Origin: Chryseobacterium sp. IHB B 17019
Lineage (GTDB): Bacteria; Bacteroidota; Bacteroidia; Flavobacteriales; Weeksellaceae
DNA: 64,000 nucleotides
Assembly: GCF_001456155.1 (NCBI RefSeq)
Contig: NZ_CP013293.1
Span: 868,001-932,000, forward strand
Direction of reading: 5' to 3'
Below, piece by piece: positions 1 to 64,000 of this stretch. Made by a program: the position numbers and the translations under genes. The notes beneath the pieces were generated by a model. It made no database searches. It was not told where the DNA came from and saw nothing but the letters and a program-made list of their open reading frames with translations. Positions within the stretch are counted from its first letter, which is position 1. Every line of letters begins with the position of its first letter.

Positions 1-1053
1 GAAAGTGCATGGAAATTCATTAATGTTGGGGTAAACTATTCCAACCAGTCTATTGAAAATTATATTGAAACTCCCGGAAATAGTAATTTAGTTTATGATT
101 TTCCGGATGGTGGAAGTTCTTCTTTCGGCAGACATGCTTATGACAGATATGGATATTTGTCTAAAACAAGTGTAGGGGTAGGTGCAAACTACAACAATAA
201 CCTATACTTAGGTGCCGGATTGAATTTCTTCAATTCGTCAATCGATCAGTCTGATACAGCTATTTTCAATTCTTTGGATGATGGCTCGTCAGAATATTTC
301 AGCAAACAAAACACACCTTTCATTGAAAGAGGAAACGGCTTTTCTGCATCATTGGGGGTAATCGGAAAACTAAGCCCGAACTTCAGAATTGGTGCAGCAT
401 TGGAAACTCCTACGTTCTGGAATATCGACAGAAGCTACAATTTCTATAATGATGCTATATACGGAGACGATTACGCTGTAGAAAACAGAAAACTCACTTC
501 ACCGCTTAAAGCGACTGTAAGTGCTGCTTTCATTGCAAGTAAAAGTTTTGCCTTAAACGTAGATTATACACTTGGATTAACAAAGCCAAAGTATAAAGTA
601 TACGGACCGGCAGAAACAGAATTAAACGATTTCTTTAATGATGAATATAAAAATTTATCAGAATTAAAAATCGGAGCGGAATATAGAGTGAAACAGTTCA
701 GATTGAGAGGTGGTTATGCTTATACATCAAGTCCTTTCGATGCTTTGACGGTGAGCAGATATAATGACAGCGGGGATGGTATGGCAGATAAGTCCTACAA
801 CGACTTGATTTTGAATGACAGAAATGCCTTATCATTTGGTATCGGATATGATTTCAAATCTTTCTATATTGATGCATCTTATCAAAATATAACTTCAAAA
901 TACAGCAACCCGTTATTGTATGGAGTAATTGACGGTAATTATGAAGCAGGTTATTATTCACCAAACAGACTGATCTCAAGCGAAGCTTATGCAGTATCAG
1001 ACGTGAAAAATACAAGAAATAACTTCTTCCTTACATTCGGATGGAAATTCTAA
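1..1053 (+). CDS. Outer-membrane beta-barrel protein, OmpP1/FadL/TodX-like (5' end missing)
   Basis: The reading frame is open from the first base, so the N-terminus lies outside the window; about 350 codons are visible. The protein alternates short hydrophobic strands ending in aromatic residues with polar loops, and ends in a strand closing with Trp-Lys-Phe, the usual C-terminal aromatic signal of outer-membrane barrels. Such proteins carry hydrophobic compounds across the outer membrane. The family name is inferred from overall style (repeated SFxIDASYQN-like strands, late FxFG-like end). A strong hairpin terminator follows. Barrel: quite sure; exact family: less so. Confidence 0.7.
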   Translation, partial: ESAWKFINVGVNYSNQSIENYIETPGNSNLVYDFPDGGSSSFGRHAYDRYGYLSKTSVGVGANYNNNLYLGAGLNFFNSSIDQSDTAIFNSLDDGSSEYFSKQNTPFIERGNGFSASLGVIGKLSPNFRIGAALETPTFWNIDRSYNFYNDAIYGDDYAVENRKLTSPLKATVSAAFIASKSFALNVDYTLGLTKPKYKVYGPAETELNDFFNDEYKNLSELKIGAEYRVKQFRLRGGYAYTSSPFDALTVSRYNDSGDGMADKSYNDLILNDRNALSFGIGYDFKSFYIDASYQNITSKYSNPLLYGVIDGNYEAGYYSPNRLISSEAYAVSDVKNTRNNFFLTFGWKF

Positions 1054-1076
1054 TTTCCTAATGATTGATAAAATTG

Positions 1077-1107
1077 AAGCTCCGAGGTAATTCGGAGCTT
1101 TATTTTT
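1077..1107 (+). terminator. Rho-independent terminator
   Basis: A perfect 9-bp stem (AAGCTCCGA paired with TCGGAGCTT), a 6-base loop and a T-rich tail follow the barrel gene. The A-rich left flank is weaker for the opposite strand, but the ZIP gene also ends close by, so it may act both ways. Confidence 0.85.
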
Positions 1108-1125
1108 TTAATTAAATTTAAAAAA

Positions 1126-1857
1126 TTAATGAATATGCTCCACGTGCGAATGATCGTGGAAAAGGTGAATAATCAGGGCCAGCGAAACACCCACAATGAC
1201 CAGTCCTATCTTCACCCAGTCGATATTGTGGTTTTTATTGCTTTCAAAAATAATCACAGAAGAAATATGTAGGAAAATCCCCCCTACAATGGCTAGAAAA
1301 TAAGGCTGCAGGTCCGGATTAAAATAATTTCCCAATAGCATTCCCATCGGCGAAGCCAAAGCAAATAAAGCAACAATTAATAATGATGGATAGGATGGAT
1401 AAGCCTTAGACTCATCTTTTCTGTTAAACAAAAACGCACCCAAAATAAACGAAATAGGAAGGTTGTGGAATACAATTCCCAACAGATAAGGTGACAACTC
1501 ATGTTCTTCATTTGCCAAAGGAATTCCTTCAATGAATGCATGGACAAAAAGTCCCACCATCAGGGCAACAGGAAGAATATTATGTTCGCTATGATGATGA
1601 ACATGTCCGTGTTCGAAACCTTTAGTAAGAGCTTCCAGGATCATTTGCAGCAAGACCCCTGCAATCACAAAAATACCCAGATTACTGGCTGTTTCGGAGG
1701 TATAAACCTGCGGAAAAACTTCATTCAGACAAATGGTAATGAGAAAACCGGCACTTAGAATAAGTAAATTTTTCGCCAGTTTTTCTTTTTTACCGAAATG
1801 TTTTCCAAAAAATACCCCGGTAATAACACTTAAAATCAGTAAAAGAACTGTTATCAT
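1126..1857 (-). CDS. ZIP family divalent metal transporter
   Basis: A 243-residue integral membrane protein with about eight hydrophobic segments. The fourth-helix motif H106-A-F-I-E110-G and the fifth-helix H131-N132-x-P pattern are the metal-binding signature of ZIP transporters. A His-rich stretch (residues 83-92) lies in the loop between helices 3 and 4, and the C-terminus also has several His, as is usual for Zn/Fe importers. Metal and direction are inferred from the family. Its start codon shares one base with the stop of the upstream methyltransferase gene, so the two are probably translated together. Confidence 0.9.
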   Translation of the reverse strand: MITVLLLILSVITGVFFGKHFGKKEKLAKNLLILSAGFLITICLNEVFPQVYTSETASNLGIFVIAGVLLQMILEALTKGFEHGHVHHHSEHNILPVALMVGLFVHAFIEGIPLANEEHELSPYLLGIVFHNLPISFILGAFLFNRKDESKAYPSYPSLLIVALFALASPMGMLLGNYFNPDLQPYFLAIVGGIFLHISSVIIFESNKNHNIDWVKIGLVIVGVSLALIIHLFHDHSHVEHIH

Positions 1858-2582
1858 TAGTTTTTCTTAAATAAATTAATGCAACGTGGTGAAGTTTCTT
1901 TATTAAATTCATTTAATTGATAATCTCCCCATATTTTGATTCTTTCAAAACCGCATTCTGTAGCATAAGAATTAATAGCTTCGAGTGTATGAAGTTTTAC
2001 TTTTTCAAAGAAATGGAAAGACTTTCCGTCCGCTTCAAACTGGATATCCTTCACGATATGCCTTCCTTCGATTTTTTTACAAATCTTAAATTCAATATCG
2101 CCGCGTTTTACCACAGATTCCGGAACGATGACTTTTCTCACATATTCCTCATTCAAATAATCCAGTACAAAAAATCCTCCAGGTTTTAAAACATTATAAA
2201 CCGACTGGAACACTTTTTTGTCATCATTTTCATTATCGAAATACCCGAAGCTTGTAAAAAGATTGAAAACCGCATCCATAGGATCAGCATCAATCGGGTT
2301 TCTCATGTCGTGAACGTCGAATAACAAGGTCTGATTTTCAAACTGCTTATCAAATTCTATACTCTGTCTCGAAAGATCAAGCCCTAAAACATCATATCCT
2401 AATTTATTAAGAAAAACCGAGTGTCTTCCCTTACCGCATGCTAAGTCTATGATTTTAGAATTTGGCGCCAGTTGCAGGTCTGCAGTCAGTTTTGTGATGA
2501 AGTTTTCGGCTTCAGTATAGTCTCTGTTGCTATAAAGTAAATGATAATAAGGGGTATCAAACCAAGATTCAAACCATTCCAT
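1857..2582 (-). CDS. Class I SAM-dependent methyltransferase
   Basis: About 241 residues, starting at the ATG that gives MEWFESWFDTPYYHLLY; an upstream in-frame ATG would add 17 hydrophobic residues that look like untranslated leader. Motif I (DLACGKGRHS) binds S-adenosylmethionine, followed by the acidic end of strand 2 (LGLDLS) and a motif LFTSFGYF near the post-II region. It resembles soluble methyltransferases of unknown substrate found next to host genes in flavobacteria. The prophage left end lies about 110 bases upstream of its start, so its promoter region may have been altered by the insertion. Confidence 0.85.
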   Translation of the reverse strand: MEWFESWFDTPYYHLLYSNRDYTEAENFITKLTADLQLAPNSKIIDLACGKGRHSVFLNKLGYDVLGLDLSRQSIEFDKQFENQTLLFDVHDMRNPIDADPMDAVFNLFTSFGYFDNENDDKKVFQSVYNVLKPGGFFVLDYLNEEYVRKVIVPESVVKRGDIEFKICKKIEGRHIVKDIQFEADGKSFHFFEKVKLHTLEAINSYATECGFERIKIWGDYQLNEFNKETSPRCINLFKKN

Positions 2583-2692
2583 AATGCAAAAATAACTAAA
2601 TTTTATCAGTAAACGAAATAAACTGGTAATCAATAAGTTAACATTTTGCGTATGATTGTTTTATAAGGTTTTTTACTATGTTTTTTACTATT

Positions 2693-2704
2693 TTTTTACT
2701 ATAA
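2693..2704. repeat. Candidate attL core (TTTTTACTATAA)
   Basis: The same 12 bases occur at 46176-46187. Upstream are two further copies of TTTTTTACTAT, so the left site is a small tandem array. Low complexity means 12 bases could match by chance; its support is position, exactly between the host methyltransferase and the first prophage gene. Confidence 0.55.
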
Positions 2705-2707
2705 AAA

Positions 2708-3319
2708 TTAAATAGGGTTTTTTAAATTATAAGAAATAAACATATAGGTCATATATTTCAACAAAAAAGTTCCTTCCTCTTTTGTTGTATATTGAAAATT
2801 GCCAACTTTAGAAGTTGACCCATCGTTTAATCCATAAATATTGAATATGTTTTTTCTAGTGGAAATTAATTTAATCCTGTCAATGTCTTTGTTTAAAAGG
2901 GCTTCTAGGTCGCTGGGAATAAGTGGAATTGTATTTATTTTTGAATATGAAGAGTTGCTGCCTATTGTTTTAAAATCCATTTCTATTTTATGCTTATCAC
3001 TAAACAAAATTATTAATCTGTCTCCTTTTGCTAAATTTAACTGTTGTGAATTAGTATAAATCTGGAGATAACTATATCCATTATGATTTATGAATGTTAA
3101 GCCTAAATATTCATATTCTGAAGCTCCAAATTCCGTTAATGAATATAAAAAGAAATATCCTAATTTAAGATTGTAAAAATTTCTTATCCCGGCCTTTGTA
3201 AATAGAATAGTTTTCTTGTCTTCAAAATCATCTGTCATGGTTGATATTTCAGTATAATTTGAAAAGATAGAAATGTCTTCACTGTGTGTGAAATTTGGAA
3301 TTTCAATCAAGCTATACAT
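2708..3319 (-). CDS. Hypothetical protein at prophage left end
   Basis: 203 residues, no signal peptide or membrane segment, rich in aromatic and Ser/Asn residues. I do not recognise a family. It stops four bases inside the putative attL, so it is the outermost prophage gene. It lies 30 bp downstream of a lipoprotein gene on the same strand, opposite to the lytic genes, which suggests expression in the lysogen (a passenger or moron gene). Confidence 0.6.
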   Translation of the reverse strand: MYSLIEIPNFTHSEDISIFSNYTEISTMTDDFEDKKTILFTKAGIRNFYNLKLGYFFLYSLTEFGASEYEYLGLTFINHNGYSYLQIYTNSQQLNLAKGDRLIILFSDKHKIEMDFKTIGSNSSYSKINTIPLIPSDLEALLNKDIDRIKLISTRKNIFNIYGLNDGSTSKVGNFQYTTKEEGTFLLKYMTYMFISYNLKNPI

Positions 3320-3349
3320 GGTCTGGTTTTGTTTTTTGAATTTATAATG

Positions 3350-3742
3350 TTATTTTCGATAGTAGTATACGTTTTCTATGGTGTGGGTGCCGGTTGACAT
3401 GTTAGTTATAATCAAATAATTTCCTTCAATCTTAACATTTTCACCGTTTATTTTCTGAGAATTTTGATCGTAAGTGTATGTATAAGCACCCACCTTTGAG
3501 CATTTACCAGACTGAGCAGCCCAAACCTCAACAGAAACATTATTATCAGAATTTATACTATAAAATGATTTCCCGCTACATGAACCCTCATGTATGTTTT
3601 CAGACCCTTTAACACCATCAATCACTGCATAGTTCTTTATAAGAAAATATTGTCCAACATATGTAGGTGTGTCAACGCTTTCATCATTACTACAAGAAGA
3701 AAGCAGCAATAGAAAAAATAATAAAAAGGTAAGGTTTTTCAT
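3350..3742 (-). CDS. Small lipoprotein, prophage passenger
   Basis: 130 residues with a lipoprotein signal: Lys-Asn, a hydrophobic Leu/Phe stretch and lipobox LSSC with the modified Cys at about residue 16, followed by SNDES. Acidic residues after the Cys in this phylum often mark surface-exposed lipoproteins. The rest is beta-rich and contains two further Cys. Function is unknown; surface exclusion or host-fitness roles are typical of prophage lipoproteins but nothing here proves it. It is divergent from the 3919 gene. Confidence 0.7.
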   Translation of the reverse strand: MKNLTFLLFFLLLLSSCSNDESVDTPTYVGQYFLIKNYAVIDGVKGSENIHEGSCSGKSFYSINSDNNVSVEVWAAQSGKCSKVGAYTYTYDQNSQKINGENVKIEGNYLIITNMSTGTHTIENVYYYRK

Positions 3743-3774
3743 TTTTCAAATATTAAATGGTTAAAAAATTACTT

Positions 3775-3790
3775 GCGACAACTTTTGTCG
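3775..3790. repeat. Inverted repeat related to the right-end 17-bp repeats
   Basis: CGACAA and TTGTCG arms separated by three bases, in the gap upstream of the lipoprotein gene. It resembles, with a few changes, the CGTCAAGTTTTGTCG repeats at 43250, 44541 and 44958. It could be a binding site of a phage regulator. Confidence 0.4.
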
Positions 3791-3918
3791 TTTCGTGATT
3801 ATATGTTTGTATTATGATATTTTTATGCATTATATAATATATTTAATAATTATTATTCGATAAATATAAATATTTATTAATTTTATCACCATTTGTTTAA
3901 TTTTTTAAATTCATAGCC

Positions 3919-4167
3919 ATGAGAGATTATAACTCAAGAAGACAGATAATAAAGAACTTGGAAAACTGCAATAAAGGTTTTTATCATAGGAAAAGAATCT
4001 CACCTGACGAATATCGCACTAATCATAGGGTTTTAATGTCTCTGATTAGTAATGAGATTTTTTTAACCGAATCACAAGTTAAGTCCTTAAGGAAGAAGTT
4101 GGAACTTTCAACAGATATAATAAGATTTAGGGCTCTTATAACAATAATTAAAATGTGTTCCAACTAA
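3919..4167 (+). CDS. Hypothetical small protein
   Basis: 82 residues, basic, predicted mostly helical; no recognised family. Its end overlaps the end of the convergent repressor gene by four bases. The preceding 176 bases are very AT-rich and probably hold promoters for it and for the divergent lipoprotein gene. A role near the lysogeny switch is possible but only from position. Confidence 0.5.
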   Translation: MRDYNSRRQIIKNLENCNKGFYHRKRISPDEYRTNHRVLMSLISNEIFLTESQVKSLRKKLELSTDIIRFRALITIIKMCSN

Positions 4168-4673
4168 TTCTGTTCAACTATTTTGTTTATGTCTTTTTTT
4201 ATTTTATCATCTAATTGTACGTTAAACTCATCCATGATTGCTTCGATTTCAGACTGTAAAACAAATAAATTATCTTTTATTCTTTCTTTAATGTCTTCGT
4301 TTTGCTCTTTTAGTTCGGCATTTTCCCTTGCTAAATCATCTATTTTTTTATTTTGACTTATAACCAAATCGTATAATAAATTTAGTTTTGAATCAATAGG
4401 AAGTTCCACATAAGGAACTCCTATTTTTTTATACTCAACAGTTTCGTTCTCTTTAAGGTTATACTTATCTCCATTTCCTGTGAAAATATAATCTCGATTT
4501 GCCTTAAGGATTTTTAATAAGATGTCTAATTTTAGATCATCTGGTTTTGTTTTATCATCAATCCAATTCTTTAGTGTAGTAGGATGCATTTTTGCCTCTC
4601 TTGCTAAAGAATTCTTATTATAACCCTTGTCAAGCATAATCTCTTCAAGCCTTTTTCCAATAGTATTTTTCAT
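4164..4673 (-). CDS. Phage repressor, XRE-type helix-turn-helix (CI-like)
   Basis: 169 residues. Residues 1-65 form an XRE-type helix-turn-helix domain (NSLAREAKMHPTTLKNWID as helices 2-3). A middle segment is followed by a long coiled coil (about 100-160) that probably makes the oligomer; no LexA-like autoprotease residues are seen, so induction would not be by self-cleavage. It is divergent from the early lytic genes, and its expected targets are the repeated TTAGATAT sites at 4716-4760. It should keep the prophage silent. Coiled-coil C-termini like this are common in repressors of Bacteroidota. Confidence 0.82.
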   Translation of the reverse strand: MKNTIGKRLEEIMLDKGYNKNSLAREAKMHPTTLKNWIDDKTKPDDLKLDILLKILKANRDYIFTGNGDKYNLKENETVEYKKIGVPYVELPIDSKLNLLYDLVISQNKKIDDLARENAELKEQNEDIKERIKDNLFVLQSEIEAIMDEFNVQLDDKIKKDINKIVEQN

Positions 4674-4715
4674 AATAATAGATTATATAATTCTATTAAT
4701 AGATAAAATCAATAT

Positions 4716-4765
4716 AAAATTAGATATATTTATTTGCTTTATATCTAAAATTAGATATATATTTG
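4716..4765 (+). promoter_or_regulatory. Early lytic promoter with repressor operators
   Basis: A 20-bp palindrome (TATATCTAA, two A, TTAGATATA) lies at 4740-4759. A direct copy of its right half, AAAATTAGATATAT, lies at 4716-4729, 31 bp from the second copy at 4747-4760. A TATATTTG box is at 4758-4765 with TTTG at 4733-4736, so a repressor on the palindrome would sit between the -33 and -7 boxes and block transcription. Confidence 0.7.
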
Positions 4766-4856
4766 TATCAACAATACAACACAATGCAAATGTAGTTAAA
4801 AATTGTGTCAGTAAAAAATAGTGAAAATACGGTAGTTTAATTAAAGATAAATAAAT

Positions 4857-5132
4857 ATGGCAGAGTTGATAAATGGAAAACCAATAAGTGAAAAGCTATC
4901 AGAATTTTTGAGAAAGTTCACTAGTCCAAAAGATATGGCGGATGTAAGCACCGAAACAAATGTTAGCATATCTACAATTAGAGATGTGAGATTAAGAAGA
5001 AATAATATTTCTGAGGAAAATAAGAAAGCGATTATCAAATTAATGAAAAAAGCCGATCAAAATGCTGATTTTAAAATTAAAGAAGCTAAAGAGGGGAAGC
5101 GGCAAGTAAAACAAATTCTTGACTGTATATGA
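4857..5132 (+). CDS. Putative DNA-binding early protein (Cro-like position)
   Basis: 91 residues; residues 24-60 (MADVSTETNVSISTIRDV) read as a helix-turn-helix, followed by a Lys-rich tail. It is the first gene after the early promoter and divergent from the repressor, where a Cro-type antirepressor usually sits. The role is inferred from position; the fold is moderately supported. Its stop overlaps the next start (ATGA). Confidence 0.6.
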   Translation: MAELINGKPISEKLSEFLRKFTSPKDMADVSTETNVSISTIRDVRLRRNNISEENKKAIIKLMKKADQNADFKIKEAKEGKRQVKQILDCI

Positions 5133-5329
5133 ACCTAGATTATCAAATAGCAAAAGATTACATGCTAAAGTTGCCAGAGGCAGAACGGGAAAGTCTTTGT
5201 AAGTTTTTTTTAAAAGGATTGCAGGAAAGGAAAAAGACAAAGAAAGAACTTGACACTGAATATTCTCAGTTTCTAAAAAAATCAAAATCATTTCAAGACT
5301 TCAAAAAGAAGTACGGAATATCAAAATAA
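5129..5329 (+). CDS. Hypothetical early phage protein
   Basis: 66 residues, highly charged and helical, rich in Lys and Glu. It overlaps the previous gene by four bases, showing translational coupling. No family recognised. Confidence 0.55.
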   Translation: MNLDYQIAKDYMLKLPEAERESLCKFFLKGLQERKKTKKELDTEYSQFLKKSKSFQDFKKKYGISK

Positions 5330-5470
5330 ATGGCATCTACTCGCAATAGACGCCAAAGTTTAAAACTCGAAATATCGAATTATCATGGAAACAAAATTAC
5401 AAAAAAAGATTTTAGGCAGAACAATCAAAAGTTATCAATTCTACAAAATGCAATATCCGGTATTAAATAG
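5330..5470 (+). CDS. Possible small protein (46 aa) overlapping next gene
   Basis: An ATG frame of 46 codons starts at the last base of the previous stop codon (TAAATGG) and runs 86 bases into the next gene in another frame. The product is basic. The tight stop-start junction is the only support, so this is tentative. Confidence 0.3.
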   Translation: MASTRNRRQSLKLEISNYHGNKITKKDFRQNNQKLSILQNAISGIK

Positions 5471-5768
5471 AAAAATCGTAAACGGATTTATTTGGCTGGA
5501 AGGTTTGAGAATCAGAGTTGAAAACGGGAAGTTTTTCACAATGAATCCAGATGGTAAGAAAGAGGGAGTGATATTAAAAACCTCATCAGCTTATAAAGAG
5601 ATTAAAAGATTAATTGCCAGATGGTTCTCTACTTACAGAAAGAATGGTATTGCATCTTACGCTAATTCAACAATGCGAGAAGCTTGTCAGCAGGGACAGT
5701 ACAATCAAAGAATCAAGCAGATTCAAAACGGAAGAATTTCATTTAACCATTATTATTCGGCATCATGA
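5385..5768 (+). CDS. Hypothetical phage protein
   Basis: 127 residues, basic, with aromatic residues scattered. No motif recognised. It continues the early operon, and its TGA stop overlaps an ATG of a 27-codon frame. The high Lys/Arg content would fit nucleic-acid contact. Confidence 0.55.
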   Translation: METKLQKKILGRTIKSYQFYKMQYPVLNRKIVNGFIWLEGLRIRVENGKFFTMNPDGKKEGVILKTSSAYKEIKRLIARWFSTYRKNGIASYANSTMREACQQGQYNQRIKQIQNGRISFNHYYSAS

Positions 5769-5848
5769 AAACGGTGGTATTTAATATTAAAGTTTGGTTT
5801 GTTTACCAATACGTGTGTTTAATTGAAGCATTAATGAAAAAACAATAA
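5765..5848 (+). CDS. Possible micro-protein (27 aa)
   Basis: An ATGA overlap with the preceding stop begins a 27-codon frame that ends two bases before the next gene. The product is hydrophobic in the middle with a basic end. It fills an otherwise empty gap, but it is too short for coding statistics. Confidence 0.3.
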   Translation: MKTVVFNIKVWFVYQYVCLIEALMKKQ

Positions 5849-5850
5849 CC

Positions 5851-6045
5851 ATGAAAAAAATACATAAAAAGAGATCTTGGAAAAAAATGGTTATCGATAA
5901 TCGTCAAAATACAATATCCAAACAGAGAAACATCAATGACACTATTGTTGAAGCTTCTGAGTTTCAAGAGTGGTTTGCTAAAATGGGAGGAATGATCGAG
6001 AATGAAGATATGGAAAAAGTGATAGATAAATTTAAAAATCAGTAA
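5851..6045 (+). CDS. Hypothetical small protein
   Basis: 64 residues with a very basic first third and an acidic C-terminal helix (EFQEWFAKMGGMIENEDMEK). Starts after the AACC-ATG context common in this operon. No family recognised. Confidence 0.5.
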   Translation: MKKIHKKRSWKKMVIDNRQNTISKQRNINDTIVEASEFQEWFAKMGGMIENEDMEKVIDKFKNQ

Positions 6046-6047
6046 TC

Positions 6048-6320
6048 ATGGAACCAACAGATTACAGCCGAGGAAGGAACAATGAGAATTCTCAACATTC
6101 TTTTGGCCTGATAAAAGGTAAAGTGGAAAATCAACGGATGCGAGTTTTGAGCAATGTAGACGGTTTAAAATCCACTATTGAAATAGCGAACGATATGGGT
6201 GTATTTCTACACCAAATATCTGGAAGGTTCTCAGAGCTAAAAGCAAATCATAAAATAATTCAAATCACAACAAAAAAAATTGGAAGATCGCGATTCGCGG
6301 TTTATCGAAAACTAAATTAA
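6048..6320 (+). CDS. Winged helix-turn-helix-like phage protein
   Basis: 90 residues. The central part (RVLSNVDGLKSTIEIANDM and VFLHQISGRFSELKANHKI) has the pattern of a winged helix domain that switches gene expression, and the end forms a short beta pair (IQITTKKIGRSRFAVYRKL), the expected wing. Two bases separate it from the previous stop. It could regulate early genes; the target is unknown. Confidence 0.6.
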   Translation: MEPTDYSRGRNNENSQHSFGLIKGKVENQRMRVLSNVDGLKSTIEIANDMGVFLHQISGRFSELKANHKIIQITTKKIGRSRFAVYRKLN

Positions 6321-6322
6321 TT

Positions 6323-6886
6323 ATGAAAAATATTCTTAAAAAAATAAGTGTAATACAAAACAGTATTGATACAATCAGCAAAAATGCTCACAATACCTTT
6401 TATAATAGCAATTATGCAGATCTATCAAATATACAAGACACTTTAAAACCTCTATTATTTGAACAATCACTAGTCTGTATTCATCAAGTTATTGATAATC
6501 ATTTAATAACTACAGTTTTTGACCTTGATTCCGATGATAAGATTGATAGCTCTATTGATATTGCAAACCTTAATGATCCACAAAAAGTAGGTAGCCAGTT
6601 AACGTACTATCGTAGATATAATTTAATCAACATTTTTGATTTAAAAGTAGATGATGATGATGCAAACAAAACAGTTTCTAAGCCTCCTCAAAATAAATCT
6701 AATGATGTAAAAATTGATTTTTGGTTATCAGATAAAAATTTTGAAAAAGCAAAAACTACATCCGATTTAGCCCAACAGACTTTGGAATATTATGATAATA
6801 AAACTGAACGTGAAGGTAAAATTTATGGAATGAAAAAAACATATCGTGATGTATTACAAAAATTAACACAAAATAGTATGTTATGA
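6323..6886 (+). CDS. ERF family single-strand annealing protein
   Basis: 187 residues. The N-terminal 110 residues match the ERF recombinase pattern: a helical start, a YADLSNIQDTLKPLL segment, and the diagnostic DPQKVGSQLTYYRRYNL motif followed by an acidic DDDDAN run. ERF proteins bind ssDNA and anneal complementary strands in phage recombination and genome circularisation. The C-terminal third (about 125-187) is variable, as usual. It overlaps the next gene by four bases. It is the recombination core of this early block, next to the DUF3127 protein. Confidence 0.88.
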   Translation: MKNILKKISVIQNSIDTISKNAHNTFYNSNYADLSNIQDTLKPLLFEQSLVCIHQVIDNHLITTVFDLDSDDKIDSSIDIANLNDPQKVGSQLTYYRRYNLINIFDLKVDDDDANKTVSKPPQNKSNDVKIDFWLSDKNFEKAKTTSDLAQQTLEYYDNKTEREGKIYGMKKTYRDVLQKLTQNSML

Positions 6887-7326
6887 GTTTAACAGGACAA
6901 TTATACGAAGAATATCAACAGGAGTTCATTGAAAGATGTCAACAAGTTGAAGAAGGAGAAATTTCCCCATTAGTTGCAGCCGTACAGTTTAAAGAAGAAA
7001 TGGATTATTTAAGCCAATTAGCTGAAGATCGGAAAACGTGGCTCAATGAAAATGTAGACGAAATTACGAATGAAGCTGAACAATATGGAAAAAATGGATT
7101 CAGAGGTTTTGTTTTCACAAAGCAATACCGTGAAACCTCATCATTCAAGCACATTGCTGCATGGAATCAAGCTGAAAATCAAAAGAAGGCAATTGAGGCA
7201 AAAGCAAAATTAGCCTGGAAAATGGTTCAAAACGGACTTCCTAATGTAGATGCCGAAACGGGTGAAGAAATACCTCTACCGGAAATTAAAGTTTCTTCCT
7301 TTATAAAAGCCGAAAAACTAAGATAA
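6883..7326 (+). CDS. Hypothetical recombination-module protein
   Basis: 147 residues, acidic and almost wholly helical, with a central segment GKNGFRGFVFTKQYRE and a C-terminal EIPLPEIKVSSFIKAEKLR. It sits between the ERF gene (four-base overlap) and another helical protein (one-base overlap), so it is probably a partner in recombination or replication. No family recognised with confidence. Confidence 0.6.
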   Translation: MSLTGQLYEEYQQEFIERCQQVEEGEISPLVAAVQFKEEMDYLSQLAEDRKTWLNENVDEITNEAEQYGKNGFRGFVFTKQYRETSSFKHIAAWNQAENQKKAIEAKAKLAWKMVQNGLPNVDAETGEEIPLPEIKVSSFIKAEKLR

Positions 7327-7724
7327 TGAAAGAATTAGTAGCTGATAAAGAATCAATAAAATTTGAACTTAAAGCAATTCAGGATTTCATTGAGTTAAAT
7401 ATTTCGGAAGAAGAAATTACTGCTGTTGAAATTAGAGGAAATGAACTTAATGCTTATATGGCAAGATCCGGAAAACTATTAGCAGATGCAAAATATCATC
7501 GGGATGAAAAATTAAAAGATTCTGTTTTTGACAACCTGAAAGAAATTCTAAAGCTTTCGGCAACAACGGCAAATAAATATATTGATTCATTATGTAAAGA
7601 AGAAAATTACTTAGTGAATTGGGCCGACAGGATAAACAGGACAGTTACCCATCAATTAGACTGGTGTCGGTCTGTATTAAGTAAGCAAAAAGAAGAACTA
7701 AGACAAAATCAATATTCAAATTAA
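7326..7724 (+). CDS. Hypothetical helical phage protein
   Basis: 132 residues, helical, start codon sharing its A with the previous stop (TAATG). Residues about 55-90 hold a conserved-looking RDEKLKDSVFDNLKEI and TTANKYIDSLC. Similar proteins sit beside ERF or ssDNA-binding genes in Bacteroidota phages, from memory. Function unknown. Confidence 0.6.
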   Translation: MKELVADKESIKFELKAIQDFIELNISEEEITAVEIRGNELNAYMARSGKLLADAKYHRDEKLKDSVFDNLKEILKLSATTANKYIDSLCKEENYLVNWADRINRTVTHQLDWCRSVLSKQKEELRQNQYSN

Positions 7725-7729
7725 ATTTT

Positions 7730-8005
7730 ATGGAATTACAAGGAACAATAAAAAGAATCGGCGAAATCCAAACGTTTTCAAGCGGATTTCAAAAAAGAGA
7801 AATGGTAATACTTACTCAGGAGCAATACCCTCAGCCTATCAATGTAGAATTCATTTCAGATAAAGTTGATTTACTGAATAATTTAAAAGAAGGTGAGTCG
7901 GTAAAAGTTGGAATCAATATTCAGGGTAGAGAGTGGGTTAGCCCACAGGGTGAAACAAAATATTTCAATTCCATAGTAGGATGGAGGATTGAAAAGATTA
8001 ACTAA
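7730..8005 (+). CDS. DUF3127 protein (OB-fold-like, ssDNA-binding candidate)
   Basis: 91 residues. The beginning MELQGTIKRIGEIQTFSSGF, the QYPQPINVEF strand and the final NSIVGWRIEKI match the DUF3127 pattern. These short beta-barrel proteins resemble single-strand DNA-binding OB folds and are common in Bacteroidota phages beside annealing proteins. It probably covers ssDNA for ERF. The 94-aa protein at 44608-44892 begins similarly (MELSGTVLKVFDET) and may be a distant relative. Confidence 0.8.
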   Translation: MELQGTIKRIGEIQTFSSGFQKREMVILTQEQYPQPINVEFISDKVDLLNNLKEGESVKVGINIQGREWVSPQGETKYFNSIVGWRIEKIN

Positions 8006-8151
8006 TGAAACACGATTCAAAATATTACATCGGACGCGATTCCAAAGGAGTATTTAAATGGAATGAGAAAGAATTAATCTACATCGAAGAATCAGAAATT
8101 AAAAATAAAAAATCAACAAACAATGGAAAATGTAACACTTCAACTAAATGA
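8005..8151 (+). CDS. Small hypothetical protein (48 aa)
   Basis: Starts in a TAATG overlap with the DUF3127 stop and ends 29 bases inside the next gene. The product begins MKHDSKYYIGRDSKGVFKW with a short beta-like repeat. Overlaps at both ends match the style of this operon, which supports it. Confidence 0.45.
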   Translation: MKHDSKYYIGRDSKGVFKWNEKELIYIEESEIKNKKSTNNGKCNTSTK

Positions 8152-8434
8152 TAAAATAAACGCTTATATGCGATTAACTGAAGAAGAAAAGAAGAGAAAG
8201 GGGATGTATAAATCATTTTATTTCAGAATGTTTGATTATCCAGATGGCACAAGTTCAATTGTGCTTGATAAGACCGGAGAAATAAACATAGGTGATGATT
8301 TTAGAGATCACAAAGGTAAACTTCATATCGTAACGGAGGTCGTCAATTATCGTCCACATAAAGGAGTCTTTGATGATGAAGAAAAAAGGCAAAAGGTTGC
8401 CATAGTGAAATCAGAAATAATTCCCAATCTATAA
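8123..8434 (+). CDS. Hypothetical phage protein
   Basis: 103 residues, charged, probably mixed alpha/beta, with a DDFRDHKGKLHIVTEVVNYR segment. No family recognised. Ends 10 bases before the next gene. Confidence 0.55.
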   Translation: MENVTLQLNDKINAYMRLTEEEKKRKGMYKSFYFRMFDYPDGTSSIVLDKTGEINIGDDFRDHKGKLHIVTEVVNYRPHKGVFDDEEKRQKVAIVKSEIIPNL

Positions 8435-8444
8435 AAACAAAGCA

Positions 8445-8846
8445 ATGAAAAATCCACCAAGCTTAAAAACAAAAATTGAAAAGATAAAAGAATCTCTGCT
8501 TCCCGGAGCAATGATTCCAAATAGTCGACTCTATAAAAGAGCCCACCTCATCGAAGCGGAAGCAGTATTGCAGTTCGCAAAAGGGCAAAACAGACCCGTC
8601 CGAAAGGCTTACTCTGCAGAGTGTGAGTTTACCCGTGAAAGACAAGATGCTAAAGTCACAGACTTAGATGGATTCTTAGACAGAAAAGAATCAGCAAATC
8701 GACTTGGAATATCTGAGGTCAAACTCGGAAGGTTTAAAAAAGAAGGCAAAATCAATTCAGTTCAATTAAGAGGTAAAATACATTTCTCTAAAAAAGAACT
8801 CCAAGAGTTTGAAAGGAAATACGGCCCGCTTTATTTAATAGATTAG
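8445..8846 (+). CDS. Helix-turn-helix (MerR/excisionase-like) protein
   Basis: 133 residues. The C-terminal 55 residues (GFLDRKESANRLGISEVKLGRFKKEG, then a VQLRGKIHFSKKEL wing and recognition segment) form the helix-turn-helix type found in excisionases and phage adaptors. The basic N-terminal half has no recognised motif. It lies just upstream of the replication gene at 8939, so a replication or regulatory role is as likely as excision. Confidence 0.65.
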   Translation: MKNPPSLKTKIEKIKESLLPGAMIPNSRLYKRAHLIEAEAVLQFAKGQNRPVRKAYSAECEFTRERQDAKVTDLDGFLDRKESANRLGISEVKLGRFKKEGKINSVQLRGKIHFSKKELQEFERKYGPLYLID

Positions 8847-8938
8847 AAATTAACCCGGAAGTGAAGTGGTATTTAAATCCGGGACGAAATACAGACATAG
8901 GTCTGGTGAAAAGCTTTGAATTTACAATAAACAAAGAT

Positions 8939-9850
8939 ATGGCTGAAGATAAGAATGGTTTTTTACTATACAAAGATCTTATACATTCAGTTAGAAAATT
9001 ACCCAAAGAAAAAGCCGGAGAGCTATTCATGCACATATTAAGCTATGTCAATGATGAAAACCCCGAAACGGATGATTTTATAATTGAGCTTGCTTTCGAA
9101 CCAGTTAAGCAACACTTAAAAAGAGATTTAAAAAAGTATAAAACTAAAATAGAGAAAAAATCCGAATCCGGCAGAATCGGCAATTTAAAAAAGTGGCATC
9201 CAGATATTTACAAAGATTATGAAGATGAATTAATCTCATTGGAAGAAGCTGAAATTGTCGCAAAAAATCGCAAATCATCGCAGTGCGATAAAAGTATCGC
9301 AAACGTCGCTGATAATGATAGTGATAATGTAAGTGTTAATGATAATGTTACTGTAAGTGATATTCTTTTAGAAAAAGAAACAAAAGAAGAAAATATTATA
9401 AAAGAAAATTTTGAAACAGAATTTTTCTCAAATGAAGAAACAGGATTAGTAACAGTTAAAAATCCTGAAGAAGAAAAAAGAAAAAAAGTTGCGCAAAAAA
9501 AAGAAAAGGCAGAACCGCCCGATTTAGACACGTTCGTTACGTTTGCTAGGGAAATATACCAAAATGAATTAAAACTCGATTTTTCGCTGTATGAATTCGC
9601 TGTACGGGCAAAGTATGGCAGTTGGGTAGATTCGGATTGGAAGGATGGTCATAAAAAACCTATTCAAGCTTGGAAAAATAAATTAAGAAATGTTATACCT
9701 CACTTAAAACCGATTTATGGAAAATCAAATTACAACTCAGGAACATCAGGAAGTAATCCACCTCCAAAACAAGCAACTTTCAATATCCAGGAAGCAGCTG
9801 GAAGGCTTGCCGAAGATTTTGCAAAGGGAAATATACCGGGAGTGTATTAG
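8939..9850 (+). CDS. Replication-region protein, DUF6291-like
   Basis: 303 residues from the ATG giving MAEDKNGFLLYKDLIHSVRK; an earlier in-frame start would add 26 residues but this one matches the usual N-terminus of the group. Residues 1-75 match the DUF6291 style found in phage replication genes (LPKEKAGELFMHILSYVND). The middle (about 100-185) is a low-complexity Asn/Asp/Glu/Lys linker, and residues 185-270 form a second folded part with Trp-rich segments. Overlapped at its end by the next gene over 134 bases. Probably an initiator or helicase-loader-like protein; function inferred from position. Confidence 0.65.
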   Translation: MAEDKNGFLLYKDLIHSVRKLPKEKAGELFMHILSYVNDENPETDDFIIELAFEPVKQHLKRDLKKYKTKIEKKSESGRIGNLKKWHPDIYKDYEDELISLEEAEIVAKNRKSSQCDKSIANVADNDSDNVSVNDNVTVSDILLEKETKEENIIKENFETEFFSNEETGLVTVKNPEEEKRKKVAQKKEKAEPPDLDTFVTFAREIYQNELKLDFSLYEFAVRAKYGSWVDSDWKDGHKKPIQAWKNKLRNVIPHLKPIYGKSNYNSGTSGSNPPPKQATFNIQEAAGRLAEDFAKGNIPGVY

Positions 9851-10586
9851 ATTTTCACCTCCTGAAACTAAAGAAAAGCTGGTAAATGATGTTTTGACGC
9901 TTTTTCAGGTTCGTGACCGTAACGGAGAAAAAGAAAGTATGAAAGATACTTGGTTACTATTTCTAATGGATTTTAAATTGACAGCAACCGAGATTTATCA
10001 CGCTCATAAAATGGCAATACAAAGGAATCTTTTAGATCAAAACGGAAACGAAATTGAATGTTTACCCATGCTCTCAACGAATACAACAGGGAAAATCCTT
10101 AAAGCTTACGAAAGATACAAGCAAAACGATCAGCAATTGCAAGAAGGAAGGGAAAGACTAAAGCTGATTTTAAATCCTCCACCAGAACCAACAGAAGAAG
10201 AAAAAAAGGCTGAAAGAAAAAGGAATTGGGATTCATTGGTTGAAGCCGTAAAGAAAGGTCAAAATTGTGAACATGCATTTCTTTTTTACGAACTGGCAAT
10301 TAAGAAAGGTGGATTGGAAAGCTTTGTGAACGATGAAAACGTACAAAAAATCGCTATAAAAGATAAAATGGTACAAATACTCGCAAAAGAAAAGTTAAAG
10401 CCTAGATCAATCTTATTTAACACTTATGAATTAAAAAAGCTTTCTGATTATTTCGAGGACAACAAAAAACCAATGACCGACGAAATAGCTTATTCCTTTG
10501 ATAGACTTCAAGCTTTAGCTATTACTCAGGTTAAAAACGATAAAGTTTATGAATGGGTTAAACAACAAGTCTCTGGAAAGGGCTGA
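9717..10586 (+). CDS. Hypothetical replication-module protein
   Basis: 289 residues, helical and charged, with a Pro-Pro-rich spacer near residue 150. It begins 134 bases inside the end of the previous gene in another frame. The frame is open across the overlap and homologous-style starts are not obvious later, so the long overlap is probably real. No ATPase motif is seen. Its place between a DUF6291-like protein and a DnaA-C-like protein suggests a replication role. Confidence 0.6.
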   Translation: MENQITTQEHQEVIHLQNKQLSISRKQLEGLPKILQREIYRECIRFSPPETKEKLVNDVLTLFQVRDRNGEKESMKDTWLLFLMDFKLTATEIYHAHKMAIQRNLLDQNGNEIECLPMLSTNTTGKILKAYERYKQNDQQLQEGRERLKLILNPPPEPTEEEKKAERKRNWDSLVEAVKKGQNCEHAFLFYELAIKKGGLESFVNDENVQKIAIKDKMVQILAKEKLKPRSILFNTYELKKLSDYFEDNKKPMTDEIAYSFDRLQALAITQVKNDKVYEWVKQQVSGKG

Positions 10587-10590
10587 AACA

Positions 10591-10833
10591 ATGGCATCTT
10601 TTAAAATAATTTATCAAAAAAATAGAGAAATGCAAACACAATCATATCAGGGCTATAATTTCACACTGAAATCCCCTGGAAAAAAATATTATAACGAAGC
10701 TAAAGAGATTCAAAGATTTTGCTTTGAGAAGTCTAAAGAAGGTAAAAAATACCGCGAAATAGCTGAAATGCTAGGATTAAAAGATCACAGTACAGTAGCT
10801 TATCATATAAAGCAATTTAACAAAACAAAATGA
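10591..10833 (+). CDS. DnaA C-terminal-domain-like DNA-binding protein
   Basis: 80 residues from the ATG at 10591, just past the previous stop; a longer start upstream is less likely. The C-terminal part (YREIAEMLGLKDHSTVAYHIKQF) copies the DnaA domain IV signature, in which DHSTV contacts the DnaA box. No AAA+ domain is present. It may bind origin-like repeats or act as a regulator. It shares the ATGA junction with the methyltransferase gene. Confidence 0.7.
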   Translation: MASFKIIYQKNREMQTQSYQGYNFTLKSPGKKYYNEAKEIQRFCFEKSKEGKKYREIAEMLGLKDHSTVAYHIKQFNKTK

Positions 10834-11963
10834 ACATAAACATATTAGAGTTGTTTTCTGGGATCGGAGGATTTTCAAAAGGATTTGAGAATGCGGGGTT
10901 TAAAATTGAAAATCATTATTTCTCAGAAATAGACAAACACGCAATAGCTAACTATAAACACAATTTTCCAAATGCAAAACACATCGGTTCAGTTACAGAT
11001 ATTTCCGGAAGAAACTTTAAAGGAATTGACATTATCACATTCGGATCGCCTTGCCAAGATTTCAGTCTTGCTGGAAAAAGAGAAGGGATGGACGGTAAAA
11101 GAAGTGTTCTTATCCTCGAAGCAATTAGATTGGTTACTGAGCTCAGACCACCTGTTTTTATCTGGGAAAATGTTAAAGGAGCTTTCTCCTCAAACTCTGG
11201 CGCGGACTTTTGGGGCATTCTCCAAGCCTTTGCCAACATTGGGGGTTATCGACTTGAATGGCAATTGCTTAACACAAAGTGGTTTTTACCCCAAAATAGA
11301 GAGCGGATTTACCTTGTCGGACATCTTACAGGGTCAGAACGAAGTTTCGGAAACGTATTTCCTATCTCAGAAGACAATTGCGGGATTAATGAAGGGTCAA
11401 TCGAAACCCGAAGTATTCGAACATTAACAGCCGGGGGGAATTCTGGAGGTTTACATTCTTCAAAGACATTGGTTCAAATGGCTGCAATTCGTGGAAGGGA
11501 TAACCAACAGGGAAAAATTGAACAGAACCTTGAAATTAATAAAGAAAGTATTTCAAATTCTTTAACATCAGTTCAAAAAGATAATGTAGTAATTCAAATA
11601 AACAACAGCAAAAAATGGAAAGGATCAACACCTGATAGGGAAAGAGTTTATCATACTAAAGGGGTAGCGCCGTGTTTAGGATCTTCAATGGGAACCGGTG
11701 GGAATTTAGTGCCAAAGTTTTTATTTGAAAAAAACATTCGCCGTCTTACTGAAATAGAATGTGAAAGGTTGCAGGGATTTCCGGATAATTTTACAAAGTA
11801 CGGAGTTTACGAAAAACAGGTTTGGACAAACAAAAAAGAAGGCACTTTCAAAATCATTCAGGATGTTCAAGAAATTCCGAAAACCCAACGATATAAGATG
11901 CTCGGAAACGCTGTAACGGTTAAAGTAGTTGAAGAAATCGCAAAAAGATTGAGGTCTATTTAG
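10830..11963 (+). CDS. C5 DNA cytosine methyltransferase
   Basis: 377 residues with all key motifs: I (ELFSGIGGFSKGFENAG), IV with the catalytic Cys75 in GSPCQDFS, VI (WENVKG, Glu113), VIII (QNRERIYLVG), a target-recognition region at about 180-310, IX (RLTEIECERLQGFPDNF) and X (MLGNAVTVKVVEEI). It should methylate cytosine at carbon 5 in a short site that cannot be read from sequence. No restriction enzyme is beside it, so it is an orphan enzyme, typically protecting phage DNA from host restriction. It overlaps the upstream gene by four bases. Confidence 0.93.
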   Translation: MNINILELFSGIGGFSKGFENAGFKIENHYFSEIDKHAIANYKHNFPNAKHIGSVTDISGRNFKGIDIITFGSPCQDFSLAGKREGMDGKRSVLILEAIRLVTELRPPVFIWENVKGAFSSNSGADFWGILQAFANIGGYRLEWQLLNTKWFLPQNRERIYLVGHLTGSERSFGNVFPISEDNCGINEGSIETRSIRTLTAGGNSGGLHSSKTLVQMAAIRGRDNQQGKIEQNLEINKESISNSLTSVQKDNVVIQINNSKKWKGSTPDRERVYHTKGVAPCLGSSMGTGGNLVPKFLFEKNIRRLTEIECERLQGFPDNFTKYGVYEKQVWTNKKEGTFKIIQDVQEIPKTQRYKMLGNAVTVKVVEEIAKRLRSI

Positions 11964-11981
11964 TCGATATTAAAGAAGTGA

Positions 11982-12191
11982 TTAAACTAATCTTTGAAAA
12001 TAATATTCTTTTCCATTAATAATTTGAGAAAATTCAGGTCCTTCTTTAAATTTTTCAATGTACCATCTATCTGAATTACAAGTAGGTTCCATCTTTTTTA
12101 AAGTAGCATGAAACCCTTTAAAATTGGTATCTATAATAACCACTCGATTATTTAAGCAACAGGAAAAAAGTTTTGAAATTCTATCGTTCAT
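11982..12191 (-). CDS. Small hypothetical protein on the opposite strand
   Basis: 69 residues with a Cys-Cys pair and a central VVIIDTNFKGFHATLKK; no family recognised. It is one of only two minus-strand genes inside the lytic operon and is divergent from the small-gene block at 12299, with paired TAAGTNCTTA sites between. A small regulator is possible. Confidence 0.5.
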   Translation of the reverse strand: MNDRISKLFSCCLNNRVVIIDTNFKGFHATLKKMEPTCNSDRWYIEKFKEGPEFSQIINGKEYYFQRLV

Positions 12192-12208
12192 AAAACAAAT
12201 GTACGAAA

Positions 12209-12264
12209 TAAGTACTTAAAATAGAAATAATATTTGTTTGTTCCAAAATAAGTGCTTATATTTG
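12209..12264 (+). promoter_or_regulatory. Promoter with twin palindromic sites
   Basis: TAAGTACTTA at 12209-12218 and TAAGTGCTTA at 12249-12258 are 40 bp apart, both in AAATAAGT context. The second overlaps a TATATTTG box at 12257-12264 with TTTG at 12237-12240, a good plus-strand promoter for the small-gene block. A regulator on both sites could repress it, and the first site lies just upstream of the minus-strand gene. Confidence 0.6.
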
Positions 12265-12298
12265 AACTATCAAAAACGAAACGATAAATATTAAAGTC

Positions 12299-12451
12299 AT
12301 GAAAAACGAATTCACATACAGAAACAGACAAATCATCGAAACTACCAACGGTACATTTCAAGCTTTCTATTCAAATTATTCATCTAATCTAACTAAGCAT
12401 TTTAAAACGCTAGAGTTAGCTAAAAAGCAAATTGACAAATGGCTGGATTAA
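12299..12451 (+). CDS. Small hypothetical protein (50 aa)
   Basis: First gene after the internal promoter. The product begins MKNEFTYRNRQIIETTNGTF and ends LELAKKQIDKW, looking like a small beta-alpha fold of the type that decorates phage genomes. Its end overlaps the next gene by 13 bases. Confidence 0.5.
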   Translation: MKNEFTYRNRQIIETTNGTFQAFYSNYSSNLTKHFKTLELAKKQIDKWLD

Positions 12452-12825
12452 AAAACAACCTTGTTATTAGTCATTCAAATGCAAACGGTAATTACTTCGT
12501 AAAAAAGAATGGGACTATAATAGCGGGGTTTATGGAGAAATCAGATGCAGAATTGTTTTTGAAAGGTAAATCACAAAAAATAGAAAACATGAACTGGACA
12601 AGTGTGAAAGAAAAACCTCCTGAAGAATGTTCAGAATTAGTTTTAGACCCAAAAAACAACTTAATCCCAGTAATGACAAAAAAATTGATTGTTTTGACAG
12701 ATAAGGGAACGGTTTCAGATAATAAGCGGTTGAAAATGATGGTTGGTGAAAAAGAATGGGATTGGTTTATGAGCTACGAAGGCGAAACTGTTACTCACTG
12801 GACGGTTTTTAAGGAACCAAAATAA
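12439..12825 (+). CDS. DUF551-like phage protein
   Basis: 128 residues. The C-terminal part, from about residue 49, reads WTSVKEKPPE ... VLTDKG ... VTHWTVFKEP, the DUF551 pattern of a short domain ending in a Trp-containing strand. The first 48 residues form a separate segment (GNYFVKKNGTIIAGFMEKSDAE). DUF551 proteins are of unknown function and common in phages. The 16242 gene carries a similar pattern. Confidence 0.65.
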   Translation: MAGLKNNLVISHSNANGNYFVKKNGTIIAGFMEKSDAELFLKGKSQKIENMNWTSVKEKPPEECSELVLDPKNNLIPVMTKKLIVLTDKGTVSDNKRLKMMVGEKEWDWFMSYEGETVTHWTVFKEPK

Positions 12826-12848
12826 AATTAAAATTTAAACTTAACATC

Positions 12849-12958
12849 ATGAAAAATTTAAAACAACAGAATTACAGTAAAAGACAAATTATTTTTAGCG
12901 TTTAGCGTGGCGGCCTTGGTAAGTATAACAATTTGGATTCTCGCAAGGATATTTTAAT
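12849..12958 (+). pseudogene. Small membrane peptide gene with one-base frameshift
   Basis: From the ATG the frame gives 18 codons and stops. Removing one T from the T5 run at 12892-12896 restores about 35 codons with a single membrane helix (AFSVAALVSITIWILARIF). Such one-helix peptides are common in phage small-gene blocks. Either the gene is broken or the base count is a sequencing error. Confidence 0.5.
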
Positions 12959-12986
12959 CATTTAATATTTAAAAACAAAATAAATT

Positions 12987-13247
12987 ATGAGTATCATGTT
13001 AGGTGACTTATCCGTAAGTCAAATAGAGCAAAGAATAGGGGTAAATTTCCCTGAAGAAATACGTGAGTTTATGAAAAACTCTCACCAACCAAATGCAAGT
13101 GATGTACAATCCGGAAAATGGCATTGTTTCGACATTCCTTTTAACATAGTTTGTGGAGATATTGAAACAGCAACAAAAATTTTCAATTCCGTAAAAGATT
13201 CAAAAATAATAAAAGAAAGGCTTCAATTTTCTTTAAGTAACGGTTAA
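12987..13247 (+). CDS. Small phage protein, weakly SMI1/KNR4-like
   Basis: 86 residues, beginning MSIMLGDLSVSQIEQRIGVNFPEE and containing GKWHCFDIPFNIVCGD. The IEQRxG...FPEEIREF start recalls SMI1/KNR4-type proteins, and similar short forms are found in many phages, from memory. Function unknown. Confidence 0.55.
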   Translation: MSIMLGDLSVSQIEQRIGVNFPEEIREFMKNSHQPNASDVQSGKWHCFDIPFNIVCGDIETATKIFNSVKDSKIIKERLQFSLSNG

Positions 13248-13289
13248 TAGTTAAAGCGACCTAAGCAAGTCATTAAAAGGCTTTTTAAT

Positions 13290-13430
13290 ATGGAAAAAAT
13301 AAAAGTTATTCTTAAATCAGGCGAAGTAAAATATCATAAGTGTTGGGGGATGTTATGTATGGATATAGAACAAATGGTTAATGATAAATATGGCTATTAT
13401 AATGTTCAAAGTTGGCACTATATAGATTAA
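13290..13430 (+). CDS. Small hypothetical protein (46 aa)
   Basis: An ATG frame in the gap between two genes, product MEKIKVILKSGEVKYHKCW at its start and ending in SWHYID. Beta-rich pattern. Starts after an AAT-ATG context like its neighbours. No family recognised. Confidence 0.45.
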   Translation: MEKIKVILKSGEVKYHKCWGMLCMDIEQMVNDKYGYYNVQSWHYID

Positions 13431-13447
13431 AAACAGAAAAAGATAAT

Positions 13448-13741
13448 ATGGAAAATACACTAGAAAATGAATTGTTAGAATTGTTGAATAAATATGTTTT
13501 ACCTGATGTAAACGAGCATCCTCACAGTTCATATATGTATCATTTAAGGCATAATATATTTGATAGTGTTGATTTTATTTTATGTTTTTTAAAATGGGAA
13601 AATAAAATCAAAGAAAGAAACTGGAGTTTGTATAGGATTTATAAAAACATTGATGATAAATCGGACTTATATAATAAAATGGTTGAGCGAGAAATTAGGA
13701 TTTTAAAAAGCATTCACGAAAATCCTAATAAAAAAAATTAG
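13448..13741 (+). CDS. Hypothetical phage protein
   Basis: 97 residues from the ATG giving MENTLENELLELLNKYVL; an in-frame ATG 36 bases earlier overlaps the 46-aa gene and seems less likely. The product is helical and acidic. No family recognised. Confidence 0.5.
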   Translation: MENTLENELLELLNKYVLPDVNEHPHSSYMYHLRHNIFDSVDFILCFLKWENKIKERNWSLYRIYKNIDDKSDLYNKMVEREIRILKSIHENPNKKN

Positions 13742-13781
13742 CTGAGTAATCTTATACTAAAATCAATTAAAAATTAGGAAT

Positions 13782-14103
13782 ATGGAATTTAAAGGAACTA
13801 AAGGGAAAATGGGGTTATGAAAACAGGCTTTCAACTCAAAATTCGTATAGGATTACTCACGACAATGGAGATCAGTGTTTAGCTGAAGTTTATTTAGATT
13901 ATCACAATGACACAGAAGAAATTGAGGTTAAGGCTAATACTCTTTTAATCTCCAAAGCTCCTGAAATGCTTGAGATGTTAGAAGCCACAAAAAATGAATT
14001 AACATTTTGTATTAAAAAGCTTTCTGAACACGGAGAAGAAGTTGATTTTCAAACACCTTATGAAATAGATCAACTTATCAAATCCGCAACAGAATTAAGC
14101 TGA
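13782..14103 (+). pseudogene. Small phage protein gene with one-base frameshift
   Basis: The ATG frame stops after 12 codons. Dropping one A from the A4 run at 13806-13809 restores about 106 codons starting MEFKGTKGKWGYENRL and including LLISKAPEMLEMLE, a pattern common in phage proteins of unknown function. The clean restoration over the whole length argues for a recent mutation or a base-count error. Confidence 0.65.
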
Positions 14104-14131
14104 CATCTTACTGTCACATGGTTATTAGTTT

Positions 14132-14157
14132 CCCCCGGCTTACGGGTCGGGGTTTTT
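14132..14157 (+). terminator. Rho-independent terminator
   Basis: CCCC...GGGG closing pairs with G-C and G-T pairs inside, then five T. It ends the small-gene transcript directly before the tRNA-like RNA at 14162, which would therefore need processing from read-through or its own promoter. Confidence 0.75.
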
Positions 14158-14161
14158 AAAA

Positions 14162-14363
14162 GAGAAAGTGGCGGAATTGGTAGACGCTAAATAGTCGATA
14201 AAGGTAGGCTTGTGCAATAACATCATTTTTAATAGAAGTTCAGTAAATAGCCCGACAATGATACAAGCCTTTAAGGTAAATGAAAATATTAAGACTTATC
14301 CCATTTGATGGTGTGAACTAACATTTGCTATAACCTGTGCAGGTTCGAGTCCTGTCTTTCTCA
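14162..14363 (+). ncRNA. tRNA-Leu-like RNA with about 120 extra bases in the middle
   Basis: The ends form a perfect 7-bp acceptor stem (GAGAAAG with CTTTCTC). They enclose a tRNA-Leu-style D arm (GCGGAATTGGTAGACGC) and a T arm with GGTTCGAGTCC. In place of about 32 bases of anticodon and variable arm there are about 151 bases. These contain a nested hairpin: AGGCTTGT pairs with ACAAGCCT and, inside it, ATCATT pairs with AATGAT. CCA is not encoded. I could not find group I intron core elements or a clear anticodon stem. It may be an interrupted tRNA or a tRNA mimic. Confidence 0.6.
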
Positions 14364-14387
14364 CTAAACAATTAAAAGCAAAATATT

Positions 14388-14627
14388 ATGAAATTATTTG
14401 AAATTATGCAATTTATGGCAGACAACAATCTTGATATAAGAAGATTTGATACGTTTGTTTCGGGGGAAAAAGTAAAAATTGGATCTCACTTAACAATGGG
14501 AGCTGATCAATCTACTTTATTAGGCTTAATGAATGAAAAATACATTCCTGTGCTTTTCTGTGTTAATAAAGATCAGTATAAAAAAATATCTGCTGGAATC
14601 ACTGATTTAAAGCAACTAGAATCATGA
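14388..14627 (+). CDS. Hypothetical phage protein
   Basis: 79 residues beginning MKLFEIMQFMADNNLDIRRF; looks like a small alpha/beta fold. Starts 25 bases after the tRNA-like RNA and overlaps the next small gene (ATGA). No family recognised. Confidence 0.55.
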   Translation: MKLFEIMQFMADNNLDIRRFDTFVSGEKVKIGSHLTMGADQSTLLGLMNEKYIPVLFCVNKDQYKKISAGITDLKQLES

Positions 14628-14743
14628 ATTCACTAGAAAGACTAATTACCATAGCCCAGTCTCATGTAGACCGCTATAAGAGTGAGAAAGAAAAGCCTGA
14701 AAGTTACTGGCTCGAATTACGCAAATTGATTGAATTACAGTGA
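14624..14743 (+). CDS. Small helical protein (39 aa), KPESxW type
   Basis: Coupled to the previous gene by ATGA. The C-terminal half KPESYWLELRKLIEL matches the KPESHWGKVRQLISV segment of the gene at 14979, so the two are paralogues sharing a KPESxWxxxRxLI motif. No known function. Confidence 0.5.
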   Translation: MNSLERLITIAQSHVDRYKSEKEKPESYWLELRKLIELQ

Positions 14744-14756
14744 AAACTAAAGTATC

Positions 14757-14960
14757 ATGGAAAATAGAAATTATTTAAACGGAAAACAATATCCTCATGG
14801 ATACAGAGATTGGCTTTGGAAAATATGTCTAGAATTAGATTTAAAAGACAAAGATATTAATACAGCATACAAACAATTAGATACAGATGCATGGCTTGGT
14901 TATTTTATGGAAGGACTTTCCCCAAAACAAGCTATTCAAGAAGATAATAGTTATGCTTAA
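14757..14960 (+). CDS. Hypothetical phage protein
   Basis: 67 residues with several Trp (RDWLWKICLELDL, DAWLGYFMEGL) and predicted helical. Sits between the two KPESxW-type genes. No family recognised. Confidence 0.5.
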   Translation: MENRNYLNGKQYPHGYRDWLWKICLELDLKDKDINTAYKQLDTDAWLGYFMEGLSPKQAIQEDNSYA

Positions 14961-14978
14961 TAATTAAAATTAAATACC

Positions 14979-15128
14979 ATGGAAGAATTAAAAAGAAAAT
15001 CTGCAGAATTGCAAACGCAAGTTGATGAATTTAAAAATTCAGACAACAAGCCCGAAAGTCATTGGGGAAAAGTGAGACAATTAATTAGTGTCAACTACGA
15101 AATTATAAAAATCAAATATCATGGATAA
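14979..15128 (+). CDS. Small helical protein (49 aa), KPESxW type
   Basis: An N-terminal helix (MEELKRKSAELQTQVDEF) followed by KPESHWGKVRQLI, shared with the 39-aa protein at 14624. Its end overlaps the zinc-ribbon gene by eight bases. Confidence 0.5.
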   Translation: MEELKRKSAELQTQVDEFKNSDNKPESHWGKVRQLISVNYEIIKIKYHG

Positions 15129-15351
15129 AAAATTAGAATCAAGTGCCGGAATATGCGTCGAAATTTATGTTGATTGCCCTCATTGTGGAAATTTCTTTGA
15201 CCTATTGGATGATAGATTAGATCTTGAAGTTGAAAGAAGTGACATTATGATTGCAGCCTTTCAGGATGAATGGGGTTGTAAAGATGCCGGAATTGAGGTT
15301 AAATGCCCAAAATGTGAAAAAGAGTTTATTGTTAACGAAATAATGTGGTAA
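15121..15351 (+). CDS. Small zinc-ribbon protein
   Basis: 76 residues with two CxxC pairs (CPHC near residue 18 and CPKC near residue 60) separated by an acidic helix; an arrangement that binds one zinc ion. Such proteins in phages may adapt or inhibit host machinery. No specific family recognised. Confidence 0.6.
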   Translation: MDKKLESSAGICVEIYVDCPHCGNFFDLLDDRLDLEVERSDIMIAAFQDEWGCKDAGIEVKCPKCEKEFIVNEIMW

Positions 15352-15353
15352 TC

Positions 15354-15830
15354 ATGAAGCAGCTAGAACTACGTTTACAGAAAAGACTTCTTATTGTGGA
15401 ATACGAAGTAGAGCAAATTGATGAAATATTTGAATATTGTAAAGTTCATCCCCAAAAATTCAATAACATAAATGGTATTTGTAAATTAATCTGCAAAGGC
15501 TCAGAGTTTAATGAGGATATAGCGAGAGGATTGGCGCATAGTGAGAATTTTGGAACTGACAATAATCCTGATGTTGGCTATTACCATAGTATTAAAGATA
15601 ATTACTGGGCAAAATCAGCTTTAGAATCATTTGTTTCATCGATCGAAAAACAAAATTATTACTGGGGAGATAATCCAATTGATAATCCTGATTTTATGGA
15701 TGGGAGTTACGATAATAATGGTTTCGATGATCTTAATAAATACCAATACAAAAAAGATATGACTACATTCCAAGAAGCTGAATTCCGCACCTTCAATTTA
15801 GAAAACACTTTAATTTTTGAACTTTTATGA
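15354..15830 (+). CDS. Hypothetical phage protein
   Basis: 158 residues from the ATG in AATC-ATG context (the in-frame ATG nine bases earlier overlaps the previous gene). The central part is rich in Asn, Asp, Tyr and Gly (NPDVGYYHSIKDNYWAK, DNPDFMDGSYDNNGFDD). No family recognised. Overlaps the next gene by four bases. Confidence 0.55.
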   Translation: MKQLELRLQKRLLIVEYEVEQIDEIFEYCKVHPQKFNNINGICKLICKGSEFNEDIARGLAHSENFGTDNNPDVGYYHSIKDNYWAKSALESFVSSIEKQNYYWGDNPIDNPDFMDGSYDNNGFDDLNKYQYKKDMTTFQEAEFRTFNLENTLIFELL

Positions 15831-16015
15831 AAACTACATTTAAAAACTATTATGTAATACAGCATCCTAATGGCGAGATATTTCCTACGTCAATGCATGG
15901 CACACGAAAAAATTGTATATCAAAACATTTTGGAGAAATCATCACTTGGGAAAATGCAAAAAAGCTAGGTTGGAAATGTGTAAAAGTAAACTTAATTTTT
16001 GAAATACTTGAATAA
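15827..16015 (+). CDS. Small hypothetical protein
   Basis: 62 residues starting MKTTFKNYYVIQHPNGEIFP; the last base of its stop is the first base of the next start. The pattern (strand, HPNG turn, TWENAKKLGWKCVKV) suggests a small alpha/beta fold. Unknown function. Confidence 0.55.
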   Translation: MKTTFKNYYVIQHPNGEIFPTSMHGTRKNCISKHFGEIITWENAKKLGWKCVKVNLIFEILE

Positions 16016-16239
16016 TGGAAGAAATATTGAAACTTATGAATGAATTTGAAAAGCGAAATAATATGAGTATTGCTTTCACAATGTATAACGATGGTTCATA
16101 TTCTGTTAAGGAATTTTGGGATAACGAAAGCTTGGACGGTGGAAATTCTATTGAAGAGCTAAAAATATTTTTAAAAGAAACCCAATATAAATTGGACGAA
16201 AATGGGAGGTCTTATAGTCCTTGTGTTAAAATTGAATAA
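16015..16239 (+). CDS. Small hypothetical protein
   Basis: 74 residues, acidic, beginning with a helix and followed by FTMYNDGSYSVKEFW. One-base overlap with the previous gene. Unknown function. Confidence 0.55.
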   Translation: MEEILKLMNEFEKRNNMSIAFTMYNDGSYSVKEFWDNESLDGGNSIEELKIFLKETQYKLDENGRSYSPCVKIE

Positions 16240-16241
16240 TC

Positions 16242-16571
16242 ATGAAAACAAAATACATTAAAGTACCAACGGCGGAAAGACTGCCATATAAGGAAGGTTA
16301 TTATTTTACATTTCGTGATGATTTTGGCGAAAGTATAACAAGTCTTTTTAATGGAAATTGGCATTTACCAAAAGATACAATTCACAGAGTCGAATATTGG
16401 CTTGAAGAAATCCCCGACAGAGAGGATGAAATGAAGAAAGTGTTAGAGCGTGTTGAACTACTGTTAAATGAATTTCATAATGATTTAGCAAAAAGTATAG
16501 TTGATATGAAAACCTATTCTCCACTTAGTAAACAACTATTAGAAATAAAACGACTACTTAACAAACAATAA
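16242..16571 (+). CDS. DUF551-like phage protein
   Basis: 109 residues. The N-terminal half (KVPTAERLPYKEGYYFTF ... NGNWHLP ... VEYWLEEIP) follows the DUF551 layout; the rest is a helical tail. The 12439 gene has a similar domain. Function of DUF551 is unknown. Confidence 0.6.
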   Translation: MKTKYIKVPTAERLPYKEGYYFTFRDDFGESITSLFNGNWHLPKDTIHRVEYWLEEIPDREDEMKKVLERVELLLNEFHNDLAKSIVDMKTYSPLSKQLLEIKRLLNKQ

Positions 16572-16573
16572 CA

Positions 16574-16780
16574 ATGGCTGAAACAACATTAAAAAGAGGT
16601 GATACTGTTAAATTAAAATCTGGAAGTTGCGATATGACCGTAAGCGAGGTAATTACTAAAAAAGAACAATCTGTTAGCAATCCAACTTCTTTACCTGATA
16701 ATTTTATCGATGTAGAATATTTTTGGGAAGGAGAAATTAAAAAAGCTAGATTTTACGAAAGTCAGATTACTAAATCCTAG
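16574..16780 (+). CDS. YodC-like (DUF2158) small protein
   Basis: 68 residues: LKRGDTVKLKSGSCDMTVSEV at the start and VEYFWEGEIKKARFYESQI at the end give a small SH3-like barrel of the DUF2158/YodC group. Unknown function; common in phages and enterobacteria. Confidence 0.7.
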   Translation: MAETTLKRGDTVKLKSGSCDMTVSEVITKKEQSVSNPTSLPDNFIDVEYFWEGEIKKARFYESQITKS

Positions 16781-16846
16781 GTAAACTATAAAACACGGAA
16801 GTCGGCACCGTTTCTTTGTCGGCAAATCAAAACAATTTTTTTTACA

Positions 16847-17266
16847 ATGAAAAAACTATTAATTGCGAGCATTGTAATGCTTGCCTCACTGACAGCATGT
16901 CAAAACTCAAATGATGAATTCGTAACAACTCCTGTTGGAACTCAGAAGGTTGCGGATAAAACAATGGCTAGAGAAGGGGAAGAAATGACCAAAGAAGAAC
17001 AGATTGCTATGGTGGAAGCATTGGATGCGGTAAAAGAAGCCATGGTTAGAGGTGAAACCACCGGAAGAGCGATCATCTTATGCCATACGCCATGGAATAC
17101 AGTTATGGGGCACGCATGTGTTTCAAATATGGGCTACACATTCAATGTTTCATGGGATGCTCATACCTATTCTCCAGGTGGAGGACAATCAATAATCAAC
17201 TATGATGATTATGGGAATTATATTTATAATTGGCATACAACTTTACAACCAAGATGTAATTGCTAA
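16847..17266 (+). CDS. Cys-containing lipoprotein, prophage passenger
   Basis: 139 residues with a lipoprotein signal (MKKLLIASIVMLASLTAC, lipid Cys at 18). The mature part starts with an acidic helical region and ends with Cys-containing segments (ILCHTPWNTVMGHACVSNMG, PRCNC). It has its own leader and a strong terminator, unlike the coupled genes around it, which suggests independent expression, perhaps in the lysogen. No family recognised. Confidence 0.65.
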   Translation: MKKLLIASIVMLASLTACQNSNDEFVTTPVGTQKVADKTMAREGEEMTKEEQIAMVEALDAVKEAMVRGETTGRAIILCHTPWNTVMGHACVSNMGYTFNVSWDAHTYSPGGGQSIINYDDYGNYIYNWHTTLQPRCNC

Positions 17267-17275
17267 TTAAACATT

Positions 17276-17295
17276 GAGGGCTTCGGCCCTCTTTT
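17276..17295 (+). terminator. Rho-independent terminator
   Basis: GAGGGC-TTCG-GCCCTC followed by TTTT: a perfect 6-bp stem with a stable TTCG loop, directly after the lipoprotein gene. Confidence 0.9.
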
Positions 17296-17315
17296 AACCC
17301 TAAAAAAGAAAAACA

Positions 17316-17369
17316 ATGACTAAAGAAGAATTATTAAAAATATACTCAGCATGGAAGCAAAAGAATTAA
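17316..17369 (+). CDS. Possible micro-peptide (17 aa)
   Basis: MTKEELLKIYSAWKQKN, starting in AACA-ATG context and overlapping the next start. MTKEELL is a common phage N-terminus, so this may be the remnant of a longer gene. Weak support. Confidence 0.2.
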   Translation: MTKEELLKIYSAWKQKN

Positions 17370-17737
17370 GAATAGGAAATTATTTGAAATTTCTTAGTAA
17401 AATAGAACAAGTAGAGTCCGTAATCGATTCCGATTGGATTAGATTAAGTAAGTCAGATTTGGTTCCAATAAACGCTGCAGGACTAAAGCCCTTAGATATA
17501 ACCGAAGAGTGGCTTTATAAGTTTAAGTTTAAACAACATGAAGTTACCAACTTTTATTTTTTGGAAATAATAAATGATTGGACTCGTATTTATTTTGACC
17601 CATATCATGATATTTGTGACCTTTCAATTAGTAGTCACTCTGCAGTGTTAAATAAAATAAGTTTTGTTCATCAATTACAAAACTTATATTTCGCCCTAAC
17701 AGGTGAAGAACTAACTATAAACGAAGACAATGAATAG
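17351..17737 (+). CDS. Conserved-type phage protein of unknown function
   Basis: 128 residues. The start KELRIGNYLKF, the LKPLDITEEWLYKFKF segment and the end HQLQNLYFALTGEELTI form a pattern common in Bacteroidota phages and prophages, recognised from memory, with no assigned role. Coupled to the next small membrane gene. Confidence 0.65.
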   Translation: MEAKELRIGNYLKFLSKIEQVESVIDSDWIRLSKSDLVPINAAGLKPLDITEEWLYKFKFKQHEVTNFYFLEIINDWTRIYFDPYHDICDLSISSHSAVLNKISFVHQLQNLYFALTGEELTINEDNE

Positions 17738-17894
17738 ATATTATATTAACACAATCTGTATTATTCTATGGCTAGTATTTTTAGAAGCAATAGGGATAGA
17801 AAAAATATACATGGGAATAAATGCAATTATATTGTTTTTAAACTTCATATTTTGTGAGTTAGTAAGAATGAATAAAATAAACGAAGGGAAATGA
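17730..17894 (+). CDS. Small membrane protein (54 aa)
   Basis: Two hydrophobic segments (about residues 5-24 and 29-45) joined by a short polar turn; the stop overlaps the next start (ATGA). Probably an inner-membrane protein. Unknown role. Confidence 0.5.
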   Translation: MNRYYINTICIILWLVFLEAIGIEKIYMGINAIILFLNFIFCELVRMNKINEGK

Positions 17895-18286
17895 AAAAGA
17901 AAGAATTTTCAGATTATTTTATTATTAGAAACGGTAGCTATGTAGGTATTTTCAAGTATGTGGATGGAAAATTAAAGTTATTCAAGCATGTTGACGGTAA
18001 TTGTAATACTTATGGGTTTGGAAGACTTCTTGAAGATATTATAGCCTTTAATTATGATCAACTAGAAGACAATGTAATTAGTTTTAAATCAATTTCTGCT
18101 AATGAACAATATAGAATTCCAAAACGTTTTGATATGAGGAAAAAAGAGGTTCATAATGATCTTGCTTACTTTCTTGGAAGAAACCAGACTTTCGATATTT
18201 TTTACAATCCTAGATCAAGAATTTACGGAGATGAAGAGTTTAGAAGTAGAGTTGAAAAGTATAAACCAAAAACTTTTCCATTTTAA
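17891..18286 (+). CDS. Hypothetical phage protein
   Basis: 131 residues, mixed alpha/beta, with repeated short strands at the start (YVGIFKYVDGKLKLFKHVDG). No family recognised. Coupled to the small membrane protein by a four-base overlap. Confidence 0.55.
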   Translation: MKKKEFSDYFIIRNGSYVGIFKYVDGKLKLFKHVDGNCNTYGFGRLLEDIIAFNYDQLEDNVISFKSISANEQYRIPKRFDMRKKEVHNDLAYFLGRNQTFDIFYNPRSRIYGDEEFRSRVEKYKPKTFPF

Positions 18287-18389
18287 TTACGGAAACCCAC
18301 AACACAAAACAACAAAAACGAAATCCTGGGTTAATTTTGTAACTTTGAAACGTTTTAGTTATTACAGCTGAAATATTTTGACAAAAATT

Positions 18390-18413
18390 AGCCCTCCGGT
18401 AAGAGGGCTTTTT
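18390..18413. terminator. Terminator between convergent genes
   Basis: AGCCCTC and GAGGGCT arms with a 6-base loop, T-rich after and A-rich before, so it can stop transcription from both sides. It separates the plus-strand small genes from the minus-strand gene at 18416. Confidence 0.85.
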
Positions 18414-18415
18414 AA

Positions 18416-18700
18416 TTATATCCATTCAGTTTCTACATTTGAATAAATTAATTTAATTTCTTCAGTACTAATGTACAAATGGTGTTTGGTTTTTTTATTT
18501 TCTTCAAGCCACCATTTTGCTGAATTAACTATACATTCTAAGTTTTTCTGATAATCATCATAAGCATTTTTGAAATCTTCAAGCTCATCCTTTTCAAATA
18601 CTTCTATAGCATAGTGATTTAAAAGTTCTTCTTTAGACATTTCAGTTAGCATTTTCGCTAATTCAGGTCTTTCATTTTGAAGTTTAATGAAATTTTTCAT
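18416..18700 (-). CDS. Hypothetical protein, antisense to the lytic operon
   Basis: 94 residues, acidic and helical, with a Trp-rich end (SAKWWLEENKK). One of two minus-strand genes within the lytic region. Upstream are two TTACGG...CCGTAA sites. No HTH is obvious, so it is more likely regulated than regulator. Confidence 0.5.
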   Translation of the reverse strand: MKNFIKLQNERPELAKMLTEMSKEELLNHYAIEVFEKDELEDFKNAYDDYQKNLECIVNSAKWWLEENKKTKHHLYISTEEIKLIYSNVETEWI

Positions 18701-18801
18701 TTTAATTTTCCCACCATTATCAACATCGGGGTTCGGTTTTAATTATTAAACTGTCTTGTTATTTTGACATAGTAAAGATACAAACGATGTTCTGCAATTC
18801 C

Positions 18802-18849
18802 TTACGGGAAACCGTAAAACAGAGACTTTTTTGTTACGGATTTCCGTAA
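18802..18849. promoter_or_regulatory. Twin 16-bp inverted repeats, candidate operators
   Basis: TTACGG-GAAA-CCGTAA at 18802-18817 and TTACGG-ATTT-CCGTAA at 18834-18849: same arms, different 4-base spacers, centres 32 bp apart (about three helical turns). They lie in the gap between the divergent genes at 18416 (minus) and 18975 (plus), so a dimeric regulator probably binds both. Confidence 0.65.
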
Positions 18850-18974
18850 AATATTTTATCTAACAATTATTATTAGATTGAGTGAATAAAAAAGTTAGAT
18901 TTTTCTAAAAATAGTTGAAAAAACATTTGCTTTTTAAAAAACACCACCGTAACTTTACTATAAAGCGGTTGAGA

Positions 18975-19511
18975 ATGAAGGAGATAAAGCCGAAAAATTG
19001 CGCGGTATGTGGTGAGGAATTTAGTCCAAATAAAACAACTCAAAGGGTATGCGGCATGGCCTGCGCAATTTCATTCGGTAAGTCAAATATTCAAAAACAA
19101 AACGCTAAAGCTTGGCAGAAAGAGAAGAAGATTATAAAGGAGAAGCTTAAGACTCATAAAGATTGGTTACAAGATCTCCAAAAGGTTTTTAATGCCTATA
19201 TCAGAACAAGAGACAAAGGAAAGCCATGTGTGAGTTGTGGGTGTAAAGTAGAAGGTAGTGGCCATGCTTCACATTTTTTTTCAGTGGGATCTCATCCAAA
19301 CTTAAGGTTCAATGAAGATAATGTTCATGTAAGTTGCATTGAATGTAATCTGCATAAACATGGAAATCTTGCTGAATATTCCACAAGACTACCTCACAGA
19401 ATTGGAGTCGATGCTTTTAATACATTATTATCAAAGAAAAATATTCCAAACAAGTTAAGTGTTAATGAATTGAAATTATTAATTCAATATTACAAGACTA
19501 GATTAAAATAG
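18975..19511 (+). CDS. NinG/Rap-like recombination protein
   Basis: 178 residues from the ATG giving MKEIKPKNCAVCGEEF. An N-terminal zinc-finger (CAVC...VCGMAC) is followed by THKDWLQDLQKVFNAYIRTRDKGKPCVSCG, then HASHFFSVGSHPNLRFNEDNV and CIECNLHKHGN. This is the layout of lambda NinG (Rap), a structure-specific nuclease acting on recombination intermediates. It could resolve joints made by the ERF protein. An upstream in-frame ATG adds 20 residues and is less likely. Confidence 0.88.
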   Translation: MKEIKPKNCAVCGEEFSPNKTTQRVCGMACAISFGKSNIQKQNAKAWQKEKKIIKEKLKTHKDWLQDLQKVFNAYIRTRDKGKPCVSCGCKVEGSGHASHFFSVGSHPNLRFNEDNVHVSCIECNLHKHGNLAEYSTRLPHRIGVDAFNTLLSKKNIPNKLSVNELKLLIQYYKTRLK

Positions 19512-19517
19512 TAAATA

Positions 19518-20189
19518 ATGATAGGTCAAAGGGTAGGTAGGTTAATTGTAGTTAAAGAGGTTGATAAGTTGATTCTGCCGTCTGGACAAGCTAACAGAGC
19601 ATTCTTATGTAGATGTGACTGTGGGGAAGAAAAGATTGTTAGAAAAGTTCATCTTTCAAATAACAGAATTAGAAGTTGTGGATGTCTGAAGAAAACAAGA
19701 GGAGGCAAAGGAACTAATAAATTGCTTAAAGTTTGGAGGCAAATGAACAGCAGGTGCAGGCCTGATTATTTTCAAAAACACTTATACTACGATAAAGGAA
19801 TACGAGTGAGTGAAATTTGGAGAAGTAGCTATAAAAGCTTTGAGGAATGGTCTATCAAAAATGGATATGCTGAAGGGTTAGTAATTGATAGAAAAAATAA
19901 TTCCAAAGGATATGACCCTGATAACTGTAGATGGATAAGTCAACTAGTAAATTCTTCAAATAAAGACAATACAATTATGGTTGCTTATTATGGAGAGTTA
20001 AAAGCATTAAAGCTTATTGTTACTGAGAAAAAGATGAGACAACACTACGAGGCAATTTTAAGAAGAATTAAACGTGGTTGGGAGCCTCAGAAAGCAATTG
20101 ACACACCCATTAGGTGTGGGGCTTATAAAAGAAGCAGAACTAAAGAAGAGATTGATTTTGAAAATGAATTAATGTTTTCAAAGTTATAG
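19518..20189 (+). CDS. HNH-type homing-endonuclease-like protein
   Basis: 223 residues. An N-terminal zinc-binding CRCDCGEEK...SCGCLK knuckle is followed by the core LKVWRQMNSRCRPDYF ... YYDKGIRVSEIW ... FEEWSIKNGYAEGLVIDRKNN and NCRWISQLVNSSNK, typical of phage HNH/AP2-type selfish endonucleases. The C-terminal part (about 155-200) looks like a small DNA-binding module. It lies next to a structured noncoding stretch and a tRNA-like RNA, a setting often used by homing genes. Cleavage activity is inferred. Confidence 0.75.
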   Translation: MIGQRVGRLIVVKEVDKLILPSGQANRAFLCRCDCGEEKIVRKVHLSNNRIRSCGCLKKTRGGKGTNKLLKVWRQMNSRCRPDYFQKHLYYDKGIRVSEIWRSSYKSFEEWSIKNGYAEGLVIDRKNNSKGYDPDNCRWISQLVNSSNKDNTIMVAYYGELKALKLIVTEKKMRQHYEAILRRIKRGWEPQKAIDTPIRCGAYKRSRTKEEIDFENELMFSKL

Positions 20190-20345
20190 ATATGATTTGA
20201 TGGTATTTAAATTTACTAAGCACACATGAAGTAGAAGAAGGGGGTTGTGAGATGGACGATGAGGTCGGGTGCTTGGTTTTATAAGACTAGAAGTTCTATT
20301 TAAATAGTGGTTAGCTTTCCACGTGGTCAGGTTAAAAAAGCAAAC
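20190..20345 (+). other. Noncoding stretch with inverted repeats
   Basis: No gene is seen. An 8-bp stem (CTAAGCAC at 20216-20223 with GTGCTTGG at 20269-20276), a CCACGTGG palindrome at 20319-20326 and short AT palindromes lie between the HNH gene and the tRNA-like RNA, so part of it may be a structured leader. Confidence 0.4.
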
Positions 20346-20416
20346 GGGCAATTAGCTTAATTGGTTAGAGCGTGGTAATAAGCCTCATGGTTTAGGTTCG
20401 AGTCCTAAGTTGTCCA
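20346..20416 (+). tRNA. tRNA-like gene with abnormal anticodon arm
   Basis: 71 bases. The 7-bp acceptor stem GGGCAAT/GTTGTCC (two G-T pairs), a 4-bp D stem with AATTGGTTAG loop and a perfect T arm (TTAGG-TTCGAGT-CCTAA) are canonical. Only 20 bases lie between the D and T stems instead of 23 or more, and the best anticodon hairpin (GTGGT with GCCTC) has a mismatch and no U33. The isotype cannot be read; it could be a decayed tRNA or a tRNA mimic. CCA is not encoded. Confidence 0.6.
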
Positions 20417-20474
20417 CAAGATTGATTTAATGCAGGGGTATTTTTTTTCATATTAATATTTTGTGATTTGGAGT

Positions 20475-20500
20475 CCCGCTGCTTAGGTAGTGGGATTTTT
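20475..20500 (+). terminator. Rho-independent terminator
   Basis: CCCGCTGC-TTAG-GTAGTGGG (8 bp with two G-T pairs), then ATTTTT. Ends the tRNA-like transcript. Confidence 0.8.
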
Positions 20501-20519
20501 AATTTAAAACAAGAAAACA

Positions 20520-20684
20520 ATGGGAACACCGCAAATTATTTTATTAGTGCTTTACGGAGCATCTTTATTACTACAAGCCCATGATCATGGAAAACCAAAA
20601 GAAGGTAACCATAATTTCTGGCATACCCTTACTTCGGCAGTAATAACTTTTTTACTCTTGGACTGGGGTGGATTTTTTGAATAA
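20520..20684 (+). CDS. Small membrane protein (54 aa), common phage type
   Basis: MGTPQIILLVLYGASLLLQA, a polar HGKPKEGNHNFW loop and a second membrane segment ending DWGGFF. This two-helix pattern with an NFW loop recurs in Bacteroidota phages near packaging genes, from memory. Possibly holin-like or packaging-associated; unproven. Confidence 0.6.
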   Translation: MGTPQIILLVLYGASLLLQAHDHGKPKEGNHNFWHTLTSAVITFLLLDWGGFFE

Positions 20685-20690
20685 ACAATT

Positions 20691-21005
20691 ATGGAAGGAA
20701 ATTTTAGAATAGTTCAGGAATCAGAAAACAGGTTCATAATCGAGAAAGAATATGATTCCTACGAATATAAAGTAATCCGATTTCTTGGAATTGCTATATG
20801 GACGATAAGAGTTCCAATTAAGATTTGGAAACAGGTAGATAAGAAAGGGAAACGACCTTATTCAGGGCTTTTAATTGGTGTTGTACCGATTGAACTATGT
20901 GAGGCTTGGTATTTAACGCTTGAGGAAGCAAAGAAAGCCCTTGAAGATATAAAGAAATATCCAAATGTGGTTTACGAGGGATTATTAGACATAGCAAGTA
21001 AGTAA
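20691..21005 (+). CDS. Hypothetical phage protein
   Basis: 104 residues, mixed alpha/beta, with a GIAIWTIRVPIKIW hydrophobic strand and a C-terminal helix. No family recognised. Confidence 0.55.
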   Translation: MEGNFRIVQESENRFIIEKEYDSYEYKVIRFLGIAIWTIRVPIKIWKQVDKKGKRPYSGLLIGVVPIELCEAWYLTLEEAKKALEDIKKYPNVVYEGLLDIASK

Positions 21006-21030
21006 TTGAGTGGCTTAAACAATAAAGGAC

Positions 21031-21219
21031 ATGAACAAAGGCAGAAGAACTGAAATAACCAATTTGAAATATAAAAAGCGTTTGAAGATTTACGGTTTAA
21101 AGAATGGTGAATGGACTGCTTTAAAATCTCATGGTTCGCCTTGTAGCTGCGGAATCTGTAGATCTGAAAAATACAGAGATAGAGATCGTCAGAAAAACAA
21201 GAAAATAAATATAGAATAA
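21031..21219 (+). CDS. Small Cys-containing basic protein
   Basis: 62 residues, very basic. A CSCGIC cluster at the centre (GSPCSCGICRSEKYRDRDRQK) may bind zinc. Resembles small phage proteins beside packaging genes. Unknown function. Confidence 0.55.
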   Translation: MNKGRRTEITNLKYKKRLKIYGLKNGEWTALKSHGSPCSCGICRSEKYRDRDRQKNKKINIE

Positions 21220-21221
21220 TT

Positions 21222-21341
21222 ATGACCCTCGAACAAATAAAAGCCAATTGGACCAAAACAGATGAGCTCATCTATAAAACCCCAGAGATTAAATTTAAAT
21301 CTTTGGAAGCGGCGAAAACTAAAGTAATTGCTAAAGTCTAA
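21222..21341 (+). CDS. Small hypothetical protein (39 aa)
   Basis: MTLEQIKANWTKTDELIYKT start with an amphipathic C-terminal helix; fills the gap between two genes with three and eleven bases around it. No family recognised. Confidence 0.45.
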   Translation: MTLEQIKANWTKTDELIYKTPEIKFKSLEAAKTKVIAKV

Positions 21342-21352
21342 ATAATTCAAAC

Positions 21353-21901
21353 ATGGCAGAGGGATTAATGAAGTTGTTAAGTTTAAGTTTAGAAAGTTTT
21401 CCGAATGAGGTTTGGGAAGAGATACCAGGTTATGAAGATCGTTATATGGTTTCAAACTATGCAAGGGTAAAAAGCATCATAAACAGGAATCCGAGAATCA
21501 TTAAGAAAAGTATTTCATCCGGAAAATACAAAGTGACTTTAGTTAATAAAAGAGGAAGAATAACAAGCATTGGATGTGGTAGATTAGTTGCTAAAACATT
21601 CATTAGAGAACCAAATTCAGATGAGGTAGTAAGATATAGAGACGAAAACGTTTTAAATGACATTCTCTCAAACATCTATTTCAGTACAAGATCTGAATGC
21701 CTTAGAGCATCACCACGAAGGAATAGAATGTCTATAAGTGGAGAAAGAAACGGAATGGCAATATTAACCACTAATCAGGTTATAGAAATCCGGAAGAAAA
21801 GAAACAATGGAAATACTTACAATCAATTGAAAGATGAATATAAAGTCTCCATAGGTTGTATTCACAATATCATCACAAGGAAAAAATGGAAAACGGTTTA
21901 A
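21353..21901 (+). CDS. NUMOD4 protein with decayed HNH nuclease site
   Basis: 182 residues. NUMOD4 at about 20-50 (EVWEEIPGYEDRYMVSNYARVKSI), then a core that keeps VAKTFI...P but reads VVRYRDENVLNDILSNIYFST where active relatives have a His-bearing NHxDG..NN...NLE segment, so the nuclease site looks lost. A C-terminal helix-turn-helix (about 135-180, NQLKDEYKVSIGCIHNI) remains and probably binds DNA. Likely a dying homing endonuclease. Confidence 0.75.
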   Translation: MAEGLMKLLSLSLESFPNEVWEEIPGYEDRYMVSNYARVKSIINRNPRIIKKSISSGKYKVTLVNKRGRITSIGCGRLVAKTFIREPNSDEVVRYRDENVLNDILSNIYFSTRSECLRASPRRNRMSISGERNGMAILTTNQVIEIRKKRNNGNTYNQLKDEYKVSIGCIHNIITRKKWKTV

Positions 21902-22278
21902 AGTATAAAAGTTTACAACATTCAAAGAAGATGGCTGATAATGCAACTTTGGTGAATAAGAGTAAAAAACCAGATGGATATATTTATGTTTTACAATATG
22001 GGAGAAATAATATTTTCAAATTTGGAGTTAGTTCTAGTCCAGACCGAAGGATAAAAGATATTGATGCGTGTTCGCCAATTCCAGTTAAAGAGATTGGAAG
22101 ATTCTATTTTAAAAATGTATACGAAATGGAAGAAATGATTCATGATAATTTAAAGGGAGGGTTAATCAGAAGGGAATGGTTTAAACTAAATGAATTATCT
22201 GCAAAAGCTATTTGCGAACAATTACAAGAAATGAGCAATAATGGAATATTTTTAATAAAGAAAGATGGCAGCACCTAA
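21886..22278 (+). CDS. GIY-YIG-like (T5orf172/MUG113) protein
   Basis: 130 residues from the ATG at 21886, overlapping the preceding gene by 16 bases. Residues about 30-105 (GYIYVLQYGRNNIFKFGVSSSPDRRIKDI ... EMEEMIHDNLKGG, REWFKL) match the T5orf172 branch of the GIY-YIG fold: Y-x-Y strand, KxGxS.PxxR helix, late E and RxEWF. It may cut DNA. It continues the cluster of nuclease genes just before the terminase genes. Confidence 0.7.
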   Translation: MENGLKYKSLQHSKKMADNATLVNKSKKPDGYIYVLQYGRNNIFKFGVSSSPDRRIKDIDACSPIPVKEIGRFYFKNVYEMEEMIHDNLKGGLIRREWFKLNELSAKAICEQLQEMSNNGIFLIKKDGST

Positions 22279-22756
22279 AGGAAATCAATTTTGGAAACTA
22301 AGAAGTAAACACGGTAGAGATAAATTATTTGAGTCTTCACAGCTCCTATGGGAAGCATCAACTGAATATTTTGAATGGTGTGATGAAAATCCACTAATTG
22401 AAATTGATTATAAAGGGAAAGATGCTGACAGGGTGGAAATACCAAAGATGAGACCTTATACTATCACTGGTCTCTGTTTATATTTAGATTGTAACGTCCA
22501 ATATTTGAAAACTTTTAAGGCTCAATTAAATAAAAATGATGAAAACTATGAAGATTTTAACACGGTCATTACGCGTATAGAGGAAACTATTTATACACAA
22601 AAGTTCACTGGAGCAGCATCTGGGTTCTTAAATCCAAATATAATTGCAAGAGATTTAGGATTGACAGACAGCAAGGATGTTACCTCTAAAGGCGAAAAGA
22701 TAGAATCAGGACCGTCAAAAATAACAGTAGATATTATAGCCCCTACAGATGAATAA
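22265..22756 (+). CDS. Terminase small subunit
   Basis: 163 residues. The start MAAPKGNQFWKLRSKHGRDKLF and the LLWEASTEYFEWCDENPL and TITGLCLYLD segments are the familiar pattern of small terminase/DNA-packaging proteins in phages of this phylum. It recognises phage DNA and hands it to the large subunit. Eight-base overlap with the large subunit gene and 14-base overlap with the gene before support a single packaging transcript. Confidence 0.85.
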   Translation: MAAPKGNQFWKLRSKHGRDKLFESSQLLWEASTEYFEWCDENPLIEIDYKGKDADRVEIPKMRPYTITGLCLYLDCNVQYLKTFKAQLNKNDENYEDFNTVITRIEETIYTQKFTGAASGFLNPNIIARDLGLTDSKDVTSKGEKIESGPSKITVDIIAPTDE

Positions 22757-24185
22757 TATTAATTTTAAAGCCTCAATAGTCTTTCATAAGATATGGGAAG
22801 CTGTAAACCTTAGAAAGGTTAACGAATTAGGTCAGTTTGAACATATTTACAAATTAATACTTGAAGAGGGAAGTTCAAGAAGTACAAAGACCTGGAGTAA
22901 TTTTCAGGTTTTATTTTTGTATTTGTATGAAAATCCTATTTCATCAGCTACCGTTTTACGAGACACTCAAAAGTCTTGCCGGGATATTGTAGAGAAAGAC
23001 TGGAAAGAATGGTTAAAAGATCCGATGGTTCGGAAAAAGCAATTTGACAAAGGTGAAATTACTGTTGAAGAGCTAGACTCTTATCTGAAAAAGGAAAACC
23101 TTGCTCAATACTTCATCGAGAATAAAACCAACCATACTTGGACTTTTAAACATAATGGAAATATGCTGAGGTTTACTGGTCTTGACGATGAAGATGATGC
23201 TATGGGTATGACTCAAACCATTTGTTGGATTAATGAGCCTTACAACTTTAGTCATGAAGTTTATAAGCAGTTAGCCCAAAGATCGAAATTAATAATATTT
23301 GACTGGAACCCGAAACAAAACCATTGGATTGAGAAAGAGAAGTTAAAAGAAAGTACTTTTATCAACTACTCAACATTTAGAGATAACCCATTTATAAACC
23401 CAGAAAGCAAAAATCAAATTCTATCATATCAACCTATTAAATTTTGTGACGCTGTTGAATCGAAGCTATTAAGTGAGACGGAGGCTTTAAATTATGATCT
23501 CGAAGTAAACCCGAAAGGATTAACTGTAAGGCAGCTTAAAGAATTAAAACGGTGTATCTATAACGAGAAAACCAAATCAGAATCAGAATATCACTGGCTC
23601 GTTTACGGTCTTGGTAAAAAGTCGGAAAAACCGAATAAAATTTATAAAAATTGGGTTCCGATTACCCTTGAAGAATATAAGAAAAAAGATCTTAGGGGAT
23701 ATTTTGGGTTGGATTATGGCTTTGTTAATCCTACTGCGTGTGTTGAGGTTAAATACGATGGTGATCGTTCGTTTTATATCAGGCCGTTATTATACAAACC
23801 TATGAATAGTATGGGAGAGACGCCACTTGGTGAAGTTCTAACATCTGCAGGTGTGCCATCGGGTAACGTCACCTTTATTTGGGCTGACTCATCAGATAAA
23901 GAACCTGGTAGTGATATTTCGATAACAAATGATTTGCGGACTAACTATAATCTGAATGCTGTTCCGACAAACAAACCGACCTACAAGTCCAGATTTGAAT
24001 TTATTACAAGGGCAAATATCTTTTATGTTCAGGATAATAATTTTGAAATGGAGTATGATGAGTACGAATATGAATACATCAATCATATTCCAACCGAGCG
24101 GCCGATAAAGAAAAATGACCACTACATGAACGCAATGGAATATTGTATTTGGGGAATTAAAGAGTATTTAGGATTGGCGTTTTAA
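22749..24185 (+). CDS. Terminase large subunit (PBSX-like)
   Basis: 478 residues. A Walker A-like loop GSSRSTKT at 41-48, a Walker B region ending ICWINEP (Glu163) and a C-terminal RNase-H-like nuclease beginning YFGLDYGF (Asp322) with a second acidic centre at WADSSDKEP. It pumps DNA into heads and cuts it. The loop lacks the usual GK[ST] order but matches the PBSX-type terminases. Full length for the group. Confidence 0.93.
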   Translation: MNNINFKASIVFHKIWEAVNLRKVNELGQFEHIYKLILEEGSSRSTKTWSNFQVLFLYLYENPISSATVLRDTQKSCRDIVEKDWKEWLKDPMVRKKQFDKGEITVEELDSYLKKENLAQYFIENKTNHTWTFKHNGNMLRFTGLDDEDDAMGMTQTICWINEPYNFSHEVYKQLAQRSKLIIFDWNPKQNHWIEKEKLKESTFINYSTFRDNPFINPESKNQILSYQPIKFCDAVESKLLSETEALNYDLEVNPKGLTVRQLKELKRCIYNEKTKSESEYHWLVYGLGKKSEKPNKIYKNWVPITLEEYKKKDLRGYFGLDYGFVNPTACVEVKYDGDRSFYIRPLLYKPMNSMGETPLGEVLTSAGVPSGNVTFIWADSSDKEPGSDISITNDLRTNYNLNAVPTNKPTYKSRFEFITRANIFYVQDNNFEMEYDEYEYEYINHIPTERPIKKNDHYMNAMEYCIWGIKEYLGLAF

Positions 24186-24194
24186 TAATTTATT

Positions 24195-24233
24195 TTCACC
24201 CTCTTACACCATAAAACAACTGCACTACATTTG
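24195..24233 (+). promoter_or_regulatory. Candidate late promoter, copy 1 (upstream of portal)
   Basis: The element TTCACCCTCTTACACCATAA (plus one A; 24195-24215) is followed, 10 bases on, by TACATTTG (24226-24233), a TAnnTTTG box. The same element with the same spacing precedes TAAATTTG at 38351. No TTTG -33 box is seen, suggesting activator or phage-factor control. The GTG start of the portal gene is 17 bases after the box. Confidence 0.7.
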
Positions 24234-24249
24234 TTTTCAAATAGTTAGT

Positions 24250-25605
24250 GTGAACATTTTTACTAAGTTAGGAAATGGAGTGGATGCGTTTAAATCAGCT
24301 TTTAACAGTGCTGAGGTTCCACCGTATTATGCAAGGCTTGAAGATGGCACACATTCTTACAATTTTGAAACCACTCGATTCGGGTTATTAGGGCTTTTAG
24401 GTTTTGGATCTGAATTCAACAGAGCGGTTGATAATCTAAAATACTACTACAAACACACATTATTTCTTCAAGATTGCATCAATTTATACGCTGATTTTGC
24501 TTCACAAGTGAGAATCATTGAAGTAGATTCAAAAGGTAATGAAATCGAAGAATCGGAATATCTAAAGCTATTACAACAACCAAATGCTTTCCAGAATAAA
24601 ACCGACTTTATTAAGGAAATGGTGGTTAATAACCTTACTTATGGGGCCGTATTCCAATATGGCAACTTCTTCAAGAATGGCAATTTGAGAATGTCTTCAC
24701 AATTATTCAATCTTGATTTCAATAACCTTTCTTTTCCTACAGTTAAAAACCGATACGCATTAAGTCGTAAAGATATAAGCGAACTGGAAATTAAAGAACA
24801 TTTAGCGGATTCTAAGGTAAGGGATCTTAAAATGTATGAATTAGCTTATTTCTACGATACTATTCCAAATAACGGATATGGAAAGGACAGATACGATGCT
24901 GAGGGATTCTTTAAACCAATGTCTCGTTTATTTTCAATCTTATCATCCATTGACACTTTAACGAATAGCCAGAGTTCAATGGCATATACTTCCGGGAATA
25001 ATGTAAATAAAGTACTTAGTAAAAAGCCATTAGCATCTGGGGCTGTTGCTCCATTATCCGGTGATCAGAAAGATGATATTGAGAGAAAGATAAACGGAAG
25101 GGGAAAGTATGGAGCTAGATCCGGAAAGGTTGGCGATGCAATAGCAACTAATGAAAGCCTTGACTTGTTAGATCTGACAAGAGACCATCGTAAAATGCAG
25201 CTTATCGAACAGCAGGAAAACGCAAAGGAAAACGTTCGTAACTGTTTTTTAATCCCGAAAGACTTCTTTGGTGAATCTACCTATGAAAATAAACAGATGT
25301 CGGAAGCCCGGTTTATCCTGGGGCAAGTTAAAACGATAACAGATAATTGGCTGAATGAGTTAATGGCTAAAACACCACTTTATTTCCAATCCAGACAAAC
25401 AAAGCTAGTAGGGTCTTATAATCATATTCCAAGTATTGCCGAAACTAAAACTAAGCTCGAAAATGAGGGCTTTTTAGCTAAAGCAACAGCTTTATTAAAG
25501 CTTATGGATGTTTATGATCGCATGGTTGTAGTAAAGCCTGAATTAACGTGGGATGAATTTGTAAGAGTAAATCAGTTTAACGAACACTTAATGATACAGT
25601 CATGA
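24250..25605 (+). CDS. Phage portal protein
   Basis: 451 residues from a GTG start, 17 bases after the late promoter box. The middle and C-terminus (LDLTRDHRKMQLIEQQENAKENV, LIPKDFFGES, NKQMSEARFILGQVKTITDNW) have the style of HK97-type portals, which form the ring DNA passes through at one head vertex. The next gene starts inside its stop codon. The start could lie further in, but no ATG is found for more than 30 codons. Confidence 0.87.
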   Translation: MNIFTKLGNGVDAFKSAFNSAEVPPYYARLEDGTHSYNFETTRFGLLGLLGFGSEFNRAVDNLKYYYKHTLFLQDCINLYADFASQVRIIEVDSKGNEIEESEYLKLLQQPNAFQNKTDFIKEMVVNNLTYGAVFQYGNFFKNGNLRMSSQLFNLDFNNLSFPTVKNRYALSRKDISELEIKEHLADSKVRDLKMYELAYFYDTIPNNGYGKDRYDAEGFFKPMSRLFSILSSIDTLTNSQSSMAYTSGNNVNKVLSKKPLASGAVAPLSGDQKDDIERKINGRGKYGARSGKVGDAIATNESLDLLDLTRDHRKMQLIEQQENAKENVRNCFLIPKDFFGESTYENKQMSEARFILGQVKTITDNWLNELMAKTPLYFQSRQTKLVGSYNHIPSIAETKTKLENEGFLAKATALLKLMDVYDRMVVVKPELTWDEFVRVNQFNEHLMIQS

Positions 25606-25724
25606 AAAATATAGCCAATAAAATAGATAAGCTTTTGAAGGAAAAGGAGATTCCGGGGAATTTAAAAGTACAATTGGAAAAGAAAAAAGAAATTTTGTCA
25701 AAAGATAAAACAGTGAAGAAATGA
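25602..25724 (+). CDS. Small Lys-rich protein (40 aa)
   Basis: Overlaps both neighbours by four bases (ATGA), which supports translation. Product is basic and helical (KIDKLLKEKEIPGNLKVQLEK). It may be a head-assembly or scaffold helper, from position only. Confidence 0.5.
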   Translation: MKNIANKIDKLLKEKEIPGNLKVQLEKKKEILSKDKTVKK

Positions 25725-26554
25725 TTACACTAAAAGAAATATCAAATAAAACATTTTCATCAAACGACGAGGCTTTAAAGTTTCTGATTGAAAATAAAAA
25801 AATTGTCATTGCTAATAAAAGCAGTGTAACAAAAAGGTGTGATGGGATTTCTTTTTATGGAAATCTTAGTAATGAAAAAGGAGAAACGTTTAAGGCGGAT
25901 TCATCTATTGATATTTCTTCAGTAAATCAAATAAAAATAGTGGCTATTGGTAATACCTGTAATTATTATGATTCTCATGGCGATGTATCAATAAATGGCT
26001 CATGGAATAGAACTTCCAAAAATACAAAGGAGGGCTTACATCTCCAAGAACACAAATGTCAGTTTGACCATATAATAGCTGAGGGACCAGATGTTAAGTA
26101 TGCCGTTGAAATAAAAGCATGGAAAGAGATAGGTTATGAATATGAAGGATCTACAGAATGCCTGGTGCAATACTCAATAGCAGATAAGGAAGATAACCCA
26201 TATATGTTTAAAAAATACATTCAGGGTAAAGTAAAACAGCATTCAGCAGGATTGCGATATGTTAAAATGGAACTATGTGTAAACAATAACGCAGATTGGG
26301 CGAAAGAAGAAAAAGAAAATTGGGATAAATATTATCCATCAATTGTAAATAAAGATGATGTTGATGAACGCGGTTATTTCTGGGCAATTCTGGAACAGAA
26401 AATTATTGAAGTTTCAGCAGTACCCCGAGGAAGTAATCCTGCAACACCAACAACATCCGTTGAACCCGTCGTAGACACTTCAACAAAAGAGGACCCGGCC
26501 GAGGCCACTCCTACAAGTGTACCAAAAAAATTAAATGTATTTATTAAAATCTAA
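25721..26554 (+). CDS. Putative prohead protease
   Basis: 277 residues between portal and capsid, the classical protease position. Segments VAIGNTCNYYDSHGDVSI, the KQHSAGLRYVKMEL strand-helix and EQKIIEVSAVPRGSNPATPT follow the S78/U35-like prohead protease layout (His after a strand, then EVSxVPxxxNP). A Thr/Pro-rich tail (about 240-277) follows. It would cleave capsid and scaffold during maturation. Active-site residues are not fully certain. Confidence 0.75.
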   Translation: MITLKEISNKTFSSNDEALKFLIENKKIVIANKSSVTKRCDGISFYGNLSNEKGETFKADSSIDISSVNQIKIVAIGNTCNYYDSHGDVSINGSWNRTSKNTKEGLHLQEHKCQFDHIIAEGPDVKYAVEIKAWKEIGYEYEGSTECLVQYSIADKEDNPYMFKKYIQGKVKQHSAGLRYVKMELCVNNNADWAKEEKENWDKYYPSIVNKDDVDERGYFWAILEQKIIEVSAVPRGSNPATPTTSVEPVVDTSTKEDPAEATPTSVPKKLNVFIKI

Positions 26555-26557
26555 CAA

Positions 26558-27844
26558 ATGTTTAAAAAGTTTTTAGAGAAAAAAGGCTATACGGTTGACA
26601 AGTTCAATGAGTTAGAAGCTGAAAAACAAATGGAGTTGCAGAATGAATATTTGGGGGAAATTGAGTCTCAGGTAGGAAAAGCGGCAACCAAAGAAGAAAT
26701 GAACCAGGCTATTAAAGATGAGCTAAAGAAGCTTTCAGATGGTCAGATCAAAGAAATTGCAGATGATATTGCTTCAATCCAAGAAAGTATGAAGTCTGGA
26801 TTTGGGGGAATTGTAGTAGATGAAGAAAAGCTACTTGAAACAATTGCAGCAAAGCAGGAAGAAATAAAAAGCATCTATAAAGCAGGGACCGGAACAATTG
26901 AAATCATGGTCGTTCCAGATGTAAATAAAGCAGTTGGGACATTAACAACAACAAGCGGGACAATCACAGGAATGGATGCGTTGTTGGCTACTCAATTAAA
27001 TCCTTTACAAAGAATTGAATTGGATGTAATGGATATTGAAAGCGAAGTTACAACATTTGCCACATCAGATCCTATTTATACCTATACATACGCCCTGCCA
27101 AAAGATGGAAAGTTTGAATTTCAGGCAGAAGGAGAAGTTAAGGAACAAATTGATTTCACGTGGAAAAATGGAAGTTCCAATGTTAAAACCTTTGCTGCGT
27201 GGGAAAAATTAACCGAACAGGCAGTACAAGACGTAAAAGGGTTGCTTTCAGTCGCTAGAGGCTATTTAAAGGATCGACACGATTATGATAAGGCTTTAGC
27301 AATTGTTTTTGGAGATGCGACTTTTGATATTGACGGAATTGTCGGAACTGCTACTCCGTTTGTTGCAGGATCATTAGCTGCTTCAGTAACTGATCCAAAT
27401 TTCACAGATATTATTTCTGCCGGAATTCTTTCAGTGAGAACCAGAACTAATTATCCAGGTGCTCCTAGATTTAATCCTAATGTAGCTTATGTAAACCCAA
27501 TTGATTTCTTCAAAGAGTTTACCGCTGCTAAAGACAAAGAAGGTCGACCGTTATATCCGACAGCTCAATTAGGAGTAGTGGTTATCGGAAATACTATTGT
27601 AAAACAAAGATTTGAAATTCCAGTTGGAAAAATTTTGATCGCCGACCTTAAAAAGGTAATGCTTTCAAATTATATGCCTTACACTGTGAAAATTGGATGG
27701 GTAAATGATGACTTTATCAAAAACCAATTTGTATTGCTAGGAGAATCAAGATTCCACTTATTTGTGAAAGAATTAGATAAAGCGGCCTTCTTGTATGATG
27801 ATATTGCCACTATTAAAACTGCAATTACTAAACCTGTTGTATAA
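26558..27844 (+). CDS. Major capsid protein (HK97 fold)
   Basis: 428 residues. The first 90-odd are a highly charged coiled-coil region that acts as a scaffold and is usually cut off; the shell part begins near residue 105 and contains GIVGTATPFVAG and NPNVAYVNPIDFF strands and the late A-domain with ILIADLKKVMLSNYMPYTV. Follows the protease by four bases. One or two copies per capsomer position are expected. Confidence 0.88.
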   Translation: MFKKFLEKKGYTVDKFNELEAEKQMELQNEYLGEIESQVGKAATKEEMNQAIKDELKKLSDGQIKEIADDIASIQESMKSGFGGIVVDEEKLLETIAAKQEEIKSIYKAGTGTIEIMVVPDVNKAVGTLTTTSGTITGMDALLATQLNPLQRIELDVMDIESEVTTFATSDPIYTYTYALPKDGKFEFQAEGEVKEQIDFTWKNGSSNVKTFAAWEKLTEQAVQDVKGLLSVARGYLKDRHDYDKALAIVFGDATFDIDGIVGTATPFVAGSLAASVTDPNFTDIISAGILSVRTRTNYPGAPRFNPNVAYVNPIDFFKEFTAAKDKEGRPLYPTAQLGVVVIGNTIVKQRFEIPVGKILIADLKKVMLSNYMPYTVKIGWVNDDFIKNQFVLLGESRFHLFVKELDKAAFLYDDIATIKTAITKPVV

Positions 27845-27981
27845 TGAAAGTTAAATTATTAAAACAAGTTGGAGGCTATCCGAAAGACACTGAGCTTGAA
27901 ATTAAAGATAAGACAGTGATTGAGGCTTGGGAAAATTTAGGAGTAATCGCTAAAGGAAAGCCAACAAAAGAAGAAAAATAA
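27844..27981 (+). CDS. Small head protein (45 aa)
   Basis: MKVKLLKQVGGYPKDTELEI start, one-base overlap with the capsid stop. The beta-strand start KVKLLKQV with an acidic helix (KTVIEAWENLGVI) recurs after capsid genes; it may decorate the head. Weak but plausible. Confidence 0.5.
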   Translation: MKVKLLKQVGGYPKDTELEIKDKTVIEAWENLGVIAKGKPTKEEK

Positions 27982-27987
27982 AAAACC

Positions 27988-28671
27988 ATGAGCCTGATAG
28001 ACAAAACATATTTTGAACAATGGAATTTGATTCCAAATGTAAATGAACCAGATCCTAACAACCGAACTTCGGAGGATCTGGACTCTACTATTGAGCAGGT
28101 TGAAAAGGATGTTTTGTCTTATGCTTTTGGGTGGAAAATGTGGGAAGATTTCAAACAGTTTATTAATGCCGAAGGAGGATTGAGTAATTCAGCTCCCCAA
28201 AACTATAAAGATATAGTTGATGGGAAAACCTATCAAAAAGTAATCAATGGGGAATCTAAAGATTGTTATTGGAAAGGTTTGCTGGAAACATCGCCTAAAT
28301 CGTCACTATTAGCTGATTTTGTCTACTACACATATAAAGTACATAACGCGACTATGACCACCGAATTTGGCGAGGCGGCAGTTGATGGTAAAGTGGGAAA
28401 TAAAGCGAGTATAACTCCAAAAGTAACAAAGGCTTATAATCAATTCGTTAAAAAATTCAATGGTGGCGTGAAGTCGTTTCCTAATGGATATACGATGGAA
28501 GGAAACCTATATTGGTTTATTAATGGAGGGGTTGATTATTATGGAGTTTGGGACACTTATGGTGATGTTTCGCTTATGAGGTTTTTATTGGATAATAAAG
28601 ATTCATATCCATTGCTTGACACGGAAATAAAAAAGTTTGGAATGCCTATTAAAAATGAATTTGGATTGTAA
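27988..28671 (+). CDS. Head-completion/adaptor protein, DUF6712-like
   Basis: 227 residues, helical with aromatic segments (TYFEQWNLIPNVNEP, YAFGWKMWEDF). The DUF6712 group sits after capsid genes in these phages and is thought to be a head-tail connector of the gp6 type. Family assignment is from memory. Confidence 0.6.
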   Translation: MSLIDKTYFEQWNLIPNVNEPDPNNRTSEDLDSTIEQVEKDVLSYAFGWKMWEDFKQFINAEGGLSNSAPQNYKDIVDGKTYQKVINGESKDCYWKGLLETSPKSSLLADFVYYTYKVHNATMTTEFGEAAVDGKVGNKASITPKVTKAYNQFVKKFNGGVKSFPNGYTMEGNLYWFINGGVDYYGVWDTYGDVSLMRFLLDNKDSYPLLDTEIKKFGMPIKNEFGL

Positions 28672-29210
28672 TGGTTAATCATAACGAAATACTTGAAAGC
28701 GTCTTAGATAAGAAGTTTACCGTTGTTTATAATGGTAAAACATTCACCAATAATTTTATTGAAGGGGATATTTTTCAAGTGTGGGAGGTTTTGAATAAAA
28801 AACAAACTAAATATCCTTTAATATGGCTTCAAAGCGGTTATAGAGTTAGGGAAAGTATATTGCCTGGTAATAAGACCAAAGAAATGCTTAATTGTAGTTT
28901 CTACCTAATTACAAAAGGTGATGCTCACGATTTCAATTCAAAACGATACTCTGACACATATAAATTTATTTTATATCCATTGTTAGAAAAGTTTAAGAAA
29001 GGGATTTCCGAAACAAAAGGAATTTCGCTCTCAAATGAATATGATTACATAACCTTTCCTTTCAATGATATTTCTGAATTAAGCGCAAAAGAATCTAATT
29101 CAAAACGGTTGCCTCAGAAAACCACTATATCCGACATCTGGGATGCGGTGTATTTAAATATAGGAATTACAATTAACGGGGGATGTTTCCCTGAATTTAC
29201 AGTTAAATAA
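28671..29210 (+). CDS. Putative neck or tail-completion protein
   Basis: 179 residues, start overlapping previous stop by one base. Contains PLIWLQSGYRV and FKFILYPLLEKFKKGI. It sits between the adaptor and the tail tube gene, where tail-terminator or neck proteins lie. No family recognised. Confidence 0.55.
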   Translation: MVNHNEILESVLDKKFTVVYNGKTFTNNFIEGDIFQVWEVLNKKQTKYPLIWLQSGYRVRESILPGNKTKEMLNCSFYLITKGDAHDFNSKRYSDTYKFILYPLLEKFKKGISETKGISLSNEYDYITFPFNDISELSAKESNSKRLPQKTTISDIWDAVYLNIGITINGGCFPEFTVK

Positions 29211-29221
29211 AAAACAAAAAT

Positions 29222-30115
29222 ATGCTTACAAAATTAAATTGTAATACGGCCGAAATGACACCACGATTAGGTGATCTTTTCTGCGGAGAAAAACAAATAG
29301 TAGGTTTCATTCTTAAGAAAAGAGGATTTACAATTGATCCTGCAACTTTTGATAAGGAAGCCTTAGACCTTCTATATAAGGAGGATAAGATTATTGGAAT
29401 GATCGAATTCTTTACAGTTGAAGACAACGATCAGGATGCCGGAACTGCAACATCAAGCAGAAACGAAATGATTGAAACGATGCCAGGAACAAAAGGCTAT
29501 AACTTCATTTTCAATAATGGTAGTTGTTTCCAGAATCAAATTCAATTACTTCACGGAAGTAAAAGCTATGAATTTATCCCGGTATTTGATGATGGTTCAG
29601 CTCTTTGGGCGGAAACGGCGGATGGAAGAATCAAAGGATTCGATGCTAACCTATTTACCGGAGTTAAAAAATACCAAACATCTGCGGATGTGGCTGGTTC
29701 TACATTGAGAGTTTACATCACACCAAGTGCAATGTCTTACTGGCAAGGTGCTGCTTATAATTACATCGGGTCTGATTTCAGATTCAATGAACTAACTCCA
29801 ACTACTGGATTAACCATTACGGTGCCTATTTTAACGGCTGCAGCAACTACTACAGCCGTTTCGATTAAAACATTATGCTCAGGCGCGCCAGTCGCAGGAC
29901 TTACGACAGTAGCGAATTGGAAAATGAGAAGAAATGATGTGCTGGAAGCGGTAACAGCGGTTGTTAATTCTGGAAATGAAAATTACACATTTACACACGC
30001 AGCCTTAGTGGCGGGTGACGAAATCTCATTTGAAATCAACGTTACAGGTTATCCGGTTTATGTTTTAGATACAAACTATTATGCCGGAAAGTCTAATGTA
30101 GTAGAAGTAGTATAA
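29222..30115 (+). CDS. Major tail tube protein (putative)
   Basis: 297 residues, strand-rich with a C-terminal Ig-like part (about 200-297, with repeated TTT and Val stretches). The position before the tail chaperones and tape measure, and size, fit the tail tube protein. Motif support is limited, so this is by order. Confidence 0.65.
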   Translation: MLTKLNCNTAEMTPRLGDLFCGEKQIVGFILKKRGFTIDPATFDKEALDLLYKEDKIIGMIEFFTVEDNDQDAGTATSSRNEMIETMPGTKGYNFIFNNGSCFQNQIQLLHGSKSYEFIPVFDDGSALWAETADGRIKGFDANLFTGVKKYQTSADVAGSTLRVYITPSAMSYWQGAAYNYIGSDFRFNELTPTTGLTITVPILTAAATTTAVSIKTLCSGAPVAGLTTVANWKMRRNDVLEAVTAVVNSGNENYTFTHAALVAGDEISFEINVTGYPVYVLDTNYYAGKSNVVEVV

Positions 30116-30330
30116 TGGAGGCAAAGATTGGAAAATACACAGTTTCAGTTTTGGAGGGTTTCAATACCGAAAAAGAAGCCATTGACTTTGTTATAAAGTC
30201 TTTTCCGGACCTGACTAAAGATGAGGTTAAGCCATACGTAAAGCCATTAATCAAAAAGCAGAAGGATGAACCCAATAGCACTAAAAAGAGGGATTCAGAA
30301 GGCAATTCAGCAAGTCCCAAAGCTGATTGA
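30115..30330 (+). CDS. Small tail-region protein
   Basis: 71 residues, starting in a TAATG overlap with the tail tube gene. An N-terminal alpha/beta part is followed by a Lys/Ser-rich tail. It overlaps the next gene by 65 bases. Unknown role. Confidence 0.5.
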   Translation: MEAKIGKYTVSVLEGFNTEKEAIDFVIKSFPDLTKDEVKPYVKPLIKKQKDEPNSTKKRDSEGNSASPKAD

Positions 30331-30715
30331 TGAAACGATAAAAGAAAGTAATCTCGAAGATATTAACCGAGATAACTTATTACAAGGTAAGGATAGCGAG
30401 GGCAATGATATGCCCTTCTATTCTCCTAATTCGGAATACGGCTTTGAAAAAATGAGACGTAATCCCAAAAATAGAGGGAGATGGGATTTAAGAAATACCG
30501 GAGAGTATCATCGTGGAATTTACACGGAAATAAAAAGGAATCAGGTTCTTTTCAAGCAAAGAGTTCGAAATGCAAAGGCAATGTGGATAGCAAGGGCAAT
30601 GGAAAGAGCAAATAGGATTTCACTCGGTATTCCTCAGACAGAAATGGATGAAATTCTCATCGAAAAAGCACCGGAAATAAAAAAGAAAATAGAAAGAATT
30701 ATTACATCAGCTTAA
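30266..30715 (+). CDS. Putative tail-assembly protein
   Basis: 149 residues, basic, with RRNPKNRGRWDLRNTGEYHRGI and a helical end (KAPEIKKKIERIITS). Overlaps the previous gene by 65 bases in another frame. It is placed where tail-completion or HK97 gp10-like proteins occur. Unproven. Confidence 0.5.
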   Translation: MNPIALKRGIQKAIQQVPKLIDETIKESNLEDINRDNLLQGKDSEGNDMPFYSPNSEYGFEKMRRNPKNRGRWDLRNTGEYHRGIYTEIKRNQVLFKQRVRNAKAMWIARAMERANRISLGIPQTEMDEILIEKAPEIKKKIERIITSA

Positions 30716-30952
30716 ATGTGTAATTGCAGTAAACAAATAACGGAAAGTGAATGCCAAAGGCTGCGGAAATATGTAAATGACCCACTAAACAGAACATTTA
30801 TCTATCACATTTTTGATGATAAAGGACTAAAGGTGGCATTTGTTCCGCCTGATAAAAATCCTAATCAAATGGCAATTGAACGCGGTTTTTTAGATGAAAA
30901 TGGAAATCCAGAATGGTATCACGTATCAGAACACCCATGTTTAAATGAATAA
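30716..30952 (+). CDS. Small Cys-containing protein
   Basis: 78 residues; ATG directly follows the previous stop. MCNCSKQITESECQRLRKY start, then a beta-alpha pattern. The CxC start may bind metal. Its stop overlaps the next start by eight bases. Unknown role. Confidence 0.55.
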   Translation: MCNCSKQITESECQRLRKYVNDPLNRTFIYHIFDDKGLKVAFVPPDKNPNQMAIERGFLDENGNPEWYHVSEHPCLNE

Positions 30953-31580
30953 CTACAAAATATATCAAGACAGTAAAGAAATCCCGCTCTGGAATTATAA
31001 AAGAATAGTACAGACTGAGGATTTTTTTTATATGGTAAAAGGATATGAATCAGGGGATTCTGTCGAATTGAATATTGATGAATTAAAGGTAAAATTTCAT
31101 GAAATAGAACAAGAATCTATTATTTCCCTTAATGAGAAGAATGCAGATTTCGCTTTATATGGCAAACTTGAAAGATTGAAGTTAGAATTATCAATGTTTT
31201 TGGTCTTGGATGAAGTGATAAAGTTAAAAATCCAGGAAAAGAATCTTTGTGATAAGCTTGAAATTGACTTTGACAGGACAATCATCGAAGAAATGTTGTC
31301 AAAATTTAAAATCCCTAAAAAAGAAAATCTTTCAGAGCAGTCGGAAATCGTTAAACAAAAAATCACCAAATATGAAAACGACTTGGAAGAGGTATTAAGT
31401 AAGGTTAAAAAACCTAAAGAAAACCCAGAAGAGTTCGATATAGACGAACAAATAATAAATGTGAAAATAGGTTTGGAGGTTGATTTTGATGAAAGAAAAA
31501 CATCATTATATCAATACCAAATATACATAAAGGCTTTAGTAAGAAAGATTGAACAAATCGATAAAATTAATCGAAAATGA
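30945..31580 (+). CDS. Putative tail-assembly chaperone region protein
   Basis: 211 residues, mainly coiled-coil (about 60-205), immediately before the tape measure gene with a four-base overlap. Its place is that of gpG/gpGT-like tail chaperones, which guide tube assembly around the tape measure. No slippery frameshift site was confirmed. Confidence 0.55.
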   Translation: MNNYKIYQDSKEIPLWNYKRIVQTEDFFYMVKGYESGDSVELNIDELKVKFHEIEQESIISLNEKNADFALYGKLERLKLELSMFLVLDEVIKLKIQEKNLCDKLEIDFDRTIIEEMLSKFKIPKKENLSEQSEIVKQKITKYENDLEEVLSKVKKPKENPEEFDIDEQIINVKIGLEVDFDERKTSLYQYQIYIKALVRKIEQIDKINRK

Positions 31581-34500
31581 GTGAGAAATTAGCCATATAT
31601 GACAAGGAAAAAACGGTAAAAGACCTTCAAGATGTAAACAAAGAGGTTGATGTTTCTATTCGAAAGTTTATGGAGTTAGTAAACATGACTGAAAGAGCAT
31701 CACAGGGTTTTTCCCGTGCAACACCCAGAGAAGTAACGGCAGCATTCCGTGTAGGTGGTGAAGTTATGAGTGGTAATATTCGTATAACCAATGAGCTTTC
31801 TGAAGCCCAAAGGCGCCTTGTTACAATAAACAGAAACATGACTGTTCAAAGCTCGGCACTCTCTGGGACTATTGCTCAACAATCAGAACGCGTCCGTCAA
31901 TTAACGGCAGCTAATCGGGAATACGCGAGGGAACAACTGCGAATTGAAGCTCTTTCAGATAGAGAACGTCAAAGATTAGGTAATACAGTGATGTTGTATG
32001 GCGCCGTTCAACAAAAGTTAAATAAACTACAATTTGAATATAAAAACCTGGCAATAGCTAAACAATTAGGTATCACTCTGACGGATAAAGAAATCCAAAG
32101 AATGGAATATTTGGAAGCAAGAATAAAGCGTTATGATCAGGCCCTTAAAGCTGTTGATGCGTCTATGGGAAGACATCAAAGAAATGTTGGTAATTATGCG
32201 AGTGGTTATAATGGATTAAATATGTCTGTTGCTCAGTTGGCAAGAGAAATGCCCGCTTTCACATATTCAGTTCAGACGGGATTTATGGCTCTTTCGAATA
32301 ATATTCCAATATTCATGGATTCTGTAAGGGCTGCGATTGCCCAGAATAAAGCTTTAAGAAATGAAGGGAAAACCACTGTTCCAGTATGGAAACAGGTGGG
32401 ATTGGCGGTTCTTGGTTTTAATACTATTCTTTCCATAGCCATTACTTTAATGACTGTTTATGGTAAAGAAATCGGTGAGTGGGTTAAAAGTTTATTTCAA
32501 GCAAATGGTGCGGTTGGAATTCTCGAACGAAGTACAAAAGCATTAAATCAGGCTAGAAAAGAAGCTATAAAATCAGCAGCAAGCGAAGTTAATACGCTTG
32601 AAAAACTTTACAGGGTTTCCACAAGCGAAAACGCATCAAGAGAATCGAGAATACGAGCGGTTAATAAGCTTCAATCATTATATCCTTCTTTTTTTAAGAA
32701 TCTTTCTGACGAAACAATTATGGTTGGAAAGGCGAAAGATGCCTATTTAAGACTAAGAGGGGCTATTTTAGATAGTGCGAGAGCGAAGGCTATTGGGAAT
32801 ATATTAGAACAAAGGCAACAGAAAAAGCTTGAAGATGAAGAAAAACTAAATAAACTTCAAAATGAACAAGTTCAAGAGGCCCTAAAGCTCAGAAAAGACA
32901 TCAATGGCTCTACATCTGAATTTGTTAGAGACGGACAAGGCGGCTTAATCAAGAAAGATATTGACAATAGTATTGTTTACAAGAGAACGTTGAATGATAT
33001 AAATATCACCTTAGATAAAAAAAGAAAACTTAATAAAAAGTACTATGAGGAGAATAAGTTCCTTATGGATGAACAATACAAACTTGAAAACAAAAAGGAT
33101 GTTCTTAATTATGAAGGTGATAAAAATGGAAAAGATGAAAGACCCAAAAAACCTTCCAGCGCACAATTAACGGCAGCTCAAAAAGATTATTTAAACAACC
33201 TTCAAGCTGAAAAAGACAATGCCCTTGCAATCCAGAAAGAAAAATGGATGAATATGGAGATTGACGAGAAAACTTATTGGGAAAACTATATTAAGATTGT
33301 TAAGGATTATCGTGATAGGGTTGCTGCATATCTTAGAGGATCAAATTCTAAAGAAAGACAGGTTGAAGCTTCTGCAAGAAAAAGAGCAATTGACGAATTA
33401 GAAAAAGCTAATGAGGAAATTTACGATTATGAGAAGAAAAATTTAGAAGAAACTAATAAAATGAAGGTAAATGAGCTTGAAAGAAGTGCATCACAAATTG
33501 CAGAATCAGATTATTTGACTGACTATGATCGACTTAACAAGCAAATTGCTATTGATACTGAAATTATAAATGAATTAACTACATTCTACGATGATCAAAT
33601 TGATTTAGCAAAAAAAGCCGGAAAATCAGTCTTAGAATGGGAAAACAAACGCGATGAAGAAATAGGTAAAATTCAGGATGATAGAATGAAAAAAATGAGA
33701 TCTCTTCCTGAAGCTATGGTTAATCAAGTCAACGCAGATGCAGAAGCTTTAAAATTACAAGGTGAAATAACTTATGAACAGCAAAAAAGAGCAATTTTAT
33801 CAAACAAACGATTAAGTACAGAAGATAAATCGTTTCAATTATCAGTCCTTGATAAGCAAAATCAGATTAATATAAATAATCAGGAAATTGAAAGGTTAGA
33901 TACCTTGAAGGGGCAATTAGTTTTAAAAAGAGCGATTAACCAATTAAACGGATTACCACCAATATTAAGCCCGGAAGATGAGCAAAAATTAAAAGAACTT
34001 GAAGCGGCTAAGGAGAGATTAACGACTGAGAACGACCAAAACAATAAGGATTTAAATTTACTGACCTTTGATAAAATTGCTCAAGGGTTGAGACCTTTGG
34101 TTGATCTTGTTGGTAATAGTTTAAAAGATTTGGGATTGAATCAAATTGCCGATCAATTTTCAGTAATGTATGATAAAGTACTTGCAGAAGGGAAAGAATT
34201 TTCATTATCAAACAAAGAGATCTTCCAAGCTGCAACGGCAGTTATTTCAGATTTCTCCCAAATGTTTATCAATAAGCAAAAAGAGAATTCTATCTCAGCA
34301 TTAAACGAACAACTTAAACATTCCCAAGAAACTACAGAGCAGGAAATTGGGTTTATCAATCAGCGCCTTGAATATCTAAATGGCTTAGACGAATTATCGA
34401 AAGAGCAAATGACCGAACGTAATCGCTTGGAAGATGAAGCCAGAACTTATAAAGAACAACAGTTACAGAGAGAAAAGTTAATTGAGACCCAAAAAGCCAA

Positions 34501-35128
34501 GGCTGAACAAAAAGCCGCAGCACAGCAGGCATTAATCAACGGAGCATTAGCGGCAACTATGACATTGGCTCAAATGGGATTCGTTGCTGGCGCAATTCCA
34601 GCAGCTTTAGCTTTAGCCTTTGGTATTGCCCAATCTATTGCAATCAGCTCAAAGAATCCGGTTCCTCAATACTTTGTAGGAAGAAAAGACGGGCCAGCAG
34701 AATGGGCTTTAACCCAAGAACGAGGACGAGAGCTAATCACCGATAAAAACGATAATGTTTTAAGTTTAGGTAGTTCAAGAGGTGCTAAGAAAACATGGCT
34801 TAATAAAGGTGACAAAGTTTATACTGCAAAAGAAACGGCAACTATCTTAAAAGATATGGGTTCTTTACCAAAATTAGGGCAAAACGTTTACCGAAAAGCT
34901 GCTTTGCAGAATATTCAGGCTCCGGTTATAATTCAGAACAAACAAGAAGACTATTCTAAAAAAATAATTGACGGTTTAGCTCAGAAGTTTGAATCCATAA
35001 TTAAAAGAAATTCTAATCCGGAAATTCAATATATCAATGGAAAAATTATTCAATATCACGGGTCGAATAATCCAGTTATCCGCGGGAAATATGATCCAAA
35101 AACAGGTGAAGAAGTATGGTACCAATAA
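31577..35128 (+). CDS. Tape measure protein
   Basis: 1183 residues, largely helical. It begins with coiled coils, has a membrane-like segment around residues 275-300 (GLAVLGFNTILSIAITLM), long charged coiled coils (about 390-900) and a second hydrophobic helix near 990-1030 (AALAATMTLAQMGFVAG, AALALAFGIAQSIAI). At roughly 0.15 nm per residue the tail would be about 180 nm. The last 13 bases overlap the next tail gene. Confidence 0.92.
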   Translation: MSEKLAIYDKEKTVKDLQDVNKEVDVSIRKFMELVNMTERASQGFSRATPREVTAAFRVGGEVMSGNIRITNELSEAQRRLVTINRNMTVQSSALSGTIAQQSERVRQLTAANREYAREQLRIEALSDRERQRLGNTVMLYGAVQQKLNKLQFEYKNLAIAKQLGITLTDKEIQRMEYLEARIKRYDQALKAVDASMGRHQRNVGNYASGYNGLNMSVAQLAREMPAFTYSVQTGFMALSNNIPIFMDSVRAAIAQNKALRNEGKTTVPVWKQVGLAVLGFNTILSIAITLMTVYGKEIGEWVKSLFQANGAVGILERSTKALNQARKEAIKSAASEVNTLEKLYRVSTSENASRESRIRAVNKLQSLYPSFFKNLSDETIMVGKAKDAYLRLRGAILDSARAKAIGNILEQRQQKKLEDEEKLNKLQNEQVQEALKLRKDINGSTSEFVRDGQGGLIKKDIDNSIVYKRTLNDINITLDKKRKLNKKYYEENKFLMDEQYKLENKKDVLNYEGDKNGKDERPKKPSSAQLTAAQKDYLNNLQAEKDNALAIQKEKWMNMEIDEKTYWENYIKIVKDYRDRVAAYLRGSNSKERQVEASARKRAIDELEKANEEIYDYEKKNLEETNKMKVNELERSASQIAESDYLTDYDRLNKQIAIDTEIINELTTFYDDQIDLAKKAGKSVLEWENKRDEEIGKIQDDRMKKMRSLPEAMVNQVNADAEALKLQGEITYEQQKRAILSNKRLSTEDKSFQLSVLDKQNQININNQEIERLDTLKGQLVLKRAINQLNGLPPILSPEDEQKLKELEAAKERLTTENDQNNKDLNLLTFDKIAQGLRPLVDLVGNSLKDLGLNQIADQFSVMYDKVLAEGKEFSLSNKEIFQAATAVISDFSQMFINKQKENSISALNEQLKHSQETTEQEIGFINQRLEYLNGLDELSKEQMTERNRLEDEARTYKEQQLQREKLIETQKAKAEQKAAAQQALINGALAATMTLAQMGFVAGAIPAALALAFGIAQSIAISSKNPVPQYFVGRKDGPAEWALTQERGRELITDKNDNVLSLGSSRGAKKTWLNKGDKVYTAKETATILKDMGSLPKLGQNVYRKAALQNIQAPVIIQNKQEDYSKKIIDGLAQKFESIIKRNSNPEIQYINGKIIQYHGSNNPVIRGKYDPKTGEEVWYQ

Positions 35129-38100
35129 AACATATTTTAAATGAATCAGGCGTTTCGGAACGGTTTAAATTAGTTGTTCCAGATGGAAACTATGAAGGCG
35201 AATATAGCATCAAAAAACCTGATGGGTGGAATGATATAGACTCTATTGTAAATATTAATGAAGAATTCTTCAATATCGAAGATTTTATCATCGGAAGTTC
35301 GACAAAAATAAAATTCACTCAATTCTCAGATCCCGAATCTTTTAATTTGATACGCAATGTTTATAATGAAAAAGGAGGTGATGGAAGAATAATTTTTAAA
35401 TGGATTGCAGTAAAGGACGGCATTGAATACGATTTGCTTTCAGAAAACTTTGAAATTAATTTCAATAAAAAAATGGAATCATTTGAAAAAACAATGATGG
35501 CCACGGAAATTGAGTTGATTAAAAGTGAGTCGCAAAATAAAATTTACACTCGGGAAGATATAACAGTAGATTTATTCGATACGAAAGATCTGGATGAGAA
35601 TGACATTAATCCAGTTGCAACTTTTCCTATAGGATATAAAAAAGGAGATAAAGTTCTATCTAACTTTTACACGTTTGATATTTCTCAATTTTATTTTGGA
35701 GTAAATGGAGGTGTAAAAAGTTTCTTTTATTCCTTTGTAAGAGCTGATGATTCCGGATTTGGAATAAATACAAATAAATATTCCAGTTGGCGAAACAGCG
35801 ATACACGGCTTGGTGCAAGAAATTACCAGGGACCGTTTGTTGAAACCAATATAAACTTGCCAAATTTAAAAGCCGAAATAAGCAATATGAATATTTTGGT
35901 TGAAAAAGACATTGCGGGTGAAAACTTTGCGGACGCTTCTCTTTTTGCTATAATTCGCGTCGGAGACACAGAGGTGAGGAGAGTTTTTTTAAAGCAAACA
36001 GTTTCTGTACCAATTCCAGCAGGAGGTACATATGGTGAAATAAAAATTGATAATGCCATATATGAACTAGGCAATTTAAATCCGGGTGAAAATTTAACTT
36101 TTGAGATTATTAGTAATGTTTCGGAAAATTTAAAAGGATTTCCACTGGGAGATAATACTTCAATTGAATTAACGACAAATATTGAAAGCCCCTTAGTGAG
36201 AACAAAGGGAATTCGACTTCTTGAAGCTTTGAATCAAATTGCTAAAAACTACACATCAGGCGAAATTACAGCTGATAGTTTTATTTTGGGATCAGGGGGA
36301 TCATTTTACAATACTAGCATTTCAACAGGCATGTATTTACGTGGATTGCCTGAAATTTATTTATCCCAAAAAATGAAAACATCACTAAAAAGTATTCTAC
36401 ATGAAGGAGCCGCTAAGCTTTTGGCATTAGGATATGATGTTATGGATAATAAACTAATCGTGGAAGATATTGGATATTTTTTCAAAGACTTAAAATGTTA
36501 TGATTTATCAGAAAAACAATATGTAAGGGAAGGGTTTAAGCTTGAACACGACAACGACATATCTTACAATAATTTACTTTTTGGCTCTAAAAAGTACTCA
36601 ACAGAGGTAAAGTTTGACATTAAAAATTTTAACACTTCAGCAGAACTCAGTACACCAATTAAAACCAACAAAAATAAGTTTGATAAACAGACTGAATTAA
36701 TTATTGATTCTTTTAAAATTCAGGAATTAATTGAAGATAAAAGTTCTGCAACAAACGATAATGATGATGACAAAGTTTTGATCGATATGGTTCAAGTCAA
36801 TGATGTATGGGATCAGGGTGTATTTCAAAACTGTTCCCATACAGAGGATGGAGGTAATTTACTTCTTAACTGTGTTAGTCCTCCGTTTGATACAACACTA
36901 ATAGAAGTGGGAAATTTGATAGAAATAGTAGACGGTTATAACAAAGGCACATGGACTGTACTAGAAATTTCAGGAGCTAAAATGAAACTTGACAAGACTT
37001 CGGGAATCCAATCGGGGATTGTAGATACCCCTATCAAGTATAAAATCACTGCATTAGTTAAAAACAGGACAAATGAAGGTTTCAACATATACTCTTTAAA
37101 TGATCAACCTACAATTTTCAGCCCTGAAACAGCGACGAATATTCGGCACAACCCGAAATATCAATTAGCCAGATGGTGGCCATTATTTGGAAGTGGATTA
37201 AGGAAAAAATTAAATTCTGAGTTATTAAAAGTAACTAATTACAAAAACAATTCTGAGGCTAAAATGGAAATTGTTACTTCCGATATGTCAAACGAACTTC
37301 AGGGACCTGTTGTAGTGGGAGAAGATGAAACACTATCCAGAATGAGGGACTATAAGGCAACGTTCTTTACGGGTGAAAAAATTGAGATCAGTTATGATAA
37401 AATCACTTTCGAGGAATTCTTTGACATTTATAATAATTGGAAGTTTGGAGAAAACAACAATCGAGCCATGAGCAGGGGATTTATTTCTTGTAATACACCT
37501 TATGGTATTTACGATATTTATCCTTTCGGGCCTGGAGCATTTTCCCATAGCAAGGCGAAAAACACCTTAAACATAAAAGGCAAAGTAAAAGGACGATCGG
37601 TTGAAAACCCGATCCTATTAAGCGTTATTCAGGTTGATCGAAATACGGTTACATTAAATTGGGATTATGTTATTGATTACGTAAATCCGGTTATTAAGAT
37701 ACAATATTCATTGGACGGTTCTAATTGGGAAACTATCCACACGGTTTCCAATGTTAAGACTGCTACTTTTTCTAATAATATTTTCAATGGTATAATGACC
37801 GGGGAAACCGTTTATTTTAGAGTGTGCGTAACAACGGCAGATTTTTATAACAAAGTTTCAAATTCATTATGGGCGATCTGGCAGTTCAATGATTGGGCGA
37901 TAAAAGAGATTTCAAGAACTGAAAATGTGAATTGCGGGTACAGTTATTTGACTTTCGAGATAAAAGGAACGGGTAATTTTGAAATATTTTGGAGTTTCTT
38001 TACTTCCGTATCAGGTGGAGAATCTTATGTAACTGACCTTTCCGATAATTCAACGGTAGTTTCTTTTGCTCCGCCTTATCCTGGAGATCAGACAACCACG

Positions 38101-38319
38101 CTTTCAATGACTAATGAGACAAAGCAGTTTTCAGTAATGGTTAAAAACTCAAACAAGACAGCGGGTGGAATTACACTGAGTTGTACGTTTGGAAATGTTA
38201 TATATCCCGTTGATGCCACTTTGAATTTTGAAATTACTGATTTAGCGACTGGGGATATTAATTATTGGGTTTTGAGCGCGGAAACCGAAAAAAGATACCG
38301 AGGAAATAGTATTCCATAG
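35116..38319 (+). CDS. Large tail tip protein with fibronectin III-like domain
   Basis: 1067 residues, beta-rich. An N-terminal unit is followed by a barrel-rich middle; residues about 833-930 (NPILLSVIQVDRNTVTLNWDY ... VKIQYSLDGSNWETIH) make a fibronectin type III domain, and the end is Ig-like. It should be the baseplate hub/central fibre. No peptidase motif recognised. It stops one base before the late promoter element copy 2. Confidence 0.75.
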   Translation: MVPIKHILNESGVSERFKLVVPDGNYEGEYSIKKPDGWNDIDSIVNINEEFFNIEDFIIGSSTKIKFTQFSDPESFNLIRNVYNEKGGDGRIIFKWIAVKDGIEYDLLSENFEINFNKKMESFEKTMMATEIELIKSESQNKIYTREDITVDLFDTKDLDENDINPVATFPIGYKKGDKVLSNFYTFDISQFYFGVNGGVKSFFYSFVRADDSGFGINTNKYSSWRNSDTRLGARNYQGPFVETNINLPNLKAEISNMNILVEKDIAGENFADASLFAIIRVGDTEVRRVFLKQTVSVPIPAGGTYGEIKIDNAIYELGNLNPGENLTFEIISNVSENLKGFPLGDNTSIELTTNIESPLVRTKGIRLLEALNQIAKNYTSGEITADSFILGSGGSFYNTSISTGMYLRGLPEIYLSQKMKTSLKSILHEGAAKLLALGYDVMDNKLIVEDIGYFFKDLKCYDLSEKQYVREGFKLEHDNDISYNNLLFGSKKYSTEVKFDIKNFNTSAELSTPIKTNKNKFDKQTELIIDSFKIQELIEDKSSATNDNDDDKVLIDMVQVNDVWDQGVFQNCSHTEDGGNLLLNCVSPPFDTTLIEVGNLIEIVDGYNKGTWTVLEISGAKMKLDKTSGIQSGIVDTPIKYKITALVKNRTNEGFNIYSLNDQPTIFSPETATNIRHNPKYQLARWWPLFGSGLRKKLNSELLKVTNYKNNSEAKMEIVTSDMSNELQGPVVVGEDETLSRMRDYKATFFTGEKIEISYDKITFEEFFDIYNNWKFGENNNRAMSRGFISCNTPYGIYDIYPFGPGAFSHSKAKNTLNIKGKVKGRSVENPILLSVIQVDRNTVTLNWDYVIDYVNPVIKIQYSLDGSNWETIHTVSNVKTATFSNNIFNGIMTGETVYFRVCVTTADFYNKVSNSLWAIWQFNDWAIKEISRTENVNCGYSYLTFEIKGTGNFEIFWSFFTSVSGGESYVTDLSDNSTVVSFAPPYPGDQTTTLSMTNETKQFSVMVKNSNKTAGGITLSCTFGNVIYPVDATLNFEITDLATGDINYWVLSAETEKRYRGNSIP

Positions 38320-38358
38320 TTCACCCTCTTACACCATAAATATATGGATATAAATTTG
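38320..38358 (+). promoter_or_regulatory. Candidate late promoter, copy 2 (upstream of distal tail genes)
   Basis: Exact copy of the 21-base element at 24195, then 10 bases, then TAAATTTG (38351-38358). It precedes the tail fibre genes and probably the lysis genes. See copy 1. Confidence 0.7.
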
Positions 38359-38374
38359 TGAGTAACAATAATTT

Positions 38375-38410
38375 AGCCTTGTTTGGCGACAAGACCAATC
38401 TTGCAAGGCT
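38375..38410 (+). other. Hairpin in the leader of the distal tail transcript
   Basis: AGCCTTG at 38375-38381 pairs with CAAGGCT at 38404-38410 around a loop that can itself pair (TTGG with CCAA). The start codon follows 23 bases later. It may stabilise the mRNA or block early translation. Confidence 0.45.
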
Positions 38411-38433
38411 GATTTTGTTATGAAAGAAGAATT

Positions 38434-39315
38434 ATGCAGAAGTTTTGGTACCATAGTCCCGTACGTTTTTATAAAACAAAGGTGGAATTGTCAGATATGA
38501 CAAATCCCCAAAATACACAGTTCTTTGGGAACAAAAATCCTTATCCGTTAGAAATCAACGAATATCATCGTTTCTTAATTCCTGATTACCAAAACGAAAT
38601 TGAGACGGAAGAATTGGAATTATGGTTGGTTGGTGATAATGAGTATCGAATACCATGTGAGTTTGGTATAAATGGTGGGAAACTTTACCGAGTTACATTT
38701 ATTTTCGATCAATGGAAACAGGGAAACTTTGAGATCCGGAATTCAGAAGGTGAAACCCTTTTCTATTCAAACTGTGTTGAATTTAGAGATAGCACCGAAC
38801 CAGATGGGAGGAAATTCATTCGTGTTGCTACAAGGCACTATTATAATAAAAGCCTTTTTGCCTTTCAGAACAGCCAATTTGATTGGGTGGTAACTAATCT
38901 TCCAGCTCATTGCTTAGGACAATTTACAATAGATTCAGAGTTTGAAACGCAGCGAACAGGAAATAATAACGGTCTTGAAATAGCCGATTCTTTCGCTGAT
39001 GAAGTCGTTTCTTACCAATTCATAGGAAATGGAGATTCAAACATTTTCTCTTTCCTAATAACACATGTCCTTAACGACACTTTTTACATTGACGGAACTA
39101 AACGAACAATCAAAGAAAAACCGGATGTTGACGAATTCGCAGCACTGGGAACATTCAAGTTTGTAAACGTCAAAGATGAAAACGGACTCAATATAACTTT
39201 AGATGAAGATACGATATTCTCTGATGCCTTTAAATCAGTTTTAGGCAACGGGGAAAAGACAGCTATTTACGTGTATAATGAAAACTATATAATACCAACA
39301 GACAATGCCGGATAA
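38434..39315 (+). CDS. Putative tail fibre attachment protein
   Basis: 293 residues, beta-rich, with GGKLYRVTFIFDQWKQGNFEI and YVYNENYIIPTDNAG at the end. It starts the second late transcript. Its end overlaps the fibre gene by 11 bases. Likely links the tip to the fibre. Family not recognised. Confidence 0.55.
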   Translation: MQKFWYHSPVRFYKTKVELSDMTNPQNTQFFGNKNPYPLEINEYHRFLIPDYQNEIETEELELWLVGDNEYRIPCEFGINGGKLYRVTFIFDQWKQGNFEIRNSEGETLFYSNCVEFRDSTEPDGRKFIRVATRHYYNKSLFAFQNSQFDWVVTNLPAHCLGQFTIDSEFETQRTGNNNGLEIADSFADEVVSYQFIGNGDSNIFSFLITHVLNDTFYIDGTKRTIKEKPDVDEFAALGTFKFVNVKDENGLNITLDEDTIFSDAFKSVLGNGEKTAIYVYNENYIIPTDNAG

Positions 39316-41377
39316 AATAATATTTGCGCCATTTGTAAAGGCGGTTCCCACAACTGAAATTCCAATCACACAAAACCCTCTAATGGGACATATTGTTAAT
39401 TACAACAACGAGGGGAAAATAACATTTACACCTATCGACTCCTTCAGAACACAAATTATGACAGGAATTGCAGGTGAAGCGACACCATCTAGTTCGCCAA
39501 CCCCTTGGAATTCTGGAGACCCTGATTTGTTCGAGAAGTGGGATATTAAAACAGCAGGAACTTATACGAACTTTTTAATATCTCCAGGAAACCCCGTTGT
39601 AGTAACTACTGATGATCTAAAAGAAAACTTTGTTCAGATATGGGTTACAAATGGAGTTTCTCAAAAAGTTTTATCAGAAAAGCCAGAAAATGTAACAAGT
39701 ATCCCTCCTTTTGAAGATTTGCCATTCCCCGTAACCGAAGGAACGCAAGCGACTTATGGGGATTCAATATGGGAAGTAAAATCGGGTCAAACGGTAACTA
39801 TCTCCGATGTCCCATCTACGGACGTAAACAGTAAATGGATTTCTTTAGGATTAACCCTAAATAGTACTTTCAAGAACTATTTAAACCCTACTTTAGAAGT
39901 CGGCGCTCTGGCTCTTAATAATGGAGCTGTAACAGGTTCAACCACAAGAGGTAGAACGGTTTCATTTTTAGATATTTCTTATGCCTCTCAATTGGAATTG
40001 ATAGGAAACATGTTGTTTCAAAATATTTTCTATTATGATTTAAACAATGCTTTTATTTCTACTCAAGTAATTAATGGTAAAACTTTCACTCCAACAATTC
40101 CGGGAAATGCAGTAAAGTTTAAATTTTCTTTATATCACACAACCAATACTCAGACTGTTACTCAATCTGAATTAAATGCGTTAATTATAAATTGCTATTC
40201 AGCACAAGATACAACAATGAAAACAGTAGTTGAAAATTCAACTAACTCCGTCAAGGTATCTACGGATTATGGAGCTTTCATAATTAACTTAGGCGATGGT
40301 GTTTATAAAGAATTAGGAGGAATTGACGTAACTAACGGTAGTGACGCAAGTAATAATATTAGAATCCGAACAGAGAAAATTAATGTTTTAGATGGAATTT
40401 ATTCTTTAACTCAAGATTCCGGTTATGTTATTTCGAGAGTAGTTTATTACAAAGATGGTGTTTATACAGGATCATACGGGACATTGCCTGATTTCACAAT
40501 TAATACATCGACAGTTAACCAAATTCGCCTTGTTTGGTCGAAAACCAATGCTTCAACAGTTATTACACAGGCTGAAGTAGACGCTTTTAAATTTACGCTT
40601 CAAAATAAAACTGTAAGTAAGTTTGAGCAACAGCAAAATATCATAAAAAAGAATGCTTCTAAAGTTACTTCATGGTTTACAAACAAAAAAATGTCAAGTA
40701 TTGGTGATTCTATTACTTATGGTTTCATTCCCCGCAACTATACAGGTTATCCCGGGCAATTAGATAGTTACGCAAAACAAGCTGCGACTTTGTTAGGTAT
40801 GAAATGGGAGAATATGGGTATCTCTGGAAGTACAGTAGGGGAAGTAACTGCTGGTGATACGGTTACACGGGATCCAATGGTAGATAGATTTTCTTCAATG
40901 GCGTCTGATGCGAAGGTTATTACTTTTATGGGTGGTACTAATGACCTTAGGAATATCTCTAATTTAGGAACAATGACCAGTAGAGATAAGACTACATTTT
41001 ACGGAGCATTACATCTTTTAATTCAGGGACTATTAAATAAATATGTTTACTCACAAAATTTAACGCTTTCAAAGGATATTTTAATTGTTGGTGTTACCCC
41101 AATTAAAATTTACCCAAATTCAACCCATAACACCCTTAAAATGACAGATTATGTTGCGGCTATGAAAGAGGTTTGTGCATATTATGCGGTTCCATGTTTT
41201 GACGCTTACAATTTAAGTGGCTTAACTCCAGAAGAATTTAGAACACTGCAAGGGACGGAAACGGGCTATACCGACATGTATAATCCATTAATTACAGATG
41301 GTGTACACCCAACAAAAGAAGGAAACGCAATTTTCGCACAAAGGTTCGCTGGATTCTTGAAAACTCTGGTTGGATAA
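39305..41377 (+). CDS. Tail fibre with C-terminal SGNH/GDSL hydrolase domain
   Basis: 690 residues. The first 460 are strand-rich fibre with repeated units (two related stretches near 190-290 and 330-440 with SVTQSE/VITQAE-like ends). From 467 the GDS motif (block I, Ser469), the GGTND block (543-547) and DGVH (Asp665, His668) give the SGNH catalytic set. Such domains remove acetyl or acyl groups from surface sugars, so the fibre probably binds and trims host polysaccharide at adsorption. Confidence 0.85.
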   Translation: MPDKIIFAPFVKAVPTTEIPITQNPLMGHIVNYNNEGKITFTPIDSFRTQIMTGIAGEATPSSSPTPWNSGDPDLFEKWDIKTAGTYTNFLISPGNPVVVTTDDLKENFVQIWVTNGVSQKVLSEKPENVTSIPPFEDLPFPVTEGTQATYGDSIWEVKSGQTVTISDVPSTDVNSKWISLGLTLNSTFKNYLNPTLEVGALALNNGAVTGSTTRGRTVSFLDISYASQLELIGNMLFQNIFYYDLNNAFISTQVINGKTFTPTIPGNAVKFKFSLYHTTNTQTVTQSELNALIINCYSAQDTTMKTVVENSTNSVKVSTDYGAFIINLGDGVYKELGGIDVTNGSDASNNIRIRTEKINVLDGIYSLTQDSGYVISRVVYYKDGVYTGSYGTLPDFTINTSTVNQIRLVWSKTNASTVITQAEVDAFKFTLQNKTVSKFEQQQNIIKKNASKVTSWFTNKKMSSIGDSITYGFIPRNYTGYPGQLDSYAKQAATLLGMKWENMGISGSTVGEVTAGDTVTRDPMVDRFSSMASDAKVITFMGGTNDLRNISNLGTMTSRDKTTFYGALHLLIQGLLNKYVYSQNLTLSKDILIVGVTPIKIYPNSTHNTLKMTDYVAAMKEVCAYYAVPCFDAYNLSGLTPEEFRTLQGTETGYTDMYNPLITDGVHPTKEGNAIFAQRFAGFLKTLVG

Positions 41378-41398
41378 ACCAATTAAATTAATAACAAG

Positions 41399-41950
41399 AT
41401 GATTAAACAATTTATAATTAAAAATCTTATTTCCATTCACTCTGGTGGATTGGGAGGTAAGATTTGGAGTTCTATCCAGCTTGCGGCAATTCCGGCGGTG
41501 GGTGTGACTATTACGGAAAAGCTTATTGGTTGGTATATTGACAGCCAGATATTCATAATCATTTTGGTGGGGATGTTGTTTGTAGATTTAATTCTTGGAG
41601 TCTGGAAACATTGGAAATTACACACATTTTCTTTTAAGCGAATGATAAAAGGATTCATGGAAAAAGTGGGCCTTTTAATACTTTTCTACTTCATCAGTGA
41701 AGCCTTAATTCAAATAATAGCAGATGCAGATCTTGATAGCGTATATGTCAAAGTACCTCTCAAATTAATTATGTTCTTTTATTTAGCCGGAAACGCTTTG
41801 GTAAATATGGGAATTATATCGAACGGAAAAATACCACCTTTAGCACTGCTTTCCAGAATTGAAAAATTCAATAAAACTTTAAATATAGAAGATCTTAACC
41901 TAAAAAATAATAAAGATGAAAAAGATATTGATTCTAATAATCCTGAGTAG
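41399..41950 (+). CDS. Phage holin family protein
   Basis: 183 residues with three to four membrane helices (about 25-45, 52-68, 86-104, 118-140) and a polar acidic C-terminal tail. Position directly before the spanin and endolysin and the VDLILGVWKHWK loop match the phage_holin_4-type family. It would perforate the inner membrane and release endolysin at the set time. Its end overlaps the spanin gene by 35 bases. Confidence 0.82.
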   Translation: MIKQFIIKNLISIHSGGLGGKIWSSIQLAAIPAVGVTITEKLIGWYIDSQIFIIILVGMLFVDLILGVWKHWKLHTFSFKRMIKGFMEKVGLLILFYFISEALIQIIADADLDSVYVKVPLKLIMFFYLAGNALVNMGIISNGKIPPLALLSRIEKFNKTLNIEDLNLKNNKDEKDIDSNNPE

Positions 41951-42485
41951 TCTAATTTTAGGCTGTCGGACGAAGCAAAAGGCTGTCTCGTTTACAAAGC
42001 AGGGAAAAACCGAAATTGAACGTGTTAAATTTGATTCTGTTAAAGAGGAAAATGTAAAGCATGAAACCAAAAAAATAATTGATAATTCGGTTCAACAAAA
42101 AAAAGATTATTTTTCGGGTGATATAATTATCAAAGGTAAAAGCGATTCATTAAACCCATTACAATTTCATAACATCGTCAACGGTGACACGCTTCAAAGT
42201 ATTTCGATTAAAGGCAATGCTGATTATATTATAAATAACCATTTCCAAAAATCAGAGCAGAATAAAACAGAATCCGGAAAAGAAGAAAGTTTGAATGTTA
42301 TTCAACAGACAGCGCGGGATCTGGTATCGAAGGAAACCATAAAAGAAGTCGCGGAGGTAGTTACAACGAAAACAAATGAGATTACATCAAGGGGTTTTCA
42401 AGCGGGAGCTTGGATTGTCTGGGCTTTGCTTGGTGTTGTTGCGATTGTCGCAATAGGAATTTACTTTTATTTTAAACGAAAATGA
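41916..42485 (+). CDS. Putative unimolecular spanin
   Basis: 189 residues. It begins with a lipoprotein signal (MKKILILIILSSLILGC, lipid Cys17) and ends with a membrane helix (about 163-186) and basic tail. Between lies a charged periplasmic domain with coiled-coil tendency. A protein with an outer-membrane lipid anchor and inner-membrane helix is the layout of one-piece spanins (T1 gp11 type), which fuse the two membranes in the last step of lysis. Its gene lies between holin and endolysin, and its start is in the holin gene in another frame. Family identity inferred from topology. Confidence 0.78.
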   Translation: MKKILILIILSSLILGCRTKQKAVSFTKQGKTEIERVKFDSVKEENVKHETKKIIDNSVQQKKDYFSGDIIIKGKSDSLNPLQFHNIVNGDTLQSISIKGNADYIINNHFQKSEQNKTESGKEESLNVIQQTARDLVSKETIKEVAEVVTTKTNEITSRGFQAGAWIVWALLGVVAIVAIGIYFYFKRK

Positions 42486-42589
42486 CAGAAACAATGCTAA
42501 AGGTCTTATTGGCTTTTACATACTACTTGCTCGGCGTTGGTTCCGGGATATGTTTAAAAATTTTAATTGATAATTATCTTGAAAAATGA
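42482..42589 (+). CDS. Small membrane peptide in lysis cassette (35 aa)
   Basis: Coupled to the spanin by ATGA. One membrane helix (VLLAFTYYLLGVGSGICLKIL) with short polar ends. It may be an antiholin or a second small holin. Only position supports this. Confidence 0.45.
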   Translation: MTETMLKVLLAFTYYLLGVGSGICLKILIDNYLEK

Positions 42590-42614
42590 AAAATGATATT
42601 ATAGCTATTTAATC

Positions 42615-42634
42615 ACATCGAATTTGATGTTTTT
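42615..42634 (+). terminator. Weak hairpin terminator
   Basis: ACATC/GATGT with a 6-base loop and a short T run, downstream of the small membrane peptide and upstream of the endolysin gene. Confidence 0.4.
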
Positions 42635-42696
42635 AAGAAAAAAATAAGATGAAAGTTATTTCGCTAAAAAAAATTAAAAATTAAATATCTTATAAA

Positions 42697-43248
42697 ATGA
42701 ACAGAAAGATTTTCTTTGACGAATATAGAAAGAATTTAGATCCAGATCATAAGCTTGATCAAAAAGAAGTAGAGGCAATTGATTTATTTCTTAATTTCTA
42801 TGAAAGGGATAAGTTAACCTTTACTTTGCCACAATGGGCTTATGTATTTGCAACAGTTTTGCATGAAACCGGAGCAACATTTTTACCGCTGAGAGAAGCG
42901 CCAAGATTATCTGAAGAATGGAGAAAAAGAAACTTCCGGTATTTCCCGTATTACGGCCGTGGATATGTTCAGATCACCTGGGAAAGAAATTATTCGCTTT
43001 ATTCTAAAAAAATAGGTGTTGATCTTGTAGGAAATCCGGATTTAGCTATGAAACCTGAATATGCATGGTTTATCCTTATCGATGGCTTTAAAAATGGTGT
43101 ATTCACCGGAAAAAAGATTTCGGATTACATCAACGAAAAAAAGAAAGATTATCGAAACGCCCGCCGATGTATTAACGGAACCGATAGAATGGATCTGATC
43201 GCTAAATATGCTGTGCAATTTGAAAAAATACTTTTGCTTTCTAAATAA
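42697..43248 (+). CDS. Endolysin, glycoside hydrolase family 19-like
   Basis: 183 residues without signal peptide. HETGATFLPLREAP holds the expected catalytic Glu, YYGRGYVQITWERNY is the family signature, and NPDLAMKPEYAW, GVFTGKKISDYI and RRCINGTD complete it. GH19-type endolysins cut the glycan strands of peptidoglycan. Release by the holin is expected. Length is normal. Confidence 0.9.
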   Translation: MNRKIFFDEYRKNLDPDHKLDQKEVEAIDLFLNFYERDKLTFTLPQWAYVFATVLHETGATFLPLREAPRLSEEWRKRNFRYFPYYGRGYVQITWERNYSLYSKKIGVDLVGNPDLAMKPEYAWFILIDGFKNGVFTGKKISDYINEKKKDYRNARRCINGTDRMDLIAKYAVQFEKILLLSK

Positions 43249-43249
43249 C

Positions 43250-43266
43250 ACGTCAAGTTTTGTCGC
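43250..43266 (+). repeat. 17-bp repeat, copy A
   Basis: ACGTCAAGTTTTGTCGC directly after the endolysin stop; identical (reverse) to copy C at 44958-44974 and nearly equal to copy B at 44541. A TATATTTG box lies just downstream (43277-43284). Confidence 0.6.
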
Positions 43267-43345
43267 TGTTAGGTATTATATTTGTGGATAATAAGTTGGT
43301 ATAAGATTTGGATTTTAATTTTTACCACCATATTTTTGCAAACTT

Positions 43346-43380
43346 TTATTGAATTATTATTCAATAATTACATATATTTG
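43346..43380 (+). promoter_or_regulatory. Promoter and inverted repeat upstream of the Panacea pair
   Basis: TTATTGAAT at 43346-43354 and ATTCAATAA at 43359-43367 form a perfect 9-bp inverted repeat around four bases, and TATATTTG is at 43373-43380. The start codon is only four bases after the box, so the mRNA may have almost no leader. A site for self-repression, as in many toxin-antitoxin systems. Confidence 0.6.
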
Positions 43381-43384
43381 TTTT

Positions 43385-43858
43385 ATGAATACTGCCTTTA
43401 AAACTAAAAATCAATATGATAGCATAGTAGGAGCTAAGCTCTTACTGGCTTTAGCCCATCAAAAGGGTATTGTACTGAACACTACTAAAGTGCAGAAGAT
43501 GCTTTATATTATATATTCATATTTTTTAGCAAAACATGGCTATGAAATATTTACTGAAACTCCTAAAGCTTGGCCTTACGGTCCAGTATTTCCAAGAACA
43601 AGAAAAAATGTAGATTATAGCAAGGTTTATAAAACATCAGACACTGAACTAGAAAATATCATAAAAGAAAAGGATATTGTTGAAAAGTTTAATAGTGTGA
43701 TTGATAAGTATGCACGATTTTCTGCATCTCATTTGTCAAATTGGTCACACATGGAAGCTGGCCCGTGGGATAAAACCACAAAACAACCCCAATTTAAATG
43801 GGGTGACTATATTCCTAGCGAATATATTAAAGATTATTTTTCTAATTTAGAAGTATAA
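43385..43858 (+). CDS. Panacea-domain (DUF4065) antitoxin, PanA-like
   Basis: 157 residues from the ATG at 43385; an alternative TTG start upstream would run through the inverted repeat. The motif LLALAHQKGIVLNTTKVQKMLYI, YIIYSYFLAKHGYEIFTETPKAWPYGPVFP and the LSNWSHMEAGPWDKT end match the Panacea/SocA-like domain. Panacea proteins are known from other bacteria as broad antitoxins that neutralise unrelated toxins coded beside them. Here it is coded beside a two-helix membrane protein with a one-base overlap. It should protect the lysogen. No clear DNA-binding part is seen besides the domain itself. Confidence 0.8.
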   Translation: MNTAFKTKNQYDSIVGAKLLLALAHQKGIVLNTTKVQKMLYIIYSYFLAKHGYEIFTETPKAWPYGPVFPRTRKNVDYSKVYKTSDTELENIIKEKDIVEKFNSVIDKYARFSASHLSNWSHMEAGPWDKTTKQPQFKWGDYIPSEYIKDYFSNLEV

Positions 43859-44232
43859 TGAGATTAGAGGACATTGTTCAAAGTGCAGGACAAGATACAT
43901 CAAGTCTGGTAAACAATGATTTAGATATTGATTCAGATGATCTTAAGGTTCAGATAAAGCTCAAGCAGCTTGAACAACAACGATATGCTTCTGACACTAT
44001 TGATAGAAAATGGCTTGCGATATGGACCGCGGCAATAGTTTCATTGTGGCTACTATTGGTAATTGCTATTCTTATATTAAATAAAATATTAAACATTGGC
44101 TTATCTGATACTGTTCTGGTTACACTTCTGGGAACCACAACGATAAATGTATTAGGTTTATCATTTATCGTTTTAAGGGGACATTTTCAATCCTCGCATA
44201 CAAGTAGCAATCCAACAGAAAACCAATCATAA
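43858..44232 (+). CDS. Two-helix membrane protein, putative PanT-type toxin
   Basis: 124 residues; a polar N-terminal 50, then membrane helices at about 52-75 and 83-107, then a polar tail. Start overlaps PanA stop by one base (TAATG). Known Panacea partners include small membrane proteins that collapse membrane potential, so this is the likely toxin. No other family is recognised; the toxic activity is an inference from pairing. Confidence 0.65.
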   Translation: MRLEDIVQSAGQDTSSLVNNDLDIDSDDLKVQIKLKQLEQQRYASDTIDRKWLAIWTAAIVSLWLLLVIAILILNKILNIGLSDTVLVTLLGTTTINVLGLSFIVLRGHFQSSHTSSNPTENQS

Positions 44233-44240
44233 TAAACAAT

Positions 44241-44265
44241 CCCCACTTTTAGGTGGGGAATTTTA
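44241..44265. terminator. Terminator after the Panacea pair
   Basis: CCCCAC-TTTTAG-GTGGGG with an AT-rich tail (AATTTTATT) and AT-rich upstream flank; may also end the opposite gene at 44266. Confidence 0.75.
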
Positions 44266-44493
44266 TTAATCTATATTTTTAAAGTTGTTTACATAGTATT
44301 CTTCAGCTTTACGGTCTTTTTCTTCTTGTGGTAAATCGACATCTTTTAAAGCATCTATATAAATATTCTTAATAAACTCTTTTTCAGACGTTACAAATTC
44401 GTATTTAAAATCTTGTAACATATTAATAAAAGACTCAGATTGATCAGCGTATTTTTTTGCCAGTCTTATCATAAATTTAGTAGGTGTTTCCAT
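44266..44493 (-). CDS. Hypothetical acidic helical protein
   Basis: 75 residues, helical and charged (KKYADQSESFINMLQDFKY, LPQEEKDRKAEEYYVNNF). It converges with the Panacea pair and lies between 17-bp repeats A and B. Unknown function. Confidence 0.5.
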   Translation of the reverse strand: METPTKFMIRLAKKYADQSESFINMLQDFKYEFVTSEKEFIKNIYIDALKDVDLPQEEKDRKAEEYYVNNFKNID

Positions 44494-44540
44494 GGAAGTT
44501 TTTTTCGCTAATATATAAATTTTGTGGAAAACTTTTTAAT

Positions 44541-44556
44541 ACGTCAAGTTCTGTCG
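44541..44556 (+). repeat. 17-bp repeat, copy B
   Basis: ACGTCAAGTTCTGTCG: same orientation as copy A, one internal change. Copies A and B bracket the Panacea pair and the 75-aa gene; B and C bracket the 94-aa gene in opposite orientation. Confidence 0.55.
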
Positions 44557-44607
44557 TAGAAGTGGTTTTACTTTGGCGTGTGTGAATCTTTTCTAATCCA
44601 GTCTTCA

Positions 44608-44892
44608 TCAATAAAAGGATGATTCTTTTGTAAGCTCTAATGTTGGCTTTAATATTTTTCTTGCAATGATTTTAGTCTCTTGTTTTTCTCCTTCCGGCGT
44701 TCCTGTTAAAAGAATTGAAAAAGTAACATCTTCATGTTTCTTTAAAAACCCACATCGGAAAGCTAAATTTTTGTAAGTATAAACATCCAAAATCTGGAAC
44801 CGATCAACAGAGACAATCCGAATAATTCTCTCCTTGAATTTCCCTACTTGTGTTTCATCGAATACTTTTAAAACTGTTCCCGAAAGTTCCAT
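44608..44892 (-). CDS. Small OB-fold-like protein, DUF3127-like start
   Basis: 94 residues. Start MELSGTVLKVFDETQVGKFKERI resembles the DUF3127 protein at 7730, with later short strands (ILDVYTYKNLAF, VTFSILLTGTPEGE), so a small barrel is likely. It is on the minus strand just downstream of the integrase gene and may belong to the integration module. Weak assignment. Confidence 0.5.
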   Translation of the reverse strand: MELSGTVLKVFDETQVGKFKERIIRIVSVDRFQILDVYTYKNLAFRCGFLKKHEDVTFSILLTGTPEGEKQETKIIARKILKPTLELTKESSFY

Positions 44893-44957
44893 AATTAAAT
44901 TTACAAAATTAAAATAAAGGTAAAATTAAGTTTATGATGCAAATCAATTATTTTAAT

Positions 44958-44974
44958 GCGACAAAACTTGACGT
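44958..44974 (-). repeat. 17-bp repeat, copy C
   Basis: Exact reverse complement of copy A, in the gap between the 94-aa gene and the integrase. It also overlaps the tail of the integrase terminator. Confidence 0.6.
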
Positions 44975-45001
44975 AAAAAAGGCGTGGGGATTAGCTACGC
45001 C
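44974..45001 (-). terminator. Integrase terminator
   Basis: On the minus strand: GGCGT, an 11-base loop, ACGCC, then TTTTTT. Seven bases beyond the integrase stop codon. Confidence 0.8.
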
Positions 45002-45007
45002 GGATTA

Positions 45008-46147
45008 TTAATATTCATCAAGTTTTATTTTCTTCGCTTCTTCAAATCTGATGTTATTAATATAATTTGCATAAATCTCTGTCATTTTTTCCTTTGAGTG
45101 ACCAAATATTGTACTTACTGTTTTTAAATCAATTCCGGCTTTTAATTTATCATTCCCTCCCTTATGTTTAAGAGAGTACAATTTCTTATTTATTTTTAAA
45201 CCCTGAATAACTATTTTCCTCCATAAATCAGTAGGATATTTTCTTTTTATCTGGTAAGGATTAGGACAGTAATAATTTTCTACTAATCCAGGTGTTCTGT
45301 TTGGCGTGTTCGCTCCAAATAGGTAATAATCAGAATTAGAAAAATCAAATTTTAAAAGATGTTCCTTAATAGTTCCAATCAACGGAACAAATCTTGTTTT
45401 ATTGGTTTTAGAGTTTTCTGAACTAATAATAATAACGCCCTGATCAAAAAGAACATCCTTGCATTTTACCTTAAGTAATTCACCGGGTCTTATTCCCATA
45501 TAATAGACGATTGAACAAAATATATAGTAATTTATATGAAGGCCTTTCAACTTAGAAAATACTATTTGCTGTTCTTTATCACTCATAATTTCATATCCGC
45601 CAATATTAACTTCCTTTACTGCCTTAATTTCTTTAGTAGGCGAGGTTCTTATTATTTCCCACTCCACCAGCTCCGAGAATATTGAATTTAAATTACGTAA
45701 TATTTTATTGTAGTTCCTGCCAGACCATGACCTGTCATTCTTGGCTAAATCCAGAATTGTTTTAATGTGTTGACGGTCATATTCAAGAACGCTTAACTTT
45801 TCATATCCTGCTTTCTTATTGTATTCTTTTATTATATTAACGGCAATTGTATATTCCTTGTATGAACCATCACTAAGAGAATTTCTTTTCTTTTCAAGTC
45901 CAAAATCAAGCGCCTCAGAAAAAGAATATCTTTCCGTTTTCTTTGCTTTCGGATCCCAGCCTTTTAGTATATCTCTCTCAATGGACGCCTTAAGTACCTC
46001 AGCTTTGAACATTCTATCTTCAAATGTTTTTTCAGAATTAAGGCCTTTATATATTTTTTTTATAATTTTACCATTTAAGTAGAGATAGACATACCATTTT
46101 TCATTTAAATTTTGTGATGAAAATATTCTAACTTCTATTTTTTTCAT
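45008..46147 (-). CDS. Tyrosine-type integrase
   Basis: 379 residues. Residues 1-65 are an arm-binding-like domain, about 75-180 the SAM-like core-binding domain, and 190-375 the catalytic domain: Arg220 (GIRPGELL), Lys250, the KH pair at 327-328 (YSLKHKG), His350 (FGHS) and nucleophile Tyr359. The LKH instead of LRH box is seen in integrases of this phylum. It lies just inside the candidate attR, as usual, and should insert and excise the prophage with help from an unidentified excisionase (perhaps the 8445 protein). Confidence 0.93.
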   Translation of the reverse strand: MKKIEVRIFSSQNLNEKWYVYLYLNGKIIKKIYKGLNSEKTFEDRMFKAEVLKASIERDILKGWDPKAKKTERYSFSEALDFGLEKKRNSLSDGSYKEYTIAVNIIKEYNKKAGYEKLSVLEYDRQHIKTILDLAKNDRSWSGRNYNKILRNLNSIFSELVEWEIIRTSPTKEIKAVKEVNIGGYEIMSDKEQQIVFSKLKGLHINYYIFCSIVYYMGIRPGELLKVKCKDVLFDQGVIIISSENSKTNKTRFVPLIGTIKEHLLKFDFSNSDYYLFGANTPNRTPGLVENYYCPNPYQIKRKYPTDLWRKIVIQGLKINKKLYSLKHKGGNDKLKAGIDLKTVSTIFGHSKEKMTEIYANYINNIRFEEAKKIKLDEY

Positions 46148-46175
46148 GATTTAAATATTTTAATAAATTTACTAC

Positions 46176-46187
46176 TTTTTACTATAA
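46176..46187. repeat. Candidate attR core (TTTTTACTATAA)
   Basis: Matches 2693-2704, 28 bases upstream of the integrase start. Flanks are similar on the left side (ACTA before the T run), with one substitution and one indel. Low complexity keeps confidence moderate. Confidence 0.55.
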
Positions 46188-46250
46188 GTTTTATATTTAA
46201 TTCGTAAACACCTTTAAATTAATTACTTAAAGAGTTACGTAAAAAATAAC

Positions 46251-46258
46251 TAAATTTG
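46251..46258 (+). promoter_or_regulatory. Host promoter -7 box (TAAATTTG)
   Basis: TAAATTTG lies 113 bases before the RNA methyltransferase start, in the first host DNA after the prophage. No perfect TTTG -33 box. Confidence 0.45.
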
Positions 46259-46371
46259 CGAGGTAAAAGGAAAAGTATTTTAAGATTAAAGCATTGAAAA
46301 GATCAATTAATTTGATAATTGAGCTCACAATCTTTTAGTTTTTAAATCATTAAATCTTTTATTTATTATTT

Positions 46372-47541
46372 ATGAACACAGAAAATATAAAAATTCAAAT
46401 AAAAACTTTCTTTGGATTAGAACAAATTTTAGCAGAGGAAATCAAAAAATTAGGGGGAAGAGAGGTTGAGGTTAAAAATCGCGCAGTCAATTGTGAGGGC
46501 GATTTAGGTTTTTTGTATAAAATTAACTATTCTTCCAGAACGGCTTTAAAAATTTTAGTTCCGATTCATGAGTTTAAGGCTTTCAATCAACATCAGTTTT
46601 ATGACAGGCTTTTCAAATTCAACTGGGAAGAATTTATGGATGTTGACCAGTCTTTTGCGATTGATTCTACCGTGAATTCTGAAACTTTCAAGCATTCGCA
46701 ATTCGTGACTTTGAAGATGAAAGATGCTATTGTGGATTATTTTCAGGAGAAATTCAAGAGACGTCCAAACGTAGAACCTAAAAGCCCGGATATCAAGTTT
46801 CATCTTCATATCGACAGGGAATTGGTCACCATTTCTTTGGATTCTTCAGGTGATCCTTTATTTAAAAGAGGATACAGAAAAGAGCAGGGTGAAGCGCCGA
46901 TCAACGAAGTTCTGGCAAGCGGAATGCTTCAATTGGCAGGCTGGGACGGAAAAGGGAATTTCCTTGATCCGATGTGTGGTTCCGGAACTCTTTTAATTGA
47001 AGCAGCGATGATCGCTCTGGATCTTCCGGCACAGATTTTCAGAAAAAGATTTGCTTTTCAGAACTGGAAAAATTACGATGCTGATTTATTTTCAAAAATT
47101 AAAGAAGTCAGAATCGGAAGAATAAAGGAATTTACCGGAAAAATAGTTGGTTACGATATCGATGCGAGAATGCTGAACGCCGCAAGAACGAATATTGAAG
47201 CAGCTGAAATGGAAGATGTTATCGAGGTGAAAAAACAGGATTTCTTTGAATCTAAGAAAGAGCTTTTCCCATTGTTAATGGTCCTCAATCCACCTTATGA
47301 TGAGAGAATTTCGATCAACGATGATGATTTTTACAAGAAAATAGGGGATACTTTCAAAACAAGCTACCCGAATACTCTGGCTTGGTTAATCTCTTCTGAT
47401 TTGGAAGCGGTGAAGAAAATCGGATTGCGCCCGTCAAGAAAAATTAAGCTTTTCAATGGTAAGCTGGAGACGAGATTTTTGCAGTATGAGATGTATGAGG
47501 GAACGAAGAAAGTGCATAAACTTGAAGGAAAACAAGACTAA
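46372..47541 (+). CDS. THUMP-domain RNA guanine N2-methyltransferase (RlmL-like N-terminal part)
   Basis: 389 residues. The N-terminal 160 include a THUMP RNA-binding domain (KTFFGLEQILAEEIKKLGG at the start and the HLHIDRELVTISLDSSG strand). The methyltransferase part has the SAM motif NFLDPMCGSGTLLIEAAMIA and the catalytic NPPY (about 310) followed by DERI. This family methylates G2445 in 23S rRNA or a related position; exact site not known here. It lacks the second RlmK-like domain, as is usual outside gammaproteobacteria. Confidence 0.87.
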   Translation: MNTENIKIQIKTFFGLEQILAEEIKKLGGREVEVKNRAVNCEGDLGFLYKINYSSRTALKILVPIHEFKAFNQHQFYDRLFKFNWEEFMDVDQSFAIDSTVNSETFKHSQFVTLKMKDAIVDYFQEKFKRRPNVEPKSPDIKFHLHIDRELVTISLDSSGDPLFKRGYRKEQGEAPINEVLASGMLQLAGWDGKGNFLDPMCGSGTLLIEAAMIALDLPAQIFRKRFAFQNWKNYDADLFSKIKEVRIGRIKEFTGKIVGYDIDARMLNAARTNIEAAEMEDVIEVKKQDFFESKKELFPLLMVLNPPYDERISINDDDFYKKIGDTFKTSYPNTLAWLISSDLEAVKKIGLRPSRKIKLFNGKLETRFLQYEMYEGTKKVHKLEGKQD

Positions 47542-47564
47542 ACTAAGCTTGTTGGAAATAAAAT

Positions 47565-47625
47565 AATCCTTCAACGATTCAATTTGACATTATTTTGTCA
47601 CGCTGGAAACGTTGAAGGATTTTTA
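47565..47625. terminator. Bidirectional terminator
   Basis: AATCCTTCAACG at 47565-47576 pairs perfectly with CGTTGAAGGATT at 47610-47621, loop 33 bases, then TTTTA. It lies between two convergent units (RNA methyltransferase and terpene synthase array) and can serve both. Confidence 0.8.
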
Positions 47626-47639
47626 CATATAAATTTCAG

Positions 47640-48674
47640 CTATTTTTTTACAAAGATACTGTGTGGAATAACGATGTCATCTCCCTCTCTTCCATATTTG
47701 GGAACAATAAATCCTTTGGGCTCATACCGATTGGTTCCGGAGCTATAGTACCAATTTGCGCAGCCGCTTATCTGCAATTTAATGTGATAAATATGATTAT
47801 AGGTATCTTCCTGAAAAGCTCCTAAATCCAGAAAACGGAGAGATTCATGCAGATCATTCAATTCCTGTCCATAGGCATCATGTAATCTCATTGCTTCTAA
47901 ACAGGCTTCCTGATAAGAAAGATTATATTGATTTCTTAAAATAAAGATGATATTAAGGCTTTCACCTTCTATTTCAATTTCTTTTTTCAGAGAAGCAAAG
48001 TCATTCTGAATTACAATAATCAGTGACAATAGTTCTCTACATCGCTGTACAATAGGATGATTGTAAATATGTACAGGCAAAGCAAAATTAGTACATGGAT
48101 CTATAAGATCACCATAAGGCCACATCCCAATTGAATATTTTCGGAAACTAAGATAATGAGCAAGTGTTGGGTAGATTGTAGTTTCAGCCTGTTTAAAAGG
48201 TATTTCCTCCATCATACCATATAGTATGAATTCATAAAAGTTGATGGAAACACGCTCTATCCAAAAACGGGGCATTCCATTTTCTACCCATTCTTTTCTT
48301 GCCTGCGCCATCTGTCGCAGAATGCCAATCTCATCGGGACGCGGATCTTCACCCATCATTACCTCATATACCCTATCTGCTATGGCTTTCAACTCTTTTG
48401 CGGGTGTCATACCAAAATAATCATCAAAAAGGGTAATATAAATCATCAGTCTGGCGCAAGGGCGCATGCGCTCTATACTGTCACATGTTGGATTCATATA
48501 GGTGGCGACCCGCGATAGGAATTGAGATTTACATCTTTTTATTCCTTCTTGAGAAATAAACGTATAATCATTATCATACCAATCCTTTTCTTCATCATCA
48601 AAAGCATTAGCAATAGGACTGTCGATAGTTGGCCAGGGGTAATAACACTTTGGCACTATTAATTCTTCTTTCAT
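47640..48674 (-). CDS. Class I terpene synthase (array member 1, most downstream)
   Basis: 344 residues, all-helical terpene cyclase. The Asp-rich motif region is LFDDYFG (Asp84-85), the NSE motif is NDFASLKKE (Asn224, Ser228, Glu232), the pyrophosphate-sensing Arg is Arg178, exactly 46 residues before Asn224, and the end has Arg316-Tyr317. It should ionise a prenyl diphosphate (C15 or C20) and cyclise it. DD is followed by YFG not xxD/E, so its metal ligand set is shorter. Closest in the array to member 2. Product not predictable. Confidence 0.9.
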   Translation of the reverse strand: MKEELIVPKCYYPWPTIDSPIANAFDDEEKDWYDNDYTFISQEGIKRCKSQFLSRVATYMNPTCDSIERMRPCARLMIYITLFDDYFGMTPAKELKAIADRVYEVMMGEDPRPDEIGILRQMAQARKEWVENGMPRFWIERVSINFYEFILYGMMEEIPFKQAETTIYPTLAHYLSFRKYSIGMWPYGDLIDPCTNFALPVHIYNHPIVQRCRELLSLIIVIQNDFASLKKEIEIEGESLNIIFILRNQYNLSYQEACLEAMRLHDAYGQELNDLHESLRFLDLGAFQEDTYNHIYHIKLQISGCANWYYSSGTNRYEPKGFIVPKYGREGDDIVIPHSIFVKK

Positions 48675-48696
48675 GGTTTTGTTTTTTCTTACTTAT

Positions 48697-49773
48697 TTAT
48701 TTAAGATGTTTATTAACTTCAGTAACCTTATTGTTGTTTTTCAAATTCTTAAGCCAATATTCATGTTCAATATGTTTTATCTCTAAATCAAGAGACTGTT
48801 CATTTGCCGTACCATATTTTGGGATGGCAAAACCTTCTTGAGTATACCGTTTAGTTCCCGATTCATAATAAAAGGCATTGAGGCCATGGATCATTATCTT
48901 TACATGATATATATAGTCTTCTACCATTTTCTGATAAAATCCAAAATCTGGTAAGCAGCTCGTGATAGAATCTATTTCCCTAACCATCTCATCATGTATT
49001 CTGAGCGATTCTACGATGGCTTCTTGCAATGAAGTTTTATACTCATGCATTACAACCAGAATAATATTCAGTGTTTCATTATCAGTTGCCAATTCTTTTC
49101 TTATTGATGCAAAATCATTCTGAATAGCAATGATCATTGATTGAAGTTCTCTTAGCCGGTTCATGACAGGATGCTCGTGAATGTGCACGGGTAGGGCTTG
49201 ACCCATTGCTGCCTCTGTTAAGTTTACAAAAACCTTCTGACCGATAGAGTACATTCGGATCAGTAAATAACGGCCCACCGAGGGGTAGGTATTGCTTAAT
49301 TTAAATGGCGTTTCTTCCATCACACCGTAGGTAAAATATTCTCGGAACTCCCTTGCCATACGTTCTATCCAGAATAACGGCATCCCATTTGCGATCCACT
49401 CTTTGCGGGCAGCTGCCATCTGATGGAAAATGCCAATTTCATTAGGCTGGGGATCCTGCTCCATCATAACCTCATAAGTACGATCCGTGAAGGCTTTCAG
49501 CTCATCCAACGGCATAATGCCTACGTAATCATCCATTATGGTATGATAGTAACCACACCGCAATATGGGACGCATCATTTTAGGATTATTTGTAACGGGC
49601 CACATGTTAAAAACAAAATCATATAACCGCTGCTTTCTATATCTGTTTATTGTTTCTTCATCCAAAAAATTATAATCTTCACTAAGCCATTTTTCCTCTT
49701 CGGGGAACTCTACGAAAGGGCTTAAAACTCTCGGCCATGGATAACTGGGAATAGGGACATATACTGTTTTCAT
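48697..49773 (-). CDS. Class I terpene synthase (array member 2)
   Basis: 358 residues. MDDYVG (Asp81-82), NDFASIRKE (Asn219, Ser223, Glu227), Arg173 at -46 and a C-terminal RY pair (GTKRYTQ) are intact. It is 22 bases upstream of member 1, and both share YPWP starts, MMxExDPxPxEIGI and the HxHP segment; likely a recent duplicate. An extra 16-residue Lys/Asn-rich tail is present. Its Asp motif, like member 1, lacks the fifth acidic residue. Confidence 0.9.
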   Translation of the reverse strand: MKTVYVPIPSYPWPRVLSPFVEFPEEEKWLSEDYNFLDEETINRYRKQRLYDFVFNMWPVTNNPKMMRPILRCGYYHTIMDDYVGIMPLDELKAFTDRTYEVMMEQDPQPNEIGIFHQMAAARKEWIANGMPLFWIERMAREFREYFTYGVMEETPFKLSNTYPSVGRYLLIRMYSIGQKVFVNLTEAAMGQALPVHIHEHPVMNRLRELQSMIIAIQNDFASIRKELATDNETLNIILVVMHEYKTSLQEAIVESLRIHDEMVREIDSITSCLPDFGFYQKMVEDYIYHVKIMIHGLNAFYYESGTKRYTQEGFAIPKYGTANEQSLDLEIKHIEHEYWLKNLKNNNKVTEVNKHLK

Positions 49774-49888
49774 AGTTGTTTTTTATTATTAAATTTTTAT
49801 TCTTTTACAATTTTTCTGCCTTCCAGATCAGTGAGCGGATCAATTAATTCATGCATTTCTATTTTCTACCGATTTTATCAATACAAAG

Positions 49889-50896
49889 TTACGAGTCGCC
49901 TCTTGGCCTCACATATTCCTTCTCAGCATATTGATCATTGCTGTGGTAACGCAGTGTATCTTTGAGATACCAGCTATTTAAGCCCTGTATCATCATTCCC
50001 TGATAAAGCACATATTTGTCAACTGATTCATGCCAATCTCCGAAATCCGGCAGGCTGGCATGCAAAGCAACAAATTCCGCCACATCTGCATCATGAATGC
50101 GAACTACTTCCTGAATTGCCTCATCCAGTGAAATATTTTGCTCATGCTGTATTATAAGCACAAGATTAATTACCTCGCCTTTTCTCATGATTTCTTTTTT
50201 TACGGAATACACATCATTTTGCCAGGACATTATTCTGGCTGTTAATGCCTGAATACGCTGTATAACCGGGTGGGCTGAAATGTGTTTTGGCAAAACAAAA
50301 CCTAGTCCCAGCTCAGCCCAGGGCTCATAAGCATACATAGCTATTGAATATTCACGAAATATCATGAAATAGGCACGTGGAGGAAAAACTCCTGTTGTTT
50401 TATAAGGCGCTTCTGCCCGCATTCCATACACCATATATCGATCCATAAAATAGGTAAATACTTCGAGCCATTCAGGTGAAGTAACGGCCAGATATTCATC
50501 CCTTATTATGGCCATTATTTTGTCATGTGGGTGTGCATTAATATCAGGCATATTACCCTTGAGGATACCAATAATGCGTTTATGTGCCTGATCCAGCTCA
50601 TCAACGGTACAAAGGCCACAGTAATCATCAAAGGTGGTGATCCAGATCATGAAGCGGTTACATGCTCTCGCGTGCTCATAAGTCGGCGCTATGGCAAGCA
50701 TCCTTGCAGTAGCTCCATGCAGCCCCATCTGTTTATAGGTTTCCCGGGTTTCAGGGGATAAGAAGGTAAAATCAGTGTCCAGCCATCCTTCCAGATCCTC
50801 CTTCAGTTGGTCAAAATGAGGATTTACCAAATCCGGCCAGGGATATTTGAAAATGAGTGGATAGGGTTGTTCAAAATATTTAATTTCAGATTCCAT
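49889..50896 (-). CDS. Class I terpene synthase (array member 3)
   Basis: 335 residues. FDDYCG (Asp90-91), NDVYSVKKE (Asn227, Ser231, Glu235), Arg181 at -46, RY at the end (DTLRYHS). YPWPDLVNPH start matches the shared N-terminal pattern. Between members 2 and 3 lies a 115-base gap that contains a 19-codon minus-strand frame (49797-49856) of unknown worth. Confidence 0.9.
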   Translation of the reverse strand: MESEIKYFEQPYPLIFKYPWPDLVNPHFDQLKEDLEGWLDTDFTFLSPETRETYKQMGLHGATARMLAIAPTYEHARACNRFMIWITTFDDYCGLCTVDELDQAHKRIIGILKGNMPDINAHPHDKIMAIIRDEYLAVTSPEWLEVFTYFMDRYMVYGMRAEAPYKTTGVFPPRAYFMIFREYSIAMYAYEPWAELGLGFVLPKHISAHPVIQRIQALTARIMSWQNDVYSVKKEIMRKGEVINLVLIIQHEQNISLDEAIQEVVRIHDADVAEFVALHASLPDFGDWHESVDKYVLYQGMMIQGLNSWYLKDTLRYHSNDQYAEKEYVRPRGDS

Positions 50897-51033
50897 ATTT
50901 CAGTTGTTTTGTTATTATAAATGAAACTTAGAGAGTTTGACATTTGTATTTTTTCTCTTGCTTACACAGACAAAAAAGCATAAGCATATCATACCAATCT
51001 TGGGCATCCTTCTTCATAATATCAGTATATAAA

Positions 51034-51061
51034 ATATCTTATCCGGCCAAGGATAAGATAT
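51034..51061. terminator. Strong hairpin between terpene synthase genes
   Basis: ATATCTTATCC at 51034-51044 and GGATAAGATAT at 51051-51061 form a perfect 11-bp stem with 6-base loop. It sits in the 201-base gap between members 4 and 3 and, on the minus strand, is followed by ATTTTATATA. It may end the upstream transcript or shape expression along the array. Confidence 0.55.
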
Positions 51062-51097
51062 CGTTGTTTATAATTTTTGTGATGGATCAATTATAAT

Positions 51098-52096
51098 CTA
51101 AAGTGATGTATCTTGAGTTTCCCTATCTGGCCATGCAAAGCATTTGGGATCATAACGATTTGTATCTACCAGGTAAAAAGTATTCAGACCTTGTATCAGG
51201 CTGCCCCAGCCTAGGAACAATTGTTTTATCTCTTCCTGATACTTCCCAAAATCAGGAAGGTCTTCCTGTAAAGCAATAAGTTCTGCAAGATCATCGTCAT
51301 GAATTTTCATGGCTTCAGACAAAGCATCTTCTAATGACAAGTTATAGTTTCTTTGTAAGACGATAACGATATTCATAACTTCCGTATCCTTGCTTAGTTC
51401 TTTTTTCAATCCCTGGATATCATTCTGCCAGGCAATAATTCTAGACCATAGGGATCGAACACGCTGTATCACAGGGTGGCGTTCTATCTCTTCTGTTAAA
51501 AAAATACCAAACTCCGCATCAACCAGATAGAAATAAGGAAATATTACAATTGAATATTCCCGGATTACTTTAAACAATGCAAGTGAAGGTACTGTTTGAG
51601 TGGCCTTATAACTAGCCTCTTCCTGAGCGCCGTATCTTGTAACGGTGTAAAATTCTTGTGCCAAGCGCTCCATCCATTCATCAGGCATAAAAGCACCAAA
51701 TTCATCTCTGATTTTAGCGGCCTGAATGAAATATCCGGGATCTTCCGGAGTAAGGCTGTCTCCTCTGAATATTGCTTCGAGTCGCTTACCATATTTAGTA
51801 ATCTCTTCTTCGGTTGCATATTCAAGCTGATCGTCAAATATGGTATGGAAAACAACAAGCCGATGCATAGGTGTTACGCGCTCATAACTTGCATAAGGAT
51901 ACATTCTTGCCGAACACTTGTGCAGGTCCATGCTCTTGTATCGTTCACGTATATTTTCAGATAAATATACATAATCGGTATCAATCCAGTTTCTGTAATC
52001 GATACCCATTTGTTCCACATTAGTATTGATTTTATCTGGCCAAGGGTAATAACCTTGAGGCAGGTAATTCGACGGGTTGTAATCTTCTGGTTTCAT
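51098..52096 (-). CDS. Class I terpene synthase with altered NSE motif (array member 4)
   Basis: 332 residues. FDDQLEY (Asp88-89, Glu92) is a good DDxxE motif and Arg179 sits 46 before Asn225, but the NSE motif reads NDIQGLKKE: Ser229 is replaced by Gly, a metal ligand loss that may change or abolish activity. RY is present (DTNRYDP). It and member 5 share the MKPEDxNPxxYLPQGxYPWPD start, so they are close paralogues. Confidence 0.88.
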   Translation of the reverse strand: MKPEDYNPSNYLPQGYYPWPDKINTNVEQMGIDYRNWIDTDYVYLSENIRERYKSMDLHKCSARMYPYASYERVTPMHRLVVFHTIFDDQLEYATEEEITKYGKRLEAIFRGDSLTPEDPGYFIQAAKIRDEFGAFMPDEWMERLAQEFYTVTRYGAQEEASYKATQTVPSLALFKVIREYSIVIFPYFYLVDAEFGIFLTEEIERHPVIQRVRSLWSRIIAWQNDIQGLKKELSKDTEVMNIVIVLQRNYNLSLEDALSEAMKIHDDDLAELIALQEDLPDFGKYQEEIKQLFLGWGSLIQGLNTFYLVDTNRYDPKCFAWPDRETQDTSL

Positions 52097-52139
52097 TTTT
52101 TTTAAATTAAAGTGATAAATTGATGTTTGATAGGTTGTT

Positions 52140-52316
52140 ATTATGATAGAATAGTTTTAATTTAAAATATTCTTGCACAATGTATTCTTGAACCTGATTC
52201 AGCTTTGCTTTGAGTTGTGCTGCTCCAGGAATCCAGCTGCGGTATAACGGTCTGGTTTTGTAGATATTTAACAACAGCTTCTGCAATAGTCCAAAATCGG
52301 GAAGCGGGCCGGGAGT
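52140..52316 (-). pseudogene. C-terminal fragment of an eighth terpene synthase
   Basis: The minus strand can be read as LPDFGLLQKLLLNIYKTRPL then RSWIPGAAQLKAKLNQ, which resembles the C-terminus of member 6 (SLPDFGIWQDAVVNW ... PGAAELKKKLNQI). A frame change is visible in the middle and no start or catalytic region remains. It fills most of the 265-base gap between members 4 and 5 and records a deleted synthase gene. Confidence 0.75.
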
Positions 52317-52361
52317 TCTATATAAATACTGTCATTTCTTTTTATCCTTATTATTGAACTT

Positions 52362-53363
52362 CTATATTTTCGTATCATTATTAATCTCCGGCCATGCAAA
52401 ACCTTCACCACCAGCAAGGTAGCGCTCTGTGTCTTTTATATAATGAGTATTAAGTCCTTGTAATATTGAGCCAAGACTTGTAACATAGTCATACACCTGT
52501 TGCTGGTAACTGCCAAAATCCGGTAAATTTTCATGAAGTGCTACAAATTCACTAACGTCTTGATCATGAATATGTTTCGCCTCAGTGACAGCTTCTTCTA
52601 AAGATATATTTTGACCTTTTTGTAAAACAAGAATTAAGTTCATTAACTCTGTATCAAGCCCCAGCTCTTTTCGTAAGGAGTAAAAATCGTTCTGCCATGC
52701 CTCGATTCTTGATGTAAGTGCTCGCAGACGTTGTATTACAGGATGCTCTTCGATATATTTTGGCAAAACAAAATTTACTTCAATATCCGCCCAGTATAAA
52801 TATGGATACATATTTACGGAGTACTCTCGCAATATTAGAAAATATTCTAACGAAGGAATGCGCTTAGCCAACTTAAATGGGGTTTCTTCCTGTACACCAT
52901 ATTTATAACAACGAGATAGATTTTCGATAAATCGTTCTAGCCATTCGGATGGCATAAAGGATTTGTATTCATCTCTTATAAGGGCTAAATGCTGGAAAAT
53001 ACCATTCTCATCAGGAAAAGGAGTAGAGCCGTTCAGTATTTCTATTGCCCGATCGCAGTCTCTTTTTTTCTCTTCAATTGTTGCAAATTCCATCTGATCG
53101 TCCATCACAACAAAATTGAGGACAAATCGATTACAGGGTATTGTTTGTTCATAGCTTGCTTTGGGAATCATTCGGGCAGTACATAAATGAAACCCCATTT
53201 TTTTATATTTTCTCCTTGCCTTTTCCGATAGATAGGTATAATCATGATCAATCCAATTGTTCATATCAATCTCCATCTGGGCAATATTTGGATTTATCAA
53301 ATCAGGCCAAGGATAACAACCTTGTGGTAGATAATCTTGTGGATTAAAATCTTCTGGTTTCAT
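52362..53363 (-). CDS. Class I terpene synthase (array member 5)
   Basis: 333 residues. MDDQMEF (Asp88-89, Glu92), NDFYSLRKE (Asn225, Ser229, Glu233), Arg179 at -46 and RY (DTERYLAG). All key residues are intact. Close paralogue of member 4 but with a normal NSE Ser, so comparing the two would show what the Gly variant does. Only 39 bases separate it from member 6. Confidence 0.91.
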   Translation of the reverse strand: MKPEDFNPQDYLPQGCYPWPDLINPNIAQMEIDMNNWIDHDYTYLSEKARRKYKKMGFHLCTARMIPKASYEQTIPCNRFVLNFVVMDDQMEFATIEEKKRDCDRAIEILNGSTPFPDENGIFQHLALIRDEYKSFMPSEWLERFIENLSRCYKYGVQEETPFKLAKRIPSLEYFLILREYSVNMYPYLYWADIEVNFVLPKYIEEHPVIQRLRALTSRIEAWQNDFYSLRKELGLDTELMNLILVLQKGQNISLEEAVTEAKHIHDQDVSEFVALHENLPDFGSYQQQVYDYVTSLGSILQGLNTHYIKDTERYLAGGEGFAWPEINNDTKI

Positions 53364-53402
53364 ATCATCTTATGTTTTAAAATTTGGGAATTTAATGTTA
53401 TT

Positions 53403-54416
53403 TTATATTTGGTTTAATTTCTTCTTCAACTCAGCCGCACCAGGAAATTCCATAGCATTGTAACGGTCCAGCTTTGTTGAAATATTCTTCCAGCCACTCA
53501 GAACCATGCTCATATAGTGTACCCAGTTAACAACAGCGTCCTGCCATATCCCAAAATCGGGTAGAGAAGCCTGGAGTTCCACAAACTCTTTCAGGTCTTC
53601 ATTGTGCAGACGCAGATCTTCAAGACAAGCTTCTTTCAGAGACATCTGCTTTTCATGTTGGATCACCTTTACGATATTGTAATAAATACTGTCCGTAGCC
53701 TCGTCTTTGATTACAGATTGTACCTCATTGAAAAAAGTAACCAGATGGCAGGCCAACGTCTGTAAACGGCGAATCACCGGATGCTCATGTATCTCGGGAG
53801 GCAAGATAATTCCGGTTTCCACTTCTGTGAGTTGTAGGAAGGGGTAGAGGCATATAGAGTTTTCGCGCAAAGCAATGCACTCTTCTACACTGGGATATGT
53901 TTTGTTTTTCTTGTATTTCAACTCGGTTTCCAGCCCTGTAAAATACCTGCTGATCATTTTTGAAAAACGGAAAATTGATTCCTGTGGGATAAACTGTAAT
54001 AATTCCTCTCTCAATGTAGCCAGCATGGCTCCTAAAGGTATTCCCGAATCTGCGGCAGTGATTTCGCCATTGAGTATTGCAACAGATTGAGTATGGACAT
54101 GCCCAATATCTTCGACCTCACTTTCCTCATAAAGATCGTCATTATACAAAGTCCATAACATTAATCTACAGATTGGCTTGAACCGTTCAGGTGGTGCGGT
54201 AGGAAACCATTGGGCTGCAATATGCGCCGTTTTAGTTTTTTTGTACTTTTTGCGAAGATCTGGATTTTGCTCGTAGAGCCATAGATATTCTCCGTCAATC
54301 CATTGATTTTCAGTAATCTCCTGCAATTGTTCAGCATGGGGATTTTTTAGTGTAGGAAAAGGATACTTAAATTGTTTGTAGAGCAGCTCAAGAGTGCTGA
54401 AATTTTCAGTGTTCAT
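53403..54416 (-). CDS. Divergent class I terpene synthase (array member 6)
   Basis: 337 residues, the most divergent member. Asp motif reads NDDLYEES (Asp93-94, Glu97); the NSE motif is NEVQSVIKD (Asn230, Ser234, Asp238) with Glu in place of the second-position Asp and Asp at the end. Arg184 is at -46, and RY is present (KLDRYNA). The first 34 codons and 200 bases of upstream DNA are repeated at 55995-56315. Possible altered metal binding or product. Confidence 0.87.
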   Translation of the reverse strand: MNTENFSTLELLYKQFKYPFPTLKNPHAEQLQEITENQWIDGEYLWLYEQNPDLRKKYKKTKTAHIAAQWFPTAPPERFKPICRLMLWTLYNDDLYEESEVEDIGHVHTQSVAILNGEITAADSGIPLGAMLATLREELLQFIPQESIFRFSKMISRYFTGLETELKYKKNKTYPSVEECIALRENSICLYPFLQLTEVETGIILPPEIHEHPVIRRLQTLACHLVTFFNEVQSVIKDEATDSIYYNIVKVIQHEKQMSLKEACLEDLRLHNEDLKEFVELQASLPDFGIWQDAVVNWVHYMSMVLSGWKNISTKLDRYNAMEFPGAAELKKKLNQI

Positions 54417-54633
54417 AATTTCATGATTTTGGTTTAGTTTTGAATACTAATATAAAAATTTAATTAACCCAATATTAAAATAATTCACATAAAATTGATA
54501 TGTTGTATAACAGATTCTGTTATGTTGCATTAACAGGGGAATTTATACCATGAAAATATTTAGCTATAATTTGAAATAGGAAAGTTTTCGAGAAATTTAA
54601 AACAATTTCTTCCTAATTTTTTCACCAAAATTT
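54313..54633 (-). repeat. 321-bp direct repeat, copy 1
   Basis: Matches 55995-56315 with an offset of 1682 bases and only one difference noticed (54534). It covers the first 34 codons of member 6 and about 217 bases upstream, including its promoter region. Copy 2 belongs to a truncated synthase remnant. Confidence 0.95.
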
Positions 54634-54894
54634 TGATCAGAAAACAGGGAGATGCAAATTTCAGATACTATTGGTCAGAAAATTTTATTTTTGTTGAAAA
54701 TTGAGTGAATTAAAAACAAATCTATGTCTTGGAATATTTTTGATGCCGTATGAGTTGTCCTTGATGCTTTGGATTTTTTTGGGAAATTTGTCGTCTCCGA
54801 ATTGAGAAACTGAAAAATCGGAAAATAGTAAAAAATCAAAATATATTGTAGAAAAGATTGGTTTTGAATTGTACAAGGTACTGGCGTTATATCG
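54417..54894. other. 478-base gap between array members 6 and 7
   Basis: No gene is supported here. It holds the upstream part of the 321-bp repeat with the ATAACAG/CTGTTAT palindrome, and AT-rich DNA beyond, with no clear terminator. Confidence 0.5.
54507..54523. promoter_or_regulatory. 17-bp palindrome upstream of member 6
   Basis: ATAACAG-ATT-CTGTTAT, perfect 7-bp arms, about 90 bases before the member 6 start. Its copy at 56189-56205 precedes the truncated remnant. A candidate operator for a regulator of the array. Confidence 0.55.
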
Positions 54895-55944
54895 TCAATC
54901 ATATCTACCTGCCCCATTTTCCGGCTCCTTGTCAGACGAAAATTCAGGATCGGGCCAAACATCCGATGTATAGCGAAACGCATCTCTCTCATAATATAAT
55001 TGCAACCCCTGAATCTCCGCCATGAGATAAACCACATACGTTATAACCTGCTGCTGATATGCTCCAAAGTCTGACATAGCAGCAAACAACGCATGGAATT
55101 CCCTTATGTCTGTATCGCTTATGCGTATTGCTTCTGCATAGGCTTCTTCCAACGACATGTTGTATTCGTTTTGCAACACTAATACGATATTCATCATTTC
55201 CGAATCCCTGCCTATTTCCTTGGGTAGCGAATAGAAATCATTTTGCCATGCCATAATTCGGCATGTTAGCCTTTGAAATTGCTTTATAACTGGATGTTTT
55301 GCAAGAAAATCGGGCAATGGGAAATCAAGTATTACTTCCTGCATAAGCATATAAGGATACTCAGCAAGGGAATATTCGCGGATAAGAAAAAATTCAGCCA
55401 GTGGAGGGCAGCGTTGAGTGGCTTTATATGGAGCTTCTCCGCCCATACCATAGATAAAATACTCATTAAATGCTTCTATTACTCGCTCGATCCATGTATC
55501 CGGCATTAATACAGCCATTTCTTTCCTGGATAATGATACTTGCCTCAATATTTCATTATCACCTGGCTCCGGCTCATCACCTAGCCACATCCGTTCAAAC
55601 CGCTGCCGGAACAACTCCAGTTCAGCTTGTGATGCCAGTTCATAATAATCATCTTGCACCAGCATCCATAACGTTACCCTATTACAGGCCGCAGCACGTT
55701 GGTAATCGCCTGGATAAGGTAACATTCTTGCTGTTATAAAGCCGCTATTCATCAACTTATATTTCTGTCGGGTTGATTCAGATAAAAAAGTGTAGGATGC
55801 AATCATTTCATCTGTGTCTATTTTTAGTTGTTCAGCATGAGGGTTTAAAAGCTTATCCGAATGAAATTCGTATCCACTTAAAAAAGGGTATTCGGGACGT
55901 GGCAGGTTTTGATACATTGCATAGGGTTCTTGTTTCTTTGTCAT
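54895..55944 (-). CDS. Class I terpene synthase (array member 7, most upstream)
   Basis: 349 residues with a longer, polar start (MTKKQEPYAMYQNLPRPEYPF). QDDYYE (Asp98-99, Glu102), NDFYSLPKE (Asn235, Ser239, Glu243; Pro in place of Arg/Lys), Arg189 at -46 and RY (DAFRYTS). It lies between the two copies of the 321-bp repeat, so recombination between these could remove it. All catalytic residues are present. Confidence 0.9.
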   Translation of the reverse strand: MTKKQEPYAMYQNLPRPEYPFLSGYEFHSDKLLNPHAEQLKIDTDEMIASYTFLSESTRQKYKLMNSGFITARMLPYPGDYQRAAACNRVTLWMLVQDDYYELASQAELELFRQRFERMWLGDEPEPGDNEILRQVSLSRKEMAVLMPDTWIERVIEAFNEYFIYGMGGEAPYKATQRCPPLAEFFLIREYSLAEYPYMLMQEVILDFPLPDFLAKHPVIKQFQRLTCRIMAWQNDFYSLPKEIGRDSEMMNIVLVLQNEYNMSLEEAYAEAIRISDTDIREFHALFAAMSDFGAYQQQVITYVVYLMAEIQGLQLYYERDAFRYTSDVWPDPEFSSDKEPENGAGRYD

Positions 55945-55969
55945 ATTATTGAGTTTTAAAGTGTGATAT

Positions 55970-56098
55970 TTATAGCTGGTTCAACCTTGCCTTCGTAATC
56001 TCCTGCAATTGTTCAGCATGGGGATTTTTTAGTGTAGGAAAAGGATACTTAAATTGTTTGTAGAGCAGCTCAAGAGTGCTGAAATTTTCAGTGTTCAT
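55970..56098 (-). pseudogene. Internally deleted terpene synthase remnant (42 codons)
   Basis: The frame starts exactly like member 6 (MNTENFSTLELLYKQFKYPF) and runs to residue 35, then jumps to KARLNQL and stop, which resembles the KKKLNQI end of the synthases. So the 5' end is fused to a C-terminal tail with the middle deleted. It includes the copy of the promoter region from the 321-bp repeat. A micro-protein could still be made, but it has no catalytic part. Confidence 0.85.
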
Positions 56099-56315
56099 AA
56101 TTTCATGATTTTGGTTTAGTTTTGAATACTAATATAAAAATTTAATTAACCCAATATTAAAATAATTCACATAAAATTGATATGTTGTATAACAGATTCT
56201 GTTATGTTGCATTAATAGGGGAATTTATACCATGAAAATATTTAGCTATAATTTGAAATAGGAAAGTTTTCGAGAAATTTAAAACAATTTCTTCCTAATT
56301 TTTTCACCAAAATTT
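55995..56315 (-). repeat. 321-bp direct repeat, copy 2
   Basis: Near-identical to 54313-54633; holds the 5' end of the remnant and its upstream palindrome (56189-56205). Confidence 0.95.
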
Positions 56316-56499
56316 GCTTAGAGTTGAGCTTTAAGATGAATAACGTGATAATAATCAGTCGAATAGAGAAATAAAAATGGATGTTGTTCTTCAGTTTTTG
56401 TAAGTCTATATTTATTGAAGTTGAGAGTTTTAATAGGTGGAAATAAAATTTCAGGATTTTTATTAATCTGAAATTTTTACTTTTGTCAAAACTCAAATT

Positions 56500-56904
56500 A
56501 TGAAATTGGATTTTTTGGAAGTTTTGGGAGTTGTAGGAGATATGCTCAATTTATTGGCCAGTAATTCATATTCATCGGATCTTTCTGATGACAATAAACC
56601 TGTAAAAAAGAAAAGGACTAAATATTTTACTATAAAAGTGAGTATGGGATTTATTTTAATCTCCTCAGTTTTATTGTTTTTTGTTTTTAAAGATCCTTTA
56701 CCCGCTGAAAATTATGTCCAAACAATTGTTGTATGCTCATTGATTGGTTTGGCAATTTCACTTATATTCTTTTTTCTCATGTATATTTTGGAAAAATATT
56801 ATTTTAAAAGTGTTTTTCAATGGCTGTTTTTCAGCTGTTCTGTGATTTTGTTTTTTGTTTCAGTGGTTTTGTGTGTTTATTTTGAATCGGGGATATTTAT
56901 TTAA
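56500..56904 (+). CDS. Small three-helix membrane protein
   Basis: 134 residues: a polar N-terminal 45, then helices at about 48-65, 75-97 and 105-130. Its TACTTTTG-like box lies just upstream (about 56474-56481). No family recognised. Divergent from the terpene synthase array end. Function unknown. Confidence 0.55.
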   Translation: MKLDFLEVLGVVGDMLNLLASNSYSSDLSDDNKPVKKKRTKYFTIKVSMGFILISSVLLFFVFKDPLPAENYVQTIVVCSLIGLAISLIFFFLMYILEKYYFKSVFQWLFFSCSVILFFVSVVLCVYFESGIFI

Positions 56905-56947
56905 ATTACAAATATTATGAAATAAAAAAATAGAACCTTTTCAGATT

Positions 56948-57172
56948 CTATTTTTGTTCTAGCTGTGCAATTTTTTCTTTTAATTGCTGAATTTCTTTTT
57001 TCAGAAGTTCAATGTAGTCTTGTTGGTTTTCAAGCAAAAATTCTGGGACATTGCAATACACATTATTACTTCCTACGTAACTACCTGTAATGTTTTCGAA
57101 GTTTTGACTAATGGAATTTTCTTTATCGGTTTGTTTTACTATCTCACCAGAGATAGTCTCTTCTGTATTCAT
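56948..57172 (-). CDS. Small coiled-coil protein, possible regulator remnant
   Basis: 74 residues from the ATG giving MNTEETISGEIVKQTDK. The ENITGSYVGSNNVY segment and the final EIQQLKEKIAQLEQK coiled coil resemble the C-terminal part of XRE-type regulators in this group, but no helix-turn-helix is present. It may be a truncated regulator gene. An in-frame ATG 66 bases upstream gives a non-matching addition. Confidence 0.45.
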   Translation of the reverse strand: MNTEETISGEIVKQTDKENSISQNFENITGSYVGSNNVYCNVPEFLLENQQDYIELLKKEIQQLKEKIAQLEQK

Positions 57173-57247
57173 TTGATTAAACACAAACCGTACTCTTTTA
57201 CTAACCCTTTGATGGGAATGTGGTAAATAAATAAACATTAATTAAAT

Positions 57248-58039
57248 TTGAGGATGTGTAAATACTTTTTAATATTATCAATACTATCTTTTACTTGTTT
57301 GTTTTCTCAACAAAAAGCTGAGAAGTCTCTTTCAGAACTTGAGGTTCAATATGAATATTCTTTTGTTAGGGATACGATAGATGTGGATCAGAGTCATAGG
57401 TTCAAAGAACTTATGCTTTTGGATTTCAATTCAAATACTTCCTTGTTTTATAGTCAGCAATATGTAGCCGCTAGAGAGATTTTTAAAAAAGCTGCTGCTG
57501 CGGCATAAACCTCTAGTAATGTTGAGATTAGGGCTGCTGATTTACCAAAATATAAAGTTGGCTATTCTATATATAGAGAAGGCTCGAAAATTTATTTTAC
57601 AAGTCATATAAATCGAGATTTTTATACTTTTGAAAATACTTATTTAAGTTGGGATACCAATTACAAAGATGTAAAAACGATTCTTGGATATAAGTGTAAT
57701 AAAGCTACAACAAAATTCGGTAATAGAATTTACACAGCTTGGTACACAAAAGATATTCCGGTATCGGAAGGACCTTATAGATTTAAAGGACTCACAGGTT
57801 TAATTTTAGAAATTAGTGATGCAAATAAATATCATTCCTTTATTGCAATAGGGATTGAAAAAAAAGAAGTTGAAATTGCACCTCTACAAAAAGGCATTCC
57901 TGTAACAAGGGAAATGTATATTAAAAAGAGAGAGGAATTTAAAAATAACCCATATCCACAAAGTAAAACTCTCACAAAAGAGAGAAGAGATCAGATGATT
58001 GAAGCTTTTAAAAAAGATAATAATTCAATCGAAAACTAA
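57248..58039 (+). pseudogene. GLPGLI family protein gene interrupted by in-frame stop
   Basis: A signal peptide (LILSILSFTCLFSQ) begins a 263-codon frame. A TAA at 57506-57508 (codon 87) interrupts it but the same frame stays open to 58039 without shift. The later part has the family core: YKCNKATTKF, AWYTKDIPVSEGPYRFKGL and GLILEISD (GLTGLI in place of GLPGLI). These are secreted or periplasmic proteins of unknown function in Bacteroidota. One base change would restore it. Confidence 0.8.
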
Positions 58040-58046
58040 TTTTAAA

Positions 58047-58070
58047 CACCTGAAAAACAGGTGCTTTTTT
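58047..58070 (+). terminator. Rho-independent terminator
   Basis: CACCTG-AAAAA-CAGGTG, then C and a T run; ends the GLPGLI gene and lies just beside the end of the AraC gene. Confidence 0.85.
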
Positions 58071-58876
58071 TCATCTCACCAACGAAGGCGCAAAGCCATA
58101 CTGCTTCTTAAAAGCATAAGAAAAATGTGAAAAATCTTCAAAACCGACTTCCATAAAACATCCGACGGCTTTTTATTCTTTTCCGATAAATGATAGAAGG
58201 CAAGCTCCAGACGTTTTTGCGTGAGCCAGCGCTGAGGAGTTGTCTGAAAAATTTTCCTGAAATCCCGATTAAAGGTTGATAAACTTCTTCCTGTCAAATA
58301 CCCGAATTTATCCAGAGACATATTAAACATATAATTCCTTTCCATAAAATTCACCAGATCAATCTTTCCTGGCTCTTCAAAGTCTGCTAAAACGGAATCA
58401 ATATTTTTATCGATTTCTCTTAAAATACTTATGGCTTCAGTGATCTTTAAGGCTGCAATATTCTCAGGAAATGATTCTTTCACCTCAAAATAAGGAATCA
58501 GCGAAGCCAAACAGCTTTCTAACAACGGATGTTTTTCAAAGCTGTAAATTTTGGTTTCTTCCTGAATGTTTTTCTCCCTGATTTCAATATTTGAATAAAA
58601 ATTTTTCAAACGTTCTTTTGTTAAATGCATCACAACGGCTTTGTGTGGAAGACCGTCTTTTGGATAATTAATGATGGTCGCCAGATGATTTCGCGGAATC
58701 AGGAAAATATCTCCGGCCTTGAAAAGGTAGGATTTATCCGCCTGAATAATTTTTGTTTCTCCCGAAATAAACCAAACCAGCATGTGAAACTCAAAAACCG
58801 TTTCCGTTTTGAAAAGCTTATCATCGTAGGTTGAAAGTTTAATGTCGGGCGTGATATATTTAAAATGAAAATCCAT
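58071..58876 (-). pseudogene. AraC-family regulator with a one-base frameshift near its C-terminus
   Basis: As read, a 266-residue protein ends in KSVLKIFHIFLMLLRS. Adding one A to the A4 run at 58155-58158 gives DVFMEVGFEDFSHFSYAFKK and ends at 58071 with a normal AraC second helix-turn-helix. The N-terminal 160 residues are a cupin-type sensor and the first HTH (FGYLTGRSLSTFNRDFRK) is intact. If the shift is real the second DNA-binding half is lost. It probably controls the SDR gene upstream; tandem half-sites lie at 60049-60084. Confidence 0.75.
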
Positions 58877-58920
58877 TTTTGATTAATTTTATGTTGTAAA
58901 ATTATTTATTTAATTTAAAA

Positions 58921-58951
58921 AACCTTATAGATTTTCGAAACCTATAAGGTT
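58921..58951 (-). terminator. Hairpin terminator after SDR gene
   Basis: AACCTTATAG and CTATAAGGTT, perfect 10-bp stem, 11-base loop; the minus-strand downstream sequence is T-rich. Between SDR and AraC genes, so the two have separate transcripts or partial read-through. Confidence 0.75.
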
Positions 58952-58984
58952 AAGATGTCTCATTCTAATTTAGGTAATTTAAGA

Positions 58985-59992
58985 TTATTCTACATCGAAT
59001 TTCATTCTCAAGATTTCTTCACTTAATTTCCATAAACGCTCTGCATTTTCCTTGTCGATAGAATAGGGCTGAACTCCTCGTATTGTTGATGGGTCATCAA
59101 ATCTGTGCTCAATTTGCCCATTATCGATTTCTGCAATATCGCAATTTTCGCAATACACTCCACCGATATTTTCAAGAAGTGGAGTTGTAGCGCACCAGAC
59201 CGTTGTGGCAGCACCTTGCGGGATAGTTTTCAGTTGGGCCTCCACTTCGGGTTTTATTTTTCCATTTTCGTCGTGGGTTCCTATTTGAATGAACAAATCA
59301 ATCGGTTCTTCTCTTCCCAAATCAGTTCCAAAAACAGAGCCTGGATGCAAAGAATAAGCTCTCACATTGAACTTTCTCGCTTTTTCATCCAATGCAACAG
59401 CAAACAAATTACTCGCAGTTTTCGATTGCCCATAGCCGATCAAAGTCTGGTATTCCCGATTCTCAAAATTTGGGTCTTCAAAATCAAAAGGCGACATCTG
59501 ATGTCCATAAGAAGAAACGTTGATTACCCTTGCTCCGTCAGCTTTTTTTAAGGCTTCCCATAATTTTGCAGTAAGGTGAAATTGTCCCAAATAATTGGTG
59601 GCCAACTGTGATTCGATGCCCCTGCTGTCTCTTCTCAACGGAACCCACATGATTCCTGCATTGTTAATTAATAAATCTAATTTTCTTCCTGTACCGATAA
59701 ATTTTTCAGCAAAAGAATCAATAGAATTGGGATCAATTAAATCCATTTTTTCAATTTCAACATTTTCAATTCCTGAAAGGTTTTTTTTCGCTTTTTCAAG
59801 ATCTCTGGCCGGAACAATTACGGTAGCTCCTGCCGAAGCCAAGGTTTTTGTGGTTTCCAAACCAATTCCTGCGGATCCACCGGTAACAATTGCGATTTTC
59901 CCGGAAAGATCAATTCCTTTGATAACATCCTGCGCTGTAGATTGTGCCGTAAAACCTGAATAAATAGGTTGTTGTAAATTATTCTGTCTCAT
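58985..59992 (-). CDS. Short-chain dehydrogenase/reductase
   Basis: 335 residues. The cofactor loop TGGSAGIG (about 38-45), NNAGIM (111-116) and the catalytic YGQSK (Tyr/Lys) with Ser in NVSSYG match SDRs of the retinol-dehydrogenase-like type. The substrate is unknown. The N-terminus has about 30 residues before the first strand. Its promoter (TACCTTTG on minus, 60022-60029) has two AraC-type half-sites upstream, so the AraC protein probably activates it. Confidence 0.88.
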   Translation of the reverse strand: MRQNNLQQPIYSGFTAQSTAQDVIKGIDLSGKIAIVTGGSAGIGLETTKTLASAGATVIVPARDLEKAKKNLSGIENVEIEKMDLIDPNSIDSFAEKFIGTGRKLDLLINNAGIMWVPLRRDSRGIESQLATNYLGQFHLTAKLWEALKKADGARVINVSSYGHQMSPFDFEDPNFENREYQTLIGYGQSKTASNLFAVALDEKARKFNVRAYSLHPGSVFGTDLGREEPIDLFIQIGTHDENGKIKPEVEAQLKTIPQGAATTVWCATTPLLENIGGVYCENCDIAEIDNGQIEHRFDDPSTIRGVQPYSIDKENAERLWKLSEEILRMKFDVE

Positions 59993-60021
59993 TTTTAAAT
60001 TGTTTTAAAATTTTCTTAAGA

Positions 60022-60084
60022 CAAAGGTAGATGCATTAAAGCGTGATGATTTTGTTTAAAATGTCAATTTATTTTGTTTAAAAT
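60022..60084 (-). promoter_or_regulatory. SDR promoter with tandem AraC-type half-sites
   Basis: TACCTTTG (minus strand, 60029-60022) fits the -7 box. Two identical ATTTTGTTTAAAAT copies at 60049-60062 and 60071-60084 are 22 bp apart, two helical turns, the usual spacing of AraC half-sites. The nearer one overlaps where the -33 box would be, so activation by contact with polymerase is plausible. Confidence 0.65.
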
Positions 60085-60223
60085 TTCATCCTCAGAAAAG
60101 GGAGACGTAAAAATTGAGGAAAATTTCAAGAGCTGATATTATTTTATTCTACTTTGCGTTTAATTATTATAGAACTTGTTTGCCCATTCTTTTATGAATA
60201 AGTAATTTTGAAAAATTTTAGAT

Positions 60224-61228
60224 TTGAAGCCTACAATATCCATCATCGTCGCTATTTTCAACCGTAAGGATGAACTTTTCGAGCTATTGAATTCTCTTAC
60301 TGCGCAGACAGACAAAGACTTTGAGATCATTATTGTAGATGACGGTTCCCTCGTTGATCTGAAACCCACCATTCATAATTTTGAAGAAATTTTACAGATT
60401 AAATATTTCAGGAAAGACAATTCGGGACCGGGTTTAACGAGGAATTATGGGGCAAAGAGAGCCCAGAATGAATGGCTGGTCTTCGTCGACAGTGATGTGA
60501 TTGTAGAAAAAGATTACATAGAAAATATTAAAAATGATATCCTTGAAATTCCCTGTGATGCCTTTGGTGGAGCGGATAAAGCTCATAAAGGCTTCAACCT
60601 GATGCAGAAAGCAATTTCCTATTCCATGACCTCGGTTTTTACGACTGGCGGAATCAGAGGAAGTAAAAAAGCGGTTTCAAAATTTCAGCCGAGAAGCTTC
60701 AATATGGGCGTGAAGAAAGAAGTTTTTGAGAAAGTAGGCGGCTTTTCAGAAATGAGAATTGGTGAGGATCCCGATCTTTCCATGACACTTTGGGAAAACG
60801 GTTATACAACGGCTTTCTTCGATAATATTGCCGTTTATCATAAACGCAGGGTAGATTTTGGTAAGTTCTCGAAGCAAGTATATCAGTTTGGTTGTGCTAG
60901 ACCAATTCTTAATCAAAGGCACCCGAATTATGTGAAAATTTCATTTGCTTTTCCTACTTTATTTTTATTAGGCTATATTTTTGGCTTTTTGGAGTATTTT
61001 ATTTTAGGTAAAGGGATTATTCTTGCCTTTTACGGGTTGTATACTTTTATGGTATTGTTTCATGCTTTATTTGTCACTAAAAATATCAGTATTGCCGGAA
61101 TGGCCGTGATTTCTACTTATATTCAAATGTTTTCTTATGGATATGGTTTCTTAAAATCCTGGATTTTGTTAAATATTTTCAGAATGAAACCAGAGGATGC
61201 TTTCCCGAAACATTTTCATAGAAAATAA
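60224..61228 (+). CDS. Family 2 glycosyltransferase with membrane tail
   Basis: 334 residues from a TTG start; no ATG or GTG lies in the open part of the frame before it. The GT2 A-fold starts TISIIVAIFNRKDELFELLNSL, with VDDGS (about 40-44) and the DSD-like site (VFVDSDVIVEKD, about 90-101), GEDPDLSM for the acceptor base and a C-terminal pair of membrane helices (about 245-310). It should add a sugar to a lipid-linked or surface acceptor. Neighbours give no pathway. Confidence 0.85.
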   Translation: MKPTISIIVAIFNRKDELFELLNSLTAQTDKDFEIIIVDDGSLVDLKPTIHNFEEILQIKYFRKDNSGPGLTRNYGAKRAQNEWLVFVDSDVIVEKDYIENIKNDILEIPCDAFGGADKAHKGFNLMQKAISYSMTSVFTTGGIRGSKKAVSKFQPRSFNMGVKKEVFEKVGGFSEMRIGEDPDLSMTLWENGYTTAFFDNIAVYHKRRVDFGKFSKQVYQFGCARPILNQRHPNYVKISFAFPTLFLLGYIFGFLEYFILGKGIILAFYGLYTFMVLFHALFVTKNISIAGMAVISTYIQMFSYGYGFLKSWILLNIFRMKPEDAFPKHFHRK

Positions 61229-61354
61229 ACTTCATTTAATAATCAAATAATCACACATTTGTCATCCTGAAAGGATCTAAGCAATTAAACTCAAACTCTT
61301 GTTTAGATTCTTTCATGACAAATCTTATGGTTATATTGTGTGATCGGAATAAAA

Positions 61355-61380
61355 AAAGCTGTCGAATTTACAACAGCTTT
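61355..61380 (-). terminator. Hairpin terminator after the PLP enzyme gene
   Basis: AAAGCTGT and ACAGCTTT, 8-bp stem with 10-base loop; on the minus strand followed by TTTTATT. It lies between convergent genes. Confidence 0.75.
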
Positions 61381-61393
61381 ACAACAAAATTAA

Positions 61394-62620
61394 TTAGAAT
61401 ATGGAGATGGTTTCATGGTTGAGAACGCCTGTTTTTAGCATGCATTCCCTCATCTTTTCATAAGTTCGTTCGATGTCATGATCGAGGCCGATTGAGAATC
61501 TGATCAGTCCATCGGAAATTCCCATTTCGGCGCGTTCCTCTTCCGGAATTTCGGATGAAGTTGAGCTTCCTGAGCATGAGAATAAAGTTTTGTAGAAGCC
61601 TAAGCTTACCGCCAGATAGCCCAGATTTTCCTGCTGCATCAGTTCCATCAGTTCATTGGCTTTTTCCGTAGTTCCGGCATCTAAAGTTAATAATCCCCCG
61701 AATCCATACTCTTCATGCATCATACTTTTCATTAATTCGTGGTTTTTATGGGATTTTAATCCGGGATAAGAAACTCTTAATCCGTCCTGTTCAAATCTTT
61801 CAGCCAGATACATTGCGTTGTGGCTGTGTTGCTTCATTCTGATGTGAAGCGTTCGAAGATTCTTCAGGATACTCGCAGAACGAAGGCTGTCCATCGTAGG
61901 TCCCAGCAGCATGCAGGCTCCGTTGTTTACATTTTTTGTGTCATTAATGAATTCCTGTGTTCCACAGTAAACTCCTCCTACAGTATCGCTGCTTCCATTA
62001 ATAAATTTCGTTAAAGAATGAATTACGATGTCCGCACCCAATAAAGTCGGGGAAATGGAAAGTGGTGAGAAAGTATTATCAACAATCAGTTGTAAATTGT
62101 GTTTTTTGCAGATTTCTGATAGCTTTCTCAAATCCGCAACTTCAAGGAGAGGATTGCTCACACTTTCACAATATATAATCTTTGTATTTTTTTGTATCGA
62201 ATTTTCAATGGATTCAAAATTGTTAATTTCCACAAAAGTGGTTTCAATTTGAAAAGGCGGAAGAAAGTTTTTCATGAATGCATACGTTCCACCGTAAATT
62301 GTTCTGCTGGAAATAATATGATCTCCACTTTTACAAACCTGCATTAAAACAGAAGTTATAGCTCCCATTCCTGAAGCTGTAACGTTTGCAGTTTCAGTAT
62401 TTTCCATTTTTGCCAAAGCTTGTGACAAGTACAAATTCATGGGCGAAGAATGCCTTGAGTATAGATAACATCCTTCTGCATTGCCTTCAAAAGTATCAAA
62501 CATTGTTTTTGCAGAAAGGAATGTGTAAGTAGAACTGTCTGAAATCGAAGGGTTTACTCCTCCGAATTCACCAAAATACTGTAAATCCTGGATTTCGTTG
62601 GCTGCATTAAAGTCTTTCAT
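61394..62620 (-). CDS. Cys/Met-metabolism PLP enzyme (methionine gamma-lyase-like)
   Basis: 408 residues of the trans-sulfuration fold. VTASGMGAITSV binds the cofactor phosphate, Asp181 (VDNTFSPL) contacts the ring and Lys205 (IHSLTKFINGSSD) forms the Schiff base. The N-terminus (YSRHSSPMNLYLSQAL) holds the usual YxR of the neighbouring subunit. Members cleave or transfer sulfur-bearing side chains of Met, Cys or homocysteine; which reaction applies here is unclear. Divergent from an Lrp regulator that probably responds to amino acids. Confidence 0.88.
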   Translation of the reverse strand: MKDFNAANEIQDLQYFGEFGGVNPSISDSSTYTFLSAKTMFDTFEGNAEGCYLYSRHSSPMNLYLSQALAKMENTETANVTASGMGAITSVLMQVCKSGDHIISSRTIYGGTYAFMKNFLPPFQIETTFVEINNFESIENSIQKNTKIIYCESVSNPLLEVADLRKLSEICKKHNLQLIVDNTFSPLSISPTLLGADIVIHSLTKFINGSSDTVGGVYCGTQEFINDTKNVNNGACMLLGPTMDSLRSASILKNLRTLHIRMKQHSHNAMYLAERFEQDGLRVSYPGLKSHKNHELMKSMMHEEYGFGGLLTLDAGTTEKANELMELMQQENLGYLAVSLGFYKTLFSCSGSSTSSEIPEEERAEMGISDGLIRFSIGLDHDIERTYEKMRECMLKTGVLNHETISIF

Positions 62621-62724
62621 ATAGCTTAGATTTTCTGTGATAAATTTGAATGAATTCCCGAATATTTACAAGGTAAATTTAGATTGTTAGAATATAAATC
62701 TAGTTAAAACTAATTTAATAGATA

Positions 62725-62758
62725 AAAAGTTTATTATATTTGATTTATATAAACTTTT
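62725..62758 (+). promoter_or_regulatory. Lrp promoter with inverted repeat
   Basis: AAAAGTTTAT at 62725-62734 and ATAAACTTTT at 62749-62758 form a perfect 10-bp inverted repeat around a TATATTTG box (62735-62742). The Lrp protein may repress its own gene here and could also control the divergent PLP-enzyme gene. Confidence 0.65.
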
Positions 62759-62773
62759 AACAAAAATTTATCT

Positions 62774-63232
62774 ATGACGTTCGATGAAATTGATAAAAAA
62801 CTGCTCCTTTTTTTGCAGGAAGATTCTAAACAAACCACCAAAGAACTGTCTTACAAGCTCGGGTTATCTGTGACAGCTGTTTATGAACGTATCCGGAAAA
62901 TGGAAAATACAGGTGTGATTTCTAAGTATGTTGCGATTCTTGACCGGCATAAAATTAACAGGAGTTTTATTGTGCTTTGTCATGTAAAACTGACGCAGCA
63001 TAAAAAAGAATATGTTCTGCAATTTGAACGGGAAATAATGAATTTACAGGAGGTTACGGAATGTTTTCATGTGAGCGGCGACTATGATTATATTTTAAAA
63101 ATCGGGGTAAAGGATATGGAAGATTACCGGAATTTTATGTTGTCAAAGCTCACAACTTTACAACATATTGCAAGTACTCACAGCTCTTTTATGATCTCTG
63201 AGGTGAAAAATACTACGGCGATTGTTTTGTAA
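62774..63232 (+). CDS. Lrp/AsnC family regulator
   Basis: 152 residues. Residues 1-50 (FDEIDKKLLLFLQEDSKQTTKELSYKLGLSVTAVYERIRKME) are the helix-turn-helix; residues 70-145 form the RAM ligand domain (SGDYDYILKIGVKDMEDYRNF). Such proteins sense amino acids and oligomerise around DNA. It is divergent from the PLP enzyme, the usual arrangement for a dedicated regulator. Confidence 0.92.
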   Translation: MTFDEIDKKLLLFLQEDSKQTTKELSYKLGLSVTAVYERIRKMENTGVISKYVAILDRHKINRSFIVLCHVKLTQHKKEYVLQFEREIMNLQEVTECFHVSGDYDYILKIGVKDMEDYRNFMLSKLTTLQHIASTHSSFMISEVKNTTAIVL

Positions 63233-63235
63233 ATT

Positions 63236-64000
63236 TTAAACCAATACTCCGTTTTTAGAGGAAATAGGTTCGGGAAGATCCGTTTCTCCGGCCATTTGTA
63301 AAAGATCAATTTCAATCGTTCTGCAGATGGAAAGCATGGGAACGTCAAACATTAATCCGGCAAAAGGGTTTTCAGAATAATCTCCCACCAGTTCCATAAT
63401 GATGTAAATCCAGCCGATGATGATACAGAAAGGAATGGAGGTCCAGATTCCCCAATCTCCCAACTTTTCAAATTCATTCACCAAACCCAACGGAAGCAAC
63501 AGGATAAAAAGAACATTAAAAACAAAAGCAGTACTTGCAAACTGCCGTGGTGACGGGAATTTTTTGATTCTTTCTGCTTGTCCCTGAAAACCGTAAAATT
63601 CATTCAGAGAATTCTGCAATTGCATTTGATTAAATTCGGAAATAGCTCCAATGTTTTTTAATTCATTGATTTCTTTTGCCTGCTGAGAAATCAGGTGAGT
63701 AGCAAAGTTTTTGTATTCAGACTGAAGTTCGGCTTCTTCCTCAGATAGATATTTATTCAGGAAAAGGGGAGTTCTGCTGTAATCCGGGAATCCGGCTTTT
63801 ATAAGTCGGTTTCTTCGTTGGTTGATATTATGATGCGTTTCTTCCTCGGCACTGATGTGTTCCCACTCGGTCGGTATCAAAAGCTGCTCACGAAACTGGT
63901 AGAGCCAGGCGATATGGCGGTAAACAATTTTTTTTCTGCGGTCTTCAAGGTCAAAAGTTCCAATTTCTTCATTATCTATATTAAAGGCGTAAATCATTGA
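63236..64000 (-). CDS. Bestrophin-like channel protein (N-terminus outside the window)
   Basis: At least 254 residues; the frame stays open to the window edge. Two membrane segments (about 162-180 and 186-205) with DYSENPFAGLMFDVPMLSICRTIEIDLLQ and GWIYIIMELVG following match the bacterial bestrophin/RFP-TM family, which form anion or cation channels. The long helical section before (about 20-150) is normal. The full gene should be somewhat longer. Convergent with the Lrp gene, four bases apart. Confidence 0.8.
   Translation of the reverse strand, partial: SMIYAFNIDNEEIGTFDLEDRRKKIVYRHIAWLYQFREQLLIPTEWEHISAEEETHHNINQRRNRLIKAGFPDYSRTPLFLNKYLSEEEAELQSEYKNFATHLISQQAKEINELKNIGAISEFNQMQLQNSLNEFYGFQGQAERIKKFPSPRQFASTAFVFNVLFILLLPLGLVNEFEKLGDWGIWTSIPFCIIIGWIYIIMELVGDYSENPFAGLMFDVPMLSICRTIEIDLLQMAGETDLPEPISSKNGVLV

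What the first reader, a model, noticed from the sequence alone, without database searches (positions are those of the whole stretch)
47640..56315. Seven tandem class I terpene synthases plus two remnants on one strand
Seven full-length genes (332-358 residues) each keep an Asp-rich motif, an NSE-type motif, an Arg exactly 46 residues before it and a C-terminal Arg-Tyr pair. Two further decayed fragments (52140-52316; 55970-56098) raise the count of genes that once existed to at least nine, unless both came from the same event. Terpene synthases usually appear singly or with prenyl transferase and P450 genes; here none of those lies inside, so the array may make several hydrocarbons from a shared FPP or GGPP pool. 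Diterpene synthases are known from Chryseobacterium, so some products may be known and others new.
Basis: partly seen in the sequence, partly recalled or inferred. Interest (0 to 1): 0.92.

Follow-up and report, generated by a model that had tools for sequence, protein, structure and literature searches.

The report
Mix-and-match terpene-making gene array
Seven neighbouring bacterial genes for terpene-making enzymes appear to have been stitched together from small mobile pairs, each pair headed by the same kind of first gene, a pattern that recurs across soil bacteria and shows how one microbe can collect many scent-like chemicals.

Summary
Confirmed: window 47640-55944 (minus strand) holds seven intact class I terpene synthases (T1-T7) and two remnants. 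They are not local duplicates: they are 26-51% identical to each other, but T1-T6 have 85-93% identical counterparts elsewhere in Chryseobacterium; T7 has none above 43%.

T6 belongs to one conserved clade ("A") and matches published chryseojoostene synthase at all seven reported residues. In 173 genus genomes I counted 73 A genes; 69 have another terpene synthase directly downstream and one, this window's T6, has one upstream. Both remnants are broken A genes, sitting before T7 and T4. In 17 sampled genomes, 11 of 20 partner genes with no synthase before them carry A remnants upstream; of 37 A-type genes, none. Between genera, DNA similarity covers the A-partner pair and little else.

So the array was most likely built from A-partner modules joined end to end, with inner A genes decaying. 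No synthase lies at this site in five relatives. Products from GGPP are predicted, not shown. Why a constant diterpene synthase leads each module is unknown and testable. New variant of a known kind; the papers searched list no report of it.

The parts
54895..55944 (-). T7, class I terpene synthase, 349 aa, orphan
   Evidence: PF19086 109 bits; best other match in 173 genus genomes 43%; only the own genome matches at E<=1e-60 among 395 class genomes drawn evenly; AlphaFold2 model pLDDT 85, Foldseek top hit T-muurolol synthase 9hr0
53403..54416 (-). T6, leader ('A') gene, probable chryseojoostene synthase, 337 aa
   Evidence: PF19086 109 bits; I66 M86 L90 I188 C189 L190 D238 as published for CjCS; member of a 35-row clade in a 153-row tree
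52362..53363 (-). T5, partner terpene synthase (clade F), 333 aa
   Evidence: PF19086 100 bits; 92% to G043_C1_3632097; A-F pair also in C. defluvii L151 (86%)
52188..52304 (-). Remnant 1: C-terminal end of an A-clade gene, directly upstream of T4
   Evidence: tblastn A residues 285-338, 39% identity, E 1e-5; DNA 52267 to 51069, i.e. remnant end + spacer + T4, colinear at 92.6% over 1202 columns with the A-E pair of C. elymi L097
51098..52096 (-). T4, partner terpene synthase (clade E), 332 aa, Gly in NSE motif
   Evidence: PF19086 105 bits; 93% to G058_C3_357440, dS 0.25
49889..50896 (-). T3, partner terpene synthase (clade D), 335 aa
   Evidence: PF19086 114 bits; 85% to G079_C13_36153
48697..49773 (-). 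T2, partner terpene synthase (clade C), 358 aa
   Evidence: PF19086 114 bits; 90% to G158_C3_43289, which sits in an A-C-B array
47640..48674 (-). T1, partner terpene synthase (clade B), 344 aa, last gene
   Evidence: PF19086 101 bits; 86% to G158_C3_42159
55970..56098 (-). Remnant 2: 42-codon ORF, first ~35 codons of an A gene joined to 7 codons resembling an A C-terminus; 25 bp upstream of T7
55992..56315 (-). Direct repeat copy 1: upstream region plus start of an A gene, in front of T7
   Evidence: 99.4% identical to copy 2
54309..54633 (-). Direct repeat copy 2: upstream region plus start of T6
46372..47541 (+). RlmL-type methyltransferase gene, left neighbour (flank of the insertion)
   Evidence: UPF0020/THUMP/RlmL_1st; no terpene synthase next to it in five relatives
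56500..56904 (+). 134-aa gene without Pfam match, right neighbour
   Evidence: its counterpart lies beside RlmL in 4 of 5 relatives (in G027 one small ORF lies between); no match in the G043 stretch

Best explanation
The locus is an acquired, modular array of seven class I (type I) terpene synthases. The building block is a two-gene unit: a constant first gene A (here T6, a chryseojoostene-synthase-type diterpene synthase) followed on the same strand by a variable partner synthase. Units were joined end to end: [A remnant 2 - T7], [A = T6 - T5], [A remnant 1 - T4], then T3 and T2-T1, whose relatives elsewhere mostly sit in A-led arrays or behind A remnants. Inner or superfluous A copies were cut down to remnants, leaving a long run of partners. 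Shown by sequence: the clade, the position rule, the remnants, the colinearity of remnant 1 + T4 with a complete A-E unit, the different distances of the genes to their counterparts, the empty site in relatives. Inferred: that the 5' region of A supplies the promoter (its copy before T7 would then drive T7, the T6 copy the other six), that joining went through recombination in A sequence, and that each enzyme ionises GGPP (some perhaps FPP) with Mg2+ and releases a cyclic hydrocarbon or alcohol. T6 most likely makes chryseojoostenes; the other six products are unknown.
For: Position rule: 73 A genes (64% or more to T6) in 52 of 173 genus genomes; 69 have a terpene synthase within 1.6 kb downstream on the same strand, 1 has one upstream, the window's own T6, which also has one downstream (related loci not corrected for). 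Outside the genus: 10 of 13 evaluable A loci (14 in all) in Pedobacter, Flavobacterium, Chitinophaga, Taibaiella and Parapedobacter follow it. Remnants: A remnants upstream of 11 of 20 partner genes with no synthase before them, 0 of 37 upstream of A-type genes (Fisher p=9e-7, some rows are counterparts of one another). Remnant 1 + T4 match the C. elymi A-E unit at 92.6% through the A end, spacer and T4. Unit of transfer: similarity between Pedobacter steynii and C. rhizosphaerae covers A and X' and about 240 bp before them (80.6% DNA), likewise for Flavobacterium cerinum and Chitinophaga; 80% is the level of RlmL between species inside the genus (80-86% among listed matches). Different distances: dS to the nearest sampled counterpart T4 0.24, T2 0.38, T5 0.64, T6 1.25, T3 1.61, T1 1.66. 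A copies group by partner type (25 changes against 36.2 in shuffles, 0 of 200 as low), not by genome (24 against 24.5, 91 of 200 as low). No synthase at the site in five relatives.
Against: [quoted passage not shown] joostei is an exception or a neighbouring synthase was not counted; I could not see that genome. Large arrays in G101, G063, G058 and G079 share gene order, so part of the pattern is plain inheritance. T3 and T2 in the window have no detectable A remnant before them, and the T1 gap is too short to hold one. Of 20 partners with no synthase before them, 9 show no remnant within 1 kb. The exact insertion borders next to RlmL are not resolved. Outside the genus, Parapedobacter L140 has a synthase 1.3 kb upstream of A, Chitinophaga varians has its partner on the other strand, and Dyadobacter and Chitinophaga sp. 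Ak27 are solo. Promoter function of the 5' region is untested, and the upstream regions of A are poorly conserved.
Confidence: 0.78

Rival explanations
1. Ordinary local tandem duplication: one ancestral synthase was copied repeatedly in place and the copies diverged.
For: All seven are one Pfam family on one strand; a 325-bp, 99.4% direct repeat shows that at least one recent duplication or recombination happened here.
Against: The seven are 26-51% identical to each other while T1-T6 have 85-93% counterparts in other genomes, with very different dS values; in the 153-row tree T1-T6 fall into separate clades, each with genes of other genomes.
Confidence: 0.07
2. An old large array, inherited vertically and pruned differently in each lineage; the A-first rule is only the fossil order of one ancestral operon.
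For: Arrays in G101, G063, G058 and G079 share order, with A first and a B-clade gene as the last intact one.
Against: Five relatives closest by RlmL lack any synthase at the site; A-partner pairs are found in other genera with similarity almost confined to the pair; A copies in one genome are no closer to each other than chance; A remnants sit inside arrays in front of partners, which needs more than one A per array.
Confidence: 0.12
3. A is kept first only because its 5' region is the promoter and start signal of the unit; the A protein itself is incidental. (This concerns why A leads and can hold together with the modular reading.)
For: Where no synthase lies upstream, 8 of 11 remnants keep part of A's N-terminal 30 residues, while 6 of 6 inner remnants keep only the C-terminal part; these rows include counterparts of one another, so fewer events (about 5 of 8 against 0 of 4).
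Against: A is under strong purifying selection (dN/dS 0.036-0.048; T1 pairs are as low, 0.042-0.046; dS is high in several of these pairs), the catalytic positions examined are the same in 35 of 35 A proteins, and 69 of 73 A genes have a partner, so the protein itself seems to be selected.
Confidence: 0.3
4. The genes are terpene-synthase-like proteins without cyclase activity.
For: Missing third acidic residue in T1-T3, Gly in the T4 NSE motif.
Against: Purifying selection on T1-T6 (dN/dS 0.04-0.16); the T6 type is an active enzyme in C. joostei; T7 model matches solved class I synthases; Gly in the NSE position is tolerated in some plant enzymes (recalled, not from a call).
Confidence: 0.04

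Closest known systems
Chryseojoostene synthase CjCS of Chryseobacterium joostei (PMC12535395)
   Same: All seven residues named in the paper (I66, M86, L90, I188, C189, L190, D238) are identical and at the same numbers in T6; 32 of 35 A-clade proteins share all seven at aligned positions, and no other clade has a member with more than two. Its 26-27% identity to the polytrichastrene and wanjudiene synthases fits T6 against the clade with their residues (26-30%).
   Different: The CjCS sequence itself was not available here; that paper says its gene is not part of a gene cluster, whereas A genes here lead pairs or arrays.
Polytrichastrene synthase CpPS and wanjudiene synthase CwWS (PMC8518897, PMC7383580)
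   Same: Same genus and enzyme class; a single gene elsewhere in this genome (G000:C1:3271259) has all six CpPS residues checked at zero offset.
   Different: Belong to another clade (S1) that stood as single genes in the 11 sampled Chryseobacterium cases, not to the array.
Tandem terpene synthase arrays in other Chryseobacterium (G101, G058, G063, G079)
   Same: Up to seven intact synthases in a row, A first; inner A remnants in three of the four (G101, G058, G079).
   Different: Other partner combinations (X, W, B, D); no flank family shared with the window.
Plant metabolic gene clusters with duplicated terpene synthases (recalled; PMC8418127 seen in a search listing only)
   Same: Several terpene synthases side by side.
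   Different: There mostly by local duplication and with P450s (recalled); here apparently joined from separate two-gene units without tailoring genes.

Membership tests
Class I (type I) bacterial terpene synthases | Terpene_syn_C_2 domain above the curated cut-off | tested here: met
   7 of 7, 100-114 bits against 23.7
Class I (type I) bacterial terpene synthases | Asp-rich motif DDxx(D/E) | tested here: inconclusive
   Complete in T4-T7, only DDxxG in T1-T3; the G is fixed in all 20 B, 2 C and 5 D clade members sampled
Class I (type I) bacterial terpene synthases | NSE triad, pyrophosphate-sensor Arg, RY pair | tested here: met
   Sensor and RY 7 of 7; NSE exact in 5 of 7, Gly in T4, Asp in T6
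Class I (type I) bacterial terpene synthases | Alpha-helical terpenoid synthase fold | tested here: met
   T7 only: pLDDT 85, Foldseek E 2e-12 to 9hr0, TM 0.79/0.89
Class I (type I) bacterial terpene synthases | Turnover of a prenyl diphosphate | not testable with these tools
   Needs protein
Chryseojoostene synthase (T6 only) | Cavity and NSE residues of CjCS | tested here: met
   7 of 7 positions
Chryseojoostene synthase (T6 only) | Overall sequence identity to WP_076356785 | not tested
Chryseojoostene synthase (T6 only) | GGPP to chryseojoostenes | not testable with these tools
   Needs protein and GC-MS
Classical terpene biosynthetic gene cluster (synthase + tailoring enzymes) | P450, prenyltransferase or other tailoring genes beside the synthases | tested here: not met
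   None among the ORFs of 46300-57600; no P450 match in the genome, both polyprenyl synthases elsewhere. A short-chain dehydrogenase gene lies at 58985-59992 but is also present at the array-free site in 3 of 5 relatives

The most novel reading that the evidence does not exclude
A is a constant functional partner, not just a neighbour: the A protein (chryseojoostene-synthase type) works together with whichever partner synthase follows it, for example as the constant half of a heteromeric complex or as the first enzyme of an obligatory product pair. The two-gene unit would then be a constant-plus-variable system that spreads among Bacteroidota and is stacked into arrays. Not excluded by: A rarely occurring without a partner in the genus (4 of 73, all four from the 64-67% side branch) while partners do occur without A (20 partner genes with no synthase before them in the sampled genomes, 11 with A remnants), and partners with replaced catalytic residues but low dN/dS sitting directly behind A in four genomes.
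Probability: 0.13. Interest if true: 0.85.

Novelty: new variant of a known kind. Interest (0 to 1): 0.62.

Why it matters
Bacterial terpene synthases are usually mined one gene at a time. If arrays in Bacteroidota are built from units with a fixed first gene, then (1) the A gene is a search handle that leads straight to dozens of uncharacterised partner synthases in at least six genera (A genes were seen in seven); (2) the enzymes of one array should be assayed together with A, which single-gene work would miss; (3) array growth by joining units, with A remnants as scars, gives a readable record of how a bacterium gains new chemistry; and (4) the link to chryseojoostene synthase, for which C. 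joostei released no diterpene in laboratory culture (PMC12535395, Conclusion section read), suggests a testable reason: the pair, not the single enzyme, may be the working unit. T7 has no close relative in what was searched and is the best candidate for a new product.

Tried and rejected
Local tandem duplication as origin: rejected by tree and dS. Conserved operator in front of A: a 17-base palindrome 105 bp upstream of T6 was found in 1 of 48 A upstream regions (some cut short by contig ends), so not a conserved element. A possible N-terminal remnant in the T4-T3 gap was set aside: tblastn finds no synthase remnant there, and the place is a hairpin (51034-51061) listed on the plus strand among terminator-like sites, whose total (7) is at the shuffled mean of 7.5. 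Sigma-70-like promoters: 45 found against 41.5 expected, uninformative; flavobacterial promoters differ (recalled). Exact insertion borders from joined flanks: intergenic DNA too diverged. Clustering of A copies by genome: no signal. Plasmid records for T7: 8 records, all under 60% identity. C. joostei is not among the 62 named loci returned, which rest on two short peptide patterns. Literature: eight searches; in the rows listed (at most 20 per search, of up to 5,529 papers) none was on tandem or A-led synthase arrays in Bacteroidota; the library is open-access PMC only.

Rows dropped and limits: one search left out two 43-44% A-like genes, one A gene with two stops (G062:C27:10655) and shorter fragments; partners there are those matching T7 at E<=1e-40, so other synthase types would be missed. 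The 16 genomes were chosen for high copy number. One search skipped gaps under 50 bp and left out clades S1, S2, S4 and S5; A has more query sequences than any other clade, which favours A as best match a little. The partner-label test used 66 of 71 A rows (5 without a partner left out) and does not correct for shared descent.
Full report
OBSERVATION. Seven ORFs of 332-358 aa lie on the minus strand between 47640 and 55944. In order of transcription they are T7, T6, T5, T4, T3, T2, T1. All match PF19086 well above cut-off; NCBIfam models for characterised sesquiterpene synthases match only far below their cut-offs, so no product can be read off them. The sensor Arg and RY pair are present in 7 of 7; T1-T3 lack the third acidic residue of DDxx(D/E), T4 has Gly and T6 has Asp in the NSE motif. 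These departures are fixed across the sampled members of their clades, so they are old features, not damage. A model of the orphan T7 has pLDDT 85 and matches solved class I synthases.

THE GENOME. The same genome has PF19086 matches at five further places: four intact genes and one split into two ORFs. It has two polyprenyl synthases, neither near the array, and no P450 match. In the genus 76 of 173 genomes have a match, with up to 19 matches in one.

NOT LOCAL COPIES. Pairwise identity among the seven is 26-51%. T1-T6 each have a counterpart in other genomes at 85-93%. In a tree of 153 full-length synthases from 17 genomes they fall in separate clades (quick method, several long branches, T7 among them). 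dS to the nearest sampled counterpart runs from 0.24 (T4) to 1.66 (T1) (values above about 1 are near saturation). T7 has no match above 43% in 173 genus genomes and only the own genome matches at E<=1e-60 among 395 class genomes drawn evenly.

THE LEADER RULE. T6 belongs to a clade, A, that stands first in the arrays sampled. Over the whole genus I counted 73 A genes in 52 genomes: 69 have another synthase within 1.6 kb downstream on the same strand; one has a synthase upstream, and that one is T6 of this window, behind T7. The four without a partner are all from the 64-67% branch. In the sampled genomes 33 of 35 A genes have a partner, 27 of these 33 gaps are 110 bp or less, median 57. Named loci add other genera: of 14 A loci outside Chryseobacterium one ends at a contig end; of the other 13, ten have a synthase within 1.6 kb downstream, one has it on the other strand and two are solo; one of the ten (Parapedobacter L140) also has a synthase 1.3 kb upstream. 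At E<=1e-60 the A query matched 53 of 320 genomes of the family, all in 1 of 33 genera, yet A genes appear at 52-90% in more distant genera, at 81-90% in Flavobacterium, Pedobacter, Taibaiella and Chitinophaga, which points to horizontal transfer (inference).

WHAT A IS. The chryseojoostene synthase paper (PMC12535395; parts 1-3 of 5 of the text and the Conclusion read) names residues I66, M86, L90, I188, C189, L190 and D238. T6 has all seven at the same numbers; 32 of 35 A proteins do at the aligned positions; no other clade has a member with more than two. The reported identity of CjCS to CwWS and CpPS, 27% and 26%, fits T6 against the clade that carries the CpPS/CwWS residues, 26-30%. I take T6 as its orthologue; the CjCS sequence itself was not compared.

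REMNANTS AS SCARS. I searched 106 upstream gaps (50 bp or longer, up to 1 kb where no synthase lies before) with all array-type synthases. Of 20 partner genes with no synthase before them, 11 have a remnant, in every case an A gene; of 37 A-type genes, none. Of 49 gaps between a synthase and a partner, 12 hold remnants; A is the best match in five and a second match in a sixth. Shuffled gaps gave none. In the window, remnant 2 (42 codons, A start plus seven A-like end codons) precedes T7, and remnant 1 (A end) precedes T4. Remnant 1, the spacer and T4 are colinear with the A-E pair of C. elymi at 92.6% over 1202 columns, whereas T6 itself matches the A genes of such A-E pairs at only about 75-79% DNA. 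So T4 most likely arrived as an A-E unit and lost its A. T5 follows T6 as in the A-F pair of C. defluvii. T2-T1 repeat the order of the A-C-B array of Chryseobacterium sp. Bi04, though T2 (dS 0.38) and T1 (1.66) differ in distance to it, so they need not have come together. T3 counterparts sit behind A remnants in G058, G063, G079 and G101. No remnant was found before T3 or T2.

THE UNIT THAT MOVES. Comparing A units across genera, DNA similarity starts near A (up to about 400 bp before it for Chitinophaga against C. populi) and ends at or within about 40 bp of the partner's stop; the remaining hits are weak, most of them between paralogous synthases. On a tree of 71 A genes, partner type changes 25 times against 36.2 on average with shuffled labels (0 of 200 as low), while genome of origin is not clustered (24 against 24.5). 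Shared descent inside the genus also contributes to the first number.

THE SITE. In the five relatives closest by RlmL, no synthase lies in the 20-kb stretches around RlmL; the counterpart of gene 56500 stands beside it in four (with one small ORF between in G027), and many of the further genes up to 63997 follow. On its other side RlmL borders a prophage here, absent in the five, where the counterpart of gene 1857-2633 is adjacent. So two insertions seem to flank RlmL.

MECHANISM. Shown: array, clades, position rule, remnants, colinearity, empty site. Inferred: array growth by recombination between A sequences. A single crossover of a circular A-T7 molecule into a resident A unit would give the direct repeat seen at 54309 and 55992, but so would a tandem duplication. 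Also inferred: transcription from the 5' region of A (two transcripts here), and cyclisation of GGPP. Heads tend to keep A's N-terminus and inner remnants only its C-terminus (8 of 11 against 0 of 6, but only about 5 of 8 against 0 of 4 independent cases), which fits loss of inner promoters. Against a mere promoter role for A stand its low dN/dS (0.036-0.048, shared with T1 at 0.042-0.046) and intact motif positions in 35 of 35.

NOVELTY. The enzymes are of a known class and T6 probably of known function. The A-led unit and the assembly of arrays from it did not appear in the rows listed by eight searches of the open-access library. Papers: PMC7383580 parts 1-2, PMC8518897 parts 1-2, PMC12535395 parts 1-3 and Conclusion; PMC7192455, PMC12723471 and PMC7440613 passages only; others as listings.

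Noticed in passing
L014, L015, L016, L017, L019 (second gene of each array; e.g. G101:C1:2259100-2260080): Five partner proteins of clade X in four genomes have replaced catalytic residues (EDYYE; NSE ending in Lys; Arg of the RY pair lost; sensor Arg lost in three) but dN/dS of 0.10-0.17 among them: possible maintained pseudoenzymes right behind A.
   Followed up: partly
L014, L015, L016, L019 (181 aa) and L017 (198 aa), 3' ends of arrays: A half-length synthase ORF of conserved length (35-43% to residues 7-170 of other partner synthases) ends several arrays.
   Followed up: no
G000:C1:3271259-3272272 (L011): Single synthase with all six polytrichastrene synthase residues checked (I66 A87 G90 A91 A192 M308): probable CpPS-type enzyme in the same genome.
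   Followed up: partly
G000:C1:3866641-3867566 (L013): A further synthase split into two ORFs, about 40% to clade S3: probably a pseudogene.
   Followed up: no
window 2634-46371: Prophage with terminase, portal, head, tape measure, holin, endolysin and integrase (45008-46147), carrying a tRNA-Leu (20346-20417); absent next to RlmL in five relatives.
   Followed up: partly
9 array loci in 6 genomes: L022, L023, L024, L025, L032, L048, L064, L065, L086: A 126-aa protein family without Pfam match (first 60 residues tested) lies beside A or the array at several different sites, some of which share other flank genes.
   Followed up: partly
L026, L067, L082: One gene neighbourhood holds a lone A gene of the 67% branch in G158 and G084 but an A-X'-U array one gene further along in G093.
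   Followed up: no
window 43349-43858: SocA/Panacea-domain (antitoxin-like) gene near the end of the prophage, followed by a small gene with a hydrophobic stretch (by eye).
   Followed up: no
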